Origin: Pseudomonas marvdashtae
GTDB taxonomy: Bacteria > Pseudomonadota > Gammaproteobacteria > Pseudomonadales > Pseudomonadaceae
Direction: 5' to 3'
Assembly: GCF_014268655.2 (NCBI RefSeq)
Contig: NZ_JABWQX020000001.1
Coordinates: forward strand, 3,068,001-3,132,000
Length of the DNA: 64,000 nucleotides
A model generated the notes under the pieces. That model saw nothing but the letters and a program-made list of their open reading frames with translations. It ran no database searches and had not been told where the DNA came from. Of this stretch, positions 1 to 64,000 are shown in pieces. Every line of letters starts with the position of its first letter. Position 1 is the first letter of the stretch. A program made the position numbers and the translations under genes.

Positions 1-1120
1 CAACGTGGCGATCAGCATCACCGCCGTCGGCTATATCCAGACGCTCTTCAGTGTCCAGCTCGACTCGCTGCAGGTCGGCCTGGCAACCATCGCATTATTG
101 TGGCTGACCACCTTTGCCAATTTCGGCGGGGCACGCATTACCGGCAAGATTGGCGCCGTGACCGTGTGGGGCGTGATAGCCCCGGTGGTGCTGGTTTCGA
201 CGGTCGGTTGGTTCTGGTTCGACAGCAGCATCTACGCAGCCGGCTGGAACCCTCACGACATGAGCTGGTACGAAGCGGCCGGCGCTTCCGTGGCGATCAC
301 CCTCTGGGCGTTCCTGGGGTTGGAGTCGGCGTGCGCCAACGGCGACGCGGTGGAGAACCCCGAGAAAAACGTGCCGATCGCGGTACTCGGTGGCACGCTG
401 GGCGCTGCGGTGATCTACATCGTTTCAACCAACGTCATTGCCGGCATCGTCGACAACGCCGAGCTGGTCTCCTCCACGGCGCCGTTCGGCCTGGTCTTCG
501 CCAAGATGTTCAACCCCCTGATCGGAAACGTCGTTATGGGCCTGATGGTGATGGCGTGTGTCGGCTCGCTGCTCGGCTGGCAGTTCACCGTCGCACAGGT
601 CTTCAAGAGCTCGGCGGACACCGGTTACTTCCTGCCAATCTTCGCCAAGGCCAACAAGCATGGTGTGCCGATCGTCAGCATGCTGATCCTGCTGGCGATG
701 CAGACAGCGTTGGCATTGCTGACCATCAGCCCTGACCTCGCCAAGCAATTCGATACGCTGGTGAACCTCGCCGTGGTCACCAACCTGGTGCCCTACATCC
801 TCTCCATGGCGACGCTGGTCACCCTGCAAAAAATATCGAATGTCCCGGCCAACAAGGCTTTGCTCACCAACATTGTCGCGGGCATTGCCGCGGCCTACAG
901 CTACCTGGCGCTCTACAGCTCGGGGGAACAGGCGTTGATGCTGGGCGGCGTGGCAGTCATCGTCGGCTATACGCTGTTCGGTTACGTCAATACCCGCCTG
1001 ATCCGTCTTGAAGCGTTGAACAATAGCGTACCGACCCAGACCGTCGCGGCGCAGCACATCGTTGGCGAGCCCATTCCCGTCAACCACCTGAAGACGGCCA
1101 ACCTGGAGGCCTTGCCATGA
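1..1120 (+). CDS. APC-family amino acid/polyamine antiporter (5' end outside window)
   Basis: The open frame is already running at the first complete codon (position 2), so the start lies upstream. About 372 residues are visible, against roughly 440-470 for AdiC/PotE/CadB-type antiporters, so some 70-90 residues are missing. The visible part is strongly hydrophobic, with about eight or nine membrane segments and the family's Gly/Ser/Ala-rich helices. A segment containing GLESACANGDAVENPEKNVP resembles the substrate-binding helix and following loop of arginine/agmatine and ornithine/putrescine exchangers. The gene overlaps the next one by 4 nt (ATGA), so the two are translationally coupled. 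The pairing suggests exchange of a basic amino acid for its decarboxylated amine at the inner membrane, as in acid resistance or polyamine export. Whether the substrate is lysine, arginine or ornithine cannot be told. The family call is firm. Confidence 0.88.
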   Translation, partial: NVAISITAVGYIQTLFSVQLDSLQVGLATIALLWLTTFANFGGARITGKIGAVTVWGVIAPVVLVSTVGWFWFDSSIYAAGWNPHDMSWYEAAGASVAITLWAFLGLESACANGDAVENPEKNVPIAVLGGTLGAAVIYIVSTNVIAGIVDNAELVSSTAPFGLVFAKMFNPLIGNVVMGLMVMACVGSLLGWQFTVAQVFKSSADTGYFLPIFAKANKHGVPIVSMLILLAMQTALALLTISPDLAKQFDTLVNLAVVTNLVPYILSMATLVTLQKISNVPANKALLTNIVAGIAAAYSYLALYSSGEQALMLGGVAVIVGYTLFGYVNTRLIRLEALNNSVPTQTVAAQHIVGEPIPVNHLKTANLEALP

Positions 1121-3420
1121 CGGAACAGCGAAATCTTTTGGGAATGCTGGCCTTGCTGGTGTCCAACGCGCCAGACAAGCGCAGCGTGTTCGGTCGAGCG
1201 CTGATCCAGTTGATCAGCGATGTGGAAGAGCGCGCCGTCAGCGTGCTGACCTCCGAAAACCTGAGCGATGCCAAGTCGATCCTGAGCTCCGACCCGGCGA
1301 TCCAGTGTGTGCTGCTCAGTTGGGAAATAGACACCAGCGAAGACCACCGCGAATGCATCGACTTGCTCACCGCGCTGCGCGAGCGCAACACCCGGGTGCC
1401 GGTGTTCCTGATCAGCGATCGCAGCACCGCATCCAACGTACCGCTGATCGTCATGCAATATGCCGACGACTTCATCTGGCTGCCCGAGGACACCAGCCGC
1501 TTCCTGAGCGGGCGGATCCTGGCGGCCATCGAGCGCTATCGCCAGGCGGTACTGCCGCCGATGTTCGGCGCCCTGCTGAAGTTCGCCCGCAGCTACGAGT
1601 ATTCCTGGCATACGCCGGGGCACGCCGGTGGCACGGCTTTTCTGAAAAGCACGGCGGGCCGGGCGTTCTACGAGTTTTTCGGTGAAAACCTGCTGCGTTC
1701 GGACCTGTCGATCTCCGTCGGCGAACTGGGTTCGCTGCTCGACCACAGCGGCCCTATCGGCCAGGGCGAGCGCTACGCCGCCAAGGTGTTCGGCGCGCAT
1801 CGCACCTACTACGTCACCAATGGCTCGTCGATGTCCAACCGGGTCATCCTCATGGCCAGCGTGACGCGCGACCAGATCGCGCTGTGTGATCGCAACTGCC
1901 ACAAATCCGCCGAGCACGCGATGACCCTGTCCGGGGCAATTCCGACCTATCTGGTGCCGACCCGAAACCGCTTCGGCATCATTGGCCCGATCCTGCCACA
2001 GACCCTCAGCGCCGAAGGCGTGAAGGCGGCCATCGCCAGCAATCCACTGGTCAAGAGCCACATCGACCCGACGCCGGTGCACGCCATCATCACCAACTCC
2101 ACTTACGATGGCCTGACCTACAACGTCACCCGCGTCGAGGAGCTGCTGGGGCAAAGTGTCGACCGCCTGCATTTCGACGAAGCCTGGTATGGCTATGCGC
2201 GGTTCAATCCGTTGTACAAGGACCGCTTTGCGATGCACGGCAGTCCGGACGATCACGACCCGTCGAAACCGACCGTGTTCGCCACCCAGTCCACGCATAA
2301 ATTGCTCGCGGCGCTGTCCCAGGCCTCGATGATCCACGTGCGCAACGGGCGCAACCCGATTCCTCATGGGCGCTTCAATGAGTCGTACATGATGCATGCC
2401 TCCACCTCGCCCAATTACGCGATCATGGCCTCATGCGATGTCAGCTCGGCGATGATGGAGGCGCCCAGCGGGCAGATCCTGACCAGCGAAGCGATCGAGG
2501 AAGCCGTCGCCTTCCGCCAGGTCATCTCCCACATGCAAAGCGAGATGTTCAGCCATGACGACTGGTTCTTCTCCTGCTGGCAACCGCCATCGGTGCAGGT
2601 GGACGGACAGGCGATTCTATTTCACGAGGTCGATCCGGCCAGGCTCAAGGCTGACCCGAGTTGCTGGGTGCTGCACCCCAATGAGGTCTGGCATGGCTTC
2701 GGTGACATTGAAGACGGCTACTGCATGCTCGATCCGATCAAGGTCTCGGTCCTCAGCCCCGGAATGGGCGATGACGGCAACCTGCTGGACTTCGGCATCC
2801 CGGCATGCGTGCTCACCGCCTACCTCGGCAGGCAGGGTATCGTGGTGGAAAAAACCACCGACTTCACCATCCTGTTCCTGTTTTCCATCGGCATCACCAA
2901 AGGCAAATGGGGCACCTTGGTCAACGCCCTGCTCGACTTCAAGCGCGACTACGATGAGAACCTGGAACTGGAGCTGTGCCTGCCCGACCTGGTGAGTGCC
3001 AACCAGCAACGCTACGCGGGCATGGGTCTCAAGGACCTGGCTGAAGAGATCTTCGCCGCCATGAAAAAAACCAAGACCACCGCAGCCATGGCCGAGGCCT
3101 TCGGCATGCTGCCCACGGCGCAGTTCAGCCCGGTGGAGGCTTATGAAAAACTGGTGAGGAACGAGATCGAAACGGTGACCTTGGAAGAAGCCGCCGGCCG
3201 GATTGCGGCAACGGGCATCGTCCCGTACCCGCCGGGAATTCCCCTGCTGATGCCAGGGGAAAACGCAGGACCTGCGGACGGGCCAATACTGACCTACCTC
3301 AAGGCGCTGGAAAACTTTGACCGATCATTCCCCGGCTTCACCCATGACACCCATGGGATTGAAAACGAATCAGGCGTCTATCAGCTGCTGGTACTGAAAC
3401 AGGACGCAGCGGGCCAGTGA
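1117..3420 (+). CDS. PLP-dependent Orn/Lys/Arg decarboxylase (biodegradative type)
   Basis: The 767-residue length fits the large fold-type I decarboxylases AdiA, LdcI, CadA and SpeF. An N-terminal response-regulator-like wing domain (about residues 10-130) precedes the PLP core. SWHTPGHAGG near residues 163-172 is a family signature. HFDEAW at 352-357 supplies the aspartate (D354) that pairs with the pyridine nitrogen. STHK at 392-395 gives K395 as the expected Schiff-base lysine. A C-terminal domain follows, with the conserved VPYPPGIPLLMPGE segment. The start overlaps the stop of the antiporter gene by 4 nt. The enzyme should release CO2 from lysine, arginine or ornithine in the cytoplasm, consuming a proton, and the antiporter would then export the amine. 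P. aeruginosa has a comparable ldcA/antiporter pair, but the N-terminal wing here reads differently from LdcA as I remember it, so no symbol is given. Confidence 0.9.
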   Translation: MTEQRNLLGMLALLVSNAPDKRSVFGRALIQLISDVEERAVSVLTSENLSDAKSILSSDPAIQCVLLSWEIDTSEDHRECIDLLTALRERNTRVPVFLISDRSTASNVPLIVMQYADDFIWLPEDTSRFLSGRILAAIERYRQAVLPPMFGALLKFARSYEYSWHTPGHAGGTAFLKSTAGRAFYEFFGENLLRSDLSISVGELGSLLDHSGPIGQGERYAAKVFGAHRTYYVTNGSSMSNRVILMASVTRDQIALCDRNCHKSAEHAMTLSGAIPTYLVPTRNRFGIIGPILPQTLSAEGVKAAIASNPLVKSHIDPTPVHAIITNSTYDGLTYNVTRVEELLGQSVDRLHFDEAWYGYARFNPLYKDRFAMHGSPDDHDPSKPTVFATQSTHKLLAALSQASMIHVRNGRNPIPHGRFNESYMMHASTSPNYAIMASCDVSSAMMEAPSGQILTSEAIEEAVAFRQVISHMQSEMFSHDDWFFSCWQPPSVQVDGQAILFHEVDPARLKADPSCWVLHPNEVWHGFGDIEDGYCMLDPIKVSVLSPGMGDDGNLLDFGIPACVLTAYLGRQGIVVEKTTDFTILFLFSIGITKGKWGTLVNALLDFKRDYDENLELELCLPDLVSANQQRYAGMGLKDLAEEIFAAMKKTKTTAAMAEAFGMLPTAQFSPVEAYEKLVRNEIETVTLEEAAGRIAATGIVPYPPGIPLLMPGENAGPADGPILTYLKALENFDRSFPGFTHDTHGIENESGVYQLLVLKQDAAGQ

Positions 3421-3440
3421 CCGATTGGCTGGACAATGGC

Positions 3441-4136
3441 TCACGCCAACAGCTCGCTGATCCAGCGGACCTGAAGAGCCATATCCTGCACCTTCTCCTC
3501 GGCCACGGCCTGCTGCGCCTGGGCAAAACTGACCAAGGTCTTTTGCTTCAGTCGTAGCAGACGCTGCCACTTTGCCAGGAAAACCGGGCTTCGGGCCTGC
3601 AACTGCAACGGGCCGAAGTACAACTCCTGGGCGGAGTACGCCACCGGCCCGTCGCGCTCGGCGACGATGATTTCGTAGTAGAAGCGGTTCTCTCGCAGCA
3701 CTTCCTCGCTCACGATGCGGTAATCATTGTCCATCAACCATTGACGCAGTGGCTGCTCGCCGCCGTTGGGTTGCAGGATCAGACGCTCTTGGCCACTCAA
3801 GCGGCCCTTGCCGCCGTCGAGAATGTCGCGAATCGTCTCGCCGCCCATGCCACACAGACTGATCGCCGTGATGCCGTCCCCAGGCTCGATGGCCGCCAGG
3901 CCGTTGGCCAGGCGCACGCTGATTTTCGCGTCCAGTGCGCTTTCGCGCACGGTGCGTTCGGCCGAGCGGAACGGCGTCACTGCCACCTCGCCCGCCAGCG
4001 CCGCCGCGATCACACCCCGGTTGATCAGCGCCACCGGCAGATAACCATGATCGGAGCCGATATCGGCCAGGCGCGCCCCTGCCGGCACATGCCTCGCCAC
4101 GCGCTCCAGGCGCATGGACAACGTTTGTTCGTTCAA
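3441..4136 (-). CDS. trmK: tRNA (adenine(22)-N1)-methyltransferase, TrmK family
   Basis: This Rossmann-fold SAM methyltransferase has about 231 residues. The N-terminal motif ADIGSDHGYLP (about residues 24-34) is the SAM-binding loop typical of TrmK/COG2384. SLCGMGGETI and LQPN follow, the latter in the position of the catalytic NPPY-like motif. TrmK methylates N1 of adenine 22 in tRNAs that carry A at that position. I chose the TTG start at 4136 because it gives the family's usual N-terminus (NEQTLSMRLERVARHVP) and has AAGGG about nine bases upstream. An in-frame ATG at 4115 would remove seven residues, and longer frames to 4307 lack homologous-looking sequence. It is transcribed convergently with the decarboxylase gene, 20 bp away. 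It looks like a housekeeping gene with no functional link to its neighbours. Confidence 0.85.
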   Translation of the reverse strand: MNEQTLSMRLERVARHVPAGARLADIGSDHGYLPVALINRGVIAAALAGEVAVTPFRSAERTVRESALDAKISVRLANGLAAIEPGDGITAISLCGMGGETIRDILDGGKGRLSGQERLILQPNGGEQPLRQWLMDNDYRIVSEEVLRENRFYYEIIVAERDGPVAYSAQELYFGPLQLQARSPVFLAKWQRLLRLKQKTLVSFAQAQQAVAEEKVQDMALQVRWISELLA

Positions 4137-4318
4137 ACTTCCAACCCTTTTCTCGGCGGCACATAGACGTCCGTCCAATTGTGCCACGGACTGTTTCTCT
4201 CCAGGCAACTGAGGGACCGTTCGCATAACGGCGCCACAGCCGACGTCAGCCACGTGATTGGGTCTATGCTTGTGTTGGGTTCGCCCAGGAACAGCGGACC
4301 ACCCCAACAGGAGAACAC

Positions 4319-5065
4319 GTGAAGCATTCGATGCCTGCCGCAGCGCTGCTTTGTCTGATGCTCGGCTCAGCGACCGCCGCCGAGCCCTATCAAGTCGTGA
4401 CCGAGGAATGGGCTCCCTACAATTACGTGGAGAACAACCAGCTCACCGGCATGACCACGGAAATTGTCCGGGCCATCATGACGCTGACCGGAGACGACTT
4501 CGAAATATCGTTGCAACCGAGCATGCGCGCCACGCAGATATTGAAGAACCGGCCCAAGACCATCATGTATTCGCTGTTCCGTACACCGGAGCGCGAACCG
4601 TTATACAAGTGGGTCGGGCCAATCGTCGAAGAATCCATCCACGCCTACCAGCTGTCCGATTCGCCGCCGATCAACTCCCTGGAACAGCTACTGCGCGCCC
4701 CGCAGGTCACCACGCGGCATGCCGGCCTGGTGCCCCAGATGTTGCAATCGCTGGGCTTCAATAACCTGGACAAAAGCGCAACCGAAAGCAAACTGCTCTA
4801 CCGCATGCTGCTGGCCGGGCGAACCAACATCATTGTCGGCGACACCGCTGCGGGAGTGGCTTACTACAGCCGGCAATTGAGCATCGCCCCCGGCACCCTG
4901 CGCAAAATCCCCATCGAGCTTTACCGCTCCTCGCTGTACATCGCTTTCAGCACTGACAGTGACGACGAACTGATCGCCGCATGGACCCGCGCGTTGGAGA
5001 AACTGCGCCAGTCCGGTGAATTGGCACGCATCCAGCGGCGCTACGAACAACCGACCCAACAGTAG
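4319..5065 (+). CDS. Periplasmic solute-binding protein, SBP_bac_3-like
   Basis: This 248-residue protein starts with GTG, placed six bases after a good AGGAG. The N-terminus is a short signal peptide ending near ATAAEPY. The mature part begins YQVVTEEWAPYNY, the usual first strand of family 3 extracellular solute-binding proteins, and continues with GMTTEIVRAIM and a final helix carrying LEKLRQSGELARIQRRY. The last segment matches the common 'G..I..KY' ending of polar amino acid binding proteins. No permease or ATPase gene is adjacent, so it may serve a distant ABC transporter or act as a free-standing sensor-like binding protein, as many Pseudomonas paralogues of this group do. The ligand is not predictable from the sequence. 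Confidence 0.78.
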   Translation: MKHSMPAAALLCLMLGSATAAEPYQVVTEEWAPYNYVENNQLTGMTTEIVRAIMTLTGDDFEISLQPSMRATQILKNRPKTIMYSLFRTPEREPLYKWVGPIVEESIHAYQLSDSPPINSLEQLLRAPQVTTRHAGLVPQMLQSLGFNNLDKSATESKLLYRMLLAGRTNIIVGDTAAGVAYYSRQLSIAPGTLRKIPIELYRSSLYIAFSTDSDDELIAAWTRALEKLRQSGELARIQRRYEQPTQQ

Positions 5066-5080
5066 AAAACAGGCCTGGCC

Positions 5081-5542
5081 TCAAGGCTCTTCGCCTATCC
5101 GCCTTACCCGGTGACAATCCCAGGGCTCGACCTTCTGGCCGCTCGACGAGCGAACCTCGATCGGCATCAGCGGCTGTCCGGATGCGTTGTCCAACAGCTC
5201 CGAACGCGTCTCCTGCGGCGCGAACAGGAACCGCTCGCCCCACTGCCTCAAGCTGACCACGACCGGAAAAATTTCCTGTCCTTTTTCCGTCAGGACATAT
5301 TCCTTGTAGGCGCTTCCATCCGAGGCAGGTCGCACGTCGAACACGCCGACCTCGACCAAGGCTTTCAGGCGCGACGCCAGAATGTTCTTGGCCACGCCCA
5401 GGTTCTTCTGGAACTCGCTGAATCGGCGGATGCCATCGAAGGCATCGCGGATGATCATCAGCGACCAGCGATCGCCAATCACGTCCAAGGTCCGGGAAAC
5501 CGGGCATTCGCTGTTATGTGATGGAGCGTCTTTCAAGATCAT
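5081..5542 (-). CDS. HxlR-family winged-helix transcriptional regulator
   Basis: The protein has about 153 residues from the ATG at 5542. A TTG at 5563 would add seven residues and is less likely. The HxlR core is clear: CPVSRTLDVIGDRWSLMIIRD near residues 13-33 with the conserved cysteine, then RFSEFQKNLGVAKNILASRLKALVE as the recognition helix region, and a wing containing YVLTEKGQEIFPV. A C-terminal tail of about 45 residues goes beyond the minimal domain. The gene is divergent from an MFS exporter across about 100 bp, the usual layout for a local repressor of an efflux or detoxification gene. That regulatory link is inferred from position only. Confidence 0.88.
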   Translation of the reverse strand: MILKDAPSHNSECPVSRTLDVIGDRWSLMIIRDAFDGIRRFSEFQKNLGVAKNILASRLKALVEVGVFDVRPASDGSAYKEYVLTEKGQEIFPVVVSLRQWGERFLFAPQETRSELLDNASGQPLMPIEVRSSSGQKVEPWDCHRVRRIGEEP

Positions 5543-5565
5543 GTTTGGCCTGCACTCGGTCAAAG

Positions 5566-5623
5566 TGGTTGCTATTTAAAACCTAAACCAGCAAGAATCA
5601 AATCAGGTATTCAATTGCAACCA
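5566..5623. promoter_or_regulatory. Candidate HxlR operator region in divergent promoter
   Basis: TGGTTGC at 5566-5572 and its exact inverse GCAACCA at 5617-5623 lie between the divergent HxlR and MFS genes, separated by an AT-rich stretch. HxlR dimers bind inverted repeats in such regions. The function is inferred, and the 44-bp spacing is long for a single site. Confidence 0.3.
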
Positions 5624-5644
5624 GATTACACCATGGAGGTGCGC

Positions 5645-6901
5645 ATGACCGCATACACCGACGTGAACCGAGGCTTGTCAGCGACGCTCACTTTATTGTT
5701 ATCAGTAACGTGCGCCCTCGCTGTCGCCAACGTCTACTTCGCGCAACCCTTGCTCGCCTCGATAGCGCAAAGCCTGGATGTTGCCCCCGGGTTGATCGGT
5801 ATCGTGGTAACGGCGACTCAGATCGGATACGCGCTCGGACTGTTGTTCATCGTGCCGCTGGGGGACAAGGTCAATCCCCGGAAACTGATCTTGACCCTCG
5901 TTGCGCTGTCCGTGGTGGCGTTGGCGGCGGTCGGCGCATCACGCCATTGGTCGGTTCTGCTGGGCGCCATGATTGTGACAGGGTTATTGGCAGTGGTCGT
6001 CCAGGTGCTGGTCGCCTACGCCGCCACGCTGTCCGCGCCATCGCAACGCGGGCAGGCGGTGGGCACTATTACCAGCGCGATTGTGCTGGGCATTCTCCTG
6101 GCACGGTTTACCTCAGGATTGATTGCCGACCTGGCAGGCTGGCGTGCGGTTTATTTCGTCTCCTCGGGGCTGATGCTGCTCATCGCCGCGGTGTTATGGA
6201 AAGTGATTCCCGCCACGGCGTCGCCCCGCCACCGACAATCCTACCCTGTGCTGATCGGGTCTCTGTTCAAGCTGTTCTTGACCGAACCGGTCTTGCGAAT
6301 CAGGGGTCTGTTCGCCATGCTGATCTTCGCTGCCTTTTCCGTGCTGTGGACCGCCATGGTCCTACCGTTGAGCGCCCCGCCGCTGTCACTTTCCCACACC
6401 GCCATCGGCCTGTTTGGCCTGGCCGGTGTCGCCGGAGCCCTGGCGGCCAGGGGAGCCGGTCGCTGGGCCGATCGAGGTTTCGGACGACGTGTGACCGGCC
6501 TGTCGCTGGGGCTCTTGGTGATGTCCTGGCTGCCGATCGCTTTTGCCGAAAGCTCGCTGGTGGCCTTGGTCTGTGGAGTGATCTTGCTCGACTTCGCCGT
6601 ACAAGCGGTGCACGTCACCAACCAAAGCCTTATTTTCGCCGCCCGCCCCGACGCACAAAGTCGCATGGTCGGCGCCTACATGTGTTTCTACTCGATCGGC
6701 AGCGCGCTCGGGGCTGCCGCCGCCACTCAGGTGTATGCGCTTTGGGGCTGGACGGCGGTCAGTCTGCTGGGTGGGTTGATCAGTGCGCTGGCGTTGGCTT
6801 TGTGGGGCATTTCGATTCATATGTCGGGCCGTCCATCGGCGGTGCTACAGTCGCGCACCAACAACGAGGGAACGTCATGCGCATCATCGGAACGGCTCTA
6901 A
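5645..6901 (+). CDS. MFS transporter, DHA1-type exporter
   Basis: The protein has 418 residues from the ATG at 5645, which sits just after GGAGGT; an upstream in-frame ATG at 5615 has no such site. It shows about twelve hydrophobic segments. The loop after TM2 has GDKVNPRKLI, the MFS motif A region (G-D-R-x-G-R-K in the consensus), and motif A recurs in degenerate form as GRWADRGFGRR in the second half. LSVTCALAVANVYFAQPLL at the N-terminus is the typical opening of the YbcL/DHA1 drug and sugar efflux group. The divergent HxlR gene is the probable regulator. The 3' end overlaps the following lipoprotein gene by 25 nt, suggesting co-transcription. The substrate is unknown. Confidence 0.88.
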   Translation: MTAYTDVNRGLSATLTLLLSVTCALAVANVYFAQPLLASIAQSLDVAPGLIGIVVTATQIGYALGLLFIVPLGDKVNPRKLILTLVALSVVALAAVGASRHWSVLLGAMIVTGLLAVVVQVLVAYAATLSAPSQRGQAVGTITSAIVLGILLARFTSGLIADLAGWRAVYFVSSGLMLLIAAVLWKVIPATASPRHRQSYPVLIGSLFKLFLTEPVLRIRGLFAMLIFAAFSVLWTAMVLPLSAPPLSLSHTAIGLFGLAGVAGALAARGAGRWADRGFGRRVTGLSLGLLVMSWLPIAFAESSLVALVCGVILLDFAVQAVHVTNQSLIFAARPDAQSRMVGAYMCFYSIGSALGAAAATQVYALWGWTAVSLLGGLISALALALWGISIHMSGRPSAVLQSRTNNEGTSCASSERL

Positions 6902-7149
6902 TCATCGCACTGCTGACGGGATGCGCGACCGCCAACGAAACCTTTGGCACCGGCGGCCTTTGCGGTGTCAGCCCGTATTGCGGCGTGTATTTCGATTACC
7001 AAGTGCTCAAGGAAGCGGTGACGGAAGATAACTCAACGTTCGCCAGTGCATTCGCGCCGTTCGCGGCCATCGACCTGCCCCTGAGTTTCGTCGCCGATAC
7101 GTTGATCCTGCCCTACACCATTTTTCACATGAGACCGTCCGAGGAATAA
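6877..7149 (+). CDS. Small YceK/YidQ-like lipoprotein
   Basis: This 90-residue protein begins with a lipoprotein signal, MRIIGTALIIALLTGCAT, whose lipobox LTGC puts the modified cysteine near residue 16. The mature part contains GLCGVSPYCGVYFDYQ and ends AAIDLPLSFVADTLILPYT, the pattern of the short YceK/YidQ (DUF1375) lipoproteins in which 'DLPLSxxxDTLxLPxT' is the hallmark. The gene starts inside the last 25 nt of the MFS gene, in another frame, and has GAGGG upstream. No biochemical role is established for this family. Placement with the exporter may only reflect shared transcription. Confidence 0.8.
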   Translation: MRIIGTALIIALLTGCATANETFGTGGLCGVSPYCGVYFDYQVLKEAVTEDNSTFASAFAPFAAIDLPLSFVADTLILPYTIFHMRPSEE

Positions 7150-7170
7150 GGGTATTGGCGCGACGAACAT

Positions 7171-8061
7171 TCAGCCGCCAAGCGCGCCCTGTGCAAGCAA
7201 CCACTCACTGAACGCCCGCACCGCCGGCTGCCGCTCTCGCCCGGGCACACACACCAATGTGTAACGCGCGCCCGCGAGGCGAATCTCCGGGCGATAGGCG
7301 ATCAACTGGCCGCGCGCGACAGCTTCGGCAACCAGCACCTGGCTGGCCAACACCAATCCGTGCCCGACGATGGCTGCCTGCAGGGCATGCTGTTCCTCGT
7401 CATAACGCCGCAGACGGGCGCTCTCCAACCAATCGCCAATGCCGGCCTTGGCGCACCAGGCCGGCCAATCGACCGTGACGGCGGAGCTGCTCAACCACGG
7501 CACATCAATCAGTTCAACGGGCGCCCCCGTAGCAGGCGGTTGCCAGTCGGGACGACAATACACACCGAAATACTCATCCATCAGCGGCTGCTCGACCAAT
7601 TGCGGGTCAGGCGTGAACAGGGCACGGATTGCCAGGTCGATGCTCGCGTCACGCCGCAGGTCCACCACCTCGTTGCTGCTGTGCAGCCGGACGCTGATTT
7701 CCGGGTGCAAGCGATAAAACCCTCCGAGCCGTGGGATCAGCCAGAGGCTGGCGAAGGCCGGCGTGGTGCTCACCACCAGCGATTGCGCCACGCAGGACGG
7801 GGACAGCACTTGCAGGCCCTGCTGGATATCGAGCAGCGCCCGGTGGACGTAGGTGTGCAGACACTCACCATCGGCGCTCAGGCGAACGCTTTGGCTGGAG
7901 CGTTCGAACAGGCGCACGCCCAGTAAGGTTTCGAGATTCTTGATCTGATGGGAGATCGCCGCGGCGCTGATGTTCAGCTCCTGGGCGGCAGCCTTGAAAC
8001 TGCCTAGCCGTGCGGCAGACTCGAAGCCGCGCAAGGCGGTAAGGGGCAATTTGGCAAACAT
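7171..8061 (-). CDS. LysR-family transcriptional regulator, GcvA-like
   Basis: The protein has 296 residues. The N-terminal winged helix (residues 1-60) reads LTALRGFESAARLGSFKAAAQELNISAAAISHQIKNLE, very close to the GcvA/AmpR type of LysR proteins. The co-inducer-binding domain follows, with FERSSQSVRLSADGE as the linker start. It is divergent from the PACE efflux gene across 106 bp that contain a symmetrical TTGAG-N5-CTCAA site. In Acinetobacter the PACE protein AceI is controlled by a LysR regulator (AceR) in a comparable arrangement. Control of the neighbouring efflux gene is therefore a well-motivated inference, though not shown here. Confidence 0.9.
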   Translation of the reverse strand: MFAKLPLTALRGFESAARLGSFKAAAQELNISAAAISHQIKNLETLLGVRLFERSSQSVRLSADGECLHTYVHRALLDIQQGLQVLSPSCVAQSLVVSTTPAFASLWLIPRLGGFYRLHPEISVRLHSSNEVVDLRRDASIDLAIRALFTPDPQLVEQPLMDEYFGVYCRPDWQPPATGAPVELIDVPWLSSSAVTVDWPAWCAKAGIGDWLESARLRRYDEEQHALQAAIVGHGLVLASQVLVAEAVARGQLIAYRPEIRLAGARYTLVCVPGRERQPAVRAFSEWLLAQGALGG

Positions 8062-8081
8062 GGGCGCAAGCGTTACTCACG

Positions 8082-8096
8082 TTGAGCGAGGCTCAA
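8082..8096. promoter_or_regulatory. LysR-type operator between regulator and PACE gene
   Basis: TTGAG, five bases, CTCAA is a perfect 15-bp interrupted palindrome of the T-N11-A class. It lies 21 bp upstream of the LysR start and about 70 bp upstream of the PACE start. A looser half-site pair follows immediately downstream. Confidence 0.6.
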
Positions 8097-8167
8097 TTTA
8101 GCTCAATTGTGCGCGCACGCTCAACTCGCGAGGCTGTGCTCCTGCCCCCAAGATCCGGAGACTACCG

Positions 8168-8623
8168 ATGCAAGGCGTACCTCGCAAAATCCTCCAGGCC
8201 ATACTCTACGAAGCGGGCGGTGTCCTGTTCGTGGCACCGGCGCTGACGCTGATCTACCAGCAAGGCATGGGTTATTCTACCTTGCTGTCCCTGGTGATAT
8301 CTGGCGTCGCGCTGGGCTGGAACATGCTATTCAACGGCGCGTTCGAATGGTGGGAGCGCCGCCAGCACAACCGTCAGCGCAACTGGCAACGGCGGTTGTT
8401 GCACTCCTTGGGATTCGAAGGCGGCTTGACGTTGATCCTCACACCGGTGATTGCCGCGTGGCTAGGCATCAGCCTGTGGCTGGCGCTGGTAACCAATCTG
8501 GGACTGTTTGTGTTTTTCTTCTTCTACTCGCTGGTTTTTCAATGGGGATTCGATCGGGTGTTCGATGTCCCACTGTCGGCGCAGTCCGCACAGACCTCGA
8601 CCTCCAAGGCCAACGCCACGTGA
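8168..8623 (+). CDS. PACE-family efflux transporter (AceI-like)
   Basis: The protein has 151 residues and four membrane helices arranged as two tandem helix pairs, the architecture of the Proteobacterial Antimicrobial Compound Efflux family. Glutamate 15 lies in the first helix (LYEAGGV), at the same position as the essential Glu15 of AceI. The motif WNMLFNGAFEWWERR after TM2 matches the family's WNxxFNxxFDxxE signature, and the second repeat ends FFFYSLVFQWGFDRVF. PACE proteins export biocides such as chlorhexidine and short polyamines by proton exchange at the inner membrane. The divergent LysR gene is the probable regulator. The family assignment is firm; the natural substrate is not known. 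Confidence 0.88.
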   Translation: MQGVPRKILQAILYEAGGVLFVAPALTLIYQQGMGYSTLLSLVISGVALGWNMLFNGAFEWWERRQHNRQRNWQRRLLHSLGFEGGLTLILTPVIAAWLGISLWLALVTNLGLFVFFFFYSLVFQWGFDRVFDVPLSAQSAQTSTSKANAT

Positions 8624-8634
8624 TGGCGTCTGCT

Positions 8635-9489
8635 CTACAGCCGAAAGCGCTGCTGGATGGCCTGGCCAAGCAAGTCGACCGTTTCATCGTCACGGGATGC
8701 CTGGGATCGCATGAACACTACGTCGTGATCCGGGATCACCGGCAGCTCATCAAGGATCCGCATGTTATCCGTCACCCGGCCACGGTCGATCAGGCTGATC
8801 GCCAACCCGGCCTCCACGCAGGCCTTGACGGCCTGGTTGGAGGGGCTTTCGAGGACGATTCGCACCTTGCGCCCGCTTTGTCGGAGCGCTTGCAGCATGA
8901 CCTGTCGGTAAGGGCATTGCGCCGCGTGCACGGCCAGCGCCAGCGGCTCGGTCAAATTCGCCGTGGCGTGAAGCGCCGCGACCCAGACCGGTGTCGTGGT
9001 GACCAGGAACTCAACCTCAGCGTTGCGCAACTCCTTCGGCTGGGTGAGCACGGCGGCTTGTAGCTTGCCGCGCTGGACCTGCTCACGCAGGGCATAGCTG
9101 GGGGCGGTCTTGAGCTCCAGGATGACGTTCGGCCAGGCTGCGGTGAACGTTGGGACGATGTCGCGGATGACATGGTCGGCGTATTCGTCGGGCACACCCA
9201 AGGTGATCCGTCCCGCCAGCCGCGTGCCGTGCAAGTCGGCCAATACCCGGTCGTGGGTCGTGAGCAGCTCCGTCGTGGAAACGAGCAGGCGTTTGCCCAA
9301 CGCGGTCAGGGAGACCGCTTGATTGTCACGGTCCAGCAGCCGGCCACCGGCGACCGCTTCCAGTCGCTGAATGTGCACGCTGACCGCCGCCGGGCTCTTG
9401 TGAAGCTCCTGCGCCGCAGCGCTGAATTTGCCTATCCGCGCGACCGCATGAAAGGTTCGTATCAGCTCGATGTCCAGTATGGCTGCCAT
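8635..9489 (-). CDS. LysR-family transcriptional regulator
   Basis: This 284-residue protein has the LysR helix-turn-helix at residues 5-60 (IELIRTFHAVARIGKFSAAA, then HKSPAAVSVHIQRLE) and the substrate-binding domain beginning near GRITLGVPDEYADHV. The DEYAD segment and general layout resemble the group related to HexA/PecT/LrhA. It is divergent from the EamA transporter gene across 74 bp that carry a perfect 15-bp palindrome. It converges on the PACE gene with an 11-bp gap. Regulation of the EamA gene is the likely role, by position. No ligand can be inferred. Confidence 0.88.
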   Translation of the reverse strand: MAAILDIELIRTFHAVARIGKFSAAAQELHKSPAAVSVHIQRLEAVAGGRLLDRDNQAVSLTALGKRLLVSTTELLTTHDRVLADLHGTRLAGRITLGVPDEYADHVIRDIVPTFTAAWPNVILELKTAPSYALREQVQRGKLQAAVLTQPKELRNAEVEFLVTTTPVWVAALHATANLTEPLALAVHAAQCPYRQVMLQALRQSGRKVRIVLESPSNQAVKACVEAGLAISLIDRGRVTDNMRILDELPVIPDHDVVFMRSQASRDDETVDLLGQAIQQRFRL

Positions 9490-9491
9490 GA

Positions 9492-9506
9492 TTCACCGTT
9501 CGTGAA
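9492..9506. promoter_or_regulatory. LysR-type operator in the regulator/EamA promoter region
   Basis: TTCAC, CGTTC, GTGAA forms a perfect 5-5-5 interrupted palindrome (T-N11-A type) three bases upstream of the LysR start codon. An AT-rich promoter-like stretch follows toward the EamA gene. This placement suits autorepression plus control of the divergent gene. Confidence 0.55.
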
Positions 9507-9563
9507 CGACTTCTACAAGATATTTTGATTTATTAGATTAGTCGGCTTTCGTAGCCTGTGACC

Positions 9564-10508
9564 ATGAACTCGCCCAAATCGATCACTTCCCCTGCCACGC
9601 CCAGCTTGTATTGGCTGATTCCGTTGCCCTTGCTGGAAGCGGCGCTGGTCCTGGCCTGGAGCTCAGGGTTCGTCGGTGCGCGCTTCTCCATCGATTACGC
9701 GCCGCCGTTGCTCGTGGTGTTCTGGCGCTGCGTCCTGGTCACGCTGATCCTGTTTCCCTTCGTCGTCGGCCAACTGCGACGAATCCCCTTCGCCGCACTC
9801 TTGAAAAACGCCGGTATCGGTCTGCTAGCGATGGCGGGTTATCTGGCCGGTATCACCCAAGGCATCGCCCTGGGTGTTCCGGCAGGCCTGGCGGCGCTGT
9901 TTGCCGACTTGCTGCCGATAGGCCTGGCACTGTTGGCTGCCGGTGTGCTGGGACAGCGCTTGGCGCCGGCAGTCTGGGCGGGCTTGGCCATCGGCCTGAC
10001 CGGTGTTGCCCTCGGTACCCAAGGCGCGTTGGCCTGGGGCGACGCGCCTTTGTGGGCCTACGGGTTGCCGCTGCTCGGCATGCTCTCGCTCGCTGCTGCG
10101 ACCCTGTGGCAGAAGCATCTTCCAGCCTCGCAATCGATTGGCCTGCTGCCCAATCTCTGGCTGCAATGTTGTGTCAGCGGCCTGGTGTTTGCGCTTATCG
10201 AAGGCGCACAGGGCAGCCTCGCACCGATACCCAGTACTGGCTTTGTGCTGAGCGTCGTATGGACGGCGGGATTGTCGACGATGGGCGGATACGGGCTCTA
10301 TTGGTTGTGCCTGCGCCGGGCGACAGCCACCCGTGTCGCCAGCGTTCTCTACCTGAGCCCGCCCATTACGATGCTGTGGGCCTGGGCAATGTTCGACGAG
10401 CCGTTGTCGTGGCTCATGGCGCTGGGGATGGCGGTGTCTGCCGTCGGCATCTGGATGGTGATGCGTGATGAAGCGCGTGGTCGACTCAGCGCCACCGCCG
10501 CGCGTTAA
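9564..10508 (+). CDS. EamA/DMT-family inner-membrane transporter
   Basis: About 314 residues are read from the ATG at 9564; a GTG six bases upstream is an alternative. Ten hydrophobic helices fall into two EamA repeats. The first contains ALVLAWSSGFVGARF, the usual opening of this family, with ITQGIALGVPAGLAALFADLLPIGLALLAA at the repeat's end. The second ends with ASVLYLSPPITMLWAWAMFDEPLSW, the hallmark 'P..A....FxE' segment. Such proteins usually export amino acids or small metabolites. The divergent LysR gene probably controls it. The 3' end overlaps the convergent oxidoreductase gene by 4 bp. Confidence 0.87.
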   Translation: MNSPKSITSPATPSLYWLIPLPLLEAALVLAWSSGFVGARFSIDYAPPLLVVFWRCVLVTLILFPFVVGQLRRIPFAALLKNAGIGLLAMAGYLAGITQGIALGVPAGLAALFADLLPIGLALLAAGVLGQRLAPAVWAGLAIGLTGVALGTQGALAWGDAPLWAYGLPLLGMLSLAAATLWQKHLPASQSIGLLPNLWLQCCVSGLVFALIEGAQGSLAPIPSTGFVLSVVWTAGLSTMGGYGLYWLCLRRATATRVASVLYLSPPITMLWAWAMFDEPLSWLMALGMAVSAVGIWMVMRDEARGRLSATAAR

Positions 10509-12559
10509 ACCTCCAGCACCAAAGGCTCACTGCCCTCGGCCGGTACTGCGCAGCAAATCAGCACTTCGCCGTCCGCGACCGGCTCGGCGGGCTGCGTCAG
10601 GTAATGCACCTGGCCTTGGGTCATGCGGGTTTTACAGGTGCCACAGGAACCGCCGCGGCAACTGAATTCCGGGTTCAGGCCCCGGGCCTCGGCCAACTCC
10701 AGCAGCGTCCCGCTACCCGGCTCCCAGCGCGCTTCCTTGGCCGAGCTGGCGAACAGGACTTTCACCGTTTCACTCGCCGCGGGCACCTGCTCGGCCACGG
10801 GCATTCGAACCTCGATATCGCGCACTAGCGTGGACGGGCCAAAGGTTTCCGCATGGATGCGATCATCGGGAATGCGCAGCTTGCGCAGGCCGTCATACAG
10901 CGCCTGGGTAAAGCTGCCCGGCCCGCACAAATAGAAGTCATAGTCGTCCAGCGGCAGCCATTGCTTGAGCAGCCCCACATCGATTCTGCCGGACACGTCG
11001 TAACCTTGCCCGGCGCTGCCGTCGGTGGGCGGTTGGCTGACCATGCGCAACACCCGCAGCTTGTCACCGGCACGGGCCGCCAGCTCGTCGATCTCCTTGC
11101 GAAAGGCCAGGTCAGCCACGTGACGGGCGCTTTGTACCAGCCAGACCGAACGCATGCGGCTGATGCGTTTCCCTTGGTAGACCACCTCGCGCAACATCGA
11201 CAACAGCGGCGTGATGCCAACGCCCGCTGCCAACAGCACCAGCGGGCGGCGCTCGATGGGGTCCACGGTGAAGTGGCCTTGGGGCGCCCGCGCCTCAATT
11301 TCATGGGCCGCCTGAATTTGTTCATGCAAGTGCGAAGACACCACGCCGTCGCGCTTGACGCTAATGCGCAGGAAATCATCGGACGGCGCGCTGGACACGC
11401 TGTAGGTGCGGATCGACGGAGTTTGCTGCCCTTGCAGTAATACTCGCACCGGTAAATGCTGTCCGGCTTCGAACCGTGGCAAACCGGCGCCATCGGTGGT
11501 TTGCAGATAAAAGGAACGAATGTCGGGGCTTTCATCCACCGTCCGAGTGACCTGCAACGCACGCCATTGGGTCCTCAGGGCTTCGGCCTGCAAGCGCTCA
11601 GCGGTTTGTTCCCAACTGCCGGTCATCAGCGAATTGGGCGAGTCACCTTCGTCCTGGTTTCTCCAGCGCAACGGTATCGCTTCGGGACGGTAGACCAAGC
11701 GTTGCGGAGTCACACGCAACAACCGCTCGGCGCCCTGGAACGCAGCAATCTGCGGGTCATCCAGCAACACCTCGGCGCGACCGCTCAACTGCAACAGGTC
11801 GCCGGTTTCAAAGTCGACGAACAACAGCCCTGCGCGCGGATTCAGCAGGATATTGCCCAACGTGTTGAAAAACAGATTCCCGGAAAAATCCGGGACGGTC
11901 AGCGTCCCGTCCTCGTCCATGTGCACAAAACCGGACTTGCCGCCACGGTGCGAAGCATCGACCTGCCGTTCGCCGTCTCGGATCACGTAGGTGGCGATGT
12001 AGAACGAATCGGCCGCCGTGACCAGCCGACGAACCAAAGGGTCGTCCACCTCCAGTTCACGCGAGACGGCAGCTTGCTCATCGACAAAGCTGTATTGGCG
12101 CAGGTTGATGTAGCGCGGGCAGTTGCCATACGCCTGGCTCACCGAGATCTCCAGCCCTTGGTCGAGCCGACGGCGCACGACACCGTTCATGCGGTTACGG
12201 CGACGGGTATGCAACTCGATGCCCAGCATGCCGATGGCATCGCCCTCGCCCATGCCTTCCTGGGCTGGATCGCTCGGCTGCGGCTCGATATCGATGTGCA
12301 GCGTTTCCGGATCCGGTGAACTCATGAAGCCGGGCTGCCCGGTGCGCAGCGTCGCCCAGACATCGCCTTGACGATCCACCGCGCCCAACACCACGAAGGG
12401 CAATTGGGCGTAGAACTCACGGTGCTGATCCGGCATCCAGGTGCGTGCCAGTTGCCGCTGGCCGACACCGGCCATCATGTCCACCGCGCCGACGGAGCGC
12501 TGCAAGGTCAACTCGCCTTCATGCCAGGGCGAAGGTTGTGCTTTCGAGGCTTCGTTCAT
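10505..12559 (-). CDS. PNPOx-like / FNR reductase / 2Fe-2S ferredoxin fusion oxidoreductase
   Basis: This 684-residue protein starts at ATG 12559 after a strong GAGGAG. Three modules are visible. Residues about 40-250 resemble the flavin-binding split barrel of the pyridoxamine phosphate oxidase superfamily (FYAQLPFVVLGAVDRQGDVWATL). Residues about 335-575 form an FNR-type flavin and NAD(P)H reductase (IRTYSVSSAP for FAD binding, LVLLAAGVGITPLLSML for the nucleotide site, CGPGSF late). Residues about 590-684 are a plant-type ferredoxin with CRGGSCGTC and a distant final cysteine in ICCAVP. Electrons would pass from NAD(P)H through flavin to the 2Fe-2S centre. The acceptor is unknown; related fusions are annotated as hydrolase- or oxygenase-like reductases without defined substrates. 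No signal peptide is present, so it should be cytoplasmic. Confidence 0.85.
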   Translation of the reverse strand: MNEASKAQPSPWHEGELTLQRSVGAVDMMAGVGQRQLARTWMPDQHREFYAQLPFVVLGAVDRQGDVWATLRTGQPGFMSSPDPETLHIDIEPQPSDPAQEGMGEGDAIGMLGIELHTRRRNRMNGVVRRRLDQGLEISVSQAYGNCPRYINLRQYSFVDEQAAVSRELEVDDPLVRRLVTAADSFYIATYVIRDGERQVDASHRGGKSGFVHMDEDGTLTVPDFSGNLFFNTLGNILLNPRAGLLFVDFETGDLLQLSGRAEVLLDDPQIAAFQGAERLLRVTPQRLVYRPEAIPLRWRNQDEGDSPNSLMTGSWEQTAERLQAEALRTQWRALQVTRTVDESPDIRSFYLQTTDGAGLPRFEAGQHLPVRVLLQGQQTPSIRTYSVSSAPSDDFLRISVKRDGVVSSHLHEQIQAAHEIEARAPQGHFTVDPIERRPLVLLAAGVGITPLLSMLREVVYQGKRISRMRSVWLVQSARHVADLAFRKEIDELAARAGDKLRVLRMVSQPPTDGSAGQGYDVSGRIDVGLLKQWLPLDDYDFYLCGPGSFTQALYDGLRKLRIPDDRIHAETFGPSTLVRDIEVRMPVAEQVPAASETVKVLFASSAKEARWEPGSGTLLELAEARGLNPEFSCRGGSCGTCKTRMTQGQVHYLTQPAEPVADGEVLICCAVPAEGSEPLVLEV

Positions 12560-12816
12560 CAGCTACTCCTCGCGCCCCGGCATTGCTGCTGGGTCAGTGC
12601 GCTGTGGTCAGGGATGGTCCGTCACGCCTTTGAACAAGGTGTGCGGCTGGTGGAGCCATCTTCTGCCCAAAGCGGCGGCGCAGGAATACGCATGGATTGA
12701 AATCCACTGTTTCAGGAAATGGAATGACCTCGACGCCTGGGTCCTCGCGCGCATCGCTGGTCAATTGAGGAGCGGTCCTGGCTGACGGTCCGCCCCCCCC
12801 AGACGTTACAGCATCC
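12560..12816. other. Intergenic region, no gene recognised
   Basis: These 257 bp separate the start of the fusion oxidoreductase from the stop of the chemoreceptor gene; both genes are on the minus strand. Short open frames cross it but none shows a family pattern or convincing ribosome site. It should hold the oxidoreductase promoter. No clear hairpin terminator was seen after the receptor gene. Confidence 0.5.
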
Positions 12817-14172
12817 TCAGCCGACCCAGCCGATCGCCGTTTTTGGAATGACTTCAGACTCGTCGAGCTTGGACGCGAACATGCTGACCGCCTCCAATGC
12901 ATCCGTGGTCCCGGCCCTGATCTGCACGATGACCGATCCGGCCTGGTCCGCCAGGGTAACGCCGCGCAGCGCGCCCTCATGGGTCACGCTCATACTGGCG
13001 ACCGCATCGCGGGTCTCAGAAAGGATCATGCCGATCATCTCGGCGATTTCCGCTGTCGAGCGACTCGTGCGCCCGGCCAGTTGGCGGACTTCGTCGGCCA
13101 CGACTGCAAAGCCCCGGCCCTGGTCGCCCGCCCGCGCGGCCTCGATGGCAGCGTTGAGCGCCAGCAGGTTGGTCTGGTCGGCAATGCCGCGAATGGTATT
13201 GACGATGGCGGTGATCTCTTCCGAGCGCGCGCCCAGTTGCCCGACCAGGCGCGCGGAGGCGCCAATGTTTTCGGCGATCTGGCGCATCTCCTTGGCGGTT
13301 TGCTGGATCACTTGGGCGCCCTGCTCGGCGACTCGCTCAGTCTCGGAAGAAATGTGATAAGCACGCGAGGCACCGCGTGAATCCTCTTCGAACTTTTCCA
13401 CCCGCTCGGTGATGTCGCTGGCAAACTTGACGATCTTGCTCAGTTTGCCTTCGGCGTCGTAGACCGGGTTGTAGCTGGCCTCCAACCACACCACCTTGCC
13501 ATGCTTGCCCAGTCGCTTGAATTGTCCGCTGAAAAACTCACCGGCGTTCAGACGTCGCCAGAAATCGCCATATTCCGAACTGTTGACCAGGTTCGCTTCG
13601 CAGAACAGTCGGTGATGCTTGCCTTTGATTTCAGCGAGCGAGTAATTCATCGTCCGCAGGAAGTTGTCATTTGCAGTGAGGATATTGCCAGTCAAATCAA
13701 ATTCGATCACCGCCATTGCCCGATCAAGGGCTGCGAGCCTGCCACGCGTTTCTGCGTCACTGGCCACTCGGGCGGTGACATCAAGGGCATACTTGACCAC
13801 CTTCACGACTTTGCCCTGCTCATCCAGGACTGGGTTATAGCTCGCCTCCAGCCAGACGTTGCGACCTTGTCCGCTGACCCGCTGGAACGTCCCCGAAACG
13901 AACTGGCCTGCCCGCAACCGGTCCCAGAACTCGCGGTACTCAGCACTGCCCGCCAGCGCTGGGGTGCAAAAATTGCGGTGGGACAAACCGGCCAACTGAT
14001 CCTCGCGGTAGCCCATGGTATTGAGGAAGTTTTCGTTGGCGCGAAGCACCTTGCCGTCGGGACTGAACTCGATCACGGCCATCGACCGCTCCAGAGCGCC
14101 TACCAATCCCTTGTAAGTTGCTAACTCGGCCTTCCTTGCCGTCAGTTCATTTTTTAGTGTTGTATTAAACAT
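12817..14172 (-). CDS. Soluble PAS-PAS methyl-accepting chemotaxis protein (BdlA/Aer-like)
   Basis: The protein has about 451 residues from the ATG at 14172, preceded by GAGGG. Two tandem PAS domains occupy about residues 25-140 and 150-260; both share the pattern AVIEF, a later SEYxxFW segment and [10 protein letters not shown] or its near twin. An MCP signalling domain follows with the hairpin tip [20 protein letters not shown] and [23 protein letters not shown]. No membrane segment is present. PAS-PAS-MCP without membrane helices is the architecture of P. aeruginosa BdlA, needed for biofilm dispersion, and related to Aer-type redox receptors. The signalling domain is short, with few residues after the tip. 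The PAS domains may bind haem or flavin; this is inferred. The gene stands alone, with no chemotaxis genes nearby. Confidence 0.85.
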
Positions 14173-14447
14173 GACGTACCCTCGGCAGAAGCTGGGAATC
14201 AACCGCATCTCAAATGGCTATCGGCTAATAACCTAGAGACTGTAAGGATGCTGAGCATTTATTTTCTGGCGTCAAAAAGCCCTTGTCCGGCTTATCTATT
14301 ACTGAAGGAGATACAGACAATCAACCGCCTTTGTTCGCCTGACAAAACGCCCCTGGATTAGAGTCCGTCTCTCGATGCGAGCCATTGCGCAAATGTGCTA
14401 TGGCTTCATCCCAGGATCAGTGCATTCAAAACGATAAGGTACGTCTC

Positions 14448-15287
14448 ATGAGCAAAGCGTCTTACGTCCCTCCAAAAATCTGGAAGCACGAGGCCCCCTC
14501 GGGCGGCCACTTCGCCAGCATCAACCGCCCCATTGCCGGGCCGACCCACGAAAAAACCTTGCCGGTCGGCGAGCACCCGTTGCAGCTCTATTCACTGGCG
14601 ACGCCCAACGGCGTCAAAGTCACCATCCTGCTTGAAGAGTTGCTGGCGCTCGGACACACCGGCGCAGAATACGACGCCTGGCTGATTCGCATCGGCGAAG
14701 GCGACCAGTTCTCCAGTGGTTTTGTCGAGGTCAATCCAAACTCGAAGATTCCGGCCCTGCTGGATCGCAGCGTCGAGCCAGCAATCCGCGTCTTCGAGTC
14801 CGGGTCGATCCTGCTTTACCTGGCAGAAAAATTCGGCGCGCTGCTGCCCACCGACCCGGCCGGCCGCACCGAAACCTTGAACTGGCTGTTCTGGCAGATG
14901 GGTTCGGCGCCGTACCTGGGCGGCGGTTTCGGACATTTCTACGCCTATGCGCCGGAAAAACTCGAGTACCCGATCAATCGCTTCACCATGGAAGCCAAGC
15001 GCCAACTGGATGTGCTGGACCGTCGCCTGGCTGAAAACAAATACCTGGCGGGCGACCAATACACCATCGCCGACATCGCGGTCTGGCCCTGGTATGGGCA
15101 ATTGGTGCGCAATAACGTGTATTCAGCGGCGCAGTTCCTCTCGGCCCACGAATACACCCATGTTCAGCGCTGGGCCGAGGAAATCGCCAACCGACCCGCG
15201 GTGATGCGCGGCCAGCGGGTCAACCGGACCTGGGGCGATGAAGCGAGCCAGGTGCCGGAGCGGCATCGGGCGCAGGATTTGGGCTAG
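14448..15287 (+). CDS. yghU: GSH-dependent disulfide-bond oxidoreductase, YghU-type GST
   Basis: The protein has 279 residues from the ATG at 14448, with AAGG upstream. It has the long N-terminal arm of YghU-type glutathione transferases (SYVPPKIWKHE, SGGHFASINRPIAGPTHEK), followed by the thioredoxin-like domain with LYSLATPNGVKVTILLEEL and NPNSKIPALLDRS, the cis-proline region. ESGSILLYLAEKFG completes the glutathione site. The all-helical C-terminal domain contains YTIADIAVWPWYGQLV, the GST hydrophobic staple region. These enzymes lack a catalytic cysteine in the usual position and bind two glutathiones, showing disulfide reductase activity in the cytoplasm. The length equals that of the E. 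coli protein within a few residues. No operon partners are evident. Confidence 0.9.
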   Translation: MSKASYVPPKIWKHEAPSGGHFASINRPIAGPTHEKTLPVGEHPLQLYSLATPNGVKVTILLEELLALGHTGAEYDAWLIRIGEGDQFSSGFVEVNPNSKIPALLDRSVEPAIRVFESGSILLYLAEKFGALLPTDPAGRTETLNWLFWQMGSAPYLGGGFGHFYAYAPEKLEYPINRFTMEAKRQLDVLDRRLAENKYLAGDQYTIADIAVWPWYGQLVRNNVYSAAQFLSAHEYTHVQRWAEEIANRPAVMRGQRVNRTWGDEASQVPERHRAQDLG

Positions 15288-15339
15288 ACGCGCCTACGCG
15301 AAACCTGGTGGTGAGGGAGCATGCGCCCTCACCACGTTC

Positions 15340-15452
15340 GATCGTTCCCACGCTCCTGCGTGGGAAGGCCGCCAGGGACGCTCCGCGTTCCGCTTCTGGG
15401 GTGACGCAGAGCGTCACGGGGATGCATTCCCACGCAGAGCGTGGGAACGATC
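15340..15452. repeat. Dispersed palindromic repeat of the REP/REPIN type
   Basis: Two inverted arms, CGATCGTTCCCACGC at the left edge and GCGTGGGAACGATC at the right edge, bracket about 113 bp. Each arm is itself a small hairpin (CCCACGCTCCTGCGTGGG on the left). An internal hairpin GTGACGC-AGA-GCGTCAC lies at 15401-15417. Sequences beginning GATCGTTCCCACGC are common intergenic repeats in fluorescent pseudomonads and are mobilised by RAYT transposases. No transposase gene is present here. Confidence 0.75.
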
Positions 15453-15467
15453 AAATAGCGGTAATCC

Positions 15468-15500
15468 ACAGGCCCATCGTCGCCAGGATGATGGGCCTGT
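15468..15500 (-). terminator. Stem-loop after gal
   Basis: ACAGGCCCATC (15468-15478) pairs with GATGGGCCTGT (15490-15500), an 11-bp stem with an 11-base loop. It begins 7 bp past the gal stop codon on the minus strand. There is no strong U-tract on either side, so it may act with the adjacent repeat or be a stabilising 3' structure. Confidence 0.5.
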
Positions 15501-15507
15501 TCGCAAG

Positions 15508-16434
15508 TCAATCGTAAAACGGTTCGACCAGGGTCCGACTGCCCACGAAGAAGCTGTCCGCGACCAGGCGTAGCGGTTGCAAATCCATGTCGCTGGCCTT
15601 GTCCTTGATCAGCTGTTGGAAATGCCGATACACCGCCGCGTATTCGCCCTCCTCCGACACAGCCTGGCGCACGCCGTCGATACTCAGCAACGCGCCGCCA
15701 TTGTCGAGCCGCAGGACGCCTTCGGCGCAGCGAATCTCGATGCTCCAGAGCTCGTCATGACCATGGTCGAAGTCAAACTCGGCACGGATATCGAGCTGGC
15801 GCGCGTCCGCCATCTTGATGCTCGCGGCAATCGGTGACTGGCAGTTGTCGGGTACGCGCAGTTCGGCCGACTCGACGAACAGCGCCAGCGGCAGCAGATG
15901 GGTAGCAATCGAGAGGGCGTTTATGCCGGGATCAAAGACGCCCAGGCCACCGGGTTGCCAGATCCATGCCTGGCCCGGGTGCCATTTGCGCACGTCTTCC
16001 TTCCAATCGATCCGGACGCTTTGCAGCGTACGGCTGGCCAGCCAGTCGCGAGCCGCTTCGATGCCGGGCGCATAACGCGAATGCCAGGCGTAGAGGCCGC
16101 TGGCGCCTTGCTCGCGCGCGAGGTCAACAAGGGCCATCGCTTCGCCCAGCGTGGCGCAGGGCGGCTTTTCCACCAGCACGTGCTTGCCGGCAGCCAGGGC
16201 TTGTCGGACCAGCCCGAATCGACCTTGTGGCGGCGTGCAAAATGCGATTGCATCAACGTGCGGGCCGTTTTCCAGCAATTCGCCCAGGGACTGCAAATTC
16301 TCCACCCCGGCGCAAGGCTGCCCTTGCGTGGCGACCGCCACCAGTTCGAACGCGGGGTTGGCGCGGATAGCGGGGACGTGTTGATCCTGGGCGATCTTGC
16401 CGTAGCCCACCAGACCGAGACGAATCGGTTGCAT
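15508..16434 (-). CDS. gal: D-galactose 1-dehydrogenase (Gfo/Idh/MocA family)
   Basis: The protein has 308 residues from the ATG at 16434, placed after AGGAG. The N-terminus IRLGLVGYGKIAQDQHVPAI is the NAD(P)-binding Rossmann motif. VDAIAFCTPPQGRF and GKHVLVEKPPC give the family's EKP catalytic lysine. ASGLYAWHSRYAPGIEAARD and the rest closely match the galactose dehydrogenase known from P. fluorescens as I recall it (about 304 residues). It oxidises D-galactose to galactonolactone with NAD in the De Ley-Doudoroff route. The DeoR-family gene lies 91 bp upstream on the same strand and may be co-transcribed. No galactonate dehydratase or aldolase genes are in the window, so the rest of the pathway must be elsewhere. 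Confidence 0.9.
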   Translation of the reverse strand: MQPIRLGLVGYGKIAQDQHVPAIRANPAFELVAVATQGQPCAGVENLQSLGELLENGPHVDAIAFCTPPQGRFGLVRQALAAGKHVLVEKPPCATLGEAMALVDLAREQGASGLYAWHSRYAPGIEAARDWLASRTLQSVRIDWKEDVRKWHPGQAWIWQPGGLGVFDPGINALSIATHLLPLALFVESAELRVPDNCQSPIAASIKMADARQLDIRAEFDFDHGHDELWSIEIRCAEGVLRLDNGGALLSIDGVRQAVSEEGEYAAVYRHFQQLIKDKASDMDLQPLRLVADSFFVGSRTLVEPFYD

Positions 16435-16525
16435 CGATGACTCCTGACTTTTGTACTTATGATGGGGCAGCAAACTAGACGTAAATCGCCTGGCGGACAA
16501 TGGGTTCGTATCCCAATGCTCGGCG

Positions 16526-17311
16526 TCAGCGCTGCGCCGGGGCGGTCACGACCTTGGAAATCCGGCTGAGAAACGGTTCGAGTCGCTCCCGCGGTGCGTC
16601 GTGCTCGACCACCAAAGCCGTGACTTCCTCGCAAGACGCCACTTGATAGTGGGCAACGCTGGAAAGTTTCTCATTGGTCACCGCCACCACCAATTGGCCG
16701 CTCGCCGCCACCACCGCGCGTTTGAATTCCGCGTCATCCAGGCCAAACGCCGTGACCCCATTGTCCGAGTCAATGGCGCAGGCACCGACAAAGCACAAGT
16801 CGAAATTGAACTGGCGCAATTGCTGGACGGCCGCCAGCCCGATGGCACCGCCCGCGACCGGATTCAGGCGACCGCCCAGCAGAATGACTTCGGCGCGGGG
16901 CAGCTTCATCAGCTCCACCGCGATCAAGGGTGAGTTGGTGGAGAGGGTCAACCGGAGCTCCGGGTCGATGGCGCGGGCGATGGCCAGGTTGGTCGACCCG
17001 GCATCGAGGAACACGTGCTGCCCGGCGATGAGCAGCGAGGCAGCCGTCTGGCCAAGCGTGCCCTTGCGCGCCGAATCCTGATGGATCCGGACATCGATAG
17101 GCGCCTCGGCCGCTGGCAGGCGAATCGCGCCGCCATAGACGCGCTTGCACAAGCCCGCCGCTGCCAGCGCGCCCAAATCGCGCCGTATCGAGTGTTCCGA
17201 AACATTGAACTCAACCGCCAAGTCAGCCGCAATGACCCGGCCATACAGGGCGAGACGTTCGCTGATCAATCGCTGGCGTTCGCCGGGAAACGCTTCGTTA
17301 AAAGAACTCAT
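16526..17311 (-). CDS. DeoR-family sugar-responsive repressor
   Basis: About 261 residues are read from the ATG at 17311; an ATG at 17329 adds six residues, and longer frames reach 17458 without supporting sequence. The N-terminal helix-turn-helix is ERQRLISERLALYGRVIAADLA followed by FNVSEHSIRRDLGALA. The DeoRC sensor domain has GQHVFLDAGSTNLAIARAI, LTLSTNSPLIAVEL, VILLGGRLNPVAGGAIG and the FDLCFVGACAID segment, which normally bind a phosphorylated sugar. It sits just upstream of gal on the same strand and divergent from mqo. Two direct repeats in front of it are plausible operators. Control of gal is the simplest inference. The actual effector is not known. Confidence 0.87.
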   Translation of the reverse strand: MSSFNEAFPGERQRLISERLALYGRVIAADLAVEFNVSEHSIRRDLGALAAAGLCKRVYGGAIRLPAAEAPIDVRIHQDSARKGTLGQTAASLLIAGQHVFLDAGSTNLAIARAIDPELRLTLSTNSPLIAVELMKLPRAEVILLGGRLNPVAGGAIGLAAVQQLRQFNFDLCFVGACAIDSDNGVTAFGLDDAEFKRAVVAASGQLVVAVTNEKLSSVAHYQVASCEEVTALVVEHDAPRERLEPFLSRISKVVTAPAQR

Positions 17312-17329
17312 GACATTGGCAACCTGCAT

Positions 17330-17358
17330 AAACGAGCAATAATAACCACAAACGAGCA
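17330..17358. promoter_or_regulatory. Direct-repeat operator upstream of the DeoR-family gene
   Basis: AAACGAGCA occurs at 17330-17338 and again at 17350-17358, exactly 20 bp apart, so two turns of the helix separate them. On the minus strand these read TGCTCGTTT, reminiscent of the TTCGTTT-like cores bound by several DeoR-family repressors. They lie 19 bp upstream of the repressor start, suiting autoregulation. Confidence 0.5.
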
Positions 17359-17519
17359 CACTATGCCGCGTCCCCCCAGGATCGTCAAACCAGGCCGGAT
17401 TGCCTTTCGTCACTCTCTCGCGCCGGGCCGTGAACAGTTTTTTCCCGAGGCGGGTCAACCCAAGGTCAGTAGCGTCATTTCGTAGACGAGCGACTCACCC
17501 GGTCGCCGAGGGTGGAACC

Positions 17520-19169
17520 ATGAACAATACAATCATCGCAGCCCTGGTAAGCGCCGTCGTCCTATCGGGCGCCAATGGTGCCCAGGCCGCAGAAACGAAA
17601 AAGGTCGATGTGCTGCTGGTGGGCGGAGGAATCATGAGTTCCACGCTGGGCATCTGGCTCAACGAGCTGGAGCCAGGCTGGTCGATGGAGATGGTCGAGC
17701 GCCTGGACGCGGTGGCCGAAGAAAGCTCCAACGGCTGGAACAACGCCGGCACCGGCCATTCAGCGTTGGCAGAACTCAACTACACGCCGATGGACGAGCA
17801 AGGCAACGTCAATATTTCCAAAGCCATCGAGATCAACGAAGCCTTCCAGATCACCCGGCAGTTCCTGGCCTGGCAGGTCAAGAACAATGTCCTGAAAAAC
17901 CCTCGCTCATTCATCAACGCCACCCCGCACATGAGTTTTGTGTGGGGGGACGACAACATCAAGTTCCTCAGGAAACGCTACGAGGCGCTGCAAGCGAGCC
18001 CGCTGTTCCGGCCCATGCAATATTCGGAAGATCCGCAGCAGATCAAGAAATGGGTGCCGCTGATGATGGAGGGCCGCGACCCGAACCAGAAGCTTGCGGT
18101 GACCTGGACGCCGATCGGCACCGATGTGAATTTTGGCGAAATCACTCGCCAGTACGTCGGATATCTGCAGAGCAAACCCAATTTCAGCCTGAAGCTTTCC
18201 AGCGAAGTCCGCGATATCACCCGCAATGACGATGGCTCCTGGCACGTGGAGTACAAGAACCTCAAGGACGGTGAGACGACAGCCACCGACGCCAAGTTCG
18301 TCTTCATCGGCGCGGGGGGTGGCGCGCTGCATCTGTTGCAGAAGTCGGGCATCGAGGAAGCGAAGGAGTACGCAGGGTTTCCGGTCGGCGGCTCGTTCCT
18401 GGTCGCCGAGAATCCCACCATCGCCGAGCGACATATGGCCAAGGCATACGGGATAGCCTCCACCGGCGCGCCGCCGATGTCCGTGCCGCACTTGGACACC
18501 CGGGTACTGGATGGCAAGCGCGTCATCCTGTTCGGCCCCTTCGCGACCTTCTCCACCAAATTCCTCAAGGAAGGCTCGTACTTCGACCTGTTTACCAGCA
18601 TGACGCCCCACAACATCTGGCCCATGACCAAAGTCGGCGTCGAGCAGTACCCGCTGGTGGAATATCTGGCCGGCCAGCTGATGCTTTCCGACGACGACCG
18701 GTTCAAGGCCTTGCAGGAATATTTTCCCCAGGCCAAGCAGGAAGACTGGCGCCTCTGGCAAGCCGGCCAGCGGGTCCAGGTGATCAAGCGCGATGAAGAA
18801 AAAGGCGGCGTGCTCAAACTCGGTACCGAGGTGGTCGCGTCGCAGGATGGCAGCATCGCCGGATTGCTCGGGGCATCCCCCGGCGCCTCGACAGCGGCGC
18901 CTATCATGCTTGAAGTCATGCAGCGGGTCTTCAAGGACAAGGTCGCCTCCCCTGCCTGGCAGGAAAAGCTGCACCAGATCGTGCCGAGCTATGGAACCCG
19001 GCTCAACGATGATCCGGCGCGAGTCTACGAGGAATGGAAATACACCAGCGAGCTGTTGCAACTGGCGCCGCCACCGGATATTCGTGGCAACGCCGAGGCG
19101 AACGCCCCCACCAACAGCGATCCGGTGGGCCAGAAACACAGCGATTCCGACCCGGACATTGCTTTGTGA
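17520..19169 (+). CDS. mqo: Malate:quinone oxidoreductase with N-terminal signal peptide
   Basis: The protein has 549 residues from the ATG at 17520, after GAGGGTGG. The first 24 residues form a clear signal-like segment ([17 protein letters not shown], AxA at the end). The FAD-binding motif [19 protein letters not shown] follows. [20 protein letters not shown] is the Mqo signature. [13 protein letters not shown] and [11 protein letters not shown] are conserved near the C-terminus. The enzyme oxidises malate to oxaloacetate and passes electrons to the quinone pool. One of the two Mqo types in pseudomonads carries such a leader and the other does not, so this belongs to the leader-bearing type. 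The leader could place the enzyme in the periplasm or serve only as a membrane anchor. It is divergent from the DeoR-family gene. Confidence 0.92.
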
Positions 19170-19191
19170 ATGGCGTCAGGCTGACGTCTTA

Positions 19192-19221
19192 TAGCTGAGC
19201 CTTCAAGCAACGGCTCAGCTA
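19192..19221. terminator. Bidirectional stem-loop between mqo and LysR genes
   Basis: TAGCTGAGCC (19192-19201) pairs perfectly with GGCTCAGCTA (19212-19221) around a 10-base loop, in the 62-bp space between two convergent genes. There is no long U-tract. It can serve both transcripts. Confidence 0.55.
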
Positions 19222-19231
19222 CCGGCACAGC

Positions 19232-20209
19232 CTAGAACCACTCCTTGTGCTCTTCAAACGCCGCGCGGACCATCGCCACCAATCGCACGACTTCCTGCCT
19301 GTGCGCCTCATCGCCATGCACGGCCATCCAGACCTGCATCTGCATGTCGCCAGTGAACAATTCGGGCAAAGGCTGCAGGGTTTTGTCGAGCGAGCAAACG
19401 TAGTGCGGCAGCAGGCCGATACAGGCACTCCATTGAATCATCTGGCGCATCAACTCATAGGAGTTCACCTGCGTGACGCCTGACCGGCGCTCGCTGACGG
19501 CGCGGTTCCACGGGGCCAGCGAAGGCATTTTTGCGTAGCTGTGCAGGCTGACCAGCATGTAGTCCTGAAGCTCGGGAAGGCTGCGTGGGCGACTTGCTTC
19601 CCGGGAGTAGCGCTTGGCGATGTGCGGGATGTATTCCAGCTCGGCCAGGCAACTGAGTTCGGCCACCGGGAAAGATAGCTGCGGCGCTGTCGTCCGTGGG
19701 TCGGTGAGCCAGACGATGACATCCGCCTCAACCGACTCCTGGCCGGGTGGACCGTCGAGGCGCACCACGTCCAGGCGCACGTTGGCGTGTTGGCGCAAGA
19801 AGCCAAGCAGCGCGCGGCTGAGGACGTCGTGCAGCAACGGCTCGGCCACGGCCACCCGCACCAGGGTCTGCTCGGTGTCGAAGGCGTCAGGCAACGCCAG
19901 CAAAGCTCGGTGGGCCAGTAATTGGCTGCGCAGGTGACGGCCAGCCTGGCTGAGCATCAGCGCATTCCCTCGGTGCTCGAACAAGGGACGCCCGTAATGA
20001 CTGGATAACCGCGACAGTTTTTTCCGCAATAACGACGCTTTGACATTCAGGCTGCGCGCGGCCTGCATGAAACAGCTACAGCGTGCCGCCACCAGGAAAA
20101 ACTCCAGCGCTTGCGGATCCTTGAAGCCCTTCAGTGCCTGATCATCGGTTGCCACCGAAGCACCCAGCCGCACGTAATCTCGAACCTTGCCAATCTCCTC
20201 CAACGCCAT
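19232..20209 (-). CDS. LysR-family regulator at the end of the pdt operon
   Basis: The 325-residue protein starts at ATG 20209 after GGAGGAGGG. About 30 residues precede the DNA-binding domain, which reads LEFFLVAARCSCFMQAARSLNVKASLLRKKLSRL, a divergent LysR helix-turn-helix in which the typical 'QPAVS' is replaced by 'KASLL'. The effector domain contains VRVAVAEPLLHDVLSRALLGF and ends with a conventional RLVAMVRAAFEEH. It lies 41 bp behind the parvulin gene on the same strand. In P. aeruginosa a LysR gene (PA0701) occupies the same edge of the cluster. It may be co-transcribed with the operon or drive another target. The wider family is clear, but the role is not. Confidence 0.8.
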   Translation of the reverse strand: MALEEIGKVRDYVRLGASVATDDQALKGFKDPQALEFFLVAARCSCFMQAARSLNVKASLLRKKLSRLSSHYGRPLFEHRGNALMLSQAGRHLRSQLLAHRALLALPDAFDTEQTLVRVAVAEPLLHDVLSRALLGFLRQHANVRLDVVRLDGPPGQESVEADVIVWLTDPRTTAPQLSFPVAELSCLAELEYIPHIAKRYSREASRPRSLPELQDYMLVSLHSYAKMPSLAPWNRAVSERRSGVTQVNSYELMRQMIQWSACIGLLPHYVCSLDKTLQPLPELFTGDMQMQVWMAVHGDEAHRQEVVRLVAMVRAAFEEHKEWF

Positions 20210-20250
20210 ACGCCCTCCTCCCTAAGGTAGCTTCACGGCTGCCGCGCCGC

Positions 20251-21222
20251 TTAACGAACAGACTCCAATGCCTCGTTCAGTTGCGCGCCATCGATGCTCA
20301 ACGTCGCCTTGCTGACCAATCCTTCCAGATACGCCCTGGCCACCTGTTCCTGGCGCTGGTTGCGCAGCGCCTCGCGCAACTGTCCACGCACCTCATCCAG
20401 ACTCGCGGGACGTGCCGGTTGCATGTCGGTGAGCTTGAGAACGTGAAAACCCGCCTCGCTGCGCAAAGCGTCGGAAACACTGCCAACTCGCTGCCGCGCC
20501 AGCACTTGGCGCATTTGCGGCACGTATTGCTGCAACGGTTGCAGGCCGCTGTCGCCACCCCGCTGCGCCGTGGCCTGGTCATCGGAAAACTCCCGGGCCA
20601 ACGCGGCGAAATCAGCATTGGGAGCCTGGGCGCGGCGAGCCAGTTCGGTGGCTTTCTTGCGCACTGACTCTTCGTTGGCACCCGGCTCCAGCGCGATGAA
20701 AATCTGACTGACGCGATACAACGCCGGGCTTTGCAGCTGGCCCTTCGCTGCGTCATAGGCTTGTTGCAGCGCCTGCTCATCCGGGTACTCGGCAGGCACT
20801 TGGCTGATGGATTGCAGATAGGTGCGCAACAGGATCTGTTCGGTGGCGGCTCGGGTCATCTGTTGAATTTCCGGGCGTTCCTGCCAACCTTGCGCGTCGG
20901 CCTGCTGCAACAAGGCTTTCTCCGCCAGGCGCGTTCGAATCCAGCTTTCCAGGGCGCCACGATTGGCCCGCAGTTGCTCGCGCACCGGCGGTGCCAACGA
21001 GCCCAGCACACCGTTGAGTTCGGCGCTGCTCAATTGCAGTTCACCCAGACTGGCGACGGCCGGCGCGGTCTCGCCTTGGCCTCGGGCAGCTACCGGTTGT
21101 GTCGCCGGTACCGAGGCATGGGGGGAATCGCCAGGGTCGAGGGCCACTGCCACGGCGATGCCTCCCGCCACCAGAATGACAAGACTGGCGCCCACCCGTT
21201 TGCTGAACCTGCTCATCTCCAT
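20251..21222 (-). CDS. Parvulin-type (PpiC) periplasmic peptidyl-prolyl isomerase
   Basis: The protein has 323 residues from the ATG at 21222, which overlaps the YbjN stop codon (TGATG). A single N-terminal membrane segment or signal anchor (residues about 8-28) precedes a Pro/Ala-rich linker. A helical SurA/PpiD-like chaperone region (about 60-170) follows. The parvulin domain is at about 175-280, with YRVSQIFIAL, ADFAALAREFSDDQATAQRGGDSG and EAGFHVLKLTDMQPA, the parvulin signature. Such proteins assist folding of exported proteins in the periplasm. Placement at the end of the two-partner secretion operon suggests a chaperone for the exoprotein or the pore, as an inference. The position matches a PpiC-type gene in the homologous P. 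aeruginosa cluster. Confidence 0.85.
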   Translation of the reverse strand: MEMSRFSKRVGASLVILVAGGIAVAVALDPGDSPHASVPATQPVAARGQGETAPAVASLGELQLSSAELNGVLGSLAPPVREQLRANRGALESWIRTRLAEKALLQQADAQGWQERPEIQQMTRAATEQILLRTYLQSISQVPAEYPDEQALQQAYDAAKGQLQSPALYRVSQIFIALEPGANEESVRKKATELARRAQAPNADFAALAREFSDDQATAQRGGDSGLQPLQQYVPQMRQVLARQRVGSVSDALRSEAGFHVLKLTDMQPARPASLDEVRGQLREALRNQRQEQVARAYLEGLVSKATLSIDGAQLNEALESVR

Positions 21223-21704
21223 CAAGCCTCTTCAACCACGACTTCTGGCACTGGCGCAGCGTCCACCGCCTGTTGCTGGCGGGCCTGCTGGCTGTATTCG
21301 CGCAGGTACACCACGAACTCTTGCAGCAAGCGGTCCCAGAGCTCCAGCACGCCGCGCAAGTGATCCTCACTGACGCCTGCGGCGACGATGGCGTCCATCT
21401 CCATCACCAGGAATTCGCCCTGAAGGCTGAGGCGGGCAAAGCGGCGGCTGGCGTTCCAGACTTCCACCAGGCCTTCAGGCAACTTGCCCTCGATGCGCAA
21501 CGCGCAGCTGAACGTAAAGTCGAGGAAGCTACCCTCGGCGGCGGCCGGGTTGCCGAAGCGCACGGCAAAACCAATGCCCTGGCTGGCGCTCAACAACTGC
21601 ACGACCTCGCCCTGCTCGGTGCGATTGACGCGATAGCCAGCGGCTTGCAGTAACTCGCCGAGTTGCTCGGGGGTGATGCTCTGGATCAGTGCTTGTGTGG
21701 TCAT
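21222..21704 (-). CDS. YbjN-domain protein
   Basis: The 160-residue cytoplasmic protein has no signal peptide and starts at 21704 after AGGAAA. The body reads ITPEQLGELLQAAGYRVNR, IGFAVRFGNPA, FLDFTFSCAL and LVEVWNASRRFARLSLQGE, the pattern of the YbjN (type III secretion chaperone-like fold) family: an ambiguous binding domain of two helices and a sheet. A Glu/Val/Pro-rich tail ends it. YbjN relatives act as small adaptor or chaperone-like proteins. In this operon it is the only soluble cytoplasmic member, so it could bind the exoprotein before export or a regulator. That function is conjecture. Confidence 0.72.
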   Translation of the reverse strand: MTTQALIQSITPEQLGELLQAAGYRVNRTEQGEVVQLLSASQGIGFAVRFGNPAAAEGSFLDFTFSCALRIEGKLPEGLVEVWNASRRFARLSLQGEFLVMEMDAIVAAGVSEDHLRGVLELWDRLLQEFVVYLREYSQQARQQQAVDAAPVPEVVVEEA

Positions 21705-21740
21705 CGCGAAATTTCCTGTTGGGTAAAAAGTGGACGGTGA

Positions 21741-22388
21741 TTATTTGCCCGCGGTGGTCTTGGTGGCGTCGAACTGGGTCTGGTACAGCGCATCGCCATA
21801 ACGCTGCGCCAATTCCTCGAACTTCACCCGCGCGCCGCTGGCAAAGGGCTGGCGAATCTTCAGCACATCACTGACCTCGATGTTTTCGTAGGCGCCGAGG
21901 ATCTCTTTGGCGATGCCGTACATCTGCTGGTTCTTCGCCACACATTGCTGTACTTCACTCTCGCGACTGGTCAGGCTGGCTTGCAGGGTGGCGCGTGCCG
22001 CTTCGATACCGCGGGCGCGGCCCAGCAGTTCTTCGTAGGCTTGCTTGAATTTGCCGACCTGCTCGCTGCTGGCCGCCACCTGCGCCTGGGCGCTGCTGCG
22101 GACGGCATCCTGCTGGGCGCCCAGTTGTTCGTTCTGGCTGCGGGCCTTGGTCAGTTCGGCGGTCAGTTGCTTGATTTGCCCTTGCGCGGCGCTCAGTTGG
22201 CTCTCCGCTGCCTGGCGGGCAGCGGTGCCTTGCGCCTGTTCGCTCTGCAAGGCTTGCAACTGCGCAGTGGTGCTGCGCAATTGGGCACGCAGGCGCTCCT
22301 CCAAGGTTTGCGCCGAAGCGCCCAAGGCTGCGCCGAGGCCAAGCAACAACACCACAGCGTGGATGATGGGATGAAATGGCCTGATCAT
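21741..22388 (-). CDS. Periplasmic coiled-coil protein
   Basis: The protein has 215 residues from the ATG at 22388, after GGGAGGG. A signal peptide (residues about 1-25, LLLGLGAALGASAQ) is followed by a long heptad-rich coiled coil to about residue 135: ERLRAQLRSTTAQLQALQ, then repeated Gln/Ala/Leu helices. The C-terminal globular tail contains CVAKNQQMYGIAKEILGAYEN, with one cysteine, and VSDVLKIRQPFASGARVKFEELAQ. The tail pattern recurs in conserved hypothetical proteins next to pdt-type genes. It may bridge envelope layers or hold the exoprotein in the periplasm; the sequence does not decide. No enzyme motif is visible. Confidence 0.7.
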   Translation of the reverse strand: MIRPFHPIIHAVVLLLGLGAALGASAQTLEERLRAQLRSTTAQLQALQSEQAQGTAARQAAESQLSAAQGQIKQLTAELTKARSQNEQLGAQQDAVRSSAQAQVAASSEQVGKFKQAYEELLGRARGIEAARATLQASLTSRESEVQQCVAKNQQMYGIAKEILGAYENIEVSDVLKIRQPFASGARVKFEELAQRYGDALYQTQFDATKTTAGK

Positions 22389-22404
22389 AGTGTCCCTCCC
22401 GGCG

Positions 22405-24096
22405 CTAGAAGCGCGTATTGAGCTCGAGTTGCAGAACGTCGATAGCGAACGGCGCGCCATACACTTCTTCGCTGCTCAGCCAGCGCGCGGTCGCCAATAC
22501 GTTGTCTTCGATTCCATAGTTGCCGCCGAGGAAATAACCCTTGGCGTTGGTGCCCCCGAGGTGAAACGACGAATCGTTGAAGCCATCCGGCAAGGCATCC
22601 GGCTCGATGTACTTGTAGCCGGCGAACAGGTTCCAGTCGCCGCGCTTTTTCAGGTCCAGGGCACTGCCCAGGGTGAACTGCAGCATCCAGGCACTGTCAC
22701 CGCTTTCGATGTCGCCGTTCTCATCCAGGTTGTTGGCCAGCGCACCGGCCGAGCGCTTGCGCATCTTGCCTTCGTCGTAGCCGAGGTTGACCAGGTAGTT
22801 GCCCTGGCTGCGCAGCTTCAGGTCGTCGAACAGCAAGGTGTCCCACACCAGGTTGAGATCGAGCACGTTGAACTCCGAGGCCAGGCCTACGAACTGCGGC
22901 TGCGGCGAGGTGGTCGGCGCGGAAGGGTCCGGCACCAGGTCGCGCAGCTCCATCAACGTGTTGCCCTTTTGCATGAAGGCCGGGCGCGTTTCGTCGCTGT
23001 CACAGGCGGGGGCGCCGTCATAGATGGCACAAGGATTGGAGCGTCGCCCTTCGATGTCATCGAACTGGTAATAAGCCAACGCGCCCTTGATGTTGTTGTC
23101 CGGGGCAAACGCCCAGCTCGCGCCAAGCTGGGCGCCGTAGAGCCACTTGTTCTCGCTGTCTTCCTTGTTGAAACCATCGCTCGACGCGCTGTCGGAGCTG
23201 TACTCCACCGGGAACGCACCGAGGGTGCCGAACATCGCCAGGTCGCGGCTCAACGGGTGATTGAACGAGCCGGCCAAACCGTCGAAATTGAGGTCGTTGG
23301 AATACAGCAGATCGGTGGACATGAACGGGTTGGGCATGCGCCCGCCGGTAAAGCTCAGTTCCTTGGTCGGGCGATAGTTGAGGTAGCCTTGGTCGAGCCA
23401 CAGATCTTTTTTGTCAAAGCCGCCGCCCAGGGTCTGGGTGGTGGAGACTGGACTGCTGTCCGAGCCCGTGCCCAGGCGGATAGCCGCTGTCCATTGCGGG
23501 GAAAGCGCGGCCCGCATGCCCATGCGAGCCCGCAGGCGCAGCATGTTCTCGCGGTCTTCGCGGGTATTGAGCAACGGTGGAAGTTGCGAGCCGCTGTTGG
23601 GGTTGACGTCATAAGGCCCGCTGTTATTGAGCTCGGCAAAGTCGACGATCTCGTTACTGTTGCTGCCCGAGTAGAAGCGCGACTCGTTGCGCAAGCGCAC
23701 GTCGCCTTCAAAGGTGATGCGTGAGACCCAGTCGGGGAAGGTGTTGGGCTGGGCCCAGTTTTCCTGTTTGGCTTGGGCGATCACTTCGGCTTTCACCTGG
23801 TCGCGAATCTGTTCCCGAACGATGGCCGGCACATACTGCACCCGAACCTCGCCCGGCGCGCCTGGCGCTGGCACCGGTGCGGTGTTGGCGGCCGTCTGCC
23901 GGGCTTGCGTGGCCTCGGCTTCGGCCTGGTCGATCAGCGCTTGGGCCTGGTCCTGCTTGAGCACGCCTTGTTGCACCAACAGGCGAATCAGATTGACCGT
24001 CGCGTTCTGCGAGGGTGTCTGCGCCAACGCGCTGCCCGCCAGGCTGGCGATCACCAGGCCGACGCCCAGCGCCAATCGATTAACTTTGCAGATCAT
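22405..24096 (-). CDS. Putative outer-membrane porin
   Basis: The protein has 563 residues from the ATG at 24096, eight bases after AGGAG; a GTG at 24102 is less favoured. A signal peptide ends at GSALAQ. A short helical N-terminal region (LIRLLVQQGVLKQDQAQALIDQAE) resembles the periplasmic coiled coil of putative porins. The remainder is a beta-barrel: alternating hydrophobic strands such as WVSRITFEGDVRLRNESRF, WTAAIRLGTGSDSS, LSFTGGRMPNPF and a final strand VLQLELNTRF ending in aromatic-Arg-Phe, the usual OMP C-terminus. Loops hold CAIYDGAPAC, a probable disulfide. It belongs to the 'putative porin' group also found in gene clusters with ExbB/ExbD/TonB. No TonB box or plug domain is seen, so it is not a TonB-dependent receptor. 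Confidence 0.8.
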   Translation of the reverse strand: MICKVNRLALGVGLVIASLAGSALAQTPSQNATVNLIRLLVQQGVLKQDQAQALIDQAEAEATQARQTAANTAPVPAPGAPGEVRVQYVPAIVREQIRDQVKAEVIAQAKQENWAQPNTFPDWVSRITFEGDVRLRNESRFYSGSNSNEIVDFAELNNSGPYDVNPNSGSQLPPLLNTREDRENMLRLRARMGMRAALSPQWTAAIRLGTGSDSSPVSTTQTLGGGFDKKDLWLDQGYLNYRPTKELSFTGGRMPNPFMSTDLLYSNDLNFDGLAGSFNHPLSRDLAMFGTLGAFPVEYSSDSASSDGFNKEDSENKWLYGAQLGASWAFAPDNNIKGALAYYQFDDIEGRRSNPCAIYDGAPACDSDETRPAFMQKGNTLMELRDLVPDPSAPTTSPQPQFVGLASEFNVLDLNLVWDTLLFDDLKLRSQGNYLVNLGYDEGKMRKRSAGALANNLDENGDIESGDSAWMLQFTLGSALDLKKRGDWNLFAGYKYIEPDALPDGFNDSSFHLGGTNAKGYFLGGNYGIEDNVLATARWLSSEEVYGAPFAIDVLQLELNTRF

Positions 24097-24131
24097 GAAC
24101 ACAACTCCTAATGGTCTCTTGGCGACCCGGC

Positions 24132-24851
24132 TTAGCCCGGCCGGCGTCCTTGTAGGCGGATACGCACCGGCACCTGCAGCGAGGCGGGTGGACGTTCCAG
24201 ATTGGGTGAGGCGCGCAAGGTGGCCAGCACCTTGGCGTCAAGTTCGGCATCGCCGCTGGTGCGCCCCAGTTCCACCCGGATCACCCGGCCGGCCTGGTCC
24301 AGCCAGACGTCGGCCTCCAGGCGGAAAGCCAGGTTGCGCAGCTCGGGCGACTCGCGCAGCAAGCGCTGGAAGCTGTAAGCCAGGAACTGGCTGTAGGTGC
24401 CGTTGCCGAGGCGTCCGCCACCGGCGCCAGCCATCCCGCCGCCCTTGCCCGCGCCGATATTGAAAGCGTCGGAGCCAGCCTGGGCGTCGCTGTCCATTTG
24501 CATCGGGTCAGCCAGGTCTTCGGCGGGCGAAGGCGGTGCTTCTTCCTCCGGCTTGACTTCTTCTGGTTCGGGCGTGGGTTCGGGCTCGACGATTTTTTCT
24601 TCCACCGGTTTTTCCGGCTCCGGCGGTTTTTCCGGGGGCGGCGGCGGTGGCGGCAACGGAATGATCGCGGGAATCTTCGGCGCCTCGCGACGGATGCCGC
24701 TCATATCGTTAGCCCATGTCCACAGCAGCCAGGCCAGGCCCGCGCCCACCAGCAAACCGGCAGTCCATTGCAATACGCGGCGCACCCTGCCAGTGCCGTC
24801 CCGCTGTCGTTCCAGGTGTCCGTTTTGCGGCTGTTCAGGAAAAGACGTCAT
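24132..24851 (-). CDS. TonB-like energy transducer
   Basis: The protein has 239 residues. A cytoplasmic arm (1-24) precedes one membrane helix (about residues 26-46: LQWTAGLLVGAGLAWLLW). A proline- and glutamate-rich periplasmic spacer follows (IPLPPPPPPPEKPPEPEKP, then repeated PEPE-type steps). A Gly-rich patch (GAGKGGGMAGAGGG) leads to a C-terminal TonB-type domain with RLEADVWLDQAGRVIRVELGRTSGDAELDAKVLATL, the classical fold end. The gene follows exbD with a 3-bp gap. The transducer would carry the ExbB/ExbD proton-motive signal to an outer-membrane partner. Candidates inside the operon are the TpsB pore or the putative porin, neither of which normally needs TonB. Confidence 0.82.
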   Translation of the reverse strand: MTSFPEQPQNGHLERQRDGTGRVRRVLQWTAGLLVGAGLAWLLWTWANDMSGIRREAPKIPAIIPLPPPPPPPEKPPEPEKPVEEKIVEPEPTPEPEEVKPEEEAPPSPAEDLADPMQMDSDAQAGSDAFNIGAGKGGGMAGAGGGRLGNGTYSQFLAYSFQRLLRESPELRNLAFRLEADVWLDQAGRVIRVELGRTSGDAELDAKVLATLRASPNLERPPASLQVPVRIRLQGRRPG

Positions 24852-24854
24852 GAC

Positions 24855-25280
24855 TCAGCCCTGGCTCGGTTTGCCGGTGACCAGGCCCACCTGGGACAAC
24901 TCCAGGCGGCGCAACAGGTCCAGCACTTCAATGACTTTCTGGTACTGCACGGCCGAGTCACCGCGCACGATCACCGGAAAATCCGGGCTCTGGGCTTTCT
25001 CGATGCGCAAGCGATCTTCAAGTTCGTTGAGGGTGACCGGGTAGGCATCGAGGAACACCTGGCCGCCATCATTGATGGAAATCGCCTTGGTCTTGGGCTG
25101 CGAAAGCGAGATGGTCGAGCTGGCCTTCGGCAGGTTGATCTGGATCCCGGAGACCTGGGCGGTGGCGGTGAGAATAAACATCACCAGCACCACCATGAGC
25201 ACGTCCACCAACGGCGTGATGTTGATGGTGTCGACGGCGGCATCTTCGTCGTCGTCCGAGGCGCTATTGAGGTTGGCCAT
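24855..25280 (-). CDS. exbD: ExbD/TolR-family proton-channel subunit
   Basis: The 141-residue protein has an acidic start (SASDDDEDAAVDTINITPLVDVLMVVLVMFILTA, shown in two parts as DDDEDAAVDTINITPLVD and VLMVVLVMFILTA). The membrane helix carries the conserved Asp (PLVD) used for proton conduction. The periplasmic part contains INLPKA, ISINDGGQVFLDAYPVTLNELEDRL and VIVRGDSAVQYQKVIEVLDLL, the ExbD/TolR C-terminal domain. It follows the exbB gene by 10 bp and precedes the TonB gene by 3 bp, so the three are one translational unit. The assignment is firm. Confidence 0.9.
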   Translation of the reverse strand: MANLNSASDDDEDAAVDTINITPLVDVLMVVLVMFILTATAQVSGIQINLPKASSTISLSQPKTKAISINDGGQVFLDAYPVTLNELEDRLRIEKAQSPDFPVIVRGDSAVQYQKVIEVLDLLRRLELSQVGLVTGKPSQG

Positions 25281-25290
25281 GGTCGCTCCC

Positions 25291-27123
25291 CTACACCGTC
25301 AACGATGGGCTTGCGACGTGGTTGCCCCGTCGATGCGCCGCTTCACTGGACTGGCTTTCGCCGTGGACTTCGGCCAGGCGGGTGATGAACTCGTCGACGA
25401 ATACCCGCATGTCGGCGCTGACTTCCTTGTTGCGCGTGGTCAGGCGGTTGTAGCCAAACAGCGCCGGGATCGCGACGAACAACCCCATGGCCGTGGCCAG
25501 CAACGCGGCTGCCATGCCGGGGGCGATGGCGTTGATGTTTACATCACCGGCCATGGCGGTGCCGAGGAACACCACCATGATCCCCAATACAGTCCCCAGC
25601 AGGCCGATGTAAGGGCCGCCGGCGATGGCGTTGGACAAGGTCGACAACTTGGAACTGAGCTGTTGGTTTTCCCGGGTCCGTACACCGTCCATGGAACAGC
25701 GGATGGCTTCGATGGTGGCTGCGGAGATCGACGAGGTGTCGGCGCCCTGGTCGCGGCGGGTGCGGATTTCGGCAACCGCCACGCCATACAGACGCCACAG
25801 CGACGAATCGCTTAGGCGCTGCGCCAGGTCGCGGTCATCGGCGAGCAGTTCCAGCCGCGTCCCAACCTTGGCGAAATGACTGCGGAAGACTTCGTTGGCA
25901 CGGCTGACTCGGCTGACATTGCGGCTCTTGCGCACCATGATCACCCACGACTGCAGCATCATCAGCACCAGGACGGCAATGATCACCCAGGCGTCCAGCG
26001 GCACCGCGTTGAGCAGGAAACCCAGGCTGCCGAAACCGAAGCCGGACTGTTCTTCGTCCACCCCATAGACCACCAGGCGCGACTCGGCGCCCTGGGCGGT
26101 GGCATCGGCCAGGATCTGCTCGGGCGAACGGGCGACGCGGGACAAGCGCAGTTCATCGAGAGCGCCGGTGAAGGCTTGATACGTAGCGGTCGGTGCCACC
26201 GCGCCGGCATCGACGGCAGGCGGTAAGTCGGCGCCGATGGCAATCGCCCCCTGCAAGGCTGGCAACGGTTGCGCCAGGTTCGCCGCCGGCTTTCCATTCA
26301 CATACAAACGCAAGCCGCTGGCGTCAGCTGTCAACGCCAGGTGCTGCCATTGCCCCAGTGCCACGGCCTGGTTGGCCACGGCGCGCTGGCCGTTTACTTC
26401 CACAAAGGGCACGCCTTGGTTCACGCCCACCAGCAGCGCATTGCCGGCATCACGACGGGCCAGCAGCAGTTGCTCGCCTGCGCCCTGCTCCATTCGCAAC
26501 CAGGTGCTGAAGGTCAACGCACCACCCGCGCTCACGCCCAGGGATGGACTGGCCGGCAGCAACAGCGGCTGGCCGTTGAGCTGTGCCGAGCGCCCGATGA
26601 CACCGTCGATGATGTTTGCCGGGGCGTTCTGCGCGTGGTTGGCAAAGGCACTGGCGTCCCGTGGCGGTGCGCCAACGGCACCGTCAAAGTGATAGACCAG
26701 GCTGTAGTCGGCATCGAAGGCTGACTGAGCGTTGCTTGTCGCCGGCGCTTTCGGGTTGCCGTAGTACATCCAGACATCCTGGCGCTTACCGCCCTCCACC
26801 AGAGGCACGTCCACCCAGATCAGCGCCATGCCCATCAACGGGTCGAAACTCTCGATCTGGTGGTTGAGCACGGTGTGATCATCGGTGGCGACAAAACGGA
26901 TGTCCGAACCGTTTTCGTTAACGCCATCGAAGGTGAAATTGCCAGTGTGCAAACGCACCAGCAGCGAGGTGCGCCCCACCGCCTGGCTGATCGCCGCGCC
27001 CTGGGGCGTGGTGTCGATGCTGATCTGTTTGCGGTAGTGCCAATCGTCCTGCCACCAGGCGCTGGCCGTTGCCGGCAGCACAAGGCCCAGGCAAGCGAGA
27101 AGAATGAAAATCAAGCGATGCAT
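25291..27123 (-). CDS. exbB: ExbB-type proton channel fused to periplasmic DUF2341/LamG domains
   Basis: The protein has 610 residues from the ATG at 27123. A signal peptide (1-22, ending PATASA) leads into a WWQDDWHYRKQISIDTT start and a DUF2341 domain (about 25-135, with DIRFVATDD, FDPLMGMALIWVDVP and VWMYYGNPKA). A concanavalin-like LamG domain covers about 140-335 (AGGALTFSTWLRMEQG, WQHLALTADASGLRLYVNGKP, GALDELRLSRVARS). The membrane part begins near 370 (VPLDAWVIIAVLVLMMLQSWVI). It contains the MotA/TolQ/ExbB segment with PYIGLLGTVLGIMVVFLGTA, ISAATIEAIRCSM and ALLATAMGLFVAIPALFGYN. It is therefore a proton channel carrying a large glycan-binding-like head in the periplasm. Ordinary ExbB is about 240 residues. 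The pdtB gene ends 31 bp upstream. Confidence 0.88.
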   Translation of the reverse strand: MHRLIFILLACLGLVLPATASAWWQDDWHYRKQISIDTTPQGAAISQAVGRTSLLVRLHTGNFTFDGVNENGSDIRFVATDDHTVLNHQIESFDPLMGMALIWVDVPLVEGGKRQDVWMYYGNPKAPATSNAQSAFDADYSLVYHFDGAVGAPPRDASAFANHAQNAPANIIDGVIGRSAQLNGQPLLLPASPSLGVSAGGALTFSTWLRMEQGAGEQLLLARRDAGNALLVGVNQGVPFVEVNGQRAVANQAVALGQWQHLALTADASGLRLYVNGKPAANLAQPLPALQGAIAIGADLPPAVDAGAVAPTATYQAFTGALDELRLSRVARSPEQILADATAQGAESRLVVYGVDEEQSGFGFGSLGFLLNAVPLDAWVIIAVLVLMMLQSWVIMVRKSRNVSRVSRANEVFRSHFAKVGTRLELLADDRDLAQRLSDSSLWRLYGVAVAEIRTRRDQGADTSSISAATIEAIRCSMDGVRTRENQQLSSKLSTLSNAIAGGPYIGLLGTVLGIMVVFLGTAMAGDVNINAIAPGMAAALLATAMGLFVAIPALFGYNRLTTRNKEVSADMRVFVDEFITRLAEVHGESQSSEAAHRRGNHVASPSLTV

Positions 27124-27154
27124 AACGGGGTGCTCCAAGGTCTGTGCCTACCGG

Positions 27155-28798
27155 TCAAAAGGTCGCCTGCACATTGAAGTGCACGCGTGAATCGTGTTTA
27201 CGGGTGTTCGGGCCGTCCTTGAGCGGCAGGCCCCAGTCGAGGCTGCCCGACAGCCATTCGCGCAACGTGGCGCGGGTGCCGAAGCCGATACTCGCCAGGC
27301 TGTAGTCGGCCTCCTGGTCGGGCAGCGCGTCTTGCAGGGCCATCTGCGCGCCTTCGGCAAAGACGTATAAACGCCAGTTGTCGACGTAGCTGCCGAGGCC
27401 TTTACCCAGGTGCTTGCTCAACGACGGTGTGCGCAGTTCCTGGGAAAACAGCACGCCGTCATCGCCCGTGCGTTCCGCTGCGAGATAACCGCGCACACTG
27501 GTGGCGCCACCGGCGGAAAACTGTTCGTTGGAAACCAGCGGCCCGGAGGCCAATTGGAAGCTCAGCTTGCTTGCCGCTTGCCAGTCGCCGGAAAAATTCC
27601 GGGTGAAGGTGCTGTCGCCCTTGAACACCGCGAAGCTGGGATTGGCCTCGTAGCGCTTGGCCCGAAATTCATCGGCGTCGCTGCCATAGCCGAAGAAGCT
27701 GCGGGTGCCGGCAACGATGCTCAGGCCCAGGCCGAACTGTGAGGTTTCGGTGTAGCGAAAGCCGTTGTAGGCCAAGGTGATCGGCGCGTACTTGATCGGC
27801 ACCTCGTCATTGGAGCCGCCAAACTGCAGGGCTTCCTCGAAATCCTTGAAGTCCACGCCCACCGACAGCGAGTTGGCCCAAACGCCCTGGGACGGCACGT
27901 TGTAGATCAGCGACGCGCCATAGGAATGCCCCTTGCCCAACACGTTGCTGCCGCCGATGGTCGCGACGTTGCTGTCGGACTGGTAGCCAGACAACTGCAC
28001 GTTCCAACGCTCGCTCAGGGGCGCGTTATAGGAGCCCGACCAGACTTGCGCGTTGTCCCGGTCTTCGGGGGCGGTGAAATAAGTCAGCGAGGCCGAGTGG
28101 CCGCGTTGCCAGAGGTTGTTGTGGCCCAGCGTGACCACCGAACGCAGTTTCTCGGTGTCGGCGCTGTAGTCATTGTTCAGCCCGACACTGGCTTGCCAGG
28201 GGTTCTTGTCTTCGACTTGCAGGTCGACATCCATGGTTCCCGGACGTTGCCCTTCGCGCACCACCGGCACTACCTGGCGCCCAGGGTTGCGGTTGGCCAC
28301 GGCCAACTGGCTTTGCACTGCGCTGAAATCGGCCACTTTGCCTTCTTCCAGCGCCGGCACTTCTTCGCGGACATTGACCGGTGAATAGTGCTCGGTGCCA
28401 ACCACGCGCACCCGGCCGATCTTGGTTTCGCTGACTTGCAGGTACACCACGCCGCCTTCCACCTGCTGCTCCGGCAGTTCGACGAACACCGACTGGTAAC
28501 CCTTGGCCTGGTAGCGCTGTTGCAGGGCGTCGCGGGCGCCTTCGATGTCGGTGAGCTTGCGTTGCGGCCCCAGGAACGCATACACCGCCTCTTCGATTTC
28601 CCGGGCATCGAGCACGGTATTGCCGCGCACTACATACTCATTCACGTCCACCAGGCGCGCAGGCGTTCCAGCCTCGGCCGCCACCGGCGTATCGGCTTCC
28701 TCGGCCCACAACGCTGGCGCCTCGGCGACGAGCATCAGCGCGAGCGCCATGGGCAGGTATGGCCTGCACCTGCCGATGTTGAAGTCCCAATGATCCAC
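27155..28798 (-). CDS. pdtB: TpsB outer-membrane pore, two-partner secretion (PdtB-like)
   Basis: About 547 residues are read from a GTG at 28798 placed after GAGGGGG; an in-frame start at 28825 lacks such a site. The signal peptide ends near PALWAEE. A POTRA pair (about residues 50-205) begins VNEYVVRGNTVLDAREIEEAV and includes GYQSVFVELPEQQVEGGVVYLQVSE. The C-terminal 16-strand barrel holds the FhaC/ShlB hallmark VRGYLAAERTGDDG (the VRGY motif of loop 6) and ends RVHFNVQATF with a terminal Phe. It would transport the TpsA exoprotein encoded by the next large gene. Order and partners match PdtB (PA0692) of P. aeruginosa. The gene is separated from exbB by 31 bp and from phdA by 99 bp. Confidence 0.92.
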   Translation of the reverse strand: MDHWDFNIGRCRPYLPMALALMLVAEAPALWAEEADTPVAAEAGTPARLVDVNEYVVRGNTVLDAREIEEAVYAFLGPQRKLTDIEGARDALQQRYQAKGYQSVFVELPEQQVEGGVVYLQVSETKIGRVRVVGTEHYSPVNVREEVPALEEGKVADFSAVQSQLAVANRNPGRQVVPVVREGQRPGTMDVDLQVEDKNPWQASVGLNNDYSADTEKLRSVVTLGHNNLWQRGHSASLTYFTAPEDRDNAQVWSGSYNAPLSERWNVQLSGYQSDSNVATIGGSNVLGKGHSYGASLIYNVPSQGVWANSLSVGVDFKDFEEALQFGGSNDEVPIKYAPITLAYNGFRYTETSQFGLGLSIVAGTRSFFGYGSDADEFRAKRYEANPSFAVFKGDSTFTRNFSGDWQAASKLSFQLASGPLVSNEQFSAGGATSVRGYLAAERTGDDGVLFSQELRTPSLSKHLGKGLGSYVDNWRLYVFAEGAQMALQDALPDQEADYSLASIGFGTRATLREWLSGSLDWGLPLKDGPNTRKHDSRVHFNVQATF

Positions 28799-28897
28799 AC
28801 ATCCCCCTCGATTCAATTGCGCCACGCGCGCAGCGCCTGCTGCAAAGCCGCGCGCCGCATGACGCGCTGCCTTGGCATCGTGTTGTTGCCTGACGGT

Positions 28898-29497
28898 TTA
28901 TTTGCGTTTGGAATGGCCTGCGTGCCTGGAAAGCCAGGTGTGCAACAAAGCGAAGTTCAGCGAAAACTCCGGCATGTGCATCAGGTCGCCGCAGAACACT
29001 TCGCTGACGATGCGCTCGAGCAATTTCGCCGCGTGCGGGCTGTCCAGCAGCTCGCCGATGTCCCGCACGAAGACCGAGAAAGCCCAGACACGCTGGTTCA
29101 ACTCAAGACCCACAAACCAGCGGAACAACAGGTTGTAATTGAGCTGCTCGTACAGCTGTTTTTCACTGGGCAGCGAGTACAGCAGTTGCAACAGCAAAGC
29201 GAGCATCAAGGCCGATACCGGCACCTGGATCTGGTGTTCCCGCGCCCATTGCTGCAAAGGCTCGGACGCGACCTCCAGCAGTTCCTCGATCTGTGGGCGC
29301 AACATCACCAGGGAATGACCTGGCGGCACGTAGCTGGACAGTTCCTTCAAGGCACTCTGCCAATCGTCCTGGGACACGATCCACACCCAGGGCGCGCCGT
29401 AGCGGTACACCGAGACCGGTTTTTTGCGCGCGGCTTCAACAATTTTCGACAGGCGCTGGTCCAGCTCCTGCATGCCCACTTTCGAGTAACTTTCCAT
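28898..29497 (-). CDS. phdA: PhdA-like protein: Phd antitoxin N-terminus plus IS-type transposase domain
   Basis: About 199 residues run from the ATG at 29497; an ATG at 29527 adds ten without a ribosome site. The N-terminal 55 residues (SYSKVGMQELDQRLSKIVEAA, then KKPVSVYRYGAPWVWIVS) are a Phd/YefM antitoxin-like DNA-binding domain. The middle, about 90-165, reads ALLLQLLYSLPSEKQLYEQ, LNYNLLFRWFVGLEL and VWAFSVFV. This matches the N-terminal (DUF772) domain of IS5/IS1182-type transposases, where 'YSIxSERQLxEQ' and 'LLFRWFVGL' are hallmarks. There is no toxin gene and no transposase catalytic domain. In P. aeruginosa the same position holds phdA (PA0691), linked to control of phage-mediated lysis and DNA release in biofilms. 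The fusion looks fixed and maintained. Confidence 0.78.
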   Translation of the reverse strand: MESYSKVGMQELDQRLSKIVEAARKKPVSVYRYGAPWVWIVSQDDWQSALKELSSYVPPGHSLVMLRPQIEELLEVASEPLQQWAREHQIQVPVSALMLALLLQLLYSLPSEKQLYEQLNYNLLFRWFVGLELNQRVWAFSVFVRDIGELLDSPHAAKLLERIVSEVFCGDLMHMPEFSLNFALLHTWLSRHAGHSKRK

Positions 29498-29643
29498 AGA
29501 CCCCAACGCCCCTGTCACACCTGGCATCCAGCGCGAATAGCGCCAGAAAAAGTTGTCCGGCTTCCCTGCAAAAGGCCTTTTCGTCCACAGCGATCCTGCG
29601 CCGTTGCCGTTTCACACAACCTTGACCCCGGCCACCTGCCACT

Positions 29644-29670
29644 ACCGAACTTTTGTCATCGAATCTTCAT
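29644..29670. promoter_or_regulatory. Conserved 27-bp element upstream of phdA
   Basis: ACCGAACTTTTGTCAT followed by CGAATCTTCAT lies about 150 bp upstream of the phdA start. The same sequence with three differences occurs upstream of pdtA at 42354-42380. TTGTCAT and TCTTCAT spaced 11 bp apart resemble a Pho box read on the plus strand. It could also be part of a VreI-dependent promoter on the minus strand. Confidence 0.55.
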
Positions 29671-29702
29671 GAACGGTTACCGACAGCGACCGAGCACCCA
29701 TG

Positions 29703-29730
29703 AAAAAGGGCGACAGTTGCCTGTCGCCCT
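29703..29730 (-). terminator. Rho-independent terminator of pdtA
   Basis: On the minus strand AGGGCGACAG, a short loop, then CTGTCGCCCT is followed by TTTTTC. The hairpin sits 20 bp past the pdtA stop, so the exoprotein gene appears to be terminated separately from the phdA-pdtB operon. Confidence 0.85.
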
Positions 29731-29749
29731 CGGGCTTTGTTGACGGTTG

Positions 29750-32700
29750 TTAGAGCGTCAGGTTGCGTTGTTCCTCCGGGGTCAACTGATTACGCGCCTG
29801 GTCGTCCAACCGTCCGGCGCCCAACACCCGCACGCTGTTGTTCGGTTCATGATCCGGTGCCCGGCTGGCACCTTCCTGCGACGGTGCCAGGCGCTCGTTG
29901 CCAAAGCCCAGGACCTGCACGCTGAACACCGACGGCATGCGGTTGCGCGAGGCGGCCTGTTGCTCGCGAGCCACGCCTTCCGCCGCATCGCTGGCCGACG
30001 CCGCGGCGGAACTGGCGTTGGTCAGCGCGCCAGTGTTGACCACGGCGCTGACCGGCACGCCGTTGGACTTGCCTTGCACCTGAATGTTGGCCGCGTTCAC
30101 CACATGCAAGGCGGCGATGTTGATATTGCCCGAGACCCGGATACCCGCCTCTCCCGCATCGATGGTGCCGAGCGGCGCGAGCAGGTCGATATCGCCCGGT
30201 GCGACCTCCGCAATAGGGTTGAGCGTGGCGATACCGGCGCCAGTGCTCGGCACCGACGGCGACAGGGTGACGTTGCCCCAATTGTCGTAGACACGCTTGG
30301 GCGGTGTGTACACCAGGGTGGTTTTCGAACCGCGACCGGCGTTGATATCCCCTGTCGCGGACCAGGCGAGGATGTCGCCGCCAAAGGTGGTCATGATCCG
30401 GCTTTGTCCCAGCAACACACTGCCGTTGCTGAACAACTGGATGTCGCCGACCCCTTGGGTGATGACCCCGGCACTGGACGGCGGCGCTTCGCCTTCGATA
30501 CCAAAAACCTGCTGCCCGCCAGGCGTCAGCATCTGGATATCGCCGCCAAAGTTGGTGTGCACCCCCGCTCCGCCGAACATCGTGATATCGCCCTGGTAGG
30601 CCAGGGGATTGCCCGCCACGTCGTGGGTCGGGAATAGCGCGGCGATGGCGTTGCGACCGCGCAGGTAGCTACCGGAACGAGGACTGCTGGCGTTGTTGTA
30701 CTCGCGACCACCGGCACGCAGTTCGGCGAAGTACACCTCGCGGGCAAACACCCGCTGCTGCTCGGCCGGCAACGCGGCGAAATAAGCCTGCGCCTGATCG
30801 GCCTCACCGCTGAAGCCATACCGCGACGCCAGCCAGGCCGCCAACTCGACCTCATAGGTTTTCGCCACCTTGCCCGGCTGTTGGGCCAGGCCGACAGCCG
30901 CGTCCGCCAGGTTGGCCGGATCCAGGTATTGACGCACGAAGCCCAGGTAATCCGGCCCCGCCGCACCCACGCCGGCCTGCATCACAATGCTTGCGCCGGG
31001 GCGATTGTCACCGGCTTTCACCGGACCGAGGCTGGTCACCGCGGCCTTATCTTCCATCAGGATATTGCGTCCGGCGCTGATCTCCAGCGTACCGGGGCCG
31101 GCGACATTGAAGGTGCTGTAGAGAATGTCCCGGCCGGCGGAGACAACGGAGATGTCGGTGGGGTCGTCGTGGACGAACAGGTTGCCGGTGCTTTTCGCAT
31201 CGCCAGGGAGCTGGGGCACGGAATTGTTGGTGAGCTGTCCGCTGTTGACTATGTCGCGCCCCGCCATGATCCAGGCCGGCCGAGCAGCTTCGTACCAGAT
31301 ATCACCCTCGTAGGGTTGAACGGAAAAGGACAGAATCTCCCCCGTGCGCAACCCCACGATATCGCCGTTCACCGCGTAGAAGCGTGTCGGCTGGTCCGCG
31401 CCCCGGTAACTGCCTTCGGTGCCGGAGCCGCCGAAAGCGAACAGAGTACCCGTGCCATTCGTGTCGGTTCTCAGGCCGGTACTGTCCATGTAGCTGAACC
31501 CCGGACGAGCCACCGTGGCCAGGCTCGCCTGAGGAGCGTTGGTGGGGGAAATGGTAAAACCTCCCGCGTAAATCGAGTCGGACGCGAGAAACTCCAGTTG
31601 CGCCTGCGCGCCCGGCGCCAGCACTAGCGAGTAAGGCAGATTGGGCATCGCCGTGCCCCCCGTCCAAGTCCCGGAAGGTCCGTAGTAAAGGCTTCCGTTG
31701 GCGGCGGTGGCTCGAAGGATGGACGGATAGACAAAACGACCGTCGGTGGGTGCCGAGTCGCCCGGCGCCGGGGCGCTACCGCCTATGGCCACCTCGCCGA
31801 CTCGCGTGAACGGCGTCAGGTTGCCCCCCGCCGTCAACAGGTCAATGGCGGTGTGATCGGTCCACAGGCTGAACCACGAGGAGCCGGTGCCCTTTCCTGC
31901 GGCCCCCAAGTTGACGAGCTGTGTACCTTGCGAGAGCAGACGCCCGGCATCGGCGGCGCCGCCCAGCACCAGATCGCCTCGGGCATCCAGGGCCACGGTG
32001 GCGTCCCCCGGCACCACGATCATGCCTCCGGTGGCACTTGCCGAAGTGGCTTGGAACGGATCGTAGGCCCGGGATTCACGCGGGTCCTGCCACAGCGCAT
32101 GCGGGCCGCTGACCAGTTCGATGCCGCCAAAAGAACCGGCATGGGCCCTGACGCTCCCGCGCAAATTGATCAGACTGCCGTTCAATGCATGACGCTGGGC
32201 GACCGGACCTTTGCTGTTGGCGCTTTCCAGCGCCCGCGCGCTCAGCGATGGGTTGAGCCCACCACCGACGCGCAGGCTCAAGTCACCGCCGCCGGTCATC
32301 TGCAACTGACCATTGACCATGCGCCCCGTCGAGCCCACGGCCAGTACCAAGCCCTGGCTGCGCGTAGCGTATTGCTCGCCGGTGTCGCCACGTGGCGCCA
32401 ACATGCCGGCATCACCCGCCACATCCACGGCCAGGTTGCCGCCGCCCAAGGTGCCGAGGCCGGTAAAGCCGACCAGTGCCATGTTTTGCCCTTCGGCCGC
32501 GAAGGTGCCGAAGTTGATCCACCAGGCCGTGGGGGTGGTGCCGTCGACGCCGCCGCCCTGGCGCCACAGCCAGTTGCCAACGCTTGAGCTCGCGTTCAGC
32601 CCGGTCCGGCTGATGACATCGCCGGTCAAGTCTGCGCCAACGGTCAACGACAGGTTGCCGCCCTGATCGGGATACCAGGCGCGGTAGAGGCTGCTCGGGC

Positions 32701-35700
32701 CGCCGTCTACCAAGGATTCATAGACACCGGCGCCCCAAGGAAGCACTTGGTCCGTCACCTGGTCGACTGAAGCATCTTTCCAGACCCCTCGGGCAAGGTT
32801 ATAGCCTGCCGATTGCGCCTGGGTCAGGGTCGAAGTACCCGCCGTGTAGATGCCGAACAGCGAGTGCAGGCTCAGGTCGCCCGCACTGACCAGGTCGAGG
32901 TCGCCAGTACCGGTGCGCAGGACACTGAAACTGCTCGCCTCGGGTTTGTAGGCGTATTGGTACTCCGCCTCGGACAACTTCGCCAGGCAGGCATCGGAAG
33001 ACACACAAAGCATGTCCACGGTCTGGCCCAATTCAGCCGCCAGTTCGCTCGCCGAACGTCCTTCATAAGCCGGATTGCCCAAGGCACCGGCACCGCCAAC
33101 GGTAACGAACAGAGTGCTATTCGTACACACTGGGCCCATGGCACAGAAATCTTCCAGTGTCATGCCGAAACTCAATGCCATCGCTGCCGCCGGTAAACCC
33201 ACAGCGCTAAAATCACCAGCGATCATCATCGAGAAATCCACCGTCGTCACCAACGGATCGCTCGCGGTGCCCGGCACCGGCGCGCTTCCCCCGGTCTGAA
33301 CGCGGGTACCCTGCATTGCATAATGGGTGTCCGCCACGGTCAGCTTGCCGTTCTTCGCATAGGGGTCCGCCAGACGCGTGTCGGCGGCCTGAAGATCGGC
33401 GCCCGCCACGGTCCGCACCGACCACGATTGCGAGCCTTCGGCAAGCATCGGTGCAATTGCCCAGTTACGGCCCTTGCCATCCCCGCCACGCAAGTTGATC
33501 TTCTCCACGCCGTCGGCGAGCTTCACGTCGGTGCCCGCCGGAATCAGCGCGCCCAATGCGAGCTGCAGCGCGCCCGCTTGCATCATGACATTCGGGTTGG
33601 CCATATCGACCATGTTCAACGGACGGCTGGGCAACGCCACGCCCTTGGGCCATACCAGCCCGGTCAGCGCCATATCGCCCGCCAGCACCGAGCCGGCATC
33701 GAGAATCATCCCTGGGTCCAGGGTCAGGTCAGCACTCAGCCGGGTTCCGGCGGCGTGGGCCAGCGAGCCATCGGCGTTGCGGATATTCGCCGCCAGTACC
33801 GTGCCGGCCGGCAGGTTCACGGCTTCTGCCACTTCGCCAGGCACCGGCAAGCGAGTACCCGCAGCCAGGGTGACCGTTTGCAATGGCAGGTCGTAGTTGA
33901 GGATGACACCGGACAAGAACGTAGTGCCTTCCTGCAACTCGATGCCCGCGCGCGGCACGATCACATCACCGTTGAACAATTGCTTGCCGGGCGTCAGCAC
34001 CCAGCCATCGTCGTCCGGGGTTGCCGGCGGCGGCGCGAAACCGTCGTTGATGCTGCCATATACGCTGAGGTCGCCCCCGGCGCGCAGCACCAGGCTGCCG
34101 ACTTCGCCGGAACCGTACACGGCAGTTTTTGGCGTCAGCGGGTTGAGGCTGGCATAGCGGTAACCGGAGAGGTCCAGGTCGCCTTGCACCACCAGGTCAC
34201 CGTCGGCGGTGGCACTGACGATTTCGACACCGGGGCGCAGGTGGAAAGCGTTGCGATAGGCGGCATTGTTGAGGCCTGCCAGCTTGCCGTAGCGTAAGGC
34301 ATTGTTGTTCAAAGCGTTGTCGATAAAGTCCCGGTTGTCGTCATGGATACCGTCGAGGTAATCCTGATTGATGATTTGATACGGCCGGCCACTGGCCGCC
34401 GGGTCGGTGCCGTAGGCGGCATCGTCGTAGCGTTGCACGCCATTGAGCGCGATTAGCTTGGCGCCCTGGATGTTCAGGTTGCCGCTGGCGTCGATGGCGA
34501 TGTCGCCGGCCGTGGCGCCGCCCAGGCGTGGCGCATTCAGCTCCAGGGTGCCACGGGCCTTGCCGTCGTGGCCGACCGTGGTGGCGGTGCCATGGCGCAG
34601 ATCGATGCGCGCGCCACCGGCCAGCGTCAGCAGGCCATCTCCGGAACTGAGTTCAACCATGGCGCGGTTCGGCGAATCGATGATCTGGCCGTAGCTGTCG
34701 ACCCGCAGCACGCGGCCGTGGGCATCGAGCACGGCGTTGCCGCCCAGGGTCAAGCCTTGCTTGCCGGCCAGGCGGATGGAACCCACGCGCTCGCCGCTGG
34801 CGTCCACGGTGCCATTGACGGTGAGTTTGCCGCCGTCCACCGACACGCTGACCACACCGGCCTTGAGGCCATCGCCGATCACCAGGTCACCCTGCTTGAG
34901 CTGGAAGCTGCGCCCGCCGAATACCTGGCCCTGGTTCAGGCGCTGGTTGAGGGCGGCAAAGTCATCGCTCAGGCTGCCATCGCCCAGGCGTTGGGCGCGG
35001 ATGTCCACGCTGCCGGCCTTGTAGGGCACGGCGGTGCCGCCCGCATCGTAGTAGCCGCTGCTGCTGCCCAGCACGCTGCCCGCCAGGTCGACCTTGCCGG
35101 CGGCCGCCGCCAGTGCGGTGGCCTTGAGAGTGCCGGCCTGGTTGTTCACGGCGGACAGATCGATCACCGAGCCGGCGGCCTGGCGGATATTGCCGTTGCG
35201 GCTTTCGAGGATCAGGTCACCGCCCCAGCTGTACTTGCTGACATCATTGAAGGTGATTTTGCGTCCGGCCAGGTCGAGGCGCGCGGCATCGGTGAGGGTC
35301 AATTCATCCTCGGCGCTGAGGGTCAGCTTGCCGCTGGGCAGCACCACGTTGCCTTCGACCCGCACGTTCTTGCCGTTCAACGCCAGCTCGGCGCCCAAGC
35401 TATCGGCGCTGGCCACCGGCAGGCGAGTGCCCGCCGGAGCGCTGACGCGGATGTTGCCGCCCGCGGTGATCCGGTTGACCGACCCGGCCTCGCCGGTCAT
35501 CAACGGCGTCAGGATGTTCAAGTTGCCGCCGCTGTACTGGAAGCCCTTGCCCGTGATGTATTCACCCTGACGCTGGTAAACCAGCAGGCCACCCTTATGG
35601 TTTGCGGTGATGCGTTCGTTGGCGTTGAGATTGACGTTGGCAAATCCCAATGCCAAGCGGTCATAGGCCTTGACCACCTTGGGCTCGGTGGTCGGGGCAT

Positions 35701-38700
35701 AACCAAAACCGATGCGTTCAGCGTCGATTTGCAGGTTGCCCGCGCCCGTGCCGGCACTGTCGCGCACGATGCTGGCGGCCTCGTTTTGCGCACCGTTCCA
35801 GATCAGGTCGCGGGTGCGGATTCGTGCGGTTTCACCCGCCTCGCCCTTGCCGTAGATGGCGGGCGTGGTGAGCACCAACTCCTTGAGCCGTGATTTGCCG
35901 GTCGCCGCGTCAAAGGTATCGAGGCTGGCGTTGCCATAAAAATTCAGCGAATCGCGAGCGCCCAGCACCAGGGTTTCGAGCGCCGGCGCGCCGGCGCTGG
36001 TATCGCCGAGCAACAGGCGGTCAAGCACCTGCTGGTTGAGCGTCAGGCCATTGGGCAACAGATTGCGCGACGCCAGGTCAGCCAGGGTGTCGGCATTGCC
36101 GACGTTGATGCCGCCGACCGCCAGGGTCAGGTTGCGGGTGCCGAAGCGCACGGCATCCGTCAGCTCGAAACGATTGTCCGTGGCCGAAGCGATGGTGCCC
36201 TCGGAATACAGGCGGGTGGTGCCGGTGCAGACACCATCGCATACACCGATGCGGATACTGCCGGGGGCACTATCTGGCTCCTGCGGGTTAGGCGCTGAAG
36301 GCGCCAGCATGTTCAGGTAGCCATTGGACACGGCCAGCACGCTGTTGCGACCGGGGCTGTAGATATAGCCATCGTGCGAGTCACGGGCCACGGCGCCCAT
36401 GCCCAGGGTATTGATCGACGCGCCTTGCTCCACGGTGATCCCGCCCTTCGGACTCGACGTCACCAAGAATACTTCAGGCGCCCGCAAGGTCGCGCCGCTG
36501 CGCAAGGTGATATTTTGGGTCCGGGCGACGGAGCCATTGCCATTTCCGAACTCAAGGAAGTTACCGCCCTGGCCATAGCGGGCCAAGGCGTAACCGCCGA
36601 TGAACAGGCTGCTGGCGCCGATGGCATTCACCGCATCGTCAGTCAGGGTTACAACGTCCGATCCAGAACTGGCCGCCTCTCCTGCCTTGATGATTTCCAG
36701 GTTCCCGGCCCTGACCAACGTGAGTGTGGTGGTGCTGCCGCGACCCTCTTTGGCTGCTTTGCTCAGCAGTTTTCCGGCAAAACTGAAACTCGGTTGGTCA
36801 CTCTGGTTGCGCTCGAACGTGACGTTGAACGCCTTGGCATCCCGGGGCAGCAGCACAGCGGGAACCCCCAGGCGCGCGGCATCCGCCAGGGCGAACTGAC
36901 TGAAGCTGGTCTCGTTGTACTGCGAATAGCGGCGCAGCGTATCTGCCGCGGTGACGATCACCTGGCTCGCCAGGCTGTCGCGTACGCCCGTGCCGGCAAT
37001 GCCGAGGGTGCCGGCCGTTGCCCAGGAGCCGTTACGCATGGCCTGGGTCGGCACCACCCCGCCCTGCCCGGCCAGGCCGTTGACCTCGATGCGAAACGCA
37101 CCCGGCAGCAGCGCGTAGGTCGAGGGCAGCAAGGTATAGGTGCCGGCCGGCAAGCCGGGTACGCCGGCACCGAGGGTAATCTGCTGGCCGACCAAGGGGG
37201 CGACGGCGCCCGCTTCGCCACCCACCGGCGCATAGCCGGTTTGTACGCCGGGTACGATGGCGTAGACCGGGTTGCTGCTCAGTGCCGGTAACAGGAAACC
37301 GTCCGGGCCGAACTGCACCAAGGGATTGAAGCGCGCGTCAGTGGAACCGCCACGACCCGAGATGAAACCGGCGCCGGTCAATTCACCGCCGCCGGACACA
37401 TCCACCACCCCCCCCGCCGCAACGTCGATGGTCTCGCCCACCAGATCGATCTTGCCTGGCACGCCATTGAGGGCTGGCTGCAGCAGGCTCTTGTCGAGCG
37501 TCACGCCATCGAACACGTAGGATTTGCCATCCGCTGTTCCGCCATAGGGCATGACGAGCCCCGCGCCGCTGACGGAGGTCAGGCTGCCTGGCAGAAGGTT
37601 CACGTCACTGCCGGGACGCGACGCCGTTTCCAGCGCCGTCTGGCCGATGATCAGGTTGCCCAAGGGCGCCCGCAGAATGCCGCCCTGATTGATGACATCC
37701 GCTTCGAGTCGCAACTCGCCGAACGCGGAGTAAGGCACCGAAGGGATCGCCGAGCCATTGCGGCCTATGTCTATTCGCTTGGCAGTCAGGGTCCCTTGCA
37801 CACCGGTGCCGGGGTAGATCTGCGCGGCGGTGAGGCCCAGCACATCCGGTGTAAGAATCAACATCTTGTGATCGGTCTGGCTGCTCGCCATCCGAATGTC
37901 ACCTTGGCTGTTGAGCTGCAGATCCGCAAAACCGCGACGGTCAACCTGCCGGACTTCTCCGTCGGCCATCGTCAGCGTTCCGCTGCCGCCGACCCTCACC
38001 GCGTCGCGGACCTCAAGGAGCCCGGTCGCTGTCAGCAGCAATTTCCCCGCGGCAGGTCGTGCCGACGGCGTCAGTCCTATGCCGGTGCTGCTGTTGTCAG
38101 CCCCGGCGGCCGTTTTATCCACCGCGCCAGCCAAGCGCACGTAACTGCCGCGCAAATTGACCACCGAGTCCGCGGCGGCTGTCTCTGCCATGCCGTACGC
38201 CCCCGCATAGAGTTGCAGCGCGTTGGCCATCGACAGGTTCACATTGCCGTCGAAGGTCAACAAGCCAGTGCTGAACAGCGACAACGTATCAAAGCCGCCG
38301 GCCTCGACCTGATCCACCGCTAGCCGTGCATAACCATGTTCCAACAGGGCGGCGCCCTGTTCGGGAGCGCTACCGGCGGCGATCCCGGTCGCGGAATGGT
38401 GTTGCTCGATAATCAGTTCGCGGGTCTTGCGCTGGTCGTCCGGCAAATCGGAATTGTTCGAATAAACGGTGGCCCCCAGCCCTACCGACAGACTCCCGCC
38501 CGCCGCGCCGGTACCACCGGCGGCAGCCTTGAATTGACCGTCAAGGTAGAGGCCATTGGTCGAGCCAAAACTGATGCTGCCGCCGTGGCTGGCAACCAAG
38601 CGGTTTTGCCCCGCGTCATCCAGAACGGCGCTCGCACCCGAAGCGTCGAGCAACGCGCCTTCGCGCACCACGATGAATTTGACGATACCGCCGCCGTCGC

Positions 38701-41700
38701 CCGTCGCATGGTCGATTTCACCACCAATGACGATACTTCCGCCGTTACGCACGAAACCGTATTGGTTCCCCCTGGCATCCGTGGCGGTGGCGGCGCGAGC
38801 GGCTACGTCCAGGACCGCGTTCTCGCCGATCCAGATCGACTTGAATTGGTCACTGTGCGGTATGGCCGCCGCTTGCGGACCAAGTGCGGAGCCGACAGTG
38901 ATCGAACCGCCCCAGGCATTTAATGTGCCGTCCACGGTGATTTGGCCGATCCCACTCAAGCGGATCGCCTGCCCGGGATCGACGTTCAGCACGGCCGACT
39001 TGCCCACCAGCAGGTCCGCGGAGGCAACGTTCCCTGGGCGGGTGTTCTGGCTGCCGGCTTGCAGCGCCAGGCTGGCACCCTGGCGTTGGGTCAGCACGCC
39101 CTTGCCGGCGTCTTCGAGGTACAGCGGCGGCGTCCAGGTTTCCAGCGCGCTGCCAGGCGCGCCACCGGTGGCGAGCCCAGCGGCGGCCGGGCCTTGGCGA
39201 TACACCGGCAACGTGACGTCGACTCGGGTGCCCTCGGCAACCTCCAGGCCATCGCTGCCAATGATGTCGTAGGCGGAAAAGCCTTTTTTGAAGAAACCGC
39301 CATCGAGCAACAAAGTACCCGCCGCCGCCGATGTCGCGGTGTCGCTGATCAGCACTTTACCGGCATGCAGTTGCAAGGTGCCGCCGCCCTTCACACCCTG
39401 GCCACGCAACTCACCGCCCAAGCTCAATTCCCCAGTGACGGTGCTCAGGCTGACATCGCCGCCCTTGCCGCCCTGCAACTTGCCCGAATTGAGCAAGGCC
39501 GCGCCGGAAGAGACATCCAGCACGCTGCCGGCGCCCAGCACGAGGGCGCCGCCGGTCTTCAGGGCAATGCTGCCACCGTTCTGGTAGGGCAAGGCGCTGA
39601 TGTCGGCAGGGTCCAGTTGCAGATTGCTCCACAGCCCACTGGCGTCCAGGCGCACCCCTTTGCCCACGGTGATCGAGGAAGCGCCGGCGACCGGCATCGA
39701 GCCATCGACCTGAACGAAATCCCTGCCCACCTGAATGACGCCGCCGTGGGCGGTGATGTCAGCATTCACGGCCACTTTCGGGCCAAACAAACTGATGGTG
39801 CCGGCAGGGGCTACCTGCAACGCCCCCTCGACATTAATGCCTTCGCTGGCGGCTACTTTGATCGCACCCAGCTTGAAGCCGCTGAGCTGGTTGCTGTCCA
39901 GGTACAACGTACCCTGGCGATCCGTCGGCAAGGCGCTGCCGAGGTCGATGCCATTGGCAACGCCTGCGGCGCCTTTGCCGATGACGACGTTTTTTAGCGT
40001 ATCGGCCGTGGCGCCAAGGGCATATTCCACGGTGCCGCTTTCCTTCACGTAGAACGGCACGTACGCGCCGACCACCAGTTGCCCACCCCGGGCTACGGCT
40101 TTTTGCGACTGCTGGTAGCCATCCAGGCCGGCCTGGGCGGCGCGGGTCTGGCGGTCACCTTGGAAGGTGTCGCTGGCGAGTGTGCCTTCGAGCACCGCAT
40201 TACGCGTACCAATCACCAGGGTGCCGGCATCGCGGCCAACGGTGTAGCCCGCCTCTTGGCGCGAGCGCGGGGCGATCAGGGGATTGTAGTAATAGTTCGT
40301 TTGCCCCCAGCGCTGGGTATGGTCTTCGTAGCCTTTGTAGAGGCCGGTGTAGAGCCTGTCGCCGGGCGCGCGGTTGAGTTCATACAAGCGGCCATCGGCG
40401 CCTCTGAGCCAGGTTTGCTTGATCGTGCCGCTTTGCACGTCCAGCGTGCCGCCGGACATATTGATCTGCGAGCCAGCCTGAGTGACCAAGTCATTACCGG
40501 TAAAACTCACGGTACCGCCCTGGGCCATCCATTCGGCGGCGCTATGGCCCTGGGTGCCGAGGTAGCCGCTGACTTCCAGCAAGCCACCGGCGGTGTACCA
40601 GCGATCGGTGGCGTAGCCGTTGGTGCCGGCCGGCACGAACACCAGCTCGCGGGTATCCACCCACACATCGTTGTTATTCAACGCGCCTTCATCCCGGTTG
40701 CCGGCGGCATCACGCTGCTCGTTGCCCTGGATGTTGACCTTGATGCTGTTCGCTTCCATCGCCACCTTGACCCCGGTGGCGCCGGACACATCGATCACCG
40801 CGCCGTCGCGCACCAGGCTGCGGGTACCGGCATTCACTGCGACCTGGCCGCCGGTGGCGAGGGTGATCGAGCCTTTCTGGAAGTCGACGCTGCCGGCACT
40901 GTCGATCCGCACCAGAGACAGGTCACGGCGATAGGTGTCGGCGGGGATCACCTTGCCGTCCTGGCTGACGACCGGTTTCAACAAGCTGTCGCGCTGACTG
41001 TCCAGGGCCGTGGCGCTGGCATCCAACAGGATCGCCGTGGTGCTGCCTTCGCCCAGGGTCACGTTGGCCTCGCTACCGCGCGCGGTCAGATGCAGCGTGC
41101 CACGGGTGTCCGCCGAGGTGCTGGCGACGGCCACGCCGTTTTGCCGCACCTGGTTGCCGGTCAGGGTCACGTCGCCGCTGGCCGCCATCAACAGCCCTGT
41201 GTTGCTCACCTGCCCGGCGCCCGTGCCGCCTACTTGATGGGCGATGACCTCATTGCCGCGGGTGGTTGAAGTCGAGTTACCGTCGCTGGCGAAGCCCTTT
41301 TTGATCGTGAAGCTGTCACCGGCCGCCAGCACGGTTTGGCCGCGCTGGGTACTGATGGTGCCGGCGTTGTCGACGGTCTTGCCCAGCAACAACACATAGC
41401 CGCCACCGGCGGTCGATTTGCTTGGGGCGGCCGTGGAAATCTGCGCGCCCGTCTCCACCCGAATCGCGCCTTGGGCGTTGGTGAAACTTGCGGCGCTGGC
41501 GTTGTAGAGGCCACCGGTCTTGAATTGCTCGTCGCTGAAATCCGTGGCGGCCGCCACCAGGTTACGCACGTTGACCTGGCTGCTGCCGCTGAACACTACA
41601 CCGTTGCTGTTGAGGATCATCACCGTGCCGTCGGCTTTGATCTGGCCTTGGATCTGGCTCGGCGCGGTGCTGTTGTTGACCTTGTTCAACGCCGCCCAAC

Positions 41701-42259
41701 TGGCGTCCTGTTGAAACGCCAGGGTGGTGTCACGGCCGATATTGAACGTGTCCCAGTTGAGGATTGCCTTGTCGGCGGTCTGCTTGACGGTCACCACGAC
41801 CTTGCCATTGGCATCGCTCTGTACCGGGCCATTGGCGTTGACGAACAGCGGCTTGCCGTCCGGACCAATCACCGCGTTCAGGCCATTGCCACCCAAACCG
41901 TTATGGATGGTTTGCGGTGCGCCAAAGGTGGCCGCACGCCCAGCCGCCTGGGCAGCCTGGCTGGCCGCAATCGCCGCCACCGTGCTGTTCATGTTCGCCA
42001 GCGAACGGCCCAACTGCTGCTGCACCCGTTGTTGCTGCGCCAGCGGTGGAGGCGTCCCAGGGCGCGGCGCGCTGGGGCTGGCCGGGCCCGCCGCCGGAGC
42101 CGCGCCCTTGGCCGCGAACCAGGCCGAACTGAAACTGGTCGCTGCGTACGCGGGGTTGGCCAGCAGCAGCAAGGCAATGGCCTGGGCCAAAGGCTTGAGG
42201 CGCAGCACAGCGGTGGATTCAGCATTACGGCGAGTGGCTTTCTGTGGGCGGCGACGCAT
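29750..42259 (-). CDS. pdtA: Giant TpsA exoprotein, filamentous-haemagglutinin family (PdtA-like)
   Basis: The protein has about 4,169 residues from the ATG at 42259 (an adjacent GTG at 42262 is possible; AAGGA lies upstream). A long basic leader with an RRRPQK start leads to a signal peptide ending NPAYA (about residue 39). A Pro/Ala/Gln segment follows. The TPS secretion domain (about 115-300) includes GLGGNGLNAV, AILNWDTFNIG, NSNGVVFSG and VNVRNLVAAATDF, the signatures recognised by TpsB POTRA domains. The rest is beta-helix-like, with many 'VDNAGTI' or 'LDLAGRKI' turns. Near the C-terminus a region rich in FYAVNGDIVGLRTGEIL and AGRDIVNSGQL resembles DUF3739. Six cysteines form three close pairs. 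Size and neighbours match PdtA (PA0690). It should be exported to the surface or released as an adhesin. Confidence 0.92.
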   Translation of the reverse strand: MRRRPQKATRRNAESTAVLRLKPLAQAIALLLLANPAYAATSFSSAWFAAKGAAPAAGPASPSAPRPGTPPPLAQQQRVQQQLGRSLANMNSTVAAIAASQAAQAAGRAATFGAPQTIHNGLGGNGLNAVIGPDGKPLFVNANGPVQSDANGKVVVTVKQTADKAILNWDTFNIGRDTTLAFQQDASWAALNKVNNSTAPSQIQGQIKADGTVMILNSNGVVFSGSSQVNVRNLVAAATDFSDEQFKTGGLYNASAASFTNAQGAIRVETGAQISTAAPSKSTAGGGYVLLLGKTVDNAGTISTQRGQTVLAAGDSFTIKKGFASDGNSTSTTRGNEVIAHQVGGTGAGQVSNTGLLMAASGDVTLTGNQVRQNGVAVASTSADTRGTLHLTARGSEANVTLGEGSTTAILLDASATALDSQRDSLLKPVVSQDGKVIPADTYRRDLSLVRIDSAGSVDFQKGSITLATGGQVAVNAGTRSLVRDGAVIDVSGATGVKVAMEANSIKVNIQGNEQRDAAGNRDEGALNNNDVWVDTRELVFVPAGTNGYATDRWYTAGGLLEVSGYLGTQGHSAAEWMAQGGTVSFTGNDLVTQAGSQINMSGGTLDVQSGTIKQTWLRGADGRLYELNRAPGDRLYTGLYKGYEDHTQRWGQTNYYYNPLIAPRSRQEAGYTVGRDAGTLVIGTRNAVLEGTLASDTFQGDRQTRAAQAGLDGYQQSQKAVARGGQLVVGAYVPFYVKESGTVEYALGATADTLKNVVIGKGAAGVANGIDLGSALPTDRQGTLYLDSNQLSGFKLGAIKVAASEGINVEGALQVAPAGTISLFGPKVAVNADITAHGGVIQVGRDFVQVDGSMPVAGASSITVGKGVRLDASGLWSNLQLDPADISALPYQNGGSIALKTGGALVLGAGSVLDVSSGAALLNSGKLQGGKGGDVSLSTVTGELSLGGELRGQGVKGGGTLQLHAGKVLISDTATSAAAGTLLLDGGFFKKGFSAYDIIGSDGLEVAEGTRVDVTLPVYRQGPAAAGLATGGAPGSALETWTPPLYLEDAGKGVLTQRQGASLALQAGSQNTRPGNVASADLLVGKSAVLNVDPGQAIRLSGIGQITVDGTLNAWGGSITVGSALGPQAAAIPHSDQFKSIWIGENAVLDVAARAATATDARGNQYGFVRNGGSIVIGGEIDHATGDGGGIVKFIVVREGALLDASGASAVLDDAGQNRLVASHGGSISFGSTNGLYLDGQFKAAAGGTGAAGGSLSVGLGATVYSNNSDLPDDQRKTRELIIEQHHSATGIAAGSAPEQGAALLEHGYARLAVDQVEAGGFDTLSLFSTGLLTFDGNVNLSMANALQLYAGAYGMAETAAADSVVNLRGSYVRLAGAVDKTAAGADNSSTGIGLTPSARPAAGKLLLTATGLLEVRDAVRVGGSGTLTMADGEVRQVDRRGFADLQLNSQGDIRMASSQTDHKMLILTPDVLGLTAAQIYPGTGVQGTLTAKRIDIGRNGSAIPSVPYSAFGELRLEADVINQGGILRAPLGNLIIGQTALETASRPGSDVNLLPGSLTSVSGAGLVMPYGGTADGKSYVFDGVTLDKSLLQPALNGVPGKIDLVGETIDVAAGGVVDVSGGGELTGAGFISGRGGSTDARFNPLVQFGPDGFLLPALSSNPVYAIVPGVQTGYAPVGGEAGAVAPLVGQQITLGAGVPGLPAGTYTLLPSTYALLPGAFRIEVNGLAGQGGVVPTQAMRNGSWATAGTLGIAGTGVRDSLASQVIVTAADTLRRYSQYNETSFSQFALADAARLGVPAVLLPRDAKAFNVTFERNQSDQPSFSFAGKLLSKAAKEGRGSTTTLTLVRAGNLEIIKAGEAASSGSDVVTLTDDAVNAIGASSLFIGGYALARYGQGGNFLEFGNGNGSVARTQNITLRSGATLRAPEVFLVTSSPKGGITVEQGASINTLGMGAVARDSHDGYIYSPGRNSVLAVSNGYLNMLAPSAPNPQEPDSAPGSIRIGVCDGVCTGTTRLYSEGTIASATDNRFELTDAVRFGTRNLTLAVGGINVGNADTLADLASRNLLPNGLTLNQQVLDRLLLGDTSAGAPALETLVLGARDSLNFYGNASLDTFDAATGKSRLKELVLTTPAIYGKGEAGETARIRTRDLIWNGAQNEAASIVRDSAGTGAGNLQIDAERIGFGYAPTTEPKVVKAYDRLALGFANVNLNANERITANHKGGLLVYQRQGEYITGKGFQYSGGNLNILTPLMTGEAGSVNRITAGGNIRVSAPAGTRLPVASADSLGAELALNGKNVRVEGNVVLPSGKLTLSAEDELTLTDAARLDLAGRKITFNDVSKYSWGGDLILESRNGNIRQAAGSVIDLSAVNNQAGTLKATALAAAAGKVDLAGSVLGSSSGYYDAGGTAVPYKAGSVDIRAQRLGDGSLSDDFAALNQRLNQGQVFGGRSFQLKQGDLVIGDGLKAGVVSVSVDGGKLTVNGTVDASGERVGSIRLAGKQGLTLGGNAVLDAHGRVLRVDSYGQIIDSPNRAMVELSSGDGLLTLAGGARIDLRHGTATTVGHDGKARGTLELNAPRLGGATAGDIAIDASGNLNIQGAKLIALNGVQRYDDAAYGTDPAASGRPYQIINQDYLDGIHDDNRDFIDNALNNNALRYGKLAGLNNAAYRNAFHLRPGVEIVSATADGDLVVQGDLDLSGYRYASLNPLTPKTAVYGSGEVGSLVLRAGGDLSVYGSINDGFAPPPATPDDDGWVLTPGKQLFNGDVIVPRAGIELQEGTTFLSGVILNYDLPLQTVTLAAGTRLPVPGEVAEAVNLPAGTVLAANIRNADGSLAHAAGTRLSADLTLDPGMILDAGSVLAGDMALTGLVWPKGVALPSRPLNMVDMANPNVMMQAGALQLALGALIPAGTDVKLADGVEKINLRGGDGKGRNWAIAPMLAEGSQSWSVRTVAGADLQAADTRLADPYAKNGKLTVADTHYAMQGTRVQTGGSAPVPGTASDPLVTTVDFSMMIAGDFSAVGLPAAAMALSFGMTLEDFCAMGPVCTNSTLFVTVGGAGALGNPAYEGRSASELAAELGQTVDMLCVSSDACLAKLSEAEYQYAYKPEASSFSVLRTGTGDLDLVSAGDLSLHSLFGIYTAGTSTLTQAQSAGYNLARGVWKDASVDQVTDQVLPWGAGVYESLVDGGPSSLYRAWYPDQGGNLSLTVGADLTGDVISRTGLNASSSVGNWLWRQGGGVDGTTPTAWWINFGTFAAEGQNMALVGFTGLGTLGGGNLAVDVAGDAGMLAPRGDTGEQYATRSQGLVLAVGSTGRMVNGQLQMTGGGDLSLRVGGGLNPSLSARALESANSKGPVAQRHALNGSLINLRGSVRAHAGSFGGIELVSGPHALWQDPRESRAYDPFQATSASATGGMIVVPGDATVALDARGDLVLGGAADAGRLLSQGTQLVNLGAAGKGTGSSWFSLWTDHTAIDLLTAGGNLTPFTRVGEVAIGGSAPAPGDSAPTDGRFVYPSILRATAANGSLYYGPSGTWTGGTAMPNLPYSLVLAPGAQAQLEFLASDSIYAGGFTISPTNAPQASLATVARPGFSYMDSTGLRTDTNGTGTLFAFGGSGTEGSYRGADQPTRFYAVNGDIVGLRTGEILSFSVQPYEGDIWYEAARPAWIMAGRDIVNSGQLTNNSVPQLPGDAKSTGNLFVHDDPTDISVVSAGRDILYSTFNVAGPGTLEISAGRNILMEDKAAVTSLGPVKAGDNRPGASIVMQAGVGAAGPDYLGFVRQYLDPANLADAAVGLAQQPGKVAKTYEVELAAWLASRYGFSGEADQAQAYFAALPAEQQRVFAREVYFAELRAGGREYNNASSPRSGSYLRGRNAIAALFPTHDVAGNPLAYQGDITMFGGAGVHTNFGGDIQMLTPGGQQVFGIEGEAPPSSAGVITQGVGDIQLFSNGSVLLGQSRIMTTFGGDILAWSATGDINAGRGSKTTLVYTPPKRVYDNWGNVTLSPSVPSTGAGIATLNPIAEVAPGDIDLLAPLGTIDAGEAGIRVSGNINIAALHVVNAANIQVQGKSNGVPVSAVVNTGALTNASSAAASASDAAEGVAREQQAASRNRMPSVFSVQVLGFGNERLAPSQEGASRAPDHEPNNSVRVLGAGRLDDQARNQLTPEEQRNLTL

Positions 42260-42353
42260 CACTACGGATCCTTTTTACGCAGGGCGAATTCGGTAGCGCC
42301 CGCTGGACGAGGCGCGCAAATGACTAATCCCAAGGCAGGTTGACGCCATCGCG

Positions 42354-42380
42354 ACCGAACTTTTGTCATGCAATGTTCAT
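42354..42380. promoter_or_regulatory. Conserved 27-bp element upstream of pdtA
   Basis: ACCGAACTTTTGTCAT followed by GCAATGTTCAT lies about 95 bp upstream of the pdtA start and matches the phdA-upstream copy at 24 of 27 positions. It is a candidate PhoB or VreI site shared by the two pdt transcripts. Confidence 0.6.
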
Positions 42381-42403
42381 CTGCCGGGCGGTTGCCTGAA
42401 ACG

Positions 42404-42435
42404 AAAAACCGGCAACAGCGCGAGGCTGTTGCCGG
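42404..42435 (-). terminator. Rho-independent terminator of the DING/LapA gene
   Basis: CCGGCAACAGC (42409-42419) pairs with GCTGTTGCCGG (42425-42435). On the minus strand the stem is followed by TTTTTCG. It lies 28 bp past the gene's stop codon. Confidence 0.88.
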
Positions 42436-42463
42436 TTCATGCAGCGACCCCGGTGTTCAGGGT

Positions 42464-43696
42464 TTAGAGCGGACGACCAATGCCGTTGCAGGCGGTGGTG
42501 TTGCCCACCGACAGCGAGTTGGTGGCGGTGAAGAAGGTTTCGCGGACCGCGGTTTTCCAGGTGTCGGTGATCGGGATCAGCTTGGCGGCGATGATTTCGT
42601 CGTCGTTGTTGGCCAGGTCGGTCAGGGTGTAGTGACGGTTGATGAAGCTGCGAACAGCGGAAGTATCGGTGCTGTCCTTGTAGCACTGGTTGAATACCAG
42701 GAAGGTGTAGCCAACGATGCTGTAGCCCGTCGCCGGGTTAGGCAGGACCTTGGCCCAGTTTTCCGGCAGGCCACGATCAGCGGCGGCTGGCGGAGCGATG
42801 GTGCTCAGGGCGGTCGTCACGTTGCCGATGGTGGGCAGGTTGCCGTTGACGCGAGCGACCACGGCGTTGCTGCTGGCGTTGACGTCTTCCGGACCGACGT
42901 AGCCGATGGCGCCTTCGGTGGAAAGCACGGTGCTGGCCATCGCGGTGCTGCCGGTCACGGCAGTGGCGTTTGCCGGAACGGTGCCGACGGCCGTGGTGAA
43001 GGTGCCGTTGGTGGTGAACTTGGTCGGGCACTGGCTGTTCAAGTGACGGGTGAAGATCTCGCTGGTGCCGCTGCTGCCGGCGCGGTAGTAGACCTTGATC
43101 GGGGTGGTTGGATAGGTGCTGTTGACCTGGTTCCAAGTGGTGACAGTACCCGAGAAAATGTTGCACAGCTGGGCGCTGGTCAGGTTCAGGTTGTTGACGG
43201 CGGTGCCGTTGGCCAACGTGAGTTTGTATGGGACGGTGACCGAAGTGGCTTCGGCAGGGATCTGGATGATCGGACCCCAGTTGGCGGCGTTGCCGGTCGG
43301 CACGGCGGGCGACTGGTGAGCGGCGCGATAGGTGGTCAGTTCAGCGCTGGACAGGATCGAGTCGCTACCGGCGTAGTCAACGGTCACGGCCGGAACGTAG
43401 ACCTTTTCCGGGGGGGTGGTCGAGTCGCCGTCGAAGGTCCAGACCAGCAGGTCGGAGTTGTTGGTCAGGAAAGCGGACTTGCCGCCGCCGCTGCCCACAC
43501 CCACGTAGTTGGCGAAGGCCGGTTGTGGCGCAGGGCCGTTGAGGATGCCGACGGGAGCAGCGGCGCCATCGGTTGGAGGCACGCCGTACAGGTTCTGCGG
43601 CAGAGTGGCACCGCCACCGACGACAGCGGCCATGGCCTGGGCGGAGCAAAGGCCGGCGACGGCCATGGAAACAGCAAGAACGTTGCGCTTGAACAT
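42464..43696 (-). CDS. lapA: DING-family exported protein (LapA-type phosphatase / phosphate-binding)
   Basis: The protein has 410 residues from the ATG at 43696, six bases after AGGAG. The signal peptide ends AQAMA, giving mature AVVGGGATLPQNLYG. DING proteins begin DINGGGATLPQ; here only the GGGATLPQ part is kept. FANYVGVGSGGGKSAFL, VDYAGSDSILSSAEL, GSSGTSEIFTRHL and GAIGYVGPED follow the PstS-like phosphate-binding fold. In P. aeruginosa LapA, a low-molecular-weight alkaline phosphatase of this family and a substrate of the Hxc secretion system, lies at this place between hxc and pdt. Secretion by the adjacent Hxc system is thus likely. Here lapA means that phosphatase, not the large adhesin of P. 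fluorescens. A Pho-box-like repeat lies about 200 bp upstream. Confidence 0.82.
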   Translation of the reverse strand: MFKRNVLAVSMAVAGLCSAQAMAAVVGGGATLPQNLYGVPPTDGAAAPVGILNGPAPQPAFANYVGVGSGGGKSAFLTNNSDLLVWTFDGDSTTPPEKVYVPAVTVDYAGSDSILSSAELTTYRAAHQSPAVPTGNAANWGPIIQIPAEATSVTVPYKLTLANGTAVNNLNLTSAQLCNIFSGTVTTWNQVNSTYPTTPIKVYYRAGSSGTSEIFTRHLNSQCPTKFTTNGTFTTAVGTVPANATAVTGSTAMASTVLSTEGAIGYVGPEDVNASSNAVVARVNGNLPTIGNVTTALSTIAPPAAADRGLPENWAKVLPNPATGYSIVGYTFLVFNQCYKDSTDTSAVRSFINRHYTLTDLANNDDEIIAAKLIPITDTWKTAVRETFFTATNSLSVGNTTACNGIGRPL

Positions 43697-44036
43697 GAAG
43701 AATCTCCTTTCATCGTGTCTGGACGTTGGTAGTTCGCTTGTGCTTCTCATCGCGACCGCTGCCCCGAGCAGATTTCCAGCGCTCTTTTAAAGGGGTGGCC
43801 ACGGCGTAGAAGCTCTCAACATCCGGTGACAGAGAAAGGAAAAAATCTCGGGTGTTCGGCGCTGTTTTTCCTAAATATTCTCGAGAGTTACCGACATCTT
43901 CCTGACATTTCGCCCAGCTTTCGCAGCATGAGCGAAACGCCATGGCGTGCCCTCCCCCGTGGGCCGTAGCCTGGCGCGCGGTACATGTCGAACGGATGAA
44001 CCCGAGTGGCGCTCTGGTGTGGGATTACGCAGGGTT
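43697..44036. other. Promoter-bearing intergenic region, DING gene / hxcS
   Basis: The 340-bp space between hxcS and the DING gene (both minus strand) holds no gene. It contains a Pho-box-like direct repeat at 43892-43907 and an AT-rich stretch (CTAAATATTC) near 43871-43880. A second, weaker CTGTCAC-type site lies at 43826-43832. No hairpin terminator for hxcS was recognised. Confidence 0.6.
43892..43907 (-). promoter_or_regulatory. Pho-box-like repeat upstream of the DING/LapA gene
   Basis: On the minus strand TGTCA and TGTCG are spaced exactly 11 bp start to start (TGTCAGGAAGATGTCG), the arrangement PhoB dimers recognise. It lies about 195-210 bp upstream of the ATG. Phosphate-starvation control would suit a DING or phosphatase gene. 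Confidence 0.6.
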
Positions 44037-45248
44037 TCATTGCACCAGCTGATTGATCTCGATGATCGGCAGCAGCACAGCCATGACGATGGTCAGCACG
44101 ACGCCACCCATGATCACGATCATCAGCGGCTCCAGGAGTGCCGTCATGCCCATGGCCCTACGTTCGATATCACGAGACAGGGTTTGCGCGGCGCGCTCGA
44201 GCATGGGCGGCAAGTTACCGGTTTTTTCGCCGCTGGCGATCAGGTGGATCAGGATCGGCGGGAACACCTTGCCGACTCGCAGCGCGTTGGCAAGGCCCAC
44301 GCCTTCGCGTACCCGCAGCGTCGCATCGGCCACGCAATGGCCCAGGCGGTCGTTGGCCAGCGTCTGCCCGGCGGCGTCCAGGGCACGCAACAGTGGCACG
44401 CCGGCGCTGCCGAGAATCGCCAGGGTCGAGGCGAAACGCGCCGTGTTCACCCCGAGCACGAAGCGGCCGATCAGCGGAAGCCGCAACACCCGGCTATGCC
44501 AGGCCAGGCGTGCCTCGGCGTTACGCAAATAGCGGCGCCACCCCCACCAGCAGCCGGCGAGTCCGGCGAAACAGGCCCAGCCCCACGCGCGCAGGAAGTC
44601 GCTGGCCTGCAGCATTACCCGGGTCAGGGTTGGCAGGTCCTGGCGCGCCTGGGAAAAGGCGCTGACCACCTGCGGCACCACGAAGCCCAGCAGGAAAATC
44701 ACGATGACGATGGAGACCACGCCCACCACCGCCGGGTAGATAAACGCCGTGAGGATCTTGCCCCTCAGGTTGTTGCGTTCTTCGATGTAGTCGGCCAGGC
44801 GCTCCATCACCTGGGCAAGGTCGCCGGACTCTTCGCCAGCGGCAATCATCGCCCGGTAGATCTCGGGAAAATCCCGTGGCCGTGCGGCGAGCGCATCGGC
44901 CAGGCGCATGCCATTGCGCACGTCGCCACGCACGGCGCCCAGGGTCTCGGCGATGTGGCGTTTCTCGGCCTGGTCCACGGTGGCCGACAGGGCCGCTTCC
45001 AACGGCAAGCTGGCGCCCAGCAGGCTCGCCAGTTGGCGGGTGGCCCAGGCCAGATCGCCGTCGGACAGCTTGGGGCTGAATATACCGGGCGCACTGGCGC
45101 TGTTGACGGGTTGCTGTTCATCGATGCGCAACGGCGTTAACCCACGGCCACGCAGTTCACCCATCGCACTGCGCTGGCTGTCGGCTTCCAGCACGCCTTG
45201 TTGGATTTTCCCGGAGGCATCGGCGGCCTCGAAACGGTAGCGGTTCAT
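44037..45248 (-). CDS. hxcS: T2SS inner-membrane platform protein GspF (HxcS)
   Basis: The protein has 403 residues from the ATG at 45248, overlapping the hxcR stop (TGATG). Two T2SSF repeats are visible: the first about residues 70-190 (LASLLGASLPLEAALSA, EIYRAMIAAGEESGDLAQVMERLADYIEER), the second about 270-395 (ARFASTLAILGSAGVPLLRALDAA, LIASGEKTGNLPPMLERAA). Three membrane segments are present, and the last ends with the GspF signature EPLMIVIMGGVVLTIVMAVLLPI. GspF forms the inner-membrane base with GspL/M and binds the ATPase. It is the last gene of the hxcT-X-Y-Z-Q-R-S run. Confidence 0.93.
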   Translation of the reverse strand: MNRYRFEAADASGKIQQGVLEADSQRSAMGELRGRGLTPLRIDEQQPVNSASAPGIFSPKLSDGDLAWATRQLASLLGASLPLEAALSATVDQAEKRHIAETLGAVRGDVRNGMRLADALAARPRDFPEIYRAMIAAGEESGDLAQVMERLADYIEERNNLRGKILTAFIYPAVVGVVSIVIVIFLLGFVVPQVVSAFSQARQDLPTLTRVMLQASDFLRAWGWACFAGLAGCWWGWRRYLRNAEARLAWHSRVLRLPLIGRFVLGVNTARFASTLAILGSAGVPLLRALDAAGQTLANDRLGHCVADATLRVREGVGLANALRVGKVFPPILIHLIASGEKTGNLPPMLERAAQTLSRDIERRAMGMTALLEPLMIVIMGGVVLTIVMAVLLPIIEINQLVQ

Positions 45249-46690
45249 CAGGCGTCCCGGGTCACGCGCAGGATTTCTTCGCGGGCGGTGGAGCCAGTGG
45301 CGACCCACCGCTCGCCGTCCTCGCGCATGCTCAACATACCGGCCTGCCGCGCACAAATGCGCAGCGCCTGTTCGCCTTCGCCCTGGTGGATCAGTCGGCG
45401 CACCTCGTCGTCCACCACGAACAATTCGTGAATGCCGGTACGACCGCTGTAGCCGGTGTGGTTGCAGCGCGGGCAGCCGTGGGGGCGCCACTGCCCCGGC
45501 ACCGCTTCGTCAGGCTGCTTGCATTCCGGACACAGGCGCCGCACCAGGCGTTGCGCGAGGACGCCGAGCAGTGACGACGCCAACAAAAAGGGCTCCACGC
45601 CGATATCGGTCAGCCGCGTCACCGCCGACACGGCGTCGTTGGTGTGCAGGGTCGCCAGGACCAGGTGCCCGGTCAATGAGGCCTGGACTGCAATCTGGGC
45701 GGTTTCCTGGTCGCGGATTTCGCCGATCATGATCACGTCCGGATCCTGGCGCAGGATGGCCCGCAGGGCCAGGCCGAAGCTCATGTCGATCCGGCTGTTG
45801 ACCTGAATCTGGCTGATACCCGGCAAATCGTATTCCACCGGGTCTTCGACGGTGAGGATGTTGCTGGTACTGGCATCCAGGCGGGCCAGGGCGGCATAGA
45901 GCGTGGTGGTCTTGCCGCTGCCGGTGGGACCGGTGACGAGCACGATGCCGTGGGGTTGGCGGATCAGTTGGTCGAGTTGAGTGAGCACGGCGGGCGCCAT
46001 GCCCAAGGTTTCCAGCTGTAACCGCCCGGCCTGTTTGTCCAGCAGGCGCATCACCACCCGCTCGCCGTGGCCGGTGGGCACGGTGGACACCCGCACGTCA
46101 ATCGGCCGCCCGGCAACACGCAGGGCTATGCGGCCGTCTTGGGGCAAGCGTTTCTCGGCGATATCCAACTGCGCCATGATCTTGATCCGCGACACCAGCG
46201 CCGCATGCAGGGCCTTGCGCGGCGCGACCACATCGCGCAGGGCGCCATCGACGCGGTAGCGCACCACGGAATGAGTTTCGAACGGCTCGATATGAATATC
46301 GCTGGCTTCATCCCGCGCCGCCTGGGTCAGCAAAGCGTTGATCATGCGGATGACCGGGGCGCCACCTTCGCTGTCCAGCAGGTCGGCGACTTCCGGGATG
46401 TCCTGCATCAGCCGGTCCAGGTCGACTTCATTTTCCGCCGCGCCGACGATCGCGGCGGCGCTGCCGGTATCGGCGTAGGCGCTGGTCAGCAGCGCTTCCA
46501 ACTCATCGTCGCGTATGCGTTGCAAGGCGGTGATGCCATAACGGCGACGGACTTCATTGATGGCCCAGCCGGGCGTTGCGGCGCTGACCAACAGCACATC
46601 GCCTTCCTCGCCAGCCTTGAGCAACAGCCGTTGGGCCTTGGCCCAGGCGTAGGGCAAGGCGCCCTGGCGGGTTGGTTGCCCAGGGTTCAT
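45248..46690 (-). CDS. hxcR: T2SS ATPase GspE (HxcR)
   Basis: The protein has 480 residues from the ATG at 46690, which overlaps the hxcQ stop (ATGA). The N-terminal GspE domain (about 1-110) contacts GspL. The Walker A motif GPTGSGKTTT is at about 254-263, and an Asp box region follows with VEDPVEYDLPGISQIQVN. Walker B is VIMIGEIRDQETA, and the His box TGHLVLATLHTNDA comes later. A tetracysteine zinc element, CPEC and CPRC about 16 residues apart, is present as in most GspE. It powers pseudopilus assembly from the cytoplasm. Confidence 0.95.
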   Translation of the reverse strand: MNPGQPTRQGALPYAWAKAQRLLLKAGEEGDVLLVSAATPGWAINEVRRRYGITALQRIRDDELEALLTSAYADTGSAAAIVGAAENEVDLDRLMQDIPEVADLLDSEGGAPVIRMINALLTQAARDEASDIHIEPFETHSVVRYRVDGALRDVVAPRKALHAALVSRIKIMAQLDIAEKRLPQDGRIALRVAGRPIDVRVSTVPTGHGERVVMRLLDKQAGRLQLETLGMAPAVLTQLDQLIRQPHGIVLVTGPTGSGKTTTLYAALARLDASTSNILTVEDPVEYDLPGISQIQVNSRIDMSFGLALRAILRQDPDVIMIGEIRDQETAQIAVQASLTGHLVLATLHTNDAVSAVTRLTDIGVEPFLLASSLLGVLAQRLVRRLCPECKQPDEAVPGQWRPHGCPRCNHTGYSGRTGIHELFVVDDEVRRLIHQGEGEQALRICARQAGMLSMREDGERWVATGSTAREEILRVTRDA

Positions 46691-49062
46691 GGCTGCTTGC
46701 CCGTTTCCAGCGGCACGGCGCGGATGGCTGCGCGGGGCACTTGATTGAGCGGCGCTGGATTGCGTGACGGCACGTTGAGCGGCATCGCCTGCTCGGCTGG
46801 CGGCAACTGCGGCGCCTGCATGTCGGTGAGCGGCCATCGGTGGATAGGCTGCAAATTGCCTTGGGCGCGACGGATAAAGTCATAGCGATTGAGGGTAATA
46901 CTGCGTCCGACATTGTTGTCGCGGATGATGTACGGGCGCAGGAATACCATCAGGTTGGTCTTGGTCCTCGAGCGGCTGTCGCTGCGAAACAGCGCGCCGA
47001 TACCGGGGATGCTGCCCAGCCCCGGAATGGCATCGGAGCTCTCGGTAAAACCATCCTGGAGCAAGCCGCCCAGAACCATGATCTGTCCATCGTCGAGCAG
47101 GATGCTGGTGTCGATGGCGCGCTTGTTGGTCACCGTGCCGGCGTCGCTGGACGCGCGCGGGTCCACGCTGCTGACTTCCTGGTAGATGTCCAGCTTGACC
47201 GTGCCGCCTTCGGAGATCTGCGGACGCACGTTCAGGCGCAGCCCTACTTCCTCGCGCTCGATGGTCTGGAACGGGTTGTTGCTGTTGCCCCCGCCATTGG
47301 TCACATAGTTGCCCGTGACGAACGGGATGGTCTGACCGACGAAAATGCTCGCCGCTTCGTTGTCCAGCGTCAGCAGATTGGGGGTGGACAGCACGTTGGT
47401 GCCGCCCTTGCTTTTCAGCGCGCGGGCCAGCACTTTCAGATCCAACACCTGGCCGATGCCCGGAATATTCACGGTGCCCGAGACCTTGCCGATGCTCAGG
47501 CCACCGGGCAGCGCATCAATACTGTTCTTAGCTGATGTATTGATGCCGGCGCCGCCCAGGTTGGCGCCGCCGATCCAGCCATTGCCGGCAAGGTCGCCGG
47601 CCTGCCATTGGATGCCGAATGCGCTGGCATCGTCTTCACTGACTTCGACGATCAGGCTTTCGATCACCACCTGGGCTCGGCGCTGGTCGAGCAGGTCGAT
47701 GACCTCCCGCAGGTTGCGATACAACGGGTCGGGGGCGGAAATCAGCAAGGTGTTGGTGGTGGTATCGGCCTGCACGGTCACGCCATTGGCGGAAAACGCC
47801 ACCGCGCTTTCGCCGGACTGATGGCCGCTTTGACCACTCGGCATTTGCAGGCCGGCGCCCTGGCCGTTGCTGTTTTGCGAGCTGGCGCCGCTACTTGAGG
47901 AACTGCTGCCATTGCCGGTGGTGCTGTTGCCCGATTGGCCACCCAGGCCGCCGCCACTCAACAGGGCTCGCGCGCCGTCGGTGGACGCACCGGCCATTTC
48001 CCCTTCACCGGTGAGCAGGCCGCGCAGGGCCTGCGCCAGTTTGTTGGCCTGGGCGTTGCGCAGGTACACCACGTGAAGATTGCTCGGGTTGTTCTGGGCA
48101 TTGTCGAGCTTGTAGATCAGTTGGCGGGCCAATTCGGTACGCTCGGGGCTGCCGGTGCGCAGGATGATGCTGTTGGACCGTGGGTCACCAATCACCGAGA
48201 CCTTTTGCGTGGCATCGGCGCCCTGCACGTCCAGCAGCTCGGAGACCATCGTCGCGATGTCGACCGCGATCCCGTTCTGCACCGGCACCACATCGGTGTC
48301 GATGGCCCCGGGAATGTCGATGTTGGCGATGATCTGCGCCACGCGCCTGAGGTTTTCCGCGTAGTCGGTGACCACCACCGTGTTGTTGCCAGGATAGGCA
48401 TTGATGGGGTTGTTAGCCGACACGATAGGCCGCAGCACCGGAATCAGGTTGACCGCGTTTTCGTACTGCAGGCGGTAGGTCCGCGTGATCATGCCATTGC
48501 CTGCCGGACGGTCGGCGTCCCCCACCGGGCCGCCCAGCAACTTGGCATCGGCTTCCGGCACCACCTGGCTGACGCCCTCCACTTCGACCACGGCAAAGCC
48601 TTGCATGCGCAGGGCCGCCAGCAACATGTCGTAGGCGGTATGAGCCGGAACTTCGCCTTCAGACACCAGGGTCAGTTGGCCTTTGATGCGCGGATCGACC
48701 AGGAACTGGCGACCGGTTGCCCGGGATAAAGCGCGCACCACGGCGGGAATGTCGGCCTCGACAAAATTCAACTGCACCGGCTGCTTGCCCAAGCCGTTGC
48801 CGGCCACCGTCGCAGCATCGGCGGGAGAACGCGGGCTCGAGCGCGACGGTGCCTTGTTGACCTGCCGCTGTCGCTGCTCTTGCACCTGCGCCTGGGCTCG
48901 CTGGCGCTCCACCAGCGCATCGCCGCTGCCGGTCTGCGCCAGCGGCTGGCCGAGTTCGCTTTGCGCGGCGATGGGCTGTGGTTGCTCGCCGCCCCATTGG
49001 CTACAGGCACTCAGCAGCAGCGCCAAGGGAAATGTTGACGCGTACGTACCAAACCGCTTCAT
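46687..49062 (-). CDS. hxcQ: T2SS lipoprotein secretin GspD (HxcQ)
   Basis: The 791-residue protein has an N-terminal lipoprotein signal with lipobox LLSAC near residues 16-20 (SAC+S), so the mature secretin should be lipidated. N0 to N3 domains follow (for example VQLNFVEADIPAVVRALSRATGRQFLVDP in N0, then VNLIPVLRPIVSANNPINAY and NNTVVVTDY in N1/N2). A Ser/Gly/Asn-rich loop sits at about 365-420. The secretin core has VLSTPNLLTLDNEAASIFVGQ and IPGLGSIPGIGALFRSDSRSRT, the secretin signature. HxcQ of P. aeruginosa is known as a self-piloted liposecretin, and no pilotin gene is present here. The start overlaps the hxcZ stop (ATGA). Confidence 0.94.
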   Translation of the reverse strand: MKRFGTYASTFPLALLLSACSQWGGEQPQPIAAQSELGQPLAQTGSGDALVERQRAQAQVQEQRQRQVNKAPSRSSPRSPADAATVAGNGLGKQPVQLNFVEADIPAVVRALSRATGRQFLVDPRIKGQLTLVSEGEVPAHTAYDMLLAALRMQGFAVVEVEGVSQVVPEADAKLLGGPVGDADRPAGNGMITRTYRLQYENAVNLIPVLRPIVSANNPINAYPGNNTVVVTDYAENLRRVAQIIANIDIPGAIDTDVVPVQNGIAVDIATMVSELLDVQGADATQKVSVIGDPRSNSIILRTGSPERTELARQLIYKLDNAQNNPSNLHVVYLRNAQANKLAQALRGLLTGEGEMAGASTDGARALLSGGGLGGQSGNSTTGNGSSSSSSGASSQNSNGQGAGLQMPSGQSGHQSGESAVAFSANGVTVQADTTTNTLLISAPDPLYRNLREVIDLLDQRRAQVVIESLIVEVSEDDASAFGIQWQAGDLAGNGWIGGANLGGAGINTSAKNSIDALPGGLSIGKVSGTVNIPGIGQVLDLKVLARALKSKGGTNVLSTPNLLTLDNEAASIFVGQTIPFVTGNYVTNGGGNSNNPFQTIEREEVGLRLNVRPQISEGGTVKLDIYQEVSSVDPRASSDAGTVTNKRAIDTSILLDDGQIMVLGGLLQDGFTESSDAIPGLGSIPGIGALFRSDSRSRTKTNLMVFLRPYIIRDNNVGRSITLNRYDFIRRAQGNLQPIHRWPLTDMQAPQLPPAEQAMPLNVPSRNPAPLNQVPRAAIRAVPLETGKQP

Positions 49063-49613
49063 GAAGAGTCCTTAGCGCCTGGCGCCTGTTCCATGCCGAC
49101 GACCCCGGAAATCCGCGCGGCCGTCTCAGTACTTTGCGTTGTTGTCCGTTGCAAATGAGCGTCGCGCACCCGCAGGCCGAGCCTGGGTGCGTCGTCCAGT
49201 AACCAGTTCAACACGGCGTCGGCCGGGGCGTTATCGAGTGTCAGCCGCCACGTCATGGCATCACCCTCGGCGCTGTTCTCCAGGCGGTAGGCGCCCGCGA
49301 GGCCGATGCCATCCAAACGCTCATGCAAAACTTGCGGGGTGATCGCGCCGGGCGGCACGCTGGCGCCTTGCACCTCGCCCAGCACCGATTCCAGCGCTAC
49401 CGCCTGGGAACGCAGGCGCGGCAGCTCGGCCTGCCAATGATCGATGCGTTGCAGCGGCGGTTGGATCAAGCCGTACCACAGCACCATCACCGGCAACACC
49501 ACGGCGGCGACGCGCAAGATGCGTTTATCCCGGGCGCTGCTGCGTTGCCAGAACTGCAGTGCGCTGGCGCGCTGGGCCTGCCAGCGGGCGCGATAGCGGG
49601 CAAGGCTATTCAT
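49059..49613 (-). CDS. hxcZ: T2SS protein GspM (HxcZ)
   Basis: The 184-residue bitopic protein has one membrane helix (about residues 32-50, ILRVAAVVLPVMVLWYGLI) after a short basic cytoplasmic arm. The periplasmic part has a coiled-coil section (WQAELPRLRSQAVALESVLGE) and the ferredoxin-like domain with LTLDNAPADAVLNWLLDDAPRLGLRVRDAHLQR, typical of GspM. It overlaps hxcY by 8 nt and hxcQ by 4 nt, so it is tightly coupled. GspM partners GspL in the platform. Confidence 0.88.
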   Translation of the reverse strand: MNSLARYRARWQAQRASALQFWQRSSARDKRILRVAAVVLPVMVLWYGLIQPPLQRIDHWQAELPRLRSQAVALESVLGEVQGASVPPGAITPQVLHERLDGIGLAGAYRLENSAEGDAMTWRLTLDNAPADAVLNWLLDDAPRLGLRVRDAHLQRTTTQSTETAARISGVVGMEQAPGAKDSS

Positions 49614-50778
49614 CCGCGGCCTCCGCGACGGACGTCGTCTTGGCGTCCGCTGGCAAACGCTTAAGGGTCCACTGCCCGTTGGCCAGATCTGCTTGTATGC
49701 CGCCTTGCGCCAGGCTGGCTTGCCAGCTGCTCTCGGCAGGGGGTTTGCGGGCCGGCGCGCGCGGGGTCAGGTGCAATTCCGTGCCATCGAAGTCGAGCTT
49801 GTCGACGGCGCCCGCCATGAACGGCAAATGCCCAACCGCCTGCCGCACCAGGACCGCGAAGCTGACCGGTCCTTCGGCCTGCGCCCCGTCGCGTCGCGCA
49901 TCGCGTTGCTGACGCGCCTGTTGCAAGGGATTGAGGACCACCGGCAACTCGGGGAAAACCTGCTGCACCCGACTGACCATCTGTCTCTTGATTGCTTGGC
50001 CCTCATCGGCCAGCCGCATGGCATACAGATTGAGGCCCAAGGTCCAGATCAACGCCGCCACCGCGCAACAGGCGGCGGCGCGGCCCCAGCGCTGATTGCC
50101 CCGTGGGTTCTGCTCGATGCCGCTGAGCAGACTCCATGACGGCACCGGGCCGATCCAGCGCTGTTCGCCCGGCAATGGATCGACGCCGGCCAAGCTTTCT
50201 GGCCGCGCACCGACCCAACGCACCGTCCTCTCGCGCAATTGCTCGAGCCCTTCTTCCATCAAGGGATGAACCCAGGCGCGCTGAAGGTCCTCGCGTACCA
50301 GCAAATGATCCTCCACCCAAGTTGCCGTGCACGCGCCGGCCTCGGCCAACGATAAAAAGCACGGCGCCGCGTACAGGCCGCGCGGCTGCAACTTGAGCGT
50401 TTGCAACAACTGCGAGAGACGCTGCAGCGCCGCCCGGTCAAACCAAGCCAATTGCACCTGGCCGCCAATGTCGCGAGGCCCGTGTACCAGGTGAACGGTA
50501 TCGTCGCTGCCCAGCAGCAGGTTGTCTGCCGCGCAACGCACGGCATCGCCCAGGCGCGCAGCTGGCAGCGGGGGCAATTCGACGCAGGCCAGCAAGCTGT
50601 CCTGGGGATGCAAACAGAGCTCCAACGCTTGGGCTTGGGCCGCGCTGCTCAGCTCGCGCAAAGACTGTCGACCCTGCTTGACCAACGCGCCCTTACGGTC
50701 GAGCCAGGCACACTCCAACAGGCTGTCGGCGTTCAACTGCGCCAACGGCGCCAGGGCCATCCGCAGCAAAACGCTCAT
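49606..50778 (-). CDS. hxcY: T2SS protein GspL (HxcY)
   Basis: The protein has 390 residues. The cytoplasmic actin-like domain (about 1-225) includes LARVLPLP-like strands and VRWVGARPESLAGV. One membrane helix is near 235-255 (CCAVAALIWTLGLNLYAM). The periplasmic part holds QQVFPELPVVLNPLQQARQQ, a GspL hallmark, and a C-terminal domain with FMAGAVDKLDFDGTELHL. GspL recruits the ATPase. The start overlaps the hxcX stop by 4 nt (ATGA). Confidence 0.9.
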   Translation of the reverse strand: MSVLLRMALAPLAQLNADSLLECAWLDRKGALVKQGRQSLRELSSAAQAQALELCLHPQDSLLACVELPPLPAARLGDAVRCAADNLLLGSDDTVHLVHGPRDIGGQVQLAWFDRAALQRLSQLLQTLKLQPRGLYAAPCFLSLAEAGACTATWVEDHLLVREDLQRAWVHPLMEEGLEQLRERTVRWVGARPESLAGVDPLPGEQRWIGPVPSWSLLSGIEQNPRGNQRWGRAAACCAVAALIWTLGLNLYAMRLADEGQAIKRQMVSRVQQVFPELPVVLNPLQQARQQRDARRDGAQAEGPVSFAVLVRQAVGHLPFMAGAVDKLDFDGTELHLTPRAPARKPPAESSWQASLAQGGIQADLANGQWTLKRLPADAKTTSVAEAADE

Positions 50779-51743
50779 GCGCCCACCCGCGACCAGATCA
50801 CTCGGGGCCGGTTCAGCTCACCGCGATAAAACAGCGCCTGGACGCTGAACTGGCGCTGCTCGACGGTGGATTGCCCGCGCAACAGAAACCACTCGCTGGT
50901 GATGCCCAGGCGCAGTTGTTCAGTGCTCATCTGCGGTACACGCAAGCGGTTGAGGTAATCCCCGCTGTTGATGAACCACTGGCCACGGTCGCGCTCGGCG
51001 ATCAGCGCTTGCGCCTGGGCCACGCTCATGCCGGGCACCCGCGCGGCCAGGACTTGGGCAGTGGTGGTGTTGCCGTTCACCCAGGTGCTCGCTGGCAGCA
51101 CCGTGACAAAGGGGCGCAAGCGCTCAAGAGTGGCGGGGTCGATACCCGGCAAGCTGGCCAAGTCATCGAAGTGGCGCAACATCGGCCGGGTGGCGGGCAG
51201 CGGGCGGCTGTCGGCGTCGGGTGACGTCAGGCGGCCGCTGTCCAATCCCGTTCCCGCGCTCGTGCTTTGCGACGCAGGCTGCAAGCGCCTGGGGTACGCC
51301 TCGATCACGCGCTGGACGATGCGATTGGCCTGGGCAAGCGGTACGCCCAGTTCGGCGCAAAGGCGTTCGAACACAGCGGATTCCAGCGTGTCGAGCTGTC
51401 CGTCCAGGACCAGGTTGCGCAGGTTGAATTTGCTCTGCTCATCGCTGATGCGACCGTCGAATACGCCGCTCTCAGAGCCCAGGCGTACGCCGCGCATGGG
51501 CTGCGCCCAGTCCTGGTCCAAACGCGTCATGGGTTCGCGCAGCCGTTGCTGCCACAGCGCCTGTCGGGTCCACTCCAGCACCCCATTGGACAGCCAGGCG
51601 CCCCGCACCCGCTGGCTTTCGCTTTCCACGCCACGGGTCACCTGCGTCTGCCGGGCGATCATGCCGGCGGCAATCACCGCCACCACGGTCGCCACCAGTA
51701 AGGCGCTGATCACCGCCATGCCGCGCTGCGCTGAATGCCCCAC
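50775..51743 (-). CDS. hxcX: T2SS minor pseudopilin GspK (HxcX)
   Basis: The 322-residue protein has a prepilin-like N-terminus, SAQRG then MAVISALLVATVVAVIAAGM. It lacks the Glu5 of other pilins, as is normal for GspK at the pseudopilus tip. The large alpha domain between the two halves of the pilin fold follows, with LNLRNL-type FNLRNLV, PGIDPATLERLRPFVTVLP and a helix-hairpin-helix repeat VNGNTTTAQVLAARVPGMSV. It lies 2 bp after hxcT. Confidence 0.92.
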   Translation of the reverse strand: MGHSAQRGMAVISALLVATVVAVIAAGMIARQTQVTRGVESESQRVRGAWLSNGVLEWTRQALWQQRLREPMTRLDQDWAQPMRGVRLGSESGVFDGRISDEQSKFNLRNLVLDGQLDTLESAVFERLCAELGVPLAQANRIVQRVIEAYPRRLQPASQSTSAGTGLDSGRLTSPDADSRPLPATRPMLRHFDDLASLPGIDPATLERLRPFVTVLPASTWVNGNTTTAQVLAARVPGMSVAQAQALIAERDRGQWFINSGDYLNRLRVPQMSTEQLRLGITSEWFLLRGQSTVEQRQFSVQALFYRGELNRPRVIWSRVGA

Positions 51744-51745
51744 GG

Positions 51746-52195
51746 CTAGAGCTGCCAGGAGCCAATATCGGCGTTGACGCCTTCACCATCGGGCTGGCCA
51801 TCGGCGCCGAGGGAAAACACATCAACCTCGCCGTTGGTGCCTGGGTTGAGGTAATTGTAGGCACGACCCCAAGGGTCCTTGGGCAATCGCTCCAGATAAG
51901 CCCGCCAATTGGCGCTGGTGGCATTGGCGGGCTTTTGCGCCAAGGCTGCGAGGCCTTCGTTCATGGTCGGGTAGCGCCCTTGATCAAGGCGGAACAGCTT
52001 GAGCGCCTGCATCAGACCGGCGACGTCCTGGCGAGCCGCCGTGGCCCTGGCCTGGTCCGGCCGGTCGAGAACTTTGGGCACGACCATGGCGGCGAGAATC
52101 CCGAGGATGACCACCACGACCATGATTTCGATCAGGGTAAAACCTCGCTGCCGGCGAGGGCCTTGTGTGGGACGGTTAGACGACACGACACCCAT
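51746..52195 (-). CDS. hxcT: T2SS major pseudopilin GspG (HxcT)
   Basis: The protein has 149 residues from the ATG at 52195, seven bases after AGGAG; longer frames lack support. The prepilin site RRQRG followed by FTLIEIMVVVVILGILAAMV is textbook, with Glu5. The C-terminal part has YPTMNEGLAAL, WGRAYNYLNPG and the GspG calcium loop region (DVFSLGADGQPDGEG, then ADIGSW). The shared prepilin peptidase is not encoded here, so PilD elsewhere must process it. It is the first gene of the long hxc operon and divergent from hxcV. Confidence 0.95.
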   Translation of the reverse strand: MGVVSSNRPTQGPRRQRGFTLIEIMVVVVILGILAAMVVPKVLDRPDQARATAARQDVAGLMQALKLFRLDQGRYPTMNEGLAALAQKPANATSANWRAYLERLPKDPWGRAYNYLNPGTNGEVDVFSLGADGQPDGEGVNADIGSWQL

Positions 52196-52368
52196 CTCGA
52201 CACTCCTTGGCTGGCGCCTGGTTCGGCGCGGATTGAGGTTTCCATTCGCTGCGGATTGTTCCAGTCGCATATGTCACTGGTATAAAAAATCCTCAGGAGC
52301 TTTGGTCAGCAATCCGTCAAGTGCGGGCATTAGGCTGAAGTCCATTTCCCCCGACGACGCTCATCACC
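52196..52368. promoter_or_regulatory. Divergent hxcT/hxcV promoter region
   Basis: The 173-bp space between divergent hxc genes holds a -10-like TATAAA near 52281-52286 in the hxcV direction and an ATATGTCAC stretch just before it. No perfect Pho box was found. Both hxc transcripts must start here. Confidence 0.45.
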
Positions 52369-52749
52369 ATGACCAGACAGGTGCCCCGGCAACGCGGTTT
52401 TACCCTGATCGAAGTGTTGGTGGCGCTACTGATCGTGGCGGTGGCGATGTCGGCGGCGGTACGCGCCAGTGGGCAAATGAGCCAGAGCAACGCGCTTCTG
52501 CGCGAGCGCTCGGTGGCACTGTTGGCGGCGCAGAACAGCCTGGCCGAACTGCGTCTGCGCGGAGTGAAAAACAAGGACAGCGCCATGCAGCGCTGTGATC
52601 AAGGACGCTTGAAACTCAGTTGTGAACAGCGGGTAACCCGCAGCGGCGATCTGCTGAGGGTGCAGGTCCTGGTGCATGATCGCGAACAACACGGGCCACC
52701 GCTGGCGCGCCTGGAAACGTTGTTCAGCCGTCCCATCGCCAAACCATGA
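52369..52749 (+). CDS. hxcV: T2SS minor pseudopilin GspI (HxcV)
   Basis: The 126-residue protein has the prepilin site RQRG followed by FTLIEVLVALLIVAVAMSAAV with Glu5. The GspI pattern LRERSVALLAAQNSLAELRL (close to 'A.W.A.N.L..L.L') follows the N-terminal helix, then CEQRVTRSGDLLRVQVLVHD. It is on the plus strand, opposite to most hxc genes, and ends 1 bp before the end of the convergent hxcP. GspI nucleates the pseudopilus tip with GspJ and GspK. Confidence 0.9.
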   Translation: MTRQVPRQRGFTLIEVLVALLIVAVAMSAAVRASGQMSQSNALLRERSVALLAAQNSLAELRLRGVKNKDSAMQRCDQGRLKLSCEQRVTRSGDLLRVQVLVHDREQHGPPLARLETLFSRPIAKP

Positions 52750-52750
52750 A

Positions 52751-53179
52751 TCAACGCAGCGACGGCAGCGCCACCGGCGCCGGCAGGCGGGCTATCGGCA
52801 AACGCGATTCAGTGCCGGCGCGGTCGATGACCACGGCGTCGCCTTCGATACCGCGCAAGCGCACGCCCTCGCCCAACTGCTCCCCCGCCAGGAAGGCCCG
52901 GGGCGGCCCGTCATCGATACTGAGGACCGCTACCGCGCCATTCGGGCCGGCTAGCAGGCCGCTGAGCTTGATCTCCAGGGTATGCGCCGAACTGGCAAAC
53001 CACTGGGCCGCCTCCTGGCCGGTGGCGGCCAGCGGTGGCAAGGCTTCGCTGCTGGCCTGGGCTTGCACGGGCGCCGAATCGTTGAGCAAAAAACCCCATA
53101 TGACGAGCCCCGCCACGCTGGCAAGCACGGCGGCAGCCTGTACCAGGGTGGCCGGGTTCAACCGATGGAAATGGCGCAT
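52751..53179 (-). CDS. hxcP: T2SS clamp protein GspC (HxcP), short form without PDZ
   Basis: The 142-residue protein has an N-terminal membrane helix (about residues 10-30, LVQAAAVLASVAGLVIWGFLL). A linker leads to a homology-region domain (LEIKLSGLLAGPNGAVAVLSI, PRAFLAGEQLGEGVRLRGIEGDAVVIDRAG). Classical GspC proteins are near 270-300 residues with a C-terminal PDZ or coiled coil; here the chain ends right after the HR domain. It should connect the platform to the secretin N0 domain. It is divergent from hxcU across 91 bp. Confidence 0.87.
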   Translation of the reverse strand: MRHFHRLNPATLVQAAAVLASVAGLVIWGFLLNDSAPVQAQASSEALPPLAATGQEAAQWFASSAHTLEIKLSGLLAGPNGAVAVLSIDDGPPRAFLAGEQLGEGVRLRGIEGDAVVIDRAGTESRLPIARLPAPVALPSLR

Positions 53180-53270
53180 GAGCGGATCCTCCGTGAATTC
53201 CAGTGAATCAGGCTACCCGTGCTTTCTCACGTTTTTATTGCAAATCCACCCCAGATACAGGCGCAGCGCC

Positions 53271-53729
53271 ATGAATAATTGGCGACACCGGCAACAAGGC
53301 TTCACGCTGATCGAACTGATGGTGGTGTTGGTGATCATCGGCATTGCCAGCGCCGCCATCAGCTTGAACATCCACGCCGACCCTGCGCGCGGCCTGCGTG
53401 AAGACGCCAAGCGCTTGGCGTTGCTGCTGGAGACCGCCCAGGCCGAAGCGCGCAGCGACGGCCGGCCCATCACTTGGGTCGCCGACAACCAGGGCTACCG
53501 TTTCGTGCGGCGGGATGTCGTCGACGCGCGGGATCGGGAGTTCATCAACGACCCGCAACTACGGCCCAGACGCTGGGATTCGGCGCCAGTGGAGGTGCGG
53601 ATACGCCAGGGCAAAACGCTGGTGCTCGATGCCGAATGGATTGGCGCCCCCCTGCAAGTCACCCTGTCCAGCAACCAGGCCAGCGTATCGGTGACGCGCA
53701 CCGCGACTGGCCGCATCGAGGTGCATTGA
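53271..53729 (+). CDS. hxcU: T2SS minor pseudopilin GspH (HxcU)
   Basis: About 152 residues are read from the ATG at 53271; upstream in-frame starts lie inside the antisense of hxcP and were rejected. The prepilin site RQQG followed by FTLIELMVVLVIIGIASAAI has Glu5. LREDAKRLALLLETAQAEARSDGRPITW is the GspH helix, followed by WRP-like PRRWDSAPVEVRI strands. The stop overlaps the hxcW start (TGATG). Confidence 0.92.
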   Translation: MNNWRHRQQGFTLIELMVVLVIIGIASAAISLNIHADPARGLREDAKRLALLLETAQAEARSDGRPITWVADNQGYRFVRRDVVDARDREFINDPQLRPRRWDSAPVEVRIRQGKTLVLDAEWIGAPLQVTLSSNQASVSVTRTATGRIEVH

Positions 53730-54340
53730 TGGACCGGCAAAGAGGCTTCACGCTGATTGAGGTGATGGTAGCCATTATGCTGATGACGATCGTCAGCCTG
53801 ATCGCCTGGCGCGGGCTCGACGGCGTGACTCGCGCCGACGCTCACTTGCAGGACAGCGTCGAGCAACACGCGCAACTGATGCGTGCGCTCAACCAGTTGC
53901 AGCGAGACTTTGCCCTGCGCGCCACCACTGAGTTGGCCGAGCCAAAAGCCCCTGACGACCCGTCTGTCGCCAGCCTCCCGGCGCCTGCGGCGATCAGCAT
54001 CCGCAGCAGCGACAGCAACCCGTTGCAATTGGAACTGATACGCGCCACGGCGGCGCAGGACGGCAGCGTGCAGCGCGTGAAATGGTGGATCGACAACGGC
54101 ACGTTGTTTCGCGCCGCAGGTGCCGGCCGGTCGCGCTACCCATTACCTGCGCCCAAGGAAGGCGTGGCGGTGCTCAGTGAACTGGAGCGCGTCGATGTGC
54201 GGGTCTGGCGCGCGGATCGTGGCTGGAGCCATCTGACCGGCAGCAAGGAGGAAAACCCGGCTGGCCTGGAGTTCAGCTTCAGCCGTCGCACGGCGCAAGG
54301 CACCGAGCAGTACCGCCAGGTGTTGGCGCCGCTTGAATGA
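53729..54340 (+). CDS. hxcW: T2SS minor pseudopilin GspJ (HxcW)
   Basis: The 203-residue protein has the prepilin site DRQRG followed by FTLIEVMVAIMLMTIVSLIAW with Glu5. RGLDGVTRADAHLQ and LMRALNQLQRDFALRA are the typical GspJ helix features. ELERVDVRVWRADRGW and a final strand follow. It is the last plus-strand hxc gene and converges on vreR with a 16-bp gap. Confidence 0.92.
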   Translation: MDRQRGFTLIEVMVAIMLMTIVSLIAWRGLDGVTRADAHLQDSVEQHAQLMRALNQLQRDFALRATTELAEPKAPDDPSVASLPAPAAISIRSSDSNPLQLELIRATAAQDGSVQRVKWWIDNGTLFRAAGAGRSRYPLPAPKEGVAVLSELERVDVRVWRADRGWSHLTGSKEENPAGLEFSFSRRTAQGTEQYRQVLAPLE

Positions 54341-54356
54341 TATCGCATGGGCGGTT

Positions 54357-55364
54357 TTAGCTGACCAGCACGATGCCGCCCGGTAGCTCGGTGATCGAGG
54401 CGCCATAGGCATCGCGAATCAGCACGGCGACATTTTCCAATTGCGCCAAGCTGAAGCGCGCCTGCACCTTGCGCTGCCCCAGTTGCGCGTTCATCAGCAC
54501 AATCATCCCAGGGCGGTAGCGGTTGATTTCATCAATCACGCTCGCCAGCGGTGCGTCGTTGAACACCAGCATCTGCTCACGCCAGGCCATCACTTGCTGT
54601 GTGTCGAAGGCGCTGGGTTGGCCTTGTCGCTGCGCGGTATAGGTCAATTGCAGGCCTTGCACCAGGCTTACGCGACGTCCTTGATGCTGGACTTGCACGC
54701 TGCCTTCCAGGCACGTTACGCACACGCTGCCATCGATGGCCCGTACATTGAACCGCGCGCCATCGGCCAGCAGCTCGGCATTGCCGGCCAATACGCGCAA
54801 AGGCGTACGGGCCTGGACCTCCACTTCGCCGCTCAGCACTTCGATGGCGGCATCGCCAGCGGCCACGGTGCGCTGGCTGATACGCGTCTGGGTATTGAGT
54901 TCAAGCACTACGCCCTGGACCAGGTCGACACGCCGTTGTTCACCCACATTGGTATGAAAATCAGCCCCCATGGACCAGCCATCCAACAGCGCCGGACGCG
55001 CTACCAATACCGCCACTGACGCGGCAATCGCCCCGCCGAGAAACGCTCGCCGGCCGAAACGTCGGGGGTGATCGATGACCTTAGCCGCCTGTACGCCTTG
55101 GAGCATTTGCTCGGCAGGCGCCATGGCTTGCCACAACTGCCGGGCCTGGGCAAATGCCCGGGCATGTTCCGAGCTCTGTGCGCTCCACCGGCGAAAGGCC
55201 TCGGCATCGGCTTGGGTGGCGTGCCCGGACGTCAGGCGCACCAGCCAATGGAAGGCTTCGTCCCGGAGCTGGCTAACCGTGGCAGTGGCCGATTCAGATG
55301 CGCTTATGGACATGTTTTTCAAACGTGCAATGACTCGAGAAAGTACGCGCGACACGCGCTTCAT
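54357..55364 (-). CDS. vreR: FecR-family anti-sigma factor (VreR)
   Basis: About 335 residues are read from the ATG at 55364, 4 bp after the vreI stop; an ATG at 55313 is possible but lacks a ribosome site. The FecR N-terminal cytoplasmic domain (about 30-80) has DEAFHWLVRLTSGHATQADAEAFRRWSAQSSEHARAFAQAR, quoted here by its ends DEAFHWLVRL and WSAQSSEHARAF. One membrane helix is at about 108-128 (FLGGAIAASVAVLVARPALL). The FecR periplasmic domain (about 145-245) includes VLELNTQTRIS and VEVQARTPLRVLAGNAEL. A C-terminal STN-like part ends it. It holds sigma VreI inactive and receives the signal from VreA. A pre-protein cleavage site cannot be seen directly. Confidence 0.9.
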   Translation of the reverse strand: MKRVSRVLSRVIARLKNMSISASESATATVSQLRDEAFHWLVRLTSGHATQADAEAFRRWSAQSSEHARAFAQARQLWQAMAPAEQMLQGVQAAKVIDHPRRFGRRAFLGGAIAASVAVLVARPALLDGWSMGADFHTNVGEQRRVDLVQGVVLELNTQTRISQRTVAAGDAAIEVLSGEVEVQARTPLRVLAGNAELLADGARFNVRAIDGSVCVTCLEGSVQVQHQGRRVSLVQGLQLTYTAQRQGQPSAFDTQQVMAWREQMLVFNDAPLASVIDEINRYRPGMIVLMNAQLGQRKVQARFSLAQLENVAVLIRDAYGASITELPGGIVLVS

Positions 55365-55367
55365 GAC

Positions 55368-55913
55368 CTAAGACTGTTTTCCCGCACCGGGACCGAACCG
55401 CTGGATCACTTTTCTTTCCAGGCGATCCGCACAATATTCCAGCGCAGCCTTGAGTTCCTTCTCGACCATCCGGGTGGAAATGCCAAAACGCAGGGCGATC
55501 GCCTGATGCGGCGTTTGCTCCATGCGCGATGCCATCAATATTTGCCGACGCCTGGAGGAAAGCTCGGTCAGCGCCTGCATCAGCGCGCGAATTTCAATCT
55601 GACCGCCCACGATCACCGCCGGGTCCTGATGCTCGTCGACCGTTTGCATCAGCTCTTCGATTTCGATACCGGTGAGCAGTCGCGCATCCTGTGCACGACG
55701 GTCAGCGGCGATGTTCAGGGCCATGCGAAACAGGTAGGCGCCGGGTTTCTGCACATCCACCGGCTGTTCCATGCGGTCTACCCGCAGATAGGTTTCATGC
55801 AATACGTCGTTGGCCAGGTCATCGGAGCCCAGACGCCGGCGCAGGCGCGCGCGAAACACATCATAGGAAGCCAGGAACACCTTGAGCATGGCGCTCTGCT
55901 CCTTTTCCGTCAT
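55368..55913 (-). CDS. vreI: ECF sigma factor (VreI)
   Basis: The protein has 181 residues from the ATG at 55913, about ten bases after AAGGAG; an in-frame ATG at 55943 lies inside vreA. Region 2 holds LRRRLGSDDLANDVLHETYLRV and KPGAYLFRMALNIAADRRA. Region 4 holds LTELSSRRRQILMASRMEQ and TPHQAIALRFGISTRMVEKEL, the FecI-type helix-turn-helix. It should direct RNA polymerase to the hxc/pdt/lap promoters after release by VreR. It follows vreA by 17 bp. Confidence 0.92.
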   Translation of the reverse strand: MTEKEQSAMLKVFLASYDVFRARLRRRLGSDDLANDVLHETYLRVDRMEQPVDVQKPGAYLFRMALNIAADRRAQDARLLTGIEIEELMQTVDEHQDPAVIVGGQIEIRALMQALTELSSRRRQILMASRMEQTPHQAIALRFGISTRMVEKELKAALEYCADRLERKVIQRFGPGAGKQS

Positions 55914-55930
55914 GGCTTTACCGCTCCTTC

Positions 55931-56638
55931 CTATGGGTTGCATTCCATGCCTGCGACAGCGGCGTCCGGCATCACCAGCACAGTCACCGGCTGCGGCAAC
56001 GACGACGGCGGTATCTGGCCGATATTCAATCGACCCAACGCCTCGATTATCGCCGCATCACGCTGGTCATTACCGGTGGAAGCCAGCAAGCGACTGTGCT
56101 GCACCTCGCCCAACGCGCCCACCCACACCTGCAACGCTGCGCGATAACGGCCCGGGCGAGTCACCACGGAGCGACATAGCGCCTGCTCCAGCGCAGACTG
56201 CAAGGCGTTGGCAAAACTGTTCTCGCGTAACCTGGGATTGCCGTGGCGTGGCGACGTACCTGCACGGCTGGCGACCTCGGCTCGTTTGACGGTAAATGCA
56301 TCCGCGCCGGTGTACAGCGCCATCAGCCCACTTCCGGCCAATAACTGCTCCAGCGCCTGACGCGCATGCAAGCGCCCATTCACCGCCGTCGATCGCCGTC
56401 CGTGCGTCAGCTGGCGATCAACCAGAATCGCCATTGCGCTGGTTCTGCTGTAAAGGTCCAGGGCGGCACTCAGCTCCTGAGCGGGGATTGCAAATTCGAC
56501 CAAGCGATCCGCTCGGTGGCCAGCCTCACGAGACGCAGGCGTGGCTGACCACGCATCCCTTTGCGGCATCAGTGCATGGAGCAAAAAAAACAGTACCGTG
56601 GGCGCGAGGCAGCACCTGCTCAGCGCTTCTCTTGACAT
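55931..56638 (-). CDS. vreA: Barrel-less cell-surface signal transducer (VreA)
   Basis: About 235 residues are read from the ATG at 56638; starts at 56689/56686 would add a basic arm and cannot be excluded. A signal peptide (about 1-30) precedes an STN domain (about 45-110: FAIPAQELSAALDLYSRTSA, GRRSTAVNGRLHARQALEQLL). The C-terminal part (about 140-225) has FANALQSALEQAL, YRAALQVWVGALGEVQHSRL and ALGRLNIGQIPP, a TonB/TolA-like fold. No 22-strand barrel and no plug are present, unlike normal TonB-dependent transducers. This is the architecture reported for VreA of the P. aeruginosa PUMA3 system. How it senses a signal without a barrel is unresolved. Confidence 0.88.
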   Translation of the reverse strand: MSREALSRCCLAPTVLFFLLHALMPQRDAWSATPASREAGHRADRLVEFAIPAQELSAALDLYSRTSAMAILVDRQLTHGRRSTAVNGRLHARQALEQLLAGSGLMALYTGADAFTVKRAEVASRAGTSPRHGNPRLRENSFANALQSALEQALCRSVVTRPGRYRAALQVWVGALGEVQHSRLLASTGNDQRDAAIIEALGRLNIGQIPPSSLPQPVTVLVMPDAAVAGMECNP

Positions 56639-56700
56639 AGACGGCTTCCGGCCCGAACGGCGTGTCGACGCCCTGCGTTGGCGCATCATGAGAGCTGTAC

Positions 56701-56718
56701 ATGTCGTTTGTGTGACGG
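56701..56718 (-). promoter_or_regulatory. Pho-box-like site upstream of vreA
   Basis: On the minus strand CCGTCAC, four bases, ACGACAT forms an 11-bp direct repeat that matches the Pho-box pattern imperfectly (5 and 4 of 7). It lies 63 bp or 12 bp upstream of the two possible vreA starts. PhoB control of vre genes is known for P. aeruginosa. Confidence 0.45.
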
Positions 56719-56798
56719 TCGCCGCAAAAAAAACATCGCCATACGCTGCGCGATTTCGAGGTAGATTGGATTCTTATGCCGCCGCGAGGAACCTCGTC

Positions 56799-57107
56799 AT
56801 GGACTGTCGCGTATTCACGCCACTGTTTCTTATCCTTCCCTTGTGGGTGCAAGCCGCCGAGCCAGTGAATGAGGGATGCATCAATGTCGAGGTGAACGGC
56901 TACAAGGCGCTGTCCTATGAATGCCTGAGCGAGCAGATGGCTAACCCGAAGGGCACTGCGGCAGCTCGCAAGAACCAGGAAGCGATGAACGTGCCGATCG
57001 ACCAGCGCGCGCCGAATAAGCTGGGCTTGTACAACCAGTCCGCTACGCGAATTCGCATGGGCAACACCTTTGGCAATTCCGCCTTGCCGCAACGCCCGCC
57101 GCAGTAG
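56799..57107 (+). CDS. Small secreted hypothetical protein beside vreA
   Basis: The protein has 102 residues from the ATG at 56799, with GAGGA seven bases upstream. A signal peptide (about 1-18, LFLILPLWVQAAE) precedes a mature part with two cysteines (GCINVEVNG, YECLSEQM) and a C-terminal tail rich in Asn, Gln, Pro and Arg (QSATRIRMGNTFGNSALP). I do not recognise a Pfam-type family. It is divergent from vreA across about 110-160 bp that include the Pho-like site, so it may share that control. P. aeruginosa also has a hypothetical gene at the matching edge of the vre cluster; equivalence is not established. Its last codons and stop are duplicated 195 bp downstream by the MITE-like element. 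Confidence 0.72.
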   Translation: MDCRVFTPLFLILPLWVQAAEPVNEGCINVEVNGYKALSYECLSEQMANPKGTAAARKNQEAMNVPIDQRAPNKLGLYNQSATRIRMGNTFGNSALPQRPPQ

Positions 57108-57109
57108 CG

Positions 57110-57291
57110 TAATGCTGTTCACTTAAACCGTGGCGAGGGAGCTTGCTCCCGCTCGGCTGCGCAGCAGTCGCAAAACCTGCAAACGCGATCCGTCTGGAGG
57201 ACCGCATTGGCCGTTTGGGGCTGCTTCACAGCCCAGCGGGAGCAAGCTCCCTCGCCACAGGTTTGTTGAACCTCTTAAATCAACAGCATTA
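57110..57291. mobile_element. MITE-like element made of two inverted REP sequences
   Basis: The element is 182 bp long. Its termini are perfect 10-bp inverted repeats, TAATGCTGTT (57110-57119) and AACAGCATTA (57282-57291). Inside lie two inverted REP arms, GTGGCGAGGGAGCTTGCTCC at 57130 and GGAGCAAGCTCCCTCGCCAC ending 57258. A 13-bp direct repeat, CGCCGCAGTAGCG, flanks it at 57097-57109 and 57292-57304, like a target-site duplication. The left copy contains the stop codon of the upstream gene. It has no coding capacity. Confidence 0.65.
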
Positions 57292-57321
57292 CGCCGCAGT
57301 AGCGAGCACATCGCCCATTAG

Positions 57322-57507
57322 GCGACACTGGCGGTGAGGCACTTGATCCAGCAGGCCCAGTCGCACTGGCGACTCGGTCGGCTGCAGGCCAATGTCTACG
57401 CGACCAACATAGGCTCGGTAAAAGTACTTCAGCGCTGTGGTTTTCTGCTGGAGCGTTCCAACCGGGACGAAACCGGGCATGACAATTGGTACGGTCTTTC
57501 AATCTAG
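57322..57507 (+). pseudogene. GNAT acetyltransferase remnant (C-terminal fragment)
   Basis: From a stop at 57319, an open frame of about 61 codons reads ATLAVRHLIQQAQSHWRLGR, LQANVYATNIGSVKVLQRCG and FLLERSNRDETG before a TAG at 57505. The pattern 'A..HxxN..S.xVLxrcGF' is the acetyl-CoA-binding end of RimJ-like GNAT acetyltransferases. The N-terminal two thirds are missing; the MITE-like element lies just upstream. A GTG at 57334 could start a 57-residue peptide, but this looks like debris. Confidence 0.7.
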
Positions 57508-57521
57508 CTTCAGGGGCCAGT

Positions 57522-57899
57522 TTATCGAGACCCAAACGGATAATGCTCGATACGACAGGGATAGTCGTTGCCATCGCCTTTGCAAATACCATCCAGATAG
57601 CGGTATTTGATCCGGACCGTCTGGCCTTTTGCGGGCCATTGCCGGCGCGGCAGCGTGGCTTGGTAGTCGGCGGTTTCCGGGACGAAACTGAGCACCGCGC
57701 CCTCCGTCGGACATTCCACGCTGGGTGAAATCGGACGCGCTTTCAGCACCTGGACCTTAAGCTCTGGCGTGGGTCGTTTCACCACTTCGGTAACCTTCAG
57801 CTCAATTTCACAGATCTGCCACGTCGAGGCCTGCACCGGCGTGCAAAGGGCCGCAAGCGTCAAGACGAATGGCACGGCGCGCGCTGGGAGCATATTCAT
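57522..57899 (-). CDS. Secreted hypothetical protein
   Basis: About 125 residues are read from the ATG at 57899, after AAGGA; a frame to 57938 adds residues without a ribosome site. The signal peptide ends PVQA or VQAS. The mature part has four cysteines (QICEIELKV, VECPTEGAV, GICKGDGNDYPCRIEHY), probably two disulfides, and beta-strand-like Val/Lys alternation. No family is recognised, although similar short exported proteins are common in pseudomonads. It ends 15 bp from the GNAT remnant, convergently. Nothing in its neighbourhood suggests a function. Confidence 0.7.
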   Translation of the reverse strand: MNMLPARAVPFVLTLAALCTPVQASTWQICEIELKVTEVVKRPTPELKVQVLKARPISPSVECPTEGAVLSFVPETADYQATLPRRQWPAKGQTVRIKYRYLDGICKGDGNDYPCRIEHYPFGSR

Positions 57900-57972
57900 T
57901 TCGGTCCTTGTGATGTGCGGCGACTTTGCGTTCGCCATCCTCTCACATCCGGCACGTACGGTTCCCGTCTAC

Positions 57973-58006
57973 AAAAAAAGCCCCGCGACCGAATGCGGTG
58001 CGGGGC
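57973..58006 (-). terminator. Rho-independent terminator of the small lipoprotein gene
   Basis: On the minus strand GCCCCGC, a loop of 13 bases, GCGGGGC and then TTTTTTTG. It lies 60 bp past the stop of the lipoprotein gene at 58067. Confidence 0.88.
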
Positions 58007-58066
58007 AAGGGGATTGGTTGGTTGCGGCCAACCAAAGGAGCACGGTAAAAAGCGTTTACGACTTGG

Positions 58067-58408
58067 TCAGATGCATTCCTGTGCAGCGCGCTCGAAACTC
58101 GAAGGCACGAGATTGGAGGCCAGCAGATGGCGCTCGTAGATGAACACCTTGCCGCCGCTGCCGGCCTTGTAGGCTTCCAGGACATTGTCTGCCAGCACCT
58201 TGCTCGGCACGACGATGCGATAGCTGCGCTGGGTCTGCGAGACCAACGGGCTCAACGCGCTGTCTTGCAGCTTCGGCACGACGCATTCGGCGTATTCAGC
58301 CGGCGTCTTGCTGGTCTGCAGGGTCAGGGTCGGATCGTTCGGCGCCGAGGCACACCCCGCCAGCAGCAACGGGGAGAACGCCAGGGCAAGCAAAGACAAA
58401 GGGCGCAT
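58067..58408 (-). CDS. Small lipoprotein of unknown function
   Basis: The 113-residue protein from the ATG at 58408 (AGGAT upstream) has lipobox LLAGC at about residues 13-17. The mature part reads TPAEYAECVVPKLQDSALSP, then RSYRIVVPSKVLADNVLEAY and GKVFIYERHLLASNLVPSSF. The pattern is that of conserved small Pseudomonas lipoproteins of unknown function. A strong terminator follows. A longer frame to 58480 adds a non-signal arm and was rejected. Confidence 0.8.
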   Translation of the reverse strand: MRPLSLLALAFSPLLLAGCASAPNDPTLTLQTSKTPAEYAECVVPKLQDSALSPLVSQTQRSYRIVVPSKVLADNVLEAYKAGSGGKVFIYERHLLASNLVPSSFERAAQECI

Positions 58409-58578
58409 GGGTCGGATCCTGAAAATAAAAATACGGGGTGGCGTGTTTGATGGCGCTGATTTTCCAATGAAAGCCTGCAAAGCAGAACTTGCATTTGGTA
58501 ATGGTCACTATTACTCCCAGCAATAGTTGCAAGCCGGGTAAGGATGACCAGAGCCATCTGCAGCCCTGAGTCATTTCC

Positions 58579-59757
58579 TCAATCAGCCTGACGCACCTGA
58601 TACTCCCGAGGCGTGCAGCCGAATTCGCGGCGGAACACGGTGTGCAGGTACTGCGCCGATTTGAAACCACAATTCTGGGCGATGTCGGCAATCGGCGAGT
58701 CGGTGTTTTCCAACCCCTTGGCGGCGGCGGCCAGTTTGAAACGAAGGATTTCGTCGTGGACGCTGCAGCCCCGCTCCTTGCGAAAGTGCGATTCCAACGA
58801 TGACCGCGACACCCCTACGTAAGCCGCCACCTGGGCGGTCTTGATGCCCTGGCAGGCGTATTGGCGGATGAAGAGCAGTGCCTGCATGACATAGGGGTTG
58901 CCCAATGGTTGGTGCAGGCTCGATACCTGCACATTGATCGCATCAGGCGGGATTAGAACCTGCGTGCTCGAGGACGGCATGCCATGCAGCATTTGGTGAA
59001 GCAACCGCGCGGCGGTCCGGCCCATGGTTTCGGTGCCCTGCACCACCGAACTCAGCGGCACCCGGGTCAGGCTGCGGGTCAACGGGTCGTTGTCGATGCC
59101 GATCAGGGCGACTTCTTCCGGCACGGCAATCCCGGCGGTCAGGCAGGCTTGCAACAACTGCCGGGCCCGGGCGTCGCTGACGGCGATGATGCCGATGGGC
59201 TTGGGCAGGCTTTGCAGCCAGGCAATCTGCTGCTCGACGGCGCTGTCCCAGAGTGGCGCGCTAGTGCCCATGCCGCGATAGACCTCAGCGTGCAGGCCAT
59301 CGCGCTGGACCAATTGGCGAAAGGCTTTCTCCCGCTCCTGGGCCCAGCGATTGGCTTGTGCTTCGGGCAGGCTGAAGCAGGCGAAACGCGTCAACCCGGC
59401 CTCGATCAGATGCTCATAGGCCAATTTGATCAGCGCATGATTATCCGTGGCGACATAAGGAATACCCTTGGGGTAGGCGCGCTCATCCCGATACGAGCCG
59501 CCCACCGCCACCACGGGCAACTTGATCCCGGACAGCGCCTCGCCAATCAGTGGGTCGTCAAAGTCCGCAATGATCCCATCGCCCTGCCAGCGTTCGATCC
59601 CTTTCAAGCGACACAGGAAGTCTTCCTCGAGGAACAGATCCCAGGACGCGCGCGTGCTGCTCAGGTAGTTGCCGATGCCGCTGATAATGCCGCGATCATA
59701 GATCTTGCTGCCATTGAACAGCAGGGCAATGCGGTGAACGGGCGGGACGGTTTTCAT
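58579..59757 (-). CDS. xylR: Xylose-responsive regulator XylR (LacI-like sensor plus AraC HTH)
   Basis: The protein has 392 residues. A LacI/PBP1-like sugar-binding domain comes first (about 8-275: HRIALLFNGSKIYDRGIISG, GDGIIADFDDP, LPVVAVGG, AVPEEVALIGIDNDPLTRSL). An AraC-type double helix-turn-helix follows (about 285-390: GIKTAQVAAYVGVSRSSLESHFRKERG and IADIAQNCGFKSAQYLHTVFRREFG, given here by motif ends). This domain order is specific to XylR. It activates the xyl genes when xylose binds. It is divergent from xylA across 155 bp containing a long inverted repeat. Confidence 0.94.
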   Translation of the reverse strand: MKTVPPVHRIALLFNGSKIYDRGIISGIGNYLSSTRASWDLFLEEDFLCRLKGIERWQGDGIIADFDDPLIGEALSGIKLPVVAVGGSYRDERAYPKGIPYVATDNHALIKLAYEHLIEAGLTRFACFSLPEAQANRWAQEREKAFRQLVQRDGLHAEVYRGMGTSAPLWDSAVEQQIAWLQSLPKPIGIIAVSDARARQLLQACLTAGIAVPEEVALIGIDNDPLTRSLTRVPLSSVVQGTETMGRTAARLLHQMLHGMPSSSTQVLIPPDAINVQVSSLHQPLGNPYVMQALLFIRQYACQGIKTAQVAAYVGVSRSSLESHFRKERGCSVHDEILRFKLAAAAKGLENTDSPIADIAQNCGFKSAQYLHTVFRREFGCTPREYQVRQAD

Positions 59758-59830
59758 GGTGTGTTCCCTATGCCGATCGACACAGACTAGGCGCGCAGGC
59801 GTTGATTCTCAATACTCAAAATCGAACTGT

Positions 59831-59862
59831 CTGTTGGTGATTTTCATAATCTGCACCGACAG
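59831..59862. promoter_or_regulatory. Inverted repeat in the xylR/xylA divergent promoter
   Basis: CTGTTGGTG (59831-59839) and CACCGACAG (59854-59862) are inverted with one mismatch around a 14-base AT-rich spacer. The site lies 51-82 bp upstream of xylA. It is a good candidate for XylR binding. Confidence 0.5.
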
Positions 59863-59912
59863 GGGCGGCGTTAGTATCGGGACACCGCCAAGAATAAAAA
59901 GGAAACCGTCCC

Positions 59913-61229
59913 ATGCCGTACTTCCCCGATGTCGAGACGATTCGCTATGAGGGCCCGGGCAGCGACTCCCCGCTTGCCTTCCGCCATTACGATGCCGACA
60001 AACTGGTGCTCGGCAAGCCCATGCGCGAGCATCTGCGCATGGCCGTCTGCTACTGGCATACGTTTGTCTGGCCGGGGTCCGATGTGTTCGGTGCCGGCAC
60101 CTTCAAGCGCCCGTGGCAACATGCCGGGGATCCGATGGAGCTGGCGATCGGCAAGGCCGAAGCGGCGTTCGAGTTTTTCTCCAAACTGGGCATCGACTAT
60201 TACTGCTTCCATGACACCGATGTCGCGCCGGAAGGCCAGTCGCTGAAGGAATACCGCAACCACTTCGCGCAAATGGTCGACCACTTGGAGCGTCATCAGG
60301 AACAGAGCGGAATCAAACTGCTCTGGGGCACCGCCAATTGCTTCAGCAATCCACGCTTCGCCGCTGGCGCCGCCAGCAATCCGAACCCGGAAGTATTTGC
60401 CTGCGCCGCTGCCCAGGTGTTCAGCGCCATGAACGCCACCCAGCGCCTCAAAGGCTCGAACTACGTGCTGTGGGGCGGCCGTGAAGGTTACGAAACCCTG
60501 CTCAATACCGATTTGAAACGCGAGCGCGAACAGCTGGGCCGTTTCATGCGCATGGTGGTCGATCACAAGCACAAGATCGGCTTCAAGGGTGACCTGCTGA
60601 TCGAGCCCAAGCCCCAGGAACCGACGAAGCATCAATACGATTACGACAGCGCAACGGTGTTCGGCTTCTTGCAACAGTTCGGCCTGGAAAACGAGATCAA
60701 GGTCAACATCGAGGCCAACCACGCCACGCTCGCCGGGCACAGTTTCCATCATGAAATCGCCACGGCGGTCTCGCTGGGGATCTTCGGCAGCATCGACGCC
60801 AACCGTGGCGATCCGCAGAACGGTTGGGACACTGACCAGTTCCCCAACAGCGTCGAGGAAATGACCTTGGCCACCTATGAAATCCTCAAGGCCGGGGGCT
60901 TCGGCAACGGAGGATTCAATTTCGATTCCAAGGTCCGCCGGCAAAGCGTGGACGACATCGACCTGTTCCACGGTCATGTCGCGGCGATGGACGTGCTGGC
61001 GCTTTCCCTCGAGCGCGCAGCGGCGATGGTGCAGAACGACCAGTTGCAGGCATTCAAGGACCAGCGCTACGCCGGCTGGCAGCAGCCATTCGGCAAGGCC
61101 GTTCTGGCGGGCGACTTCAGCCTCGAATCGCTGGCTGAGCACGCCTTTACCAACGACCTGGATCCGCAAGCCGTCAGCGGTCGGCAGGAGATGCTCGAAA
61201 ACGTCGTCAACCGGTTCATCTACCCCTGA
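59913..61229 (+). CDS. xylA: D-xylose isomerase
   Basis: The protein has 438 residues, like E. coli XylA (440). [13 protein letters not shown] near residues 97-109 supplies the catalytic His (about H100) and Asp (about D103). [14 protein letters not shown] and [13 protein letters not shown] are conserved. [13 protein letters not shown] near 231-243 holds the metal and proton-transfer Glu231 and Lys233. [18 protein letters not shown] and [20 protein letters not shown] carry further metal ligands. It converts D-xylose to D-xylulose in the cytoplasm. The start follows AAGGA. No xylB (xylulokinase) gene is present in the window. Confidence 0.96.
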
Positions 61230-61234
61230 GGGCT

Positions 61235-61273
61235 GTGGCGAGGGGATTTATCCCCGCTGGCCGCGAAGCGGCC
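61235..61273. repeat. Single REP sequence plus hairpin after xylA
   Basis: GTGGCGAGGGGATTTATCCC followed by CGCTGG, then the hairpin GGCCGC-GAA-GCGGCC at 61259-61273. This is a singlet REP of the same broad class as the one in the MITE-like element. It lies 6 bp past the xylA stop and may stabilise or end the xylA message. Confidence 0.75.
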
Positions 61274-61421
61274 CCTGCGGAGGAACGACCTTGCCAAAGC
61301 GGTTGTTACATTCGCGCGACAAATCTGTGCCCGCAACGCCGTGCAACTCTCTACAGTTCTACCGGCATCACGTTCATCGTCAGGCAGTGTCTTTCAAAAA
61401 ACAATAAAAGGACGCACCACC

Positions 61422-62423
61422 ATGAAAAGCTTCAAACGTACTCTGCTCGCCGGCGCATTGGCCCTGCTATCGCTCCCGGTCATGGCCGACGCCGCCCACC
61501 CGAAAATCGGTTTCTCCATCGATGACCTGCGCCTGGAACGCTGGTCGCGAGACCGTGACTACTTCGTCGCGGCGGCGGAAAAACTCGACGCTAAAGTCTT
61601 CGTGCAGTCGGCGGACGCCAACGAGCAAAAGCAGATTTCCCAGATCGAAAACCTGATTTCCCGCGGCGTCGACGTGATCGTCATCGTGCCGTTCAACGCC
61701 ACCGTGCTGACCAACGCCGTCGCCGAAGCCAAGAAGGCCGGGATCAAGGTCGTGTCCTATGACCGACTGATCCTCAATGCCGATATCGACGCCTACATTT
61801 CCTTCGATAACGAAAAGGTTGGCGAGATGCAGGCCAGCGGTGTGCTGAAAGCAGCGCCCAAGGGCAACTATTTCCTGCTCGGTGGCGCCCCTACGGACAA
61901 CAACGCCAAGATCCTCCGTGAAGGCCAGATGAAGGTCCTGCAACCGGCCATCGACAAGGGCGACATCAAGATTGTCGGCCAGCAATGGGTGAAGGAATGG
62001 AACCCCACCGAAGCCCTGAGCATCGTTGAAAACGCCCTGACCCGGAACAACAACAAGATCGATGGCATCGTCGCCTCCAACGACGCCACCGCCGGCGGCG
62101 CCATCCAGGCCCTGGCCGCGCAGAAGTTGGCCGGCAAGGTGCCCATCTCTGGCCAGGACGCCGACCTGGCGGCGGTCAAGCGCGTCATCGATGGCACGCA
62201 GACCATGACTGTCTACAAACCGCTGAAATTGATCGCCTCCGAAGCGGCCAAGCTCTCGGTTCAACTGGCGCGCAACGAAAAACCCACCTACAGCTCGCAG
62301 TACGACAATGGCAACAAAAAAGTCGACACCATCCTGCTCACGCCCACCGCGCTGACCAAGGACAACATCGACCTGCTGGAAAAGGACGGGTTCTATACCA
62401 AGGCACAGATCGCCGGACAATGA
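61422..62423 (+). CDS. xylF: Xylose ABC transporter substrate-binding protein XylF
   Basis: The protein has 333 residues from the ATG at 61422, with AAGGA upstream; longer frames were rejected. The signal peptide ends VMADAAH. HPKIGFSIDDLRLERWSRDR is the ligand-side start of the XylF/RbsB fold, and VQSADANEQKQISQIENLIS, KVVSYDRLILNADID and VPISGQDADLAAVKRVIDG follow. It binds D-xylose in the periplasm. A strong stem-loop separates it from xylG. Confidence 0.95.
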   Translation: MKSFKRTLLAGALALLSLPVMADAAHPKIGFSIDDLRLERWSRDRDYFVAAAEKLDAKVFVQSADANEQKQISQIENLISRGVDVIVIVPFNATVLTNAVAEAKKAGIKVVSYDRLILNADIDAYISFDNEKVGEMQASGVLKAAPKGNYFLLGGAPTDNNAKILREGQMKVLQPAIDKGDIKIVGQQWVKEWNPTEALSIVENALTRNNNKIDGIVASNDATAGGAIQALAAQKLAGKVPISGQDADLAAVKRVIDGTQTMTVYKPLKLIASEAAKLSVQLARNEKPTYSSQYDNGNKKVDTILLTPTALTKDNIDLLEKDGFYTKAQIAGQ

Positions 62424-62435
62424 CCTGAGCGCACT

Positions 62436-62465
62436 CCCCGCGGGATCCTTATCCGTCCCGCGGGG
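62436..62465 (+). terminator. Intra-operon stem-loop between xylF and xylG
   Basis: CCCCGCGGGA (62436-62445) pairs with TCCCGCGGGG (62456-62465) around a 10-base loop, followed by TTGTCGTT. It is placed 12 bp after xylF and 40 bp before xylG. Such stems protect the binding-protein message and reduce read-through to the ATPase. Confidence 0.65.
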
Positions 62466-62505
62466 TTGTCGTTGATGTGTGAGCCCTTTTCTACGAGCCC
62501 TCGCC

Positions 62506-64000
62506 ATGTCCGAATATCTGTTGCAAATGAACGGCATCGTCAAGACTTTCGACGGTGTCAAAGCCCTCAATGGCATCGACATCAAGGTCAAGCCAGGTGA
62601 ATGCGTCGGCCTCTGCGGCGAGAACGGTGCGGGCAAATCCACCCTGATGAAAGTCCTGTCGGCGGTCTATCCCTACGGCACCTGGCAAGGTGAGATCCTC
62701 TGGGACGGCCAGCCGCTCAAAGCCCAATCGATCAGCGACACCGAAGCCGCCGGGATCGTCATCATCCATCAGGAACTGACCCTGGTTCCCGACCTGTCGG
62801 TGGCCGAAAACATCTTCATGGGTCACGAGTTGACGCTGCCCGGCGGGCGCATGAATTACCCGGCGATGATCCACCGCGCCGAAGCCCTGATGCGCGAACT
62901 CAAAGTGCCTGACATGAACGTCTCGCTGCCGGTTTCGCAGTACGGCGGTGGCTACCAGCAACTGGTGGAAATCGCCAAGGCGCTGAACAAACAGGCGCGC
63001 CTGCTGATTCTCGATGAGCCCTCCTCGGCCCTGACCCGCTCGGAAATCGACGTGCTGCTGGACATCATCCGCGACCTCAAGGCCAAGGGAGTTGCCTGCG
63101 TCTATATCTCTCACAAGCTCGATGAAGTGGCCGCCGTGTGCGACACCATTTCAGTGATTCGCGATGGCAAACACATCGCTACCACCGCCATGGCTGACAT
63201 GGACATCCCGAAGATCATCACCCAGATGGTCGGGCGGGAAATGAGCAACCTCTACCCCACCGAACCCCATGAAGTGGGCGAGGTGATTTTCGAAGCGCGC
63301 CACATCACCTGCTACGACGTCGACAATCCCAGGCGCAAACGCGTCGACGATATTTCGTTCGTGCTCAAGCGCGGGGAGATCCTCGGCATCGCCGGGCTGG
63401 TGGGCGCCGGCCGCACGGAACTGGTGTCGGCGCTGTTCGGCGCCTATCCCGGTCGTCATGAAGGCGAAGTCTGGCTGGACGGCCAGCGCATCGACACCGG
63501 CACGCCACTCAAGTCCATCCGCGCCGGCCTGTGCATGGTCCCCGAAGACCGCAAGCGCCAAGGCATCATTCCGGACCTGGGTGTCGGCCAGAACATCACC
63601 CTGGCCGTGCTGGACAACTACTCGAAACTGACCCGCATCGACGCCGAGGCCGAGCTGGGCAGCATCGACCGGGAAATCTCGCGCATGCACCTGAAGACCG
63701 CGACCCCGTTCCTGCCGATCACCAGTCTTTCCGGGGGCAACCAGCAAAAAGCCGTGCTGGCGAAGATGCTCCTGACCAAGCCCAGGGTGTTGATTCTCGA
63801 CGAGCCGACCCGCGGCGTGGATGTCGGTGCCAAGTACGAAATCTACAAGCTGATGGGCGCGTTGGCGGCCGAAGGTGTGTCAATCATCATGGTGTCCTCG
63901 GAACTGGCCGAAGTGCTGGGGGTTTCCGATCGCGTGCTGGTGATCGGCGAAGGCCAGCTGCGCGGCGATTTCATCAACCAGCAATTGACCCAGGAACAGG
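62506..64000 (+). CDS. xylG: Xylose ABC transporter ATP-binding protein XylG (3' end outside window)
   Basis: The ATG at 62506 opens a frame that stays open to the window end, giving 498 codons; XylG is about 513-520, so some 15-20 residues are missing. Two ABC domains are visible. The first has Walker [10 protein letters not shown] at about 38-46 and the signature and Walker B region [18 protein letters not shown] and [12 protein letters not shown]. The second has [16 protein letters not shown], then [16 protein letters not shown] and [14 protein letters not shown]. The sequence ends inside the last helices. It powers xylose import with XylF and a permease (XylH), which should follow beyond the window. 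Confidence 0.95.

What the first reader, a model, noticed from the sequence alone, without database searches (positions are those of the whole stretch)
19232..29497. Ten-gene operon couples a TPS pore to an ExbB-ExbD-TonB motor and envelope proteins
phdA, tpsB, exbB, exbD, tonB-like, porin, coiled-coil, ybjN, parvulin and LysR genes follow on one strand with gaps of 99, 31, 10, 3, 35, 16, 36, overlap and 41 bp. Two-partner secretion is considered energy-source-free at the outer membrane and needs only TpsB. A dedicated proton-driven TonB device, a second barrel, a coiled-coil spacer and a foldase in the same operon suggest a multi-component exporter, or a release and sensing device for the giant exoprotein, that has not been explained mechanistically.
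Basis: partly seen in the sequence, partly recalled or inferred. Interest (0 to 1): 0.85.

Follow-up and report, generated by a model that had tools for sequence, protein, structure and literature searches.

The report
Motor-coupled two-partner giant protein exporter
A set of bacterial genes that pairs an outer-membrane pore for exporting a giant surface protein with its own ion-driven inner-membrane motor and a second outer-membrane barrel turns out to be an old, widely inherited unit, although export of this kind is thought to need no energy source.

Summary
The ten-gene run is real and matches P. aeruginosa PA0691-PA0701 (pdtB, exbB2-exbD2-tonB4; pdtA upstream), published as one VreI/PhoB-controlled operon whose TonB set is "still uncharacterized". 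New here: the conserved unit is giant TpsA, TpsB, ExbB, ExbD, TonB, Porin_5 and a coiled-coil protein; phdA was seen only in the Pseudomonas loci. In 398 Pseudomonadota genomes, DUF2341-ExbB (13), DUF3739-ended TpsA (14) and full-length Porin_5 (14) occupy the same genomes; the one mismatch is a contig edge that cuts exbB. TpsB-family genes occur in 177, so the motor tracks a substrate class, not two-partner secretion in general. Motor-linked TpsBs form one group, have a short stretch without a recognisable plug helix H1, and lack DxxG (0 of 63; 27 of 41 unlinked). Their TpsAs end in a low-complexity tail with a strand-like motif (about VEVLGFG), not found in 30 control C-termini. Porin_5 is predicted as a 16-stranded barrel with periplasmic helices, nearest OmpM1, not a plugged TonB-dependent transporter. 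Best reading: a TPS subclass whose motor acts on the TpsA-TpsB-Porin_5 assembly to finish export or control surface holding and release. The mechanism is inferred; an HxuCBA-like uptake device remains a rival.

The parts
29750..42262 (-). giant TpsA (pdtA homologue), 4170 aa; TPS domain at residues 142-393
   Evidence: ORF; Pfam
30050..30382 (-). DUF3739 domain of TpsA (residues 3961-4071), marker of the motor-linked TpsA class
   Evidence: Pfam; same 14 of 398 genomes as full-length Porin_5
29897..29929 (-). conserved C-terminal strand-like motif VFSVQVLGFGN in the low-complexity tail of TpsA
28898..29527 (-). phdA (DUF772 transposase-like, sub-threshold Phd); seen only in the Pseudomonas loci
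   Evidence: Pfam; 14 of 93 loci
27155..28825 (-). tpsB (pdtB homologue): two POTRAs and barrel, no recognisable H1 plug helix, no DxxG motif
25291..27138 (-). exbB with periplasmic DUF2341 and LamG domains (exbB2); likely ATG start at 27123; Ala544 at the place of the Glu of housekeeping ExbB/TolQ
24855..25280 (-). exbD (exbD2); transmembrane Asp kept
24132..24851 (-). tonB-like (tonB4): one hydrophobic N-terminal segment, Pro-rich part, TonB C-terminal domain
22405..24102 (-). Porin_5 outer-membrane protein (PA0696 homologue): predicted 16-stranded barrel with N-terminal periplasmic helices
21741..22460 (-). periplasmic coiled-coil protein (PA0697 homologue); likely ATG start at 22388
   Evidence: 74 of 93 loci
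21222..21704 (-). YbjN-family protein, accessory
   Evidence: Pfam; 26 of 93 loci
20251..21225 (-). PpiC/parvulin foldase, accessory
   Evidence: Pfam; 29 of 93 loci
19232..20209 (-). LysR regulator, mostly a Pseudomonas add-on
   Evidence: Pfam; hits in 19 of 93 loci, not all at the end of the operon
55931..56689 (-). VreA: STN signalling domain plus a C-terminal domain closer to the motor TonBs than to two housekeeping TonB/TolA proteins of the genome
55368..55943 (-). VreI ECF sigma factor, likely regulator of the operon
   Evidence: Pfam; regulation in P. aeruginosa from PMC2729926 and PMC4971064 passages
54357..55364 (-). VreR FecR-like anti-sigma factor
   Evidence: Pfam

Best explanation
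A subclass of two-partner secretion with its own motor. TpsB (without plug helix) threads the giant DUF3739-type TpsA, N-terminus first, to the surface. The dedicated ExbB-ExbD-TonB complex, whose ExbB carries a periplasmic DUF2341-LamG domain, uses the ion gradient to act mechanically on the outer-membrane assembly of TpsB, Porin_5 and the TpsA tail. Most likely this finishes export of a chain of about 4000 residues and then holds, tensions or releases TpsA, whose C-terminal low-complexity tail carries a strand-like motif suited to docking by strand addition. Shown here: the gene set, its strict co-inheritance, the TpsB group and its losses, and the tail motif. Inferred: that the parts form one complex, that the motor works on it, and the order of events.
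For: DUF2341-ExbB in 13, DUF3739 in 14 and full-length Porin_5 in 14 of the same 398 genomes; 13 of 13 DUF2341 genomes have DUF3739 (hypergeometric 1.7e-23, 4.8e-22 without the query genome, 2.7e-16 by genus). The odd genome G284 carries exbB (cut by the contig edge), exbD, tonB and porin. In 21 of 43 loci with DUF3739 in view, tpsA ends -3 to 241 bases before exbB. In 41 control loci around TpsB genes outside the clusters there is no hit for exbB, exbD, tonB, porin or coiled coil. In G268, porin and coiled coil sit beside tpsB while exbB-exbD-tonB lie on another contig, so the porin goes with the pore. Motor TpsBs are one side of a branch with SH-aLRT 98 (46 against 41 rows, quick tree), have a short pre-POTRA stretch (no helix there in the AF2 model, low confidence) and no DxxG (0 of 63 against 27 of 41). 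The tail motif learnt on 31 tails is found in 19 of 24 others at p<0.001 and in 0 of 30 control C-termini (several of the 24 are near-copies). ExbD Asp kept in 101 of 101.
Against: No experiment or complex prediction shows contact between motor and TPS parts. CdiB without H1 and linker still secretes without any motor (PMC7644211, passage), and TpsA translocation has been reconstituted without external energy (PMC5422565, passage). The nearest TpsB outside the group, L165, also has a short N-terminus (gap 16) with no motor gene in its 20 kb, so loss of H1 does not require the motor. The Glu of housekeeping ExbB/TolQ is absent, so the motor may be atypical. P. aeruginosa tpsA, tpsB, tonB-homologue and PA0696 insertion mutants overexpressing vreI kept their virulence in zebrafish (PMC2729926, passage). 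The TpsA tail does not resemble the genome's own Ton boxes (1 of 44 at p<0.05).
Confidence: 0.6

Rival explanations
1. Uptake device like HxuCBA: TpsA at the surface captures a ligand (under phosphate starvation perhaps a phosphorus-rich polymer) and Porin_5, energised by the dedicated TonB, brings it in. Export by TpsB is passive as usual.
For: TPS plus TonB-linked uptake is known in HxuCBA (PMC5422565, passage). P. aeruginosa expresses the operon on phosphate starvation, and the regulon includes a type II system and its phosphatase (PMC2729926, PMC4971064, passages). Porin_5 has the same 14-genome distribution as DUF3739, and its model is porin-like.
Against: Porin_5 shows no plug domain by Pfam and is predicted as a 16-stranded porin-like barrel nearest to OmpM1, not a TonB-dependent transporter. 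TpsB itself is altered in the group, which uptake alone would not explain. The set also occurs in methylotrophs, alphaproteobacteria and Verrucomicrobia.
Confidence: 0.2
2. Sensing device: the TonB-like and VreA C-terminal domains read the state of TpsA export or surface tension and feed VreR-VreI, so that the motor serves signalling more than transport.
For: VreA joins an STN domain to a C-terminal domain that scores 64 bits with a profile of motor TonBs only, against 29 and 21 bits for a TonB and a TolA-like protein of the same genome. vreA, vreI and vreR lie in the window. The VreI-inducing signal is unknown (PMC7035377, abstract in the listing).
Against: Most motor loci show no VreA-like gene within 10 kb: 21 TonB-like genes besides the motor TonBs in 93 loci, some of them short and without an STN-like N-terminus. 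VreA's TonB/TolA-like domain was already noted in PMC2729926 (passages).
Confidence: 0.1
3. Plain co-regulation: independent envelope genes carried in one phosphate-starvation operon without mechanical coupling.
For: In P. aeruginosa all are under one VreI/PhoB promoter (PMC4971064, passage), and phdA, ybjN, ppiC and lysR vary between lineages.
Against: Matching presence and absence of ExbB-DUF2341, DUF3739 and Porin_5 across 398 genomes, also where the genes are split over contigs.
Confidence: 0.07

Closest known systems
P. aeruginosa PdtA/PdtB two-partner system with exbB2-exbD2-tonB4 and PA0696-PA0701
   Same: Same gene set and regulators (vreAIR); this window holds the corresponding locus of another Pseudomonas (gene numbers and names from PMC2729926, PMC4971064 and PMC7035377 passages; the PAO1 sequence itself was not compared).
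   Different: Nothing basic in the locus; the passages seen call the TonB set uncharacterised and do not report the co-inheritance, the TpsB losses or the tail motif.
FhaC/FhaB and CdiB/CdiA two-partner secretion
   Same: TpsA with TPS domain, TpsB with POTRA and barrel; best structure matches of the TpsB model are CdiB 6wim and FhaC 4ql0.
   Different: No recognisable H1, no DxxG, a co-inherited IM motor and Porin_5, and a DUF3739 plus tail motif on TpsA.
TonB-ExbB-ExbD uptake systems
   Same: ExbB core with the two Thr positions kept, ExbD with transmembrane Asp, Pro-rich TonB with C-terminal domain.
   Different: ExbB fused to DUF2341-LamG with Ala/Ser at the usual Glu; no plug-bearing transporter in the cluster.
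SiiAB-SiiE (type I) and GldLM/PorLM (type IX)
   Same: What it would work like: an ion-driven motor dedicated to a giant surface protein. PMC12204202 (passage) names SiiAB with type I secretion; PMC8986121 (search listing) describes proton-dependent motors of type IX secretion. SiiE is recalled.
   Different: Different export pathway; homology beyond the motor superfamily not tested.
HxuCBA haem acquisition
   Same: TPS genes with a TonB-linked partner (PMC5422565, passage).
   Different: HxuC is a TonB-dependent transporter; here the barrel is porin-like and the motor itself is in the cluster.
OmpM1 of Veillonella parvula
   Same: Nearest fold of Porin_5 (E 3.5e-16): attachment porin barrel; its periplasmic stalk is recalled.
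   Different: 15% identity; Pfam showed no SLH domain in Porin_5.

Membership tests
Two-partner secretion, FhaC/CdiB type | TpsB with POTRA_2 and ShlB barrel | tested here: met
   Pfam; fold
Two-partner secretion, FhaC/CdiB type | cognate TpsA with N-terminal TPS domain | tested here: met
Two-partner secretion, FhaC/CdiB type | N-terminal H1 helix plugging the TpsB barrel (PMC9355242, passage) | tested here: not met
   pre-POTRA stretch median 23.5 aa in 46 dereplicated linked against 56 in 41 unlinked TpsBs, p 1.7e-12; no helix there in the low-confidence stretch of the model. Ranges overlap: 12 of 63 linked are 37 or longer, and for those the absence rests on their Ala/Pro-rich make-up, by eye
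Two-partner secretion, FhaC/CdiB type | DxxG motif on strand 1, stated to be in all TpsB transporters (PMC7644211, passage) | tested here: not met
   0 of 63 linked, 27 of 41 unlinked
Two-partner secretion, FhaC/CdiB type | export without an energy source | not testable with these tools
   needs secretion assays in motor mutants
TonB-ExbBD system | MotA_ExbB, ExbD and TonB C-terminal domains in one cluster | tested here: met
   TonB match is weak (Pfam 22.5 bits, cut-off 22; NCBIfam 24.3, below its cut-off 27.1)
TonB-ExbBD system | ion-pathway residues: ExbD Asp, ExbB Thr148/Thr181 equivalents | tested here: met
   Asp 101 of 101; T516 and T549 invariant in 12 ExbBs; the matching to E. coli Thr148/Thr181 (named in a PMC12215075 passage) is by eye
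TonB-ExbBD system | Glu in the PG-x-x-E-A-L stretch of ExbB/TolQ | tested here: not met
   Ala 83 and Ser 11 of 94 motor ExbBs; Glu in the 3 own-genome paralogues that aligned, 3 others did not align; its E. coli number E176 and its importance are recalled, the searches gave no text on it
TonB-ExbBD system | a plug-bearing TonB-dependent transporter as partner | tested here: not met
   no Plug among the ten proteins; the porin model has 16 strands. The genome's 23 Plug matches lie outside the operon
HxuCBA | TBDT next to tpsA and tpsB | tested here: not met
SiiAB/SiiE or type IX | type I or type IX export parts | not tested
   analogy only

The most novel reading that the evidence does not exclude
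The exported protein itself is the load of the motor: the C-terminal tail of TpsA stays in the periplasm and its conserved strand (FSVQVLG, LSVEVLG and the like) is captured by the ExbD dimer of its own motor in the way that ExbD captures the D-box of TonB (E. coli ISVTMVT), so that ion flow pulls directly on a giant surface rod threaded through an unplugged TpsB.
Probability: 0.15. Interest if true: 0.92.

Novelty: new variant of a known kind. Interest (0 to 1): 0.75.

Why it matters
Type V secretion is the textbook case of outer-membrane export without an energy source. A group of TpsBs that lacks the plug helix and the DxxG motif and is inherited together with an ion-driven motor and a second barrel would be the exception that makes the energy question directly testable, and would put TPS beside type I (SiiAB) and type IX (GldLM) as pathways with a dedicated motor for a giant surface protein. 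It also gives a candidate for the unknown signal of the VreAIR system.

Tried and rejected
Ton-box reading of the TpsA tail: a profile of the genome's own Ton boxes (23 transporters) gave p<0.05 in 1 of 44 tails, so dropped as the lead reading. D-box reading: 35 of 55 tails match the published hydrophobic/hydrophilic pattern against a mean of 1.8 in shuffles, but any amphipathic strand would, and the same pattern matched neither of two TonB-looking proteins of the genome, so its rarity in motor TonBs (3 of 87, shuffles 1.9) means nothing; kept only as the novel case. My first hand-made motif pattern (34 of 44) was fitted to the data; the split-sample test replaces it, and there 5 of 24 tails fail p<0.001 (p 0.002 to 0.016), and the 24 hold near-copies (four Stenotrophomonas-like, several Pseudomonas). 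The 30 control C-termini are TpsA-like or giant frames beside unlinked tpsB, not checked one by one. Phd/transposase gene as a machine part: rejected. LysR counts are loose. Plasmid search found nothing. PDB sequence searches gave no relative for porin and TonB and nothing convincing for YbjN. The tree is a quick one (SH-aLRT only, some long branches), its root is not inferred. The pre-POTRA measure uses a hydrophobicity rule for the signal peptide and can be off by several residues (one linked value, 89, looks like a start-codon overcall); four unlinked TpsBs are also short (6, 16, 34, 40). In one search, three tpsA-exbB overlaps of 157 to 520 bases come from over-long frame calls. Six of the 93 loci show neither tpsB nor a DUF3739 TpsA in view (L033, L073, L080, L102, L118, L119); the genomes of L033 and L102 have a tpsA and tpsB on another contig (DUF3739 was seen in that of L033 only).
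Full report
What is there. The ten genes of the finding are present, on the minus strand, in the order and with nearly the gaps given. The set corresponds to P. aeruginosa PA0691-PA0701 by domains and order as described in the papers below; the PAO1 sequence itself was not compared. The giant tpsA (pdtA) lies upstream at 29750-42262 and genes that look like vreA, vreI and vreR at 56689-54357. The genome has 5.9 Mb and is a Pseudomonas by the nearest named ExbB proteins (99% identity).

What was known. PMC2729926 (passages seen) reports the VreI regulon including PA0690-PA0699 and notes that in P. fluorescens, P. [quoted passage not shown] PMC4971064 (passages) gives one promoter, PphdA, for phdA, pdtB, exbB2D2, tonB4 and PA0696-PA0701. 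[quoted passage not shown] PMC5422565 (passages) states that no hydrolysable energy source or gradient powers type V export. Searches for TPS with ExbB and TpsB, for DUF2341 with ExbB/LamG, for DUF3739, for tonB4/PdtA/PA0695/PA0696, and for TPS with proton motive force listed no paper that explains the motor; I judged most by listing only, and the library is partial. PMC12505986 (passages) names DUF2341 as an N-terminal domain of unknown function on ExbB-like proteins. PMC4104836 (a survey of the Omp85/TpsB superfamily, passages) has no occurrence of 'helix', 'TonB' or 'ExbB' in the text held. No report of natural TpsBs without H1 was noticed in the listing or in the passages read.

The conserved unit. 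DUF2341 was found in 13 of 398 Pseudomonadota genomes, 14 matches; each of the 13 loci around the matches outside the query genome holds the ExbB relative. In these 80 plus 13 loci (L028 and L055 are almost surely one record): exbD in 92, tonB in 88, porin in 85, coiled coil in 74, tpsB in 57, TPS domain in 30, ppiC in 29, ybjN in 26, lysR in 19, phdA in 14; several contigs end close to exbB, so these are lower bounds. DUF3739 was in view in 43 of 93 loci, and in 21 of these its gene ends -3 to 241 bases before exbB. In 87 of 93 loci tpsB or a DUF3739 tpsA is in view. Of the 36 loci without tpsB within 10 kb, 19 genomes were searched: 19 of 19 have a TpsB-family gene, and in 16 its coordinates and strand fit a place just upstream of tpsA (record identity inferred from coordinates), giving tpsB-tpsA-exbB-exbD-tonB-porin; four such stretches were read and agree. 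The exceptions are G268 (tpsB-porin-coiled coil beside tpsA on another contig), G405 (tpsA-tpsB on another contig) and G412 (not resolved).

Co-inheritance. In the same 398 genomes DUF3739 occurs in 14, full-length Porin_5 (E below 1e-100) in 14 (six more genomes have only weak, partial matches) and DUF2341 in 13. The DUF3739 and full-length Porin_5 genomes are the same 14. The one without DUF2341, G284, carries exbD, tonB, porin and an exbB cut by the contig edge. The TpsB family PF03865 occurs in 177 (171 over the curated cut-off); G284 is not among them, which fits its broken contigs. So 164 genomes have TpsB without DUF2341, and none of these has DUF3739. The motor follows the substrate class.

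An altered TpsB. Motor-linked TpsBs fall on one side of a branch in a quick tree of 87 rows made without the N-terminal stretch (46 linked, 41 unlinked; SH-aLRT 98). The stretch between signal peptide and first POTRA has a median of 22 residues in 63 linked and 56 in 41 unlinked TpsBs; after removal of near-copies 23.5 against 56 (46 and 41). The ranges overlap: 12 of 63 linked are 37 or longer, 4 of 41 unlinked are 40 or shorter. Linked stretches are richer in Ala and Pro (0.39 against 0.23) and poorer in charged and polar letters (0.28 against 0.37). An AlphaFold2 model (pLDDT 87.9, 45 sequences) has no helix in this stretch, which is of low confidence; its best structure matches are CdiB and FhaC. 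The DxxG motif of strand 1 is in 0 of 63 linked and 27 of 41 unlinked; 59 of 63 linked have Asn where DxxG has Asp. PMC7644211 (passages) ascribes both H1 and DxxG to TpsB transporters and also shows that CdiB without H1 and linker still secretes.

A tail motif. The DUF3739 TpsAs end in a low-complexity tail of 52 to 106 residues with a strand-like motif such as SVEVLGFG, in several the last residues (44 tails, by eye; L115 and a few others deviate). A profile learnt on 31 tails finds it in 19 of 24 others at p<0.001 against shuffles and in 0 of 30 C-termini of TpsA-like frames beside unlinked tpsB. It does not look like the Ton boxes of this genome but has the alternating form of the TonB D-box that ExbD binds (35 of 55 against a mean of 1.8 in shuffles; D-box from PMC10907165 passages). 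This last point is weak, as any amphipathic strand would fit.

The motor. ExbD keeps its transmembrane Asp in 101 of 101; ExbB has Ala or Ser in 94 of 94 where the three own-genome ExbB/TolQ paralogues that aligned have Glu. ExbB has a signal-peptide-like N-terminus followed by DUF2341 and LamG, hence a large periplasmic domain, in five copies if the stoichiometry is as in E. coli (inference).

The second barrel. Porin_5 is modelled (pLDDT 85, 59 sequences) as a barrel with 16 long strands and periplasmic helices (strands counted from the listing); Foldseek's best hit is OmpM1 of Veillonella, an outer-membrane attachment porin. A conserved but low-confidence stretch between its helices (VRVxYVPE) is another candidate docking site.

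Reading. The simplest account is a TPS subclass with a dedicated motor acting on the outer-membrane assembly and on the TpsA tail, for completing export or for holding and releasing the giant protein. Steps shown: gene set, co-inheritance, TpsB group and losses, tail motif. Steps inferred: physical complex, direction of force, purpose. The uptake rival (HxuCBA-like) and the sensing rival (VreA shares the motor TonB's C-terminal domain) are not excluded and could both hold in part.

Noticed in passing
window 44037-53729: Type II secretion genes (E, F, secretin D, L, K, GspH-like), as the Hxc system beside the operon in P. aeruginosa.
   Followed up: partly
window 42464-43750: PBP_like_2 protein just upstream of tpsA.
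   Followed up: no
L039 (G000:C2:440000-459900), L191: A second TPS of the same genome: a TpsA-like gene and tpsB followed by a plug-bearing TonB-dependent receptor, as in HxuCBA.
   Followed up: no
L038 (G000:C1:675000-694900): A third TPS with a 3089-aa frame behind tpsB and a small gene behind that, perhaps a contact-dependent inhibition locus.
   Followed up: no
L165 (G294): TpsB nearest to the motor group, with a short N-terminus and no motor genes in 20 kb: a possible intermediate.
   Followed up: partly
L036, L073, L098, L104, L107-L110, L112-L115: Two exbD genes in tandem in the motor operon of these 12 loci, many of them betaproteobacterial.
   Followed up: no
L052:20093-20560, L054:16468-16974: Short, apparently secreted proteins with little more than a TonB-like C-terminal domain near the motor operon.
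   Followed up: no
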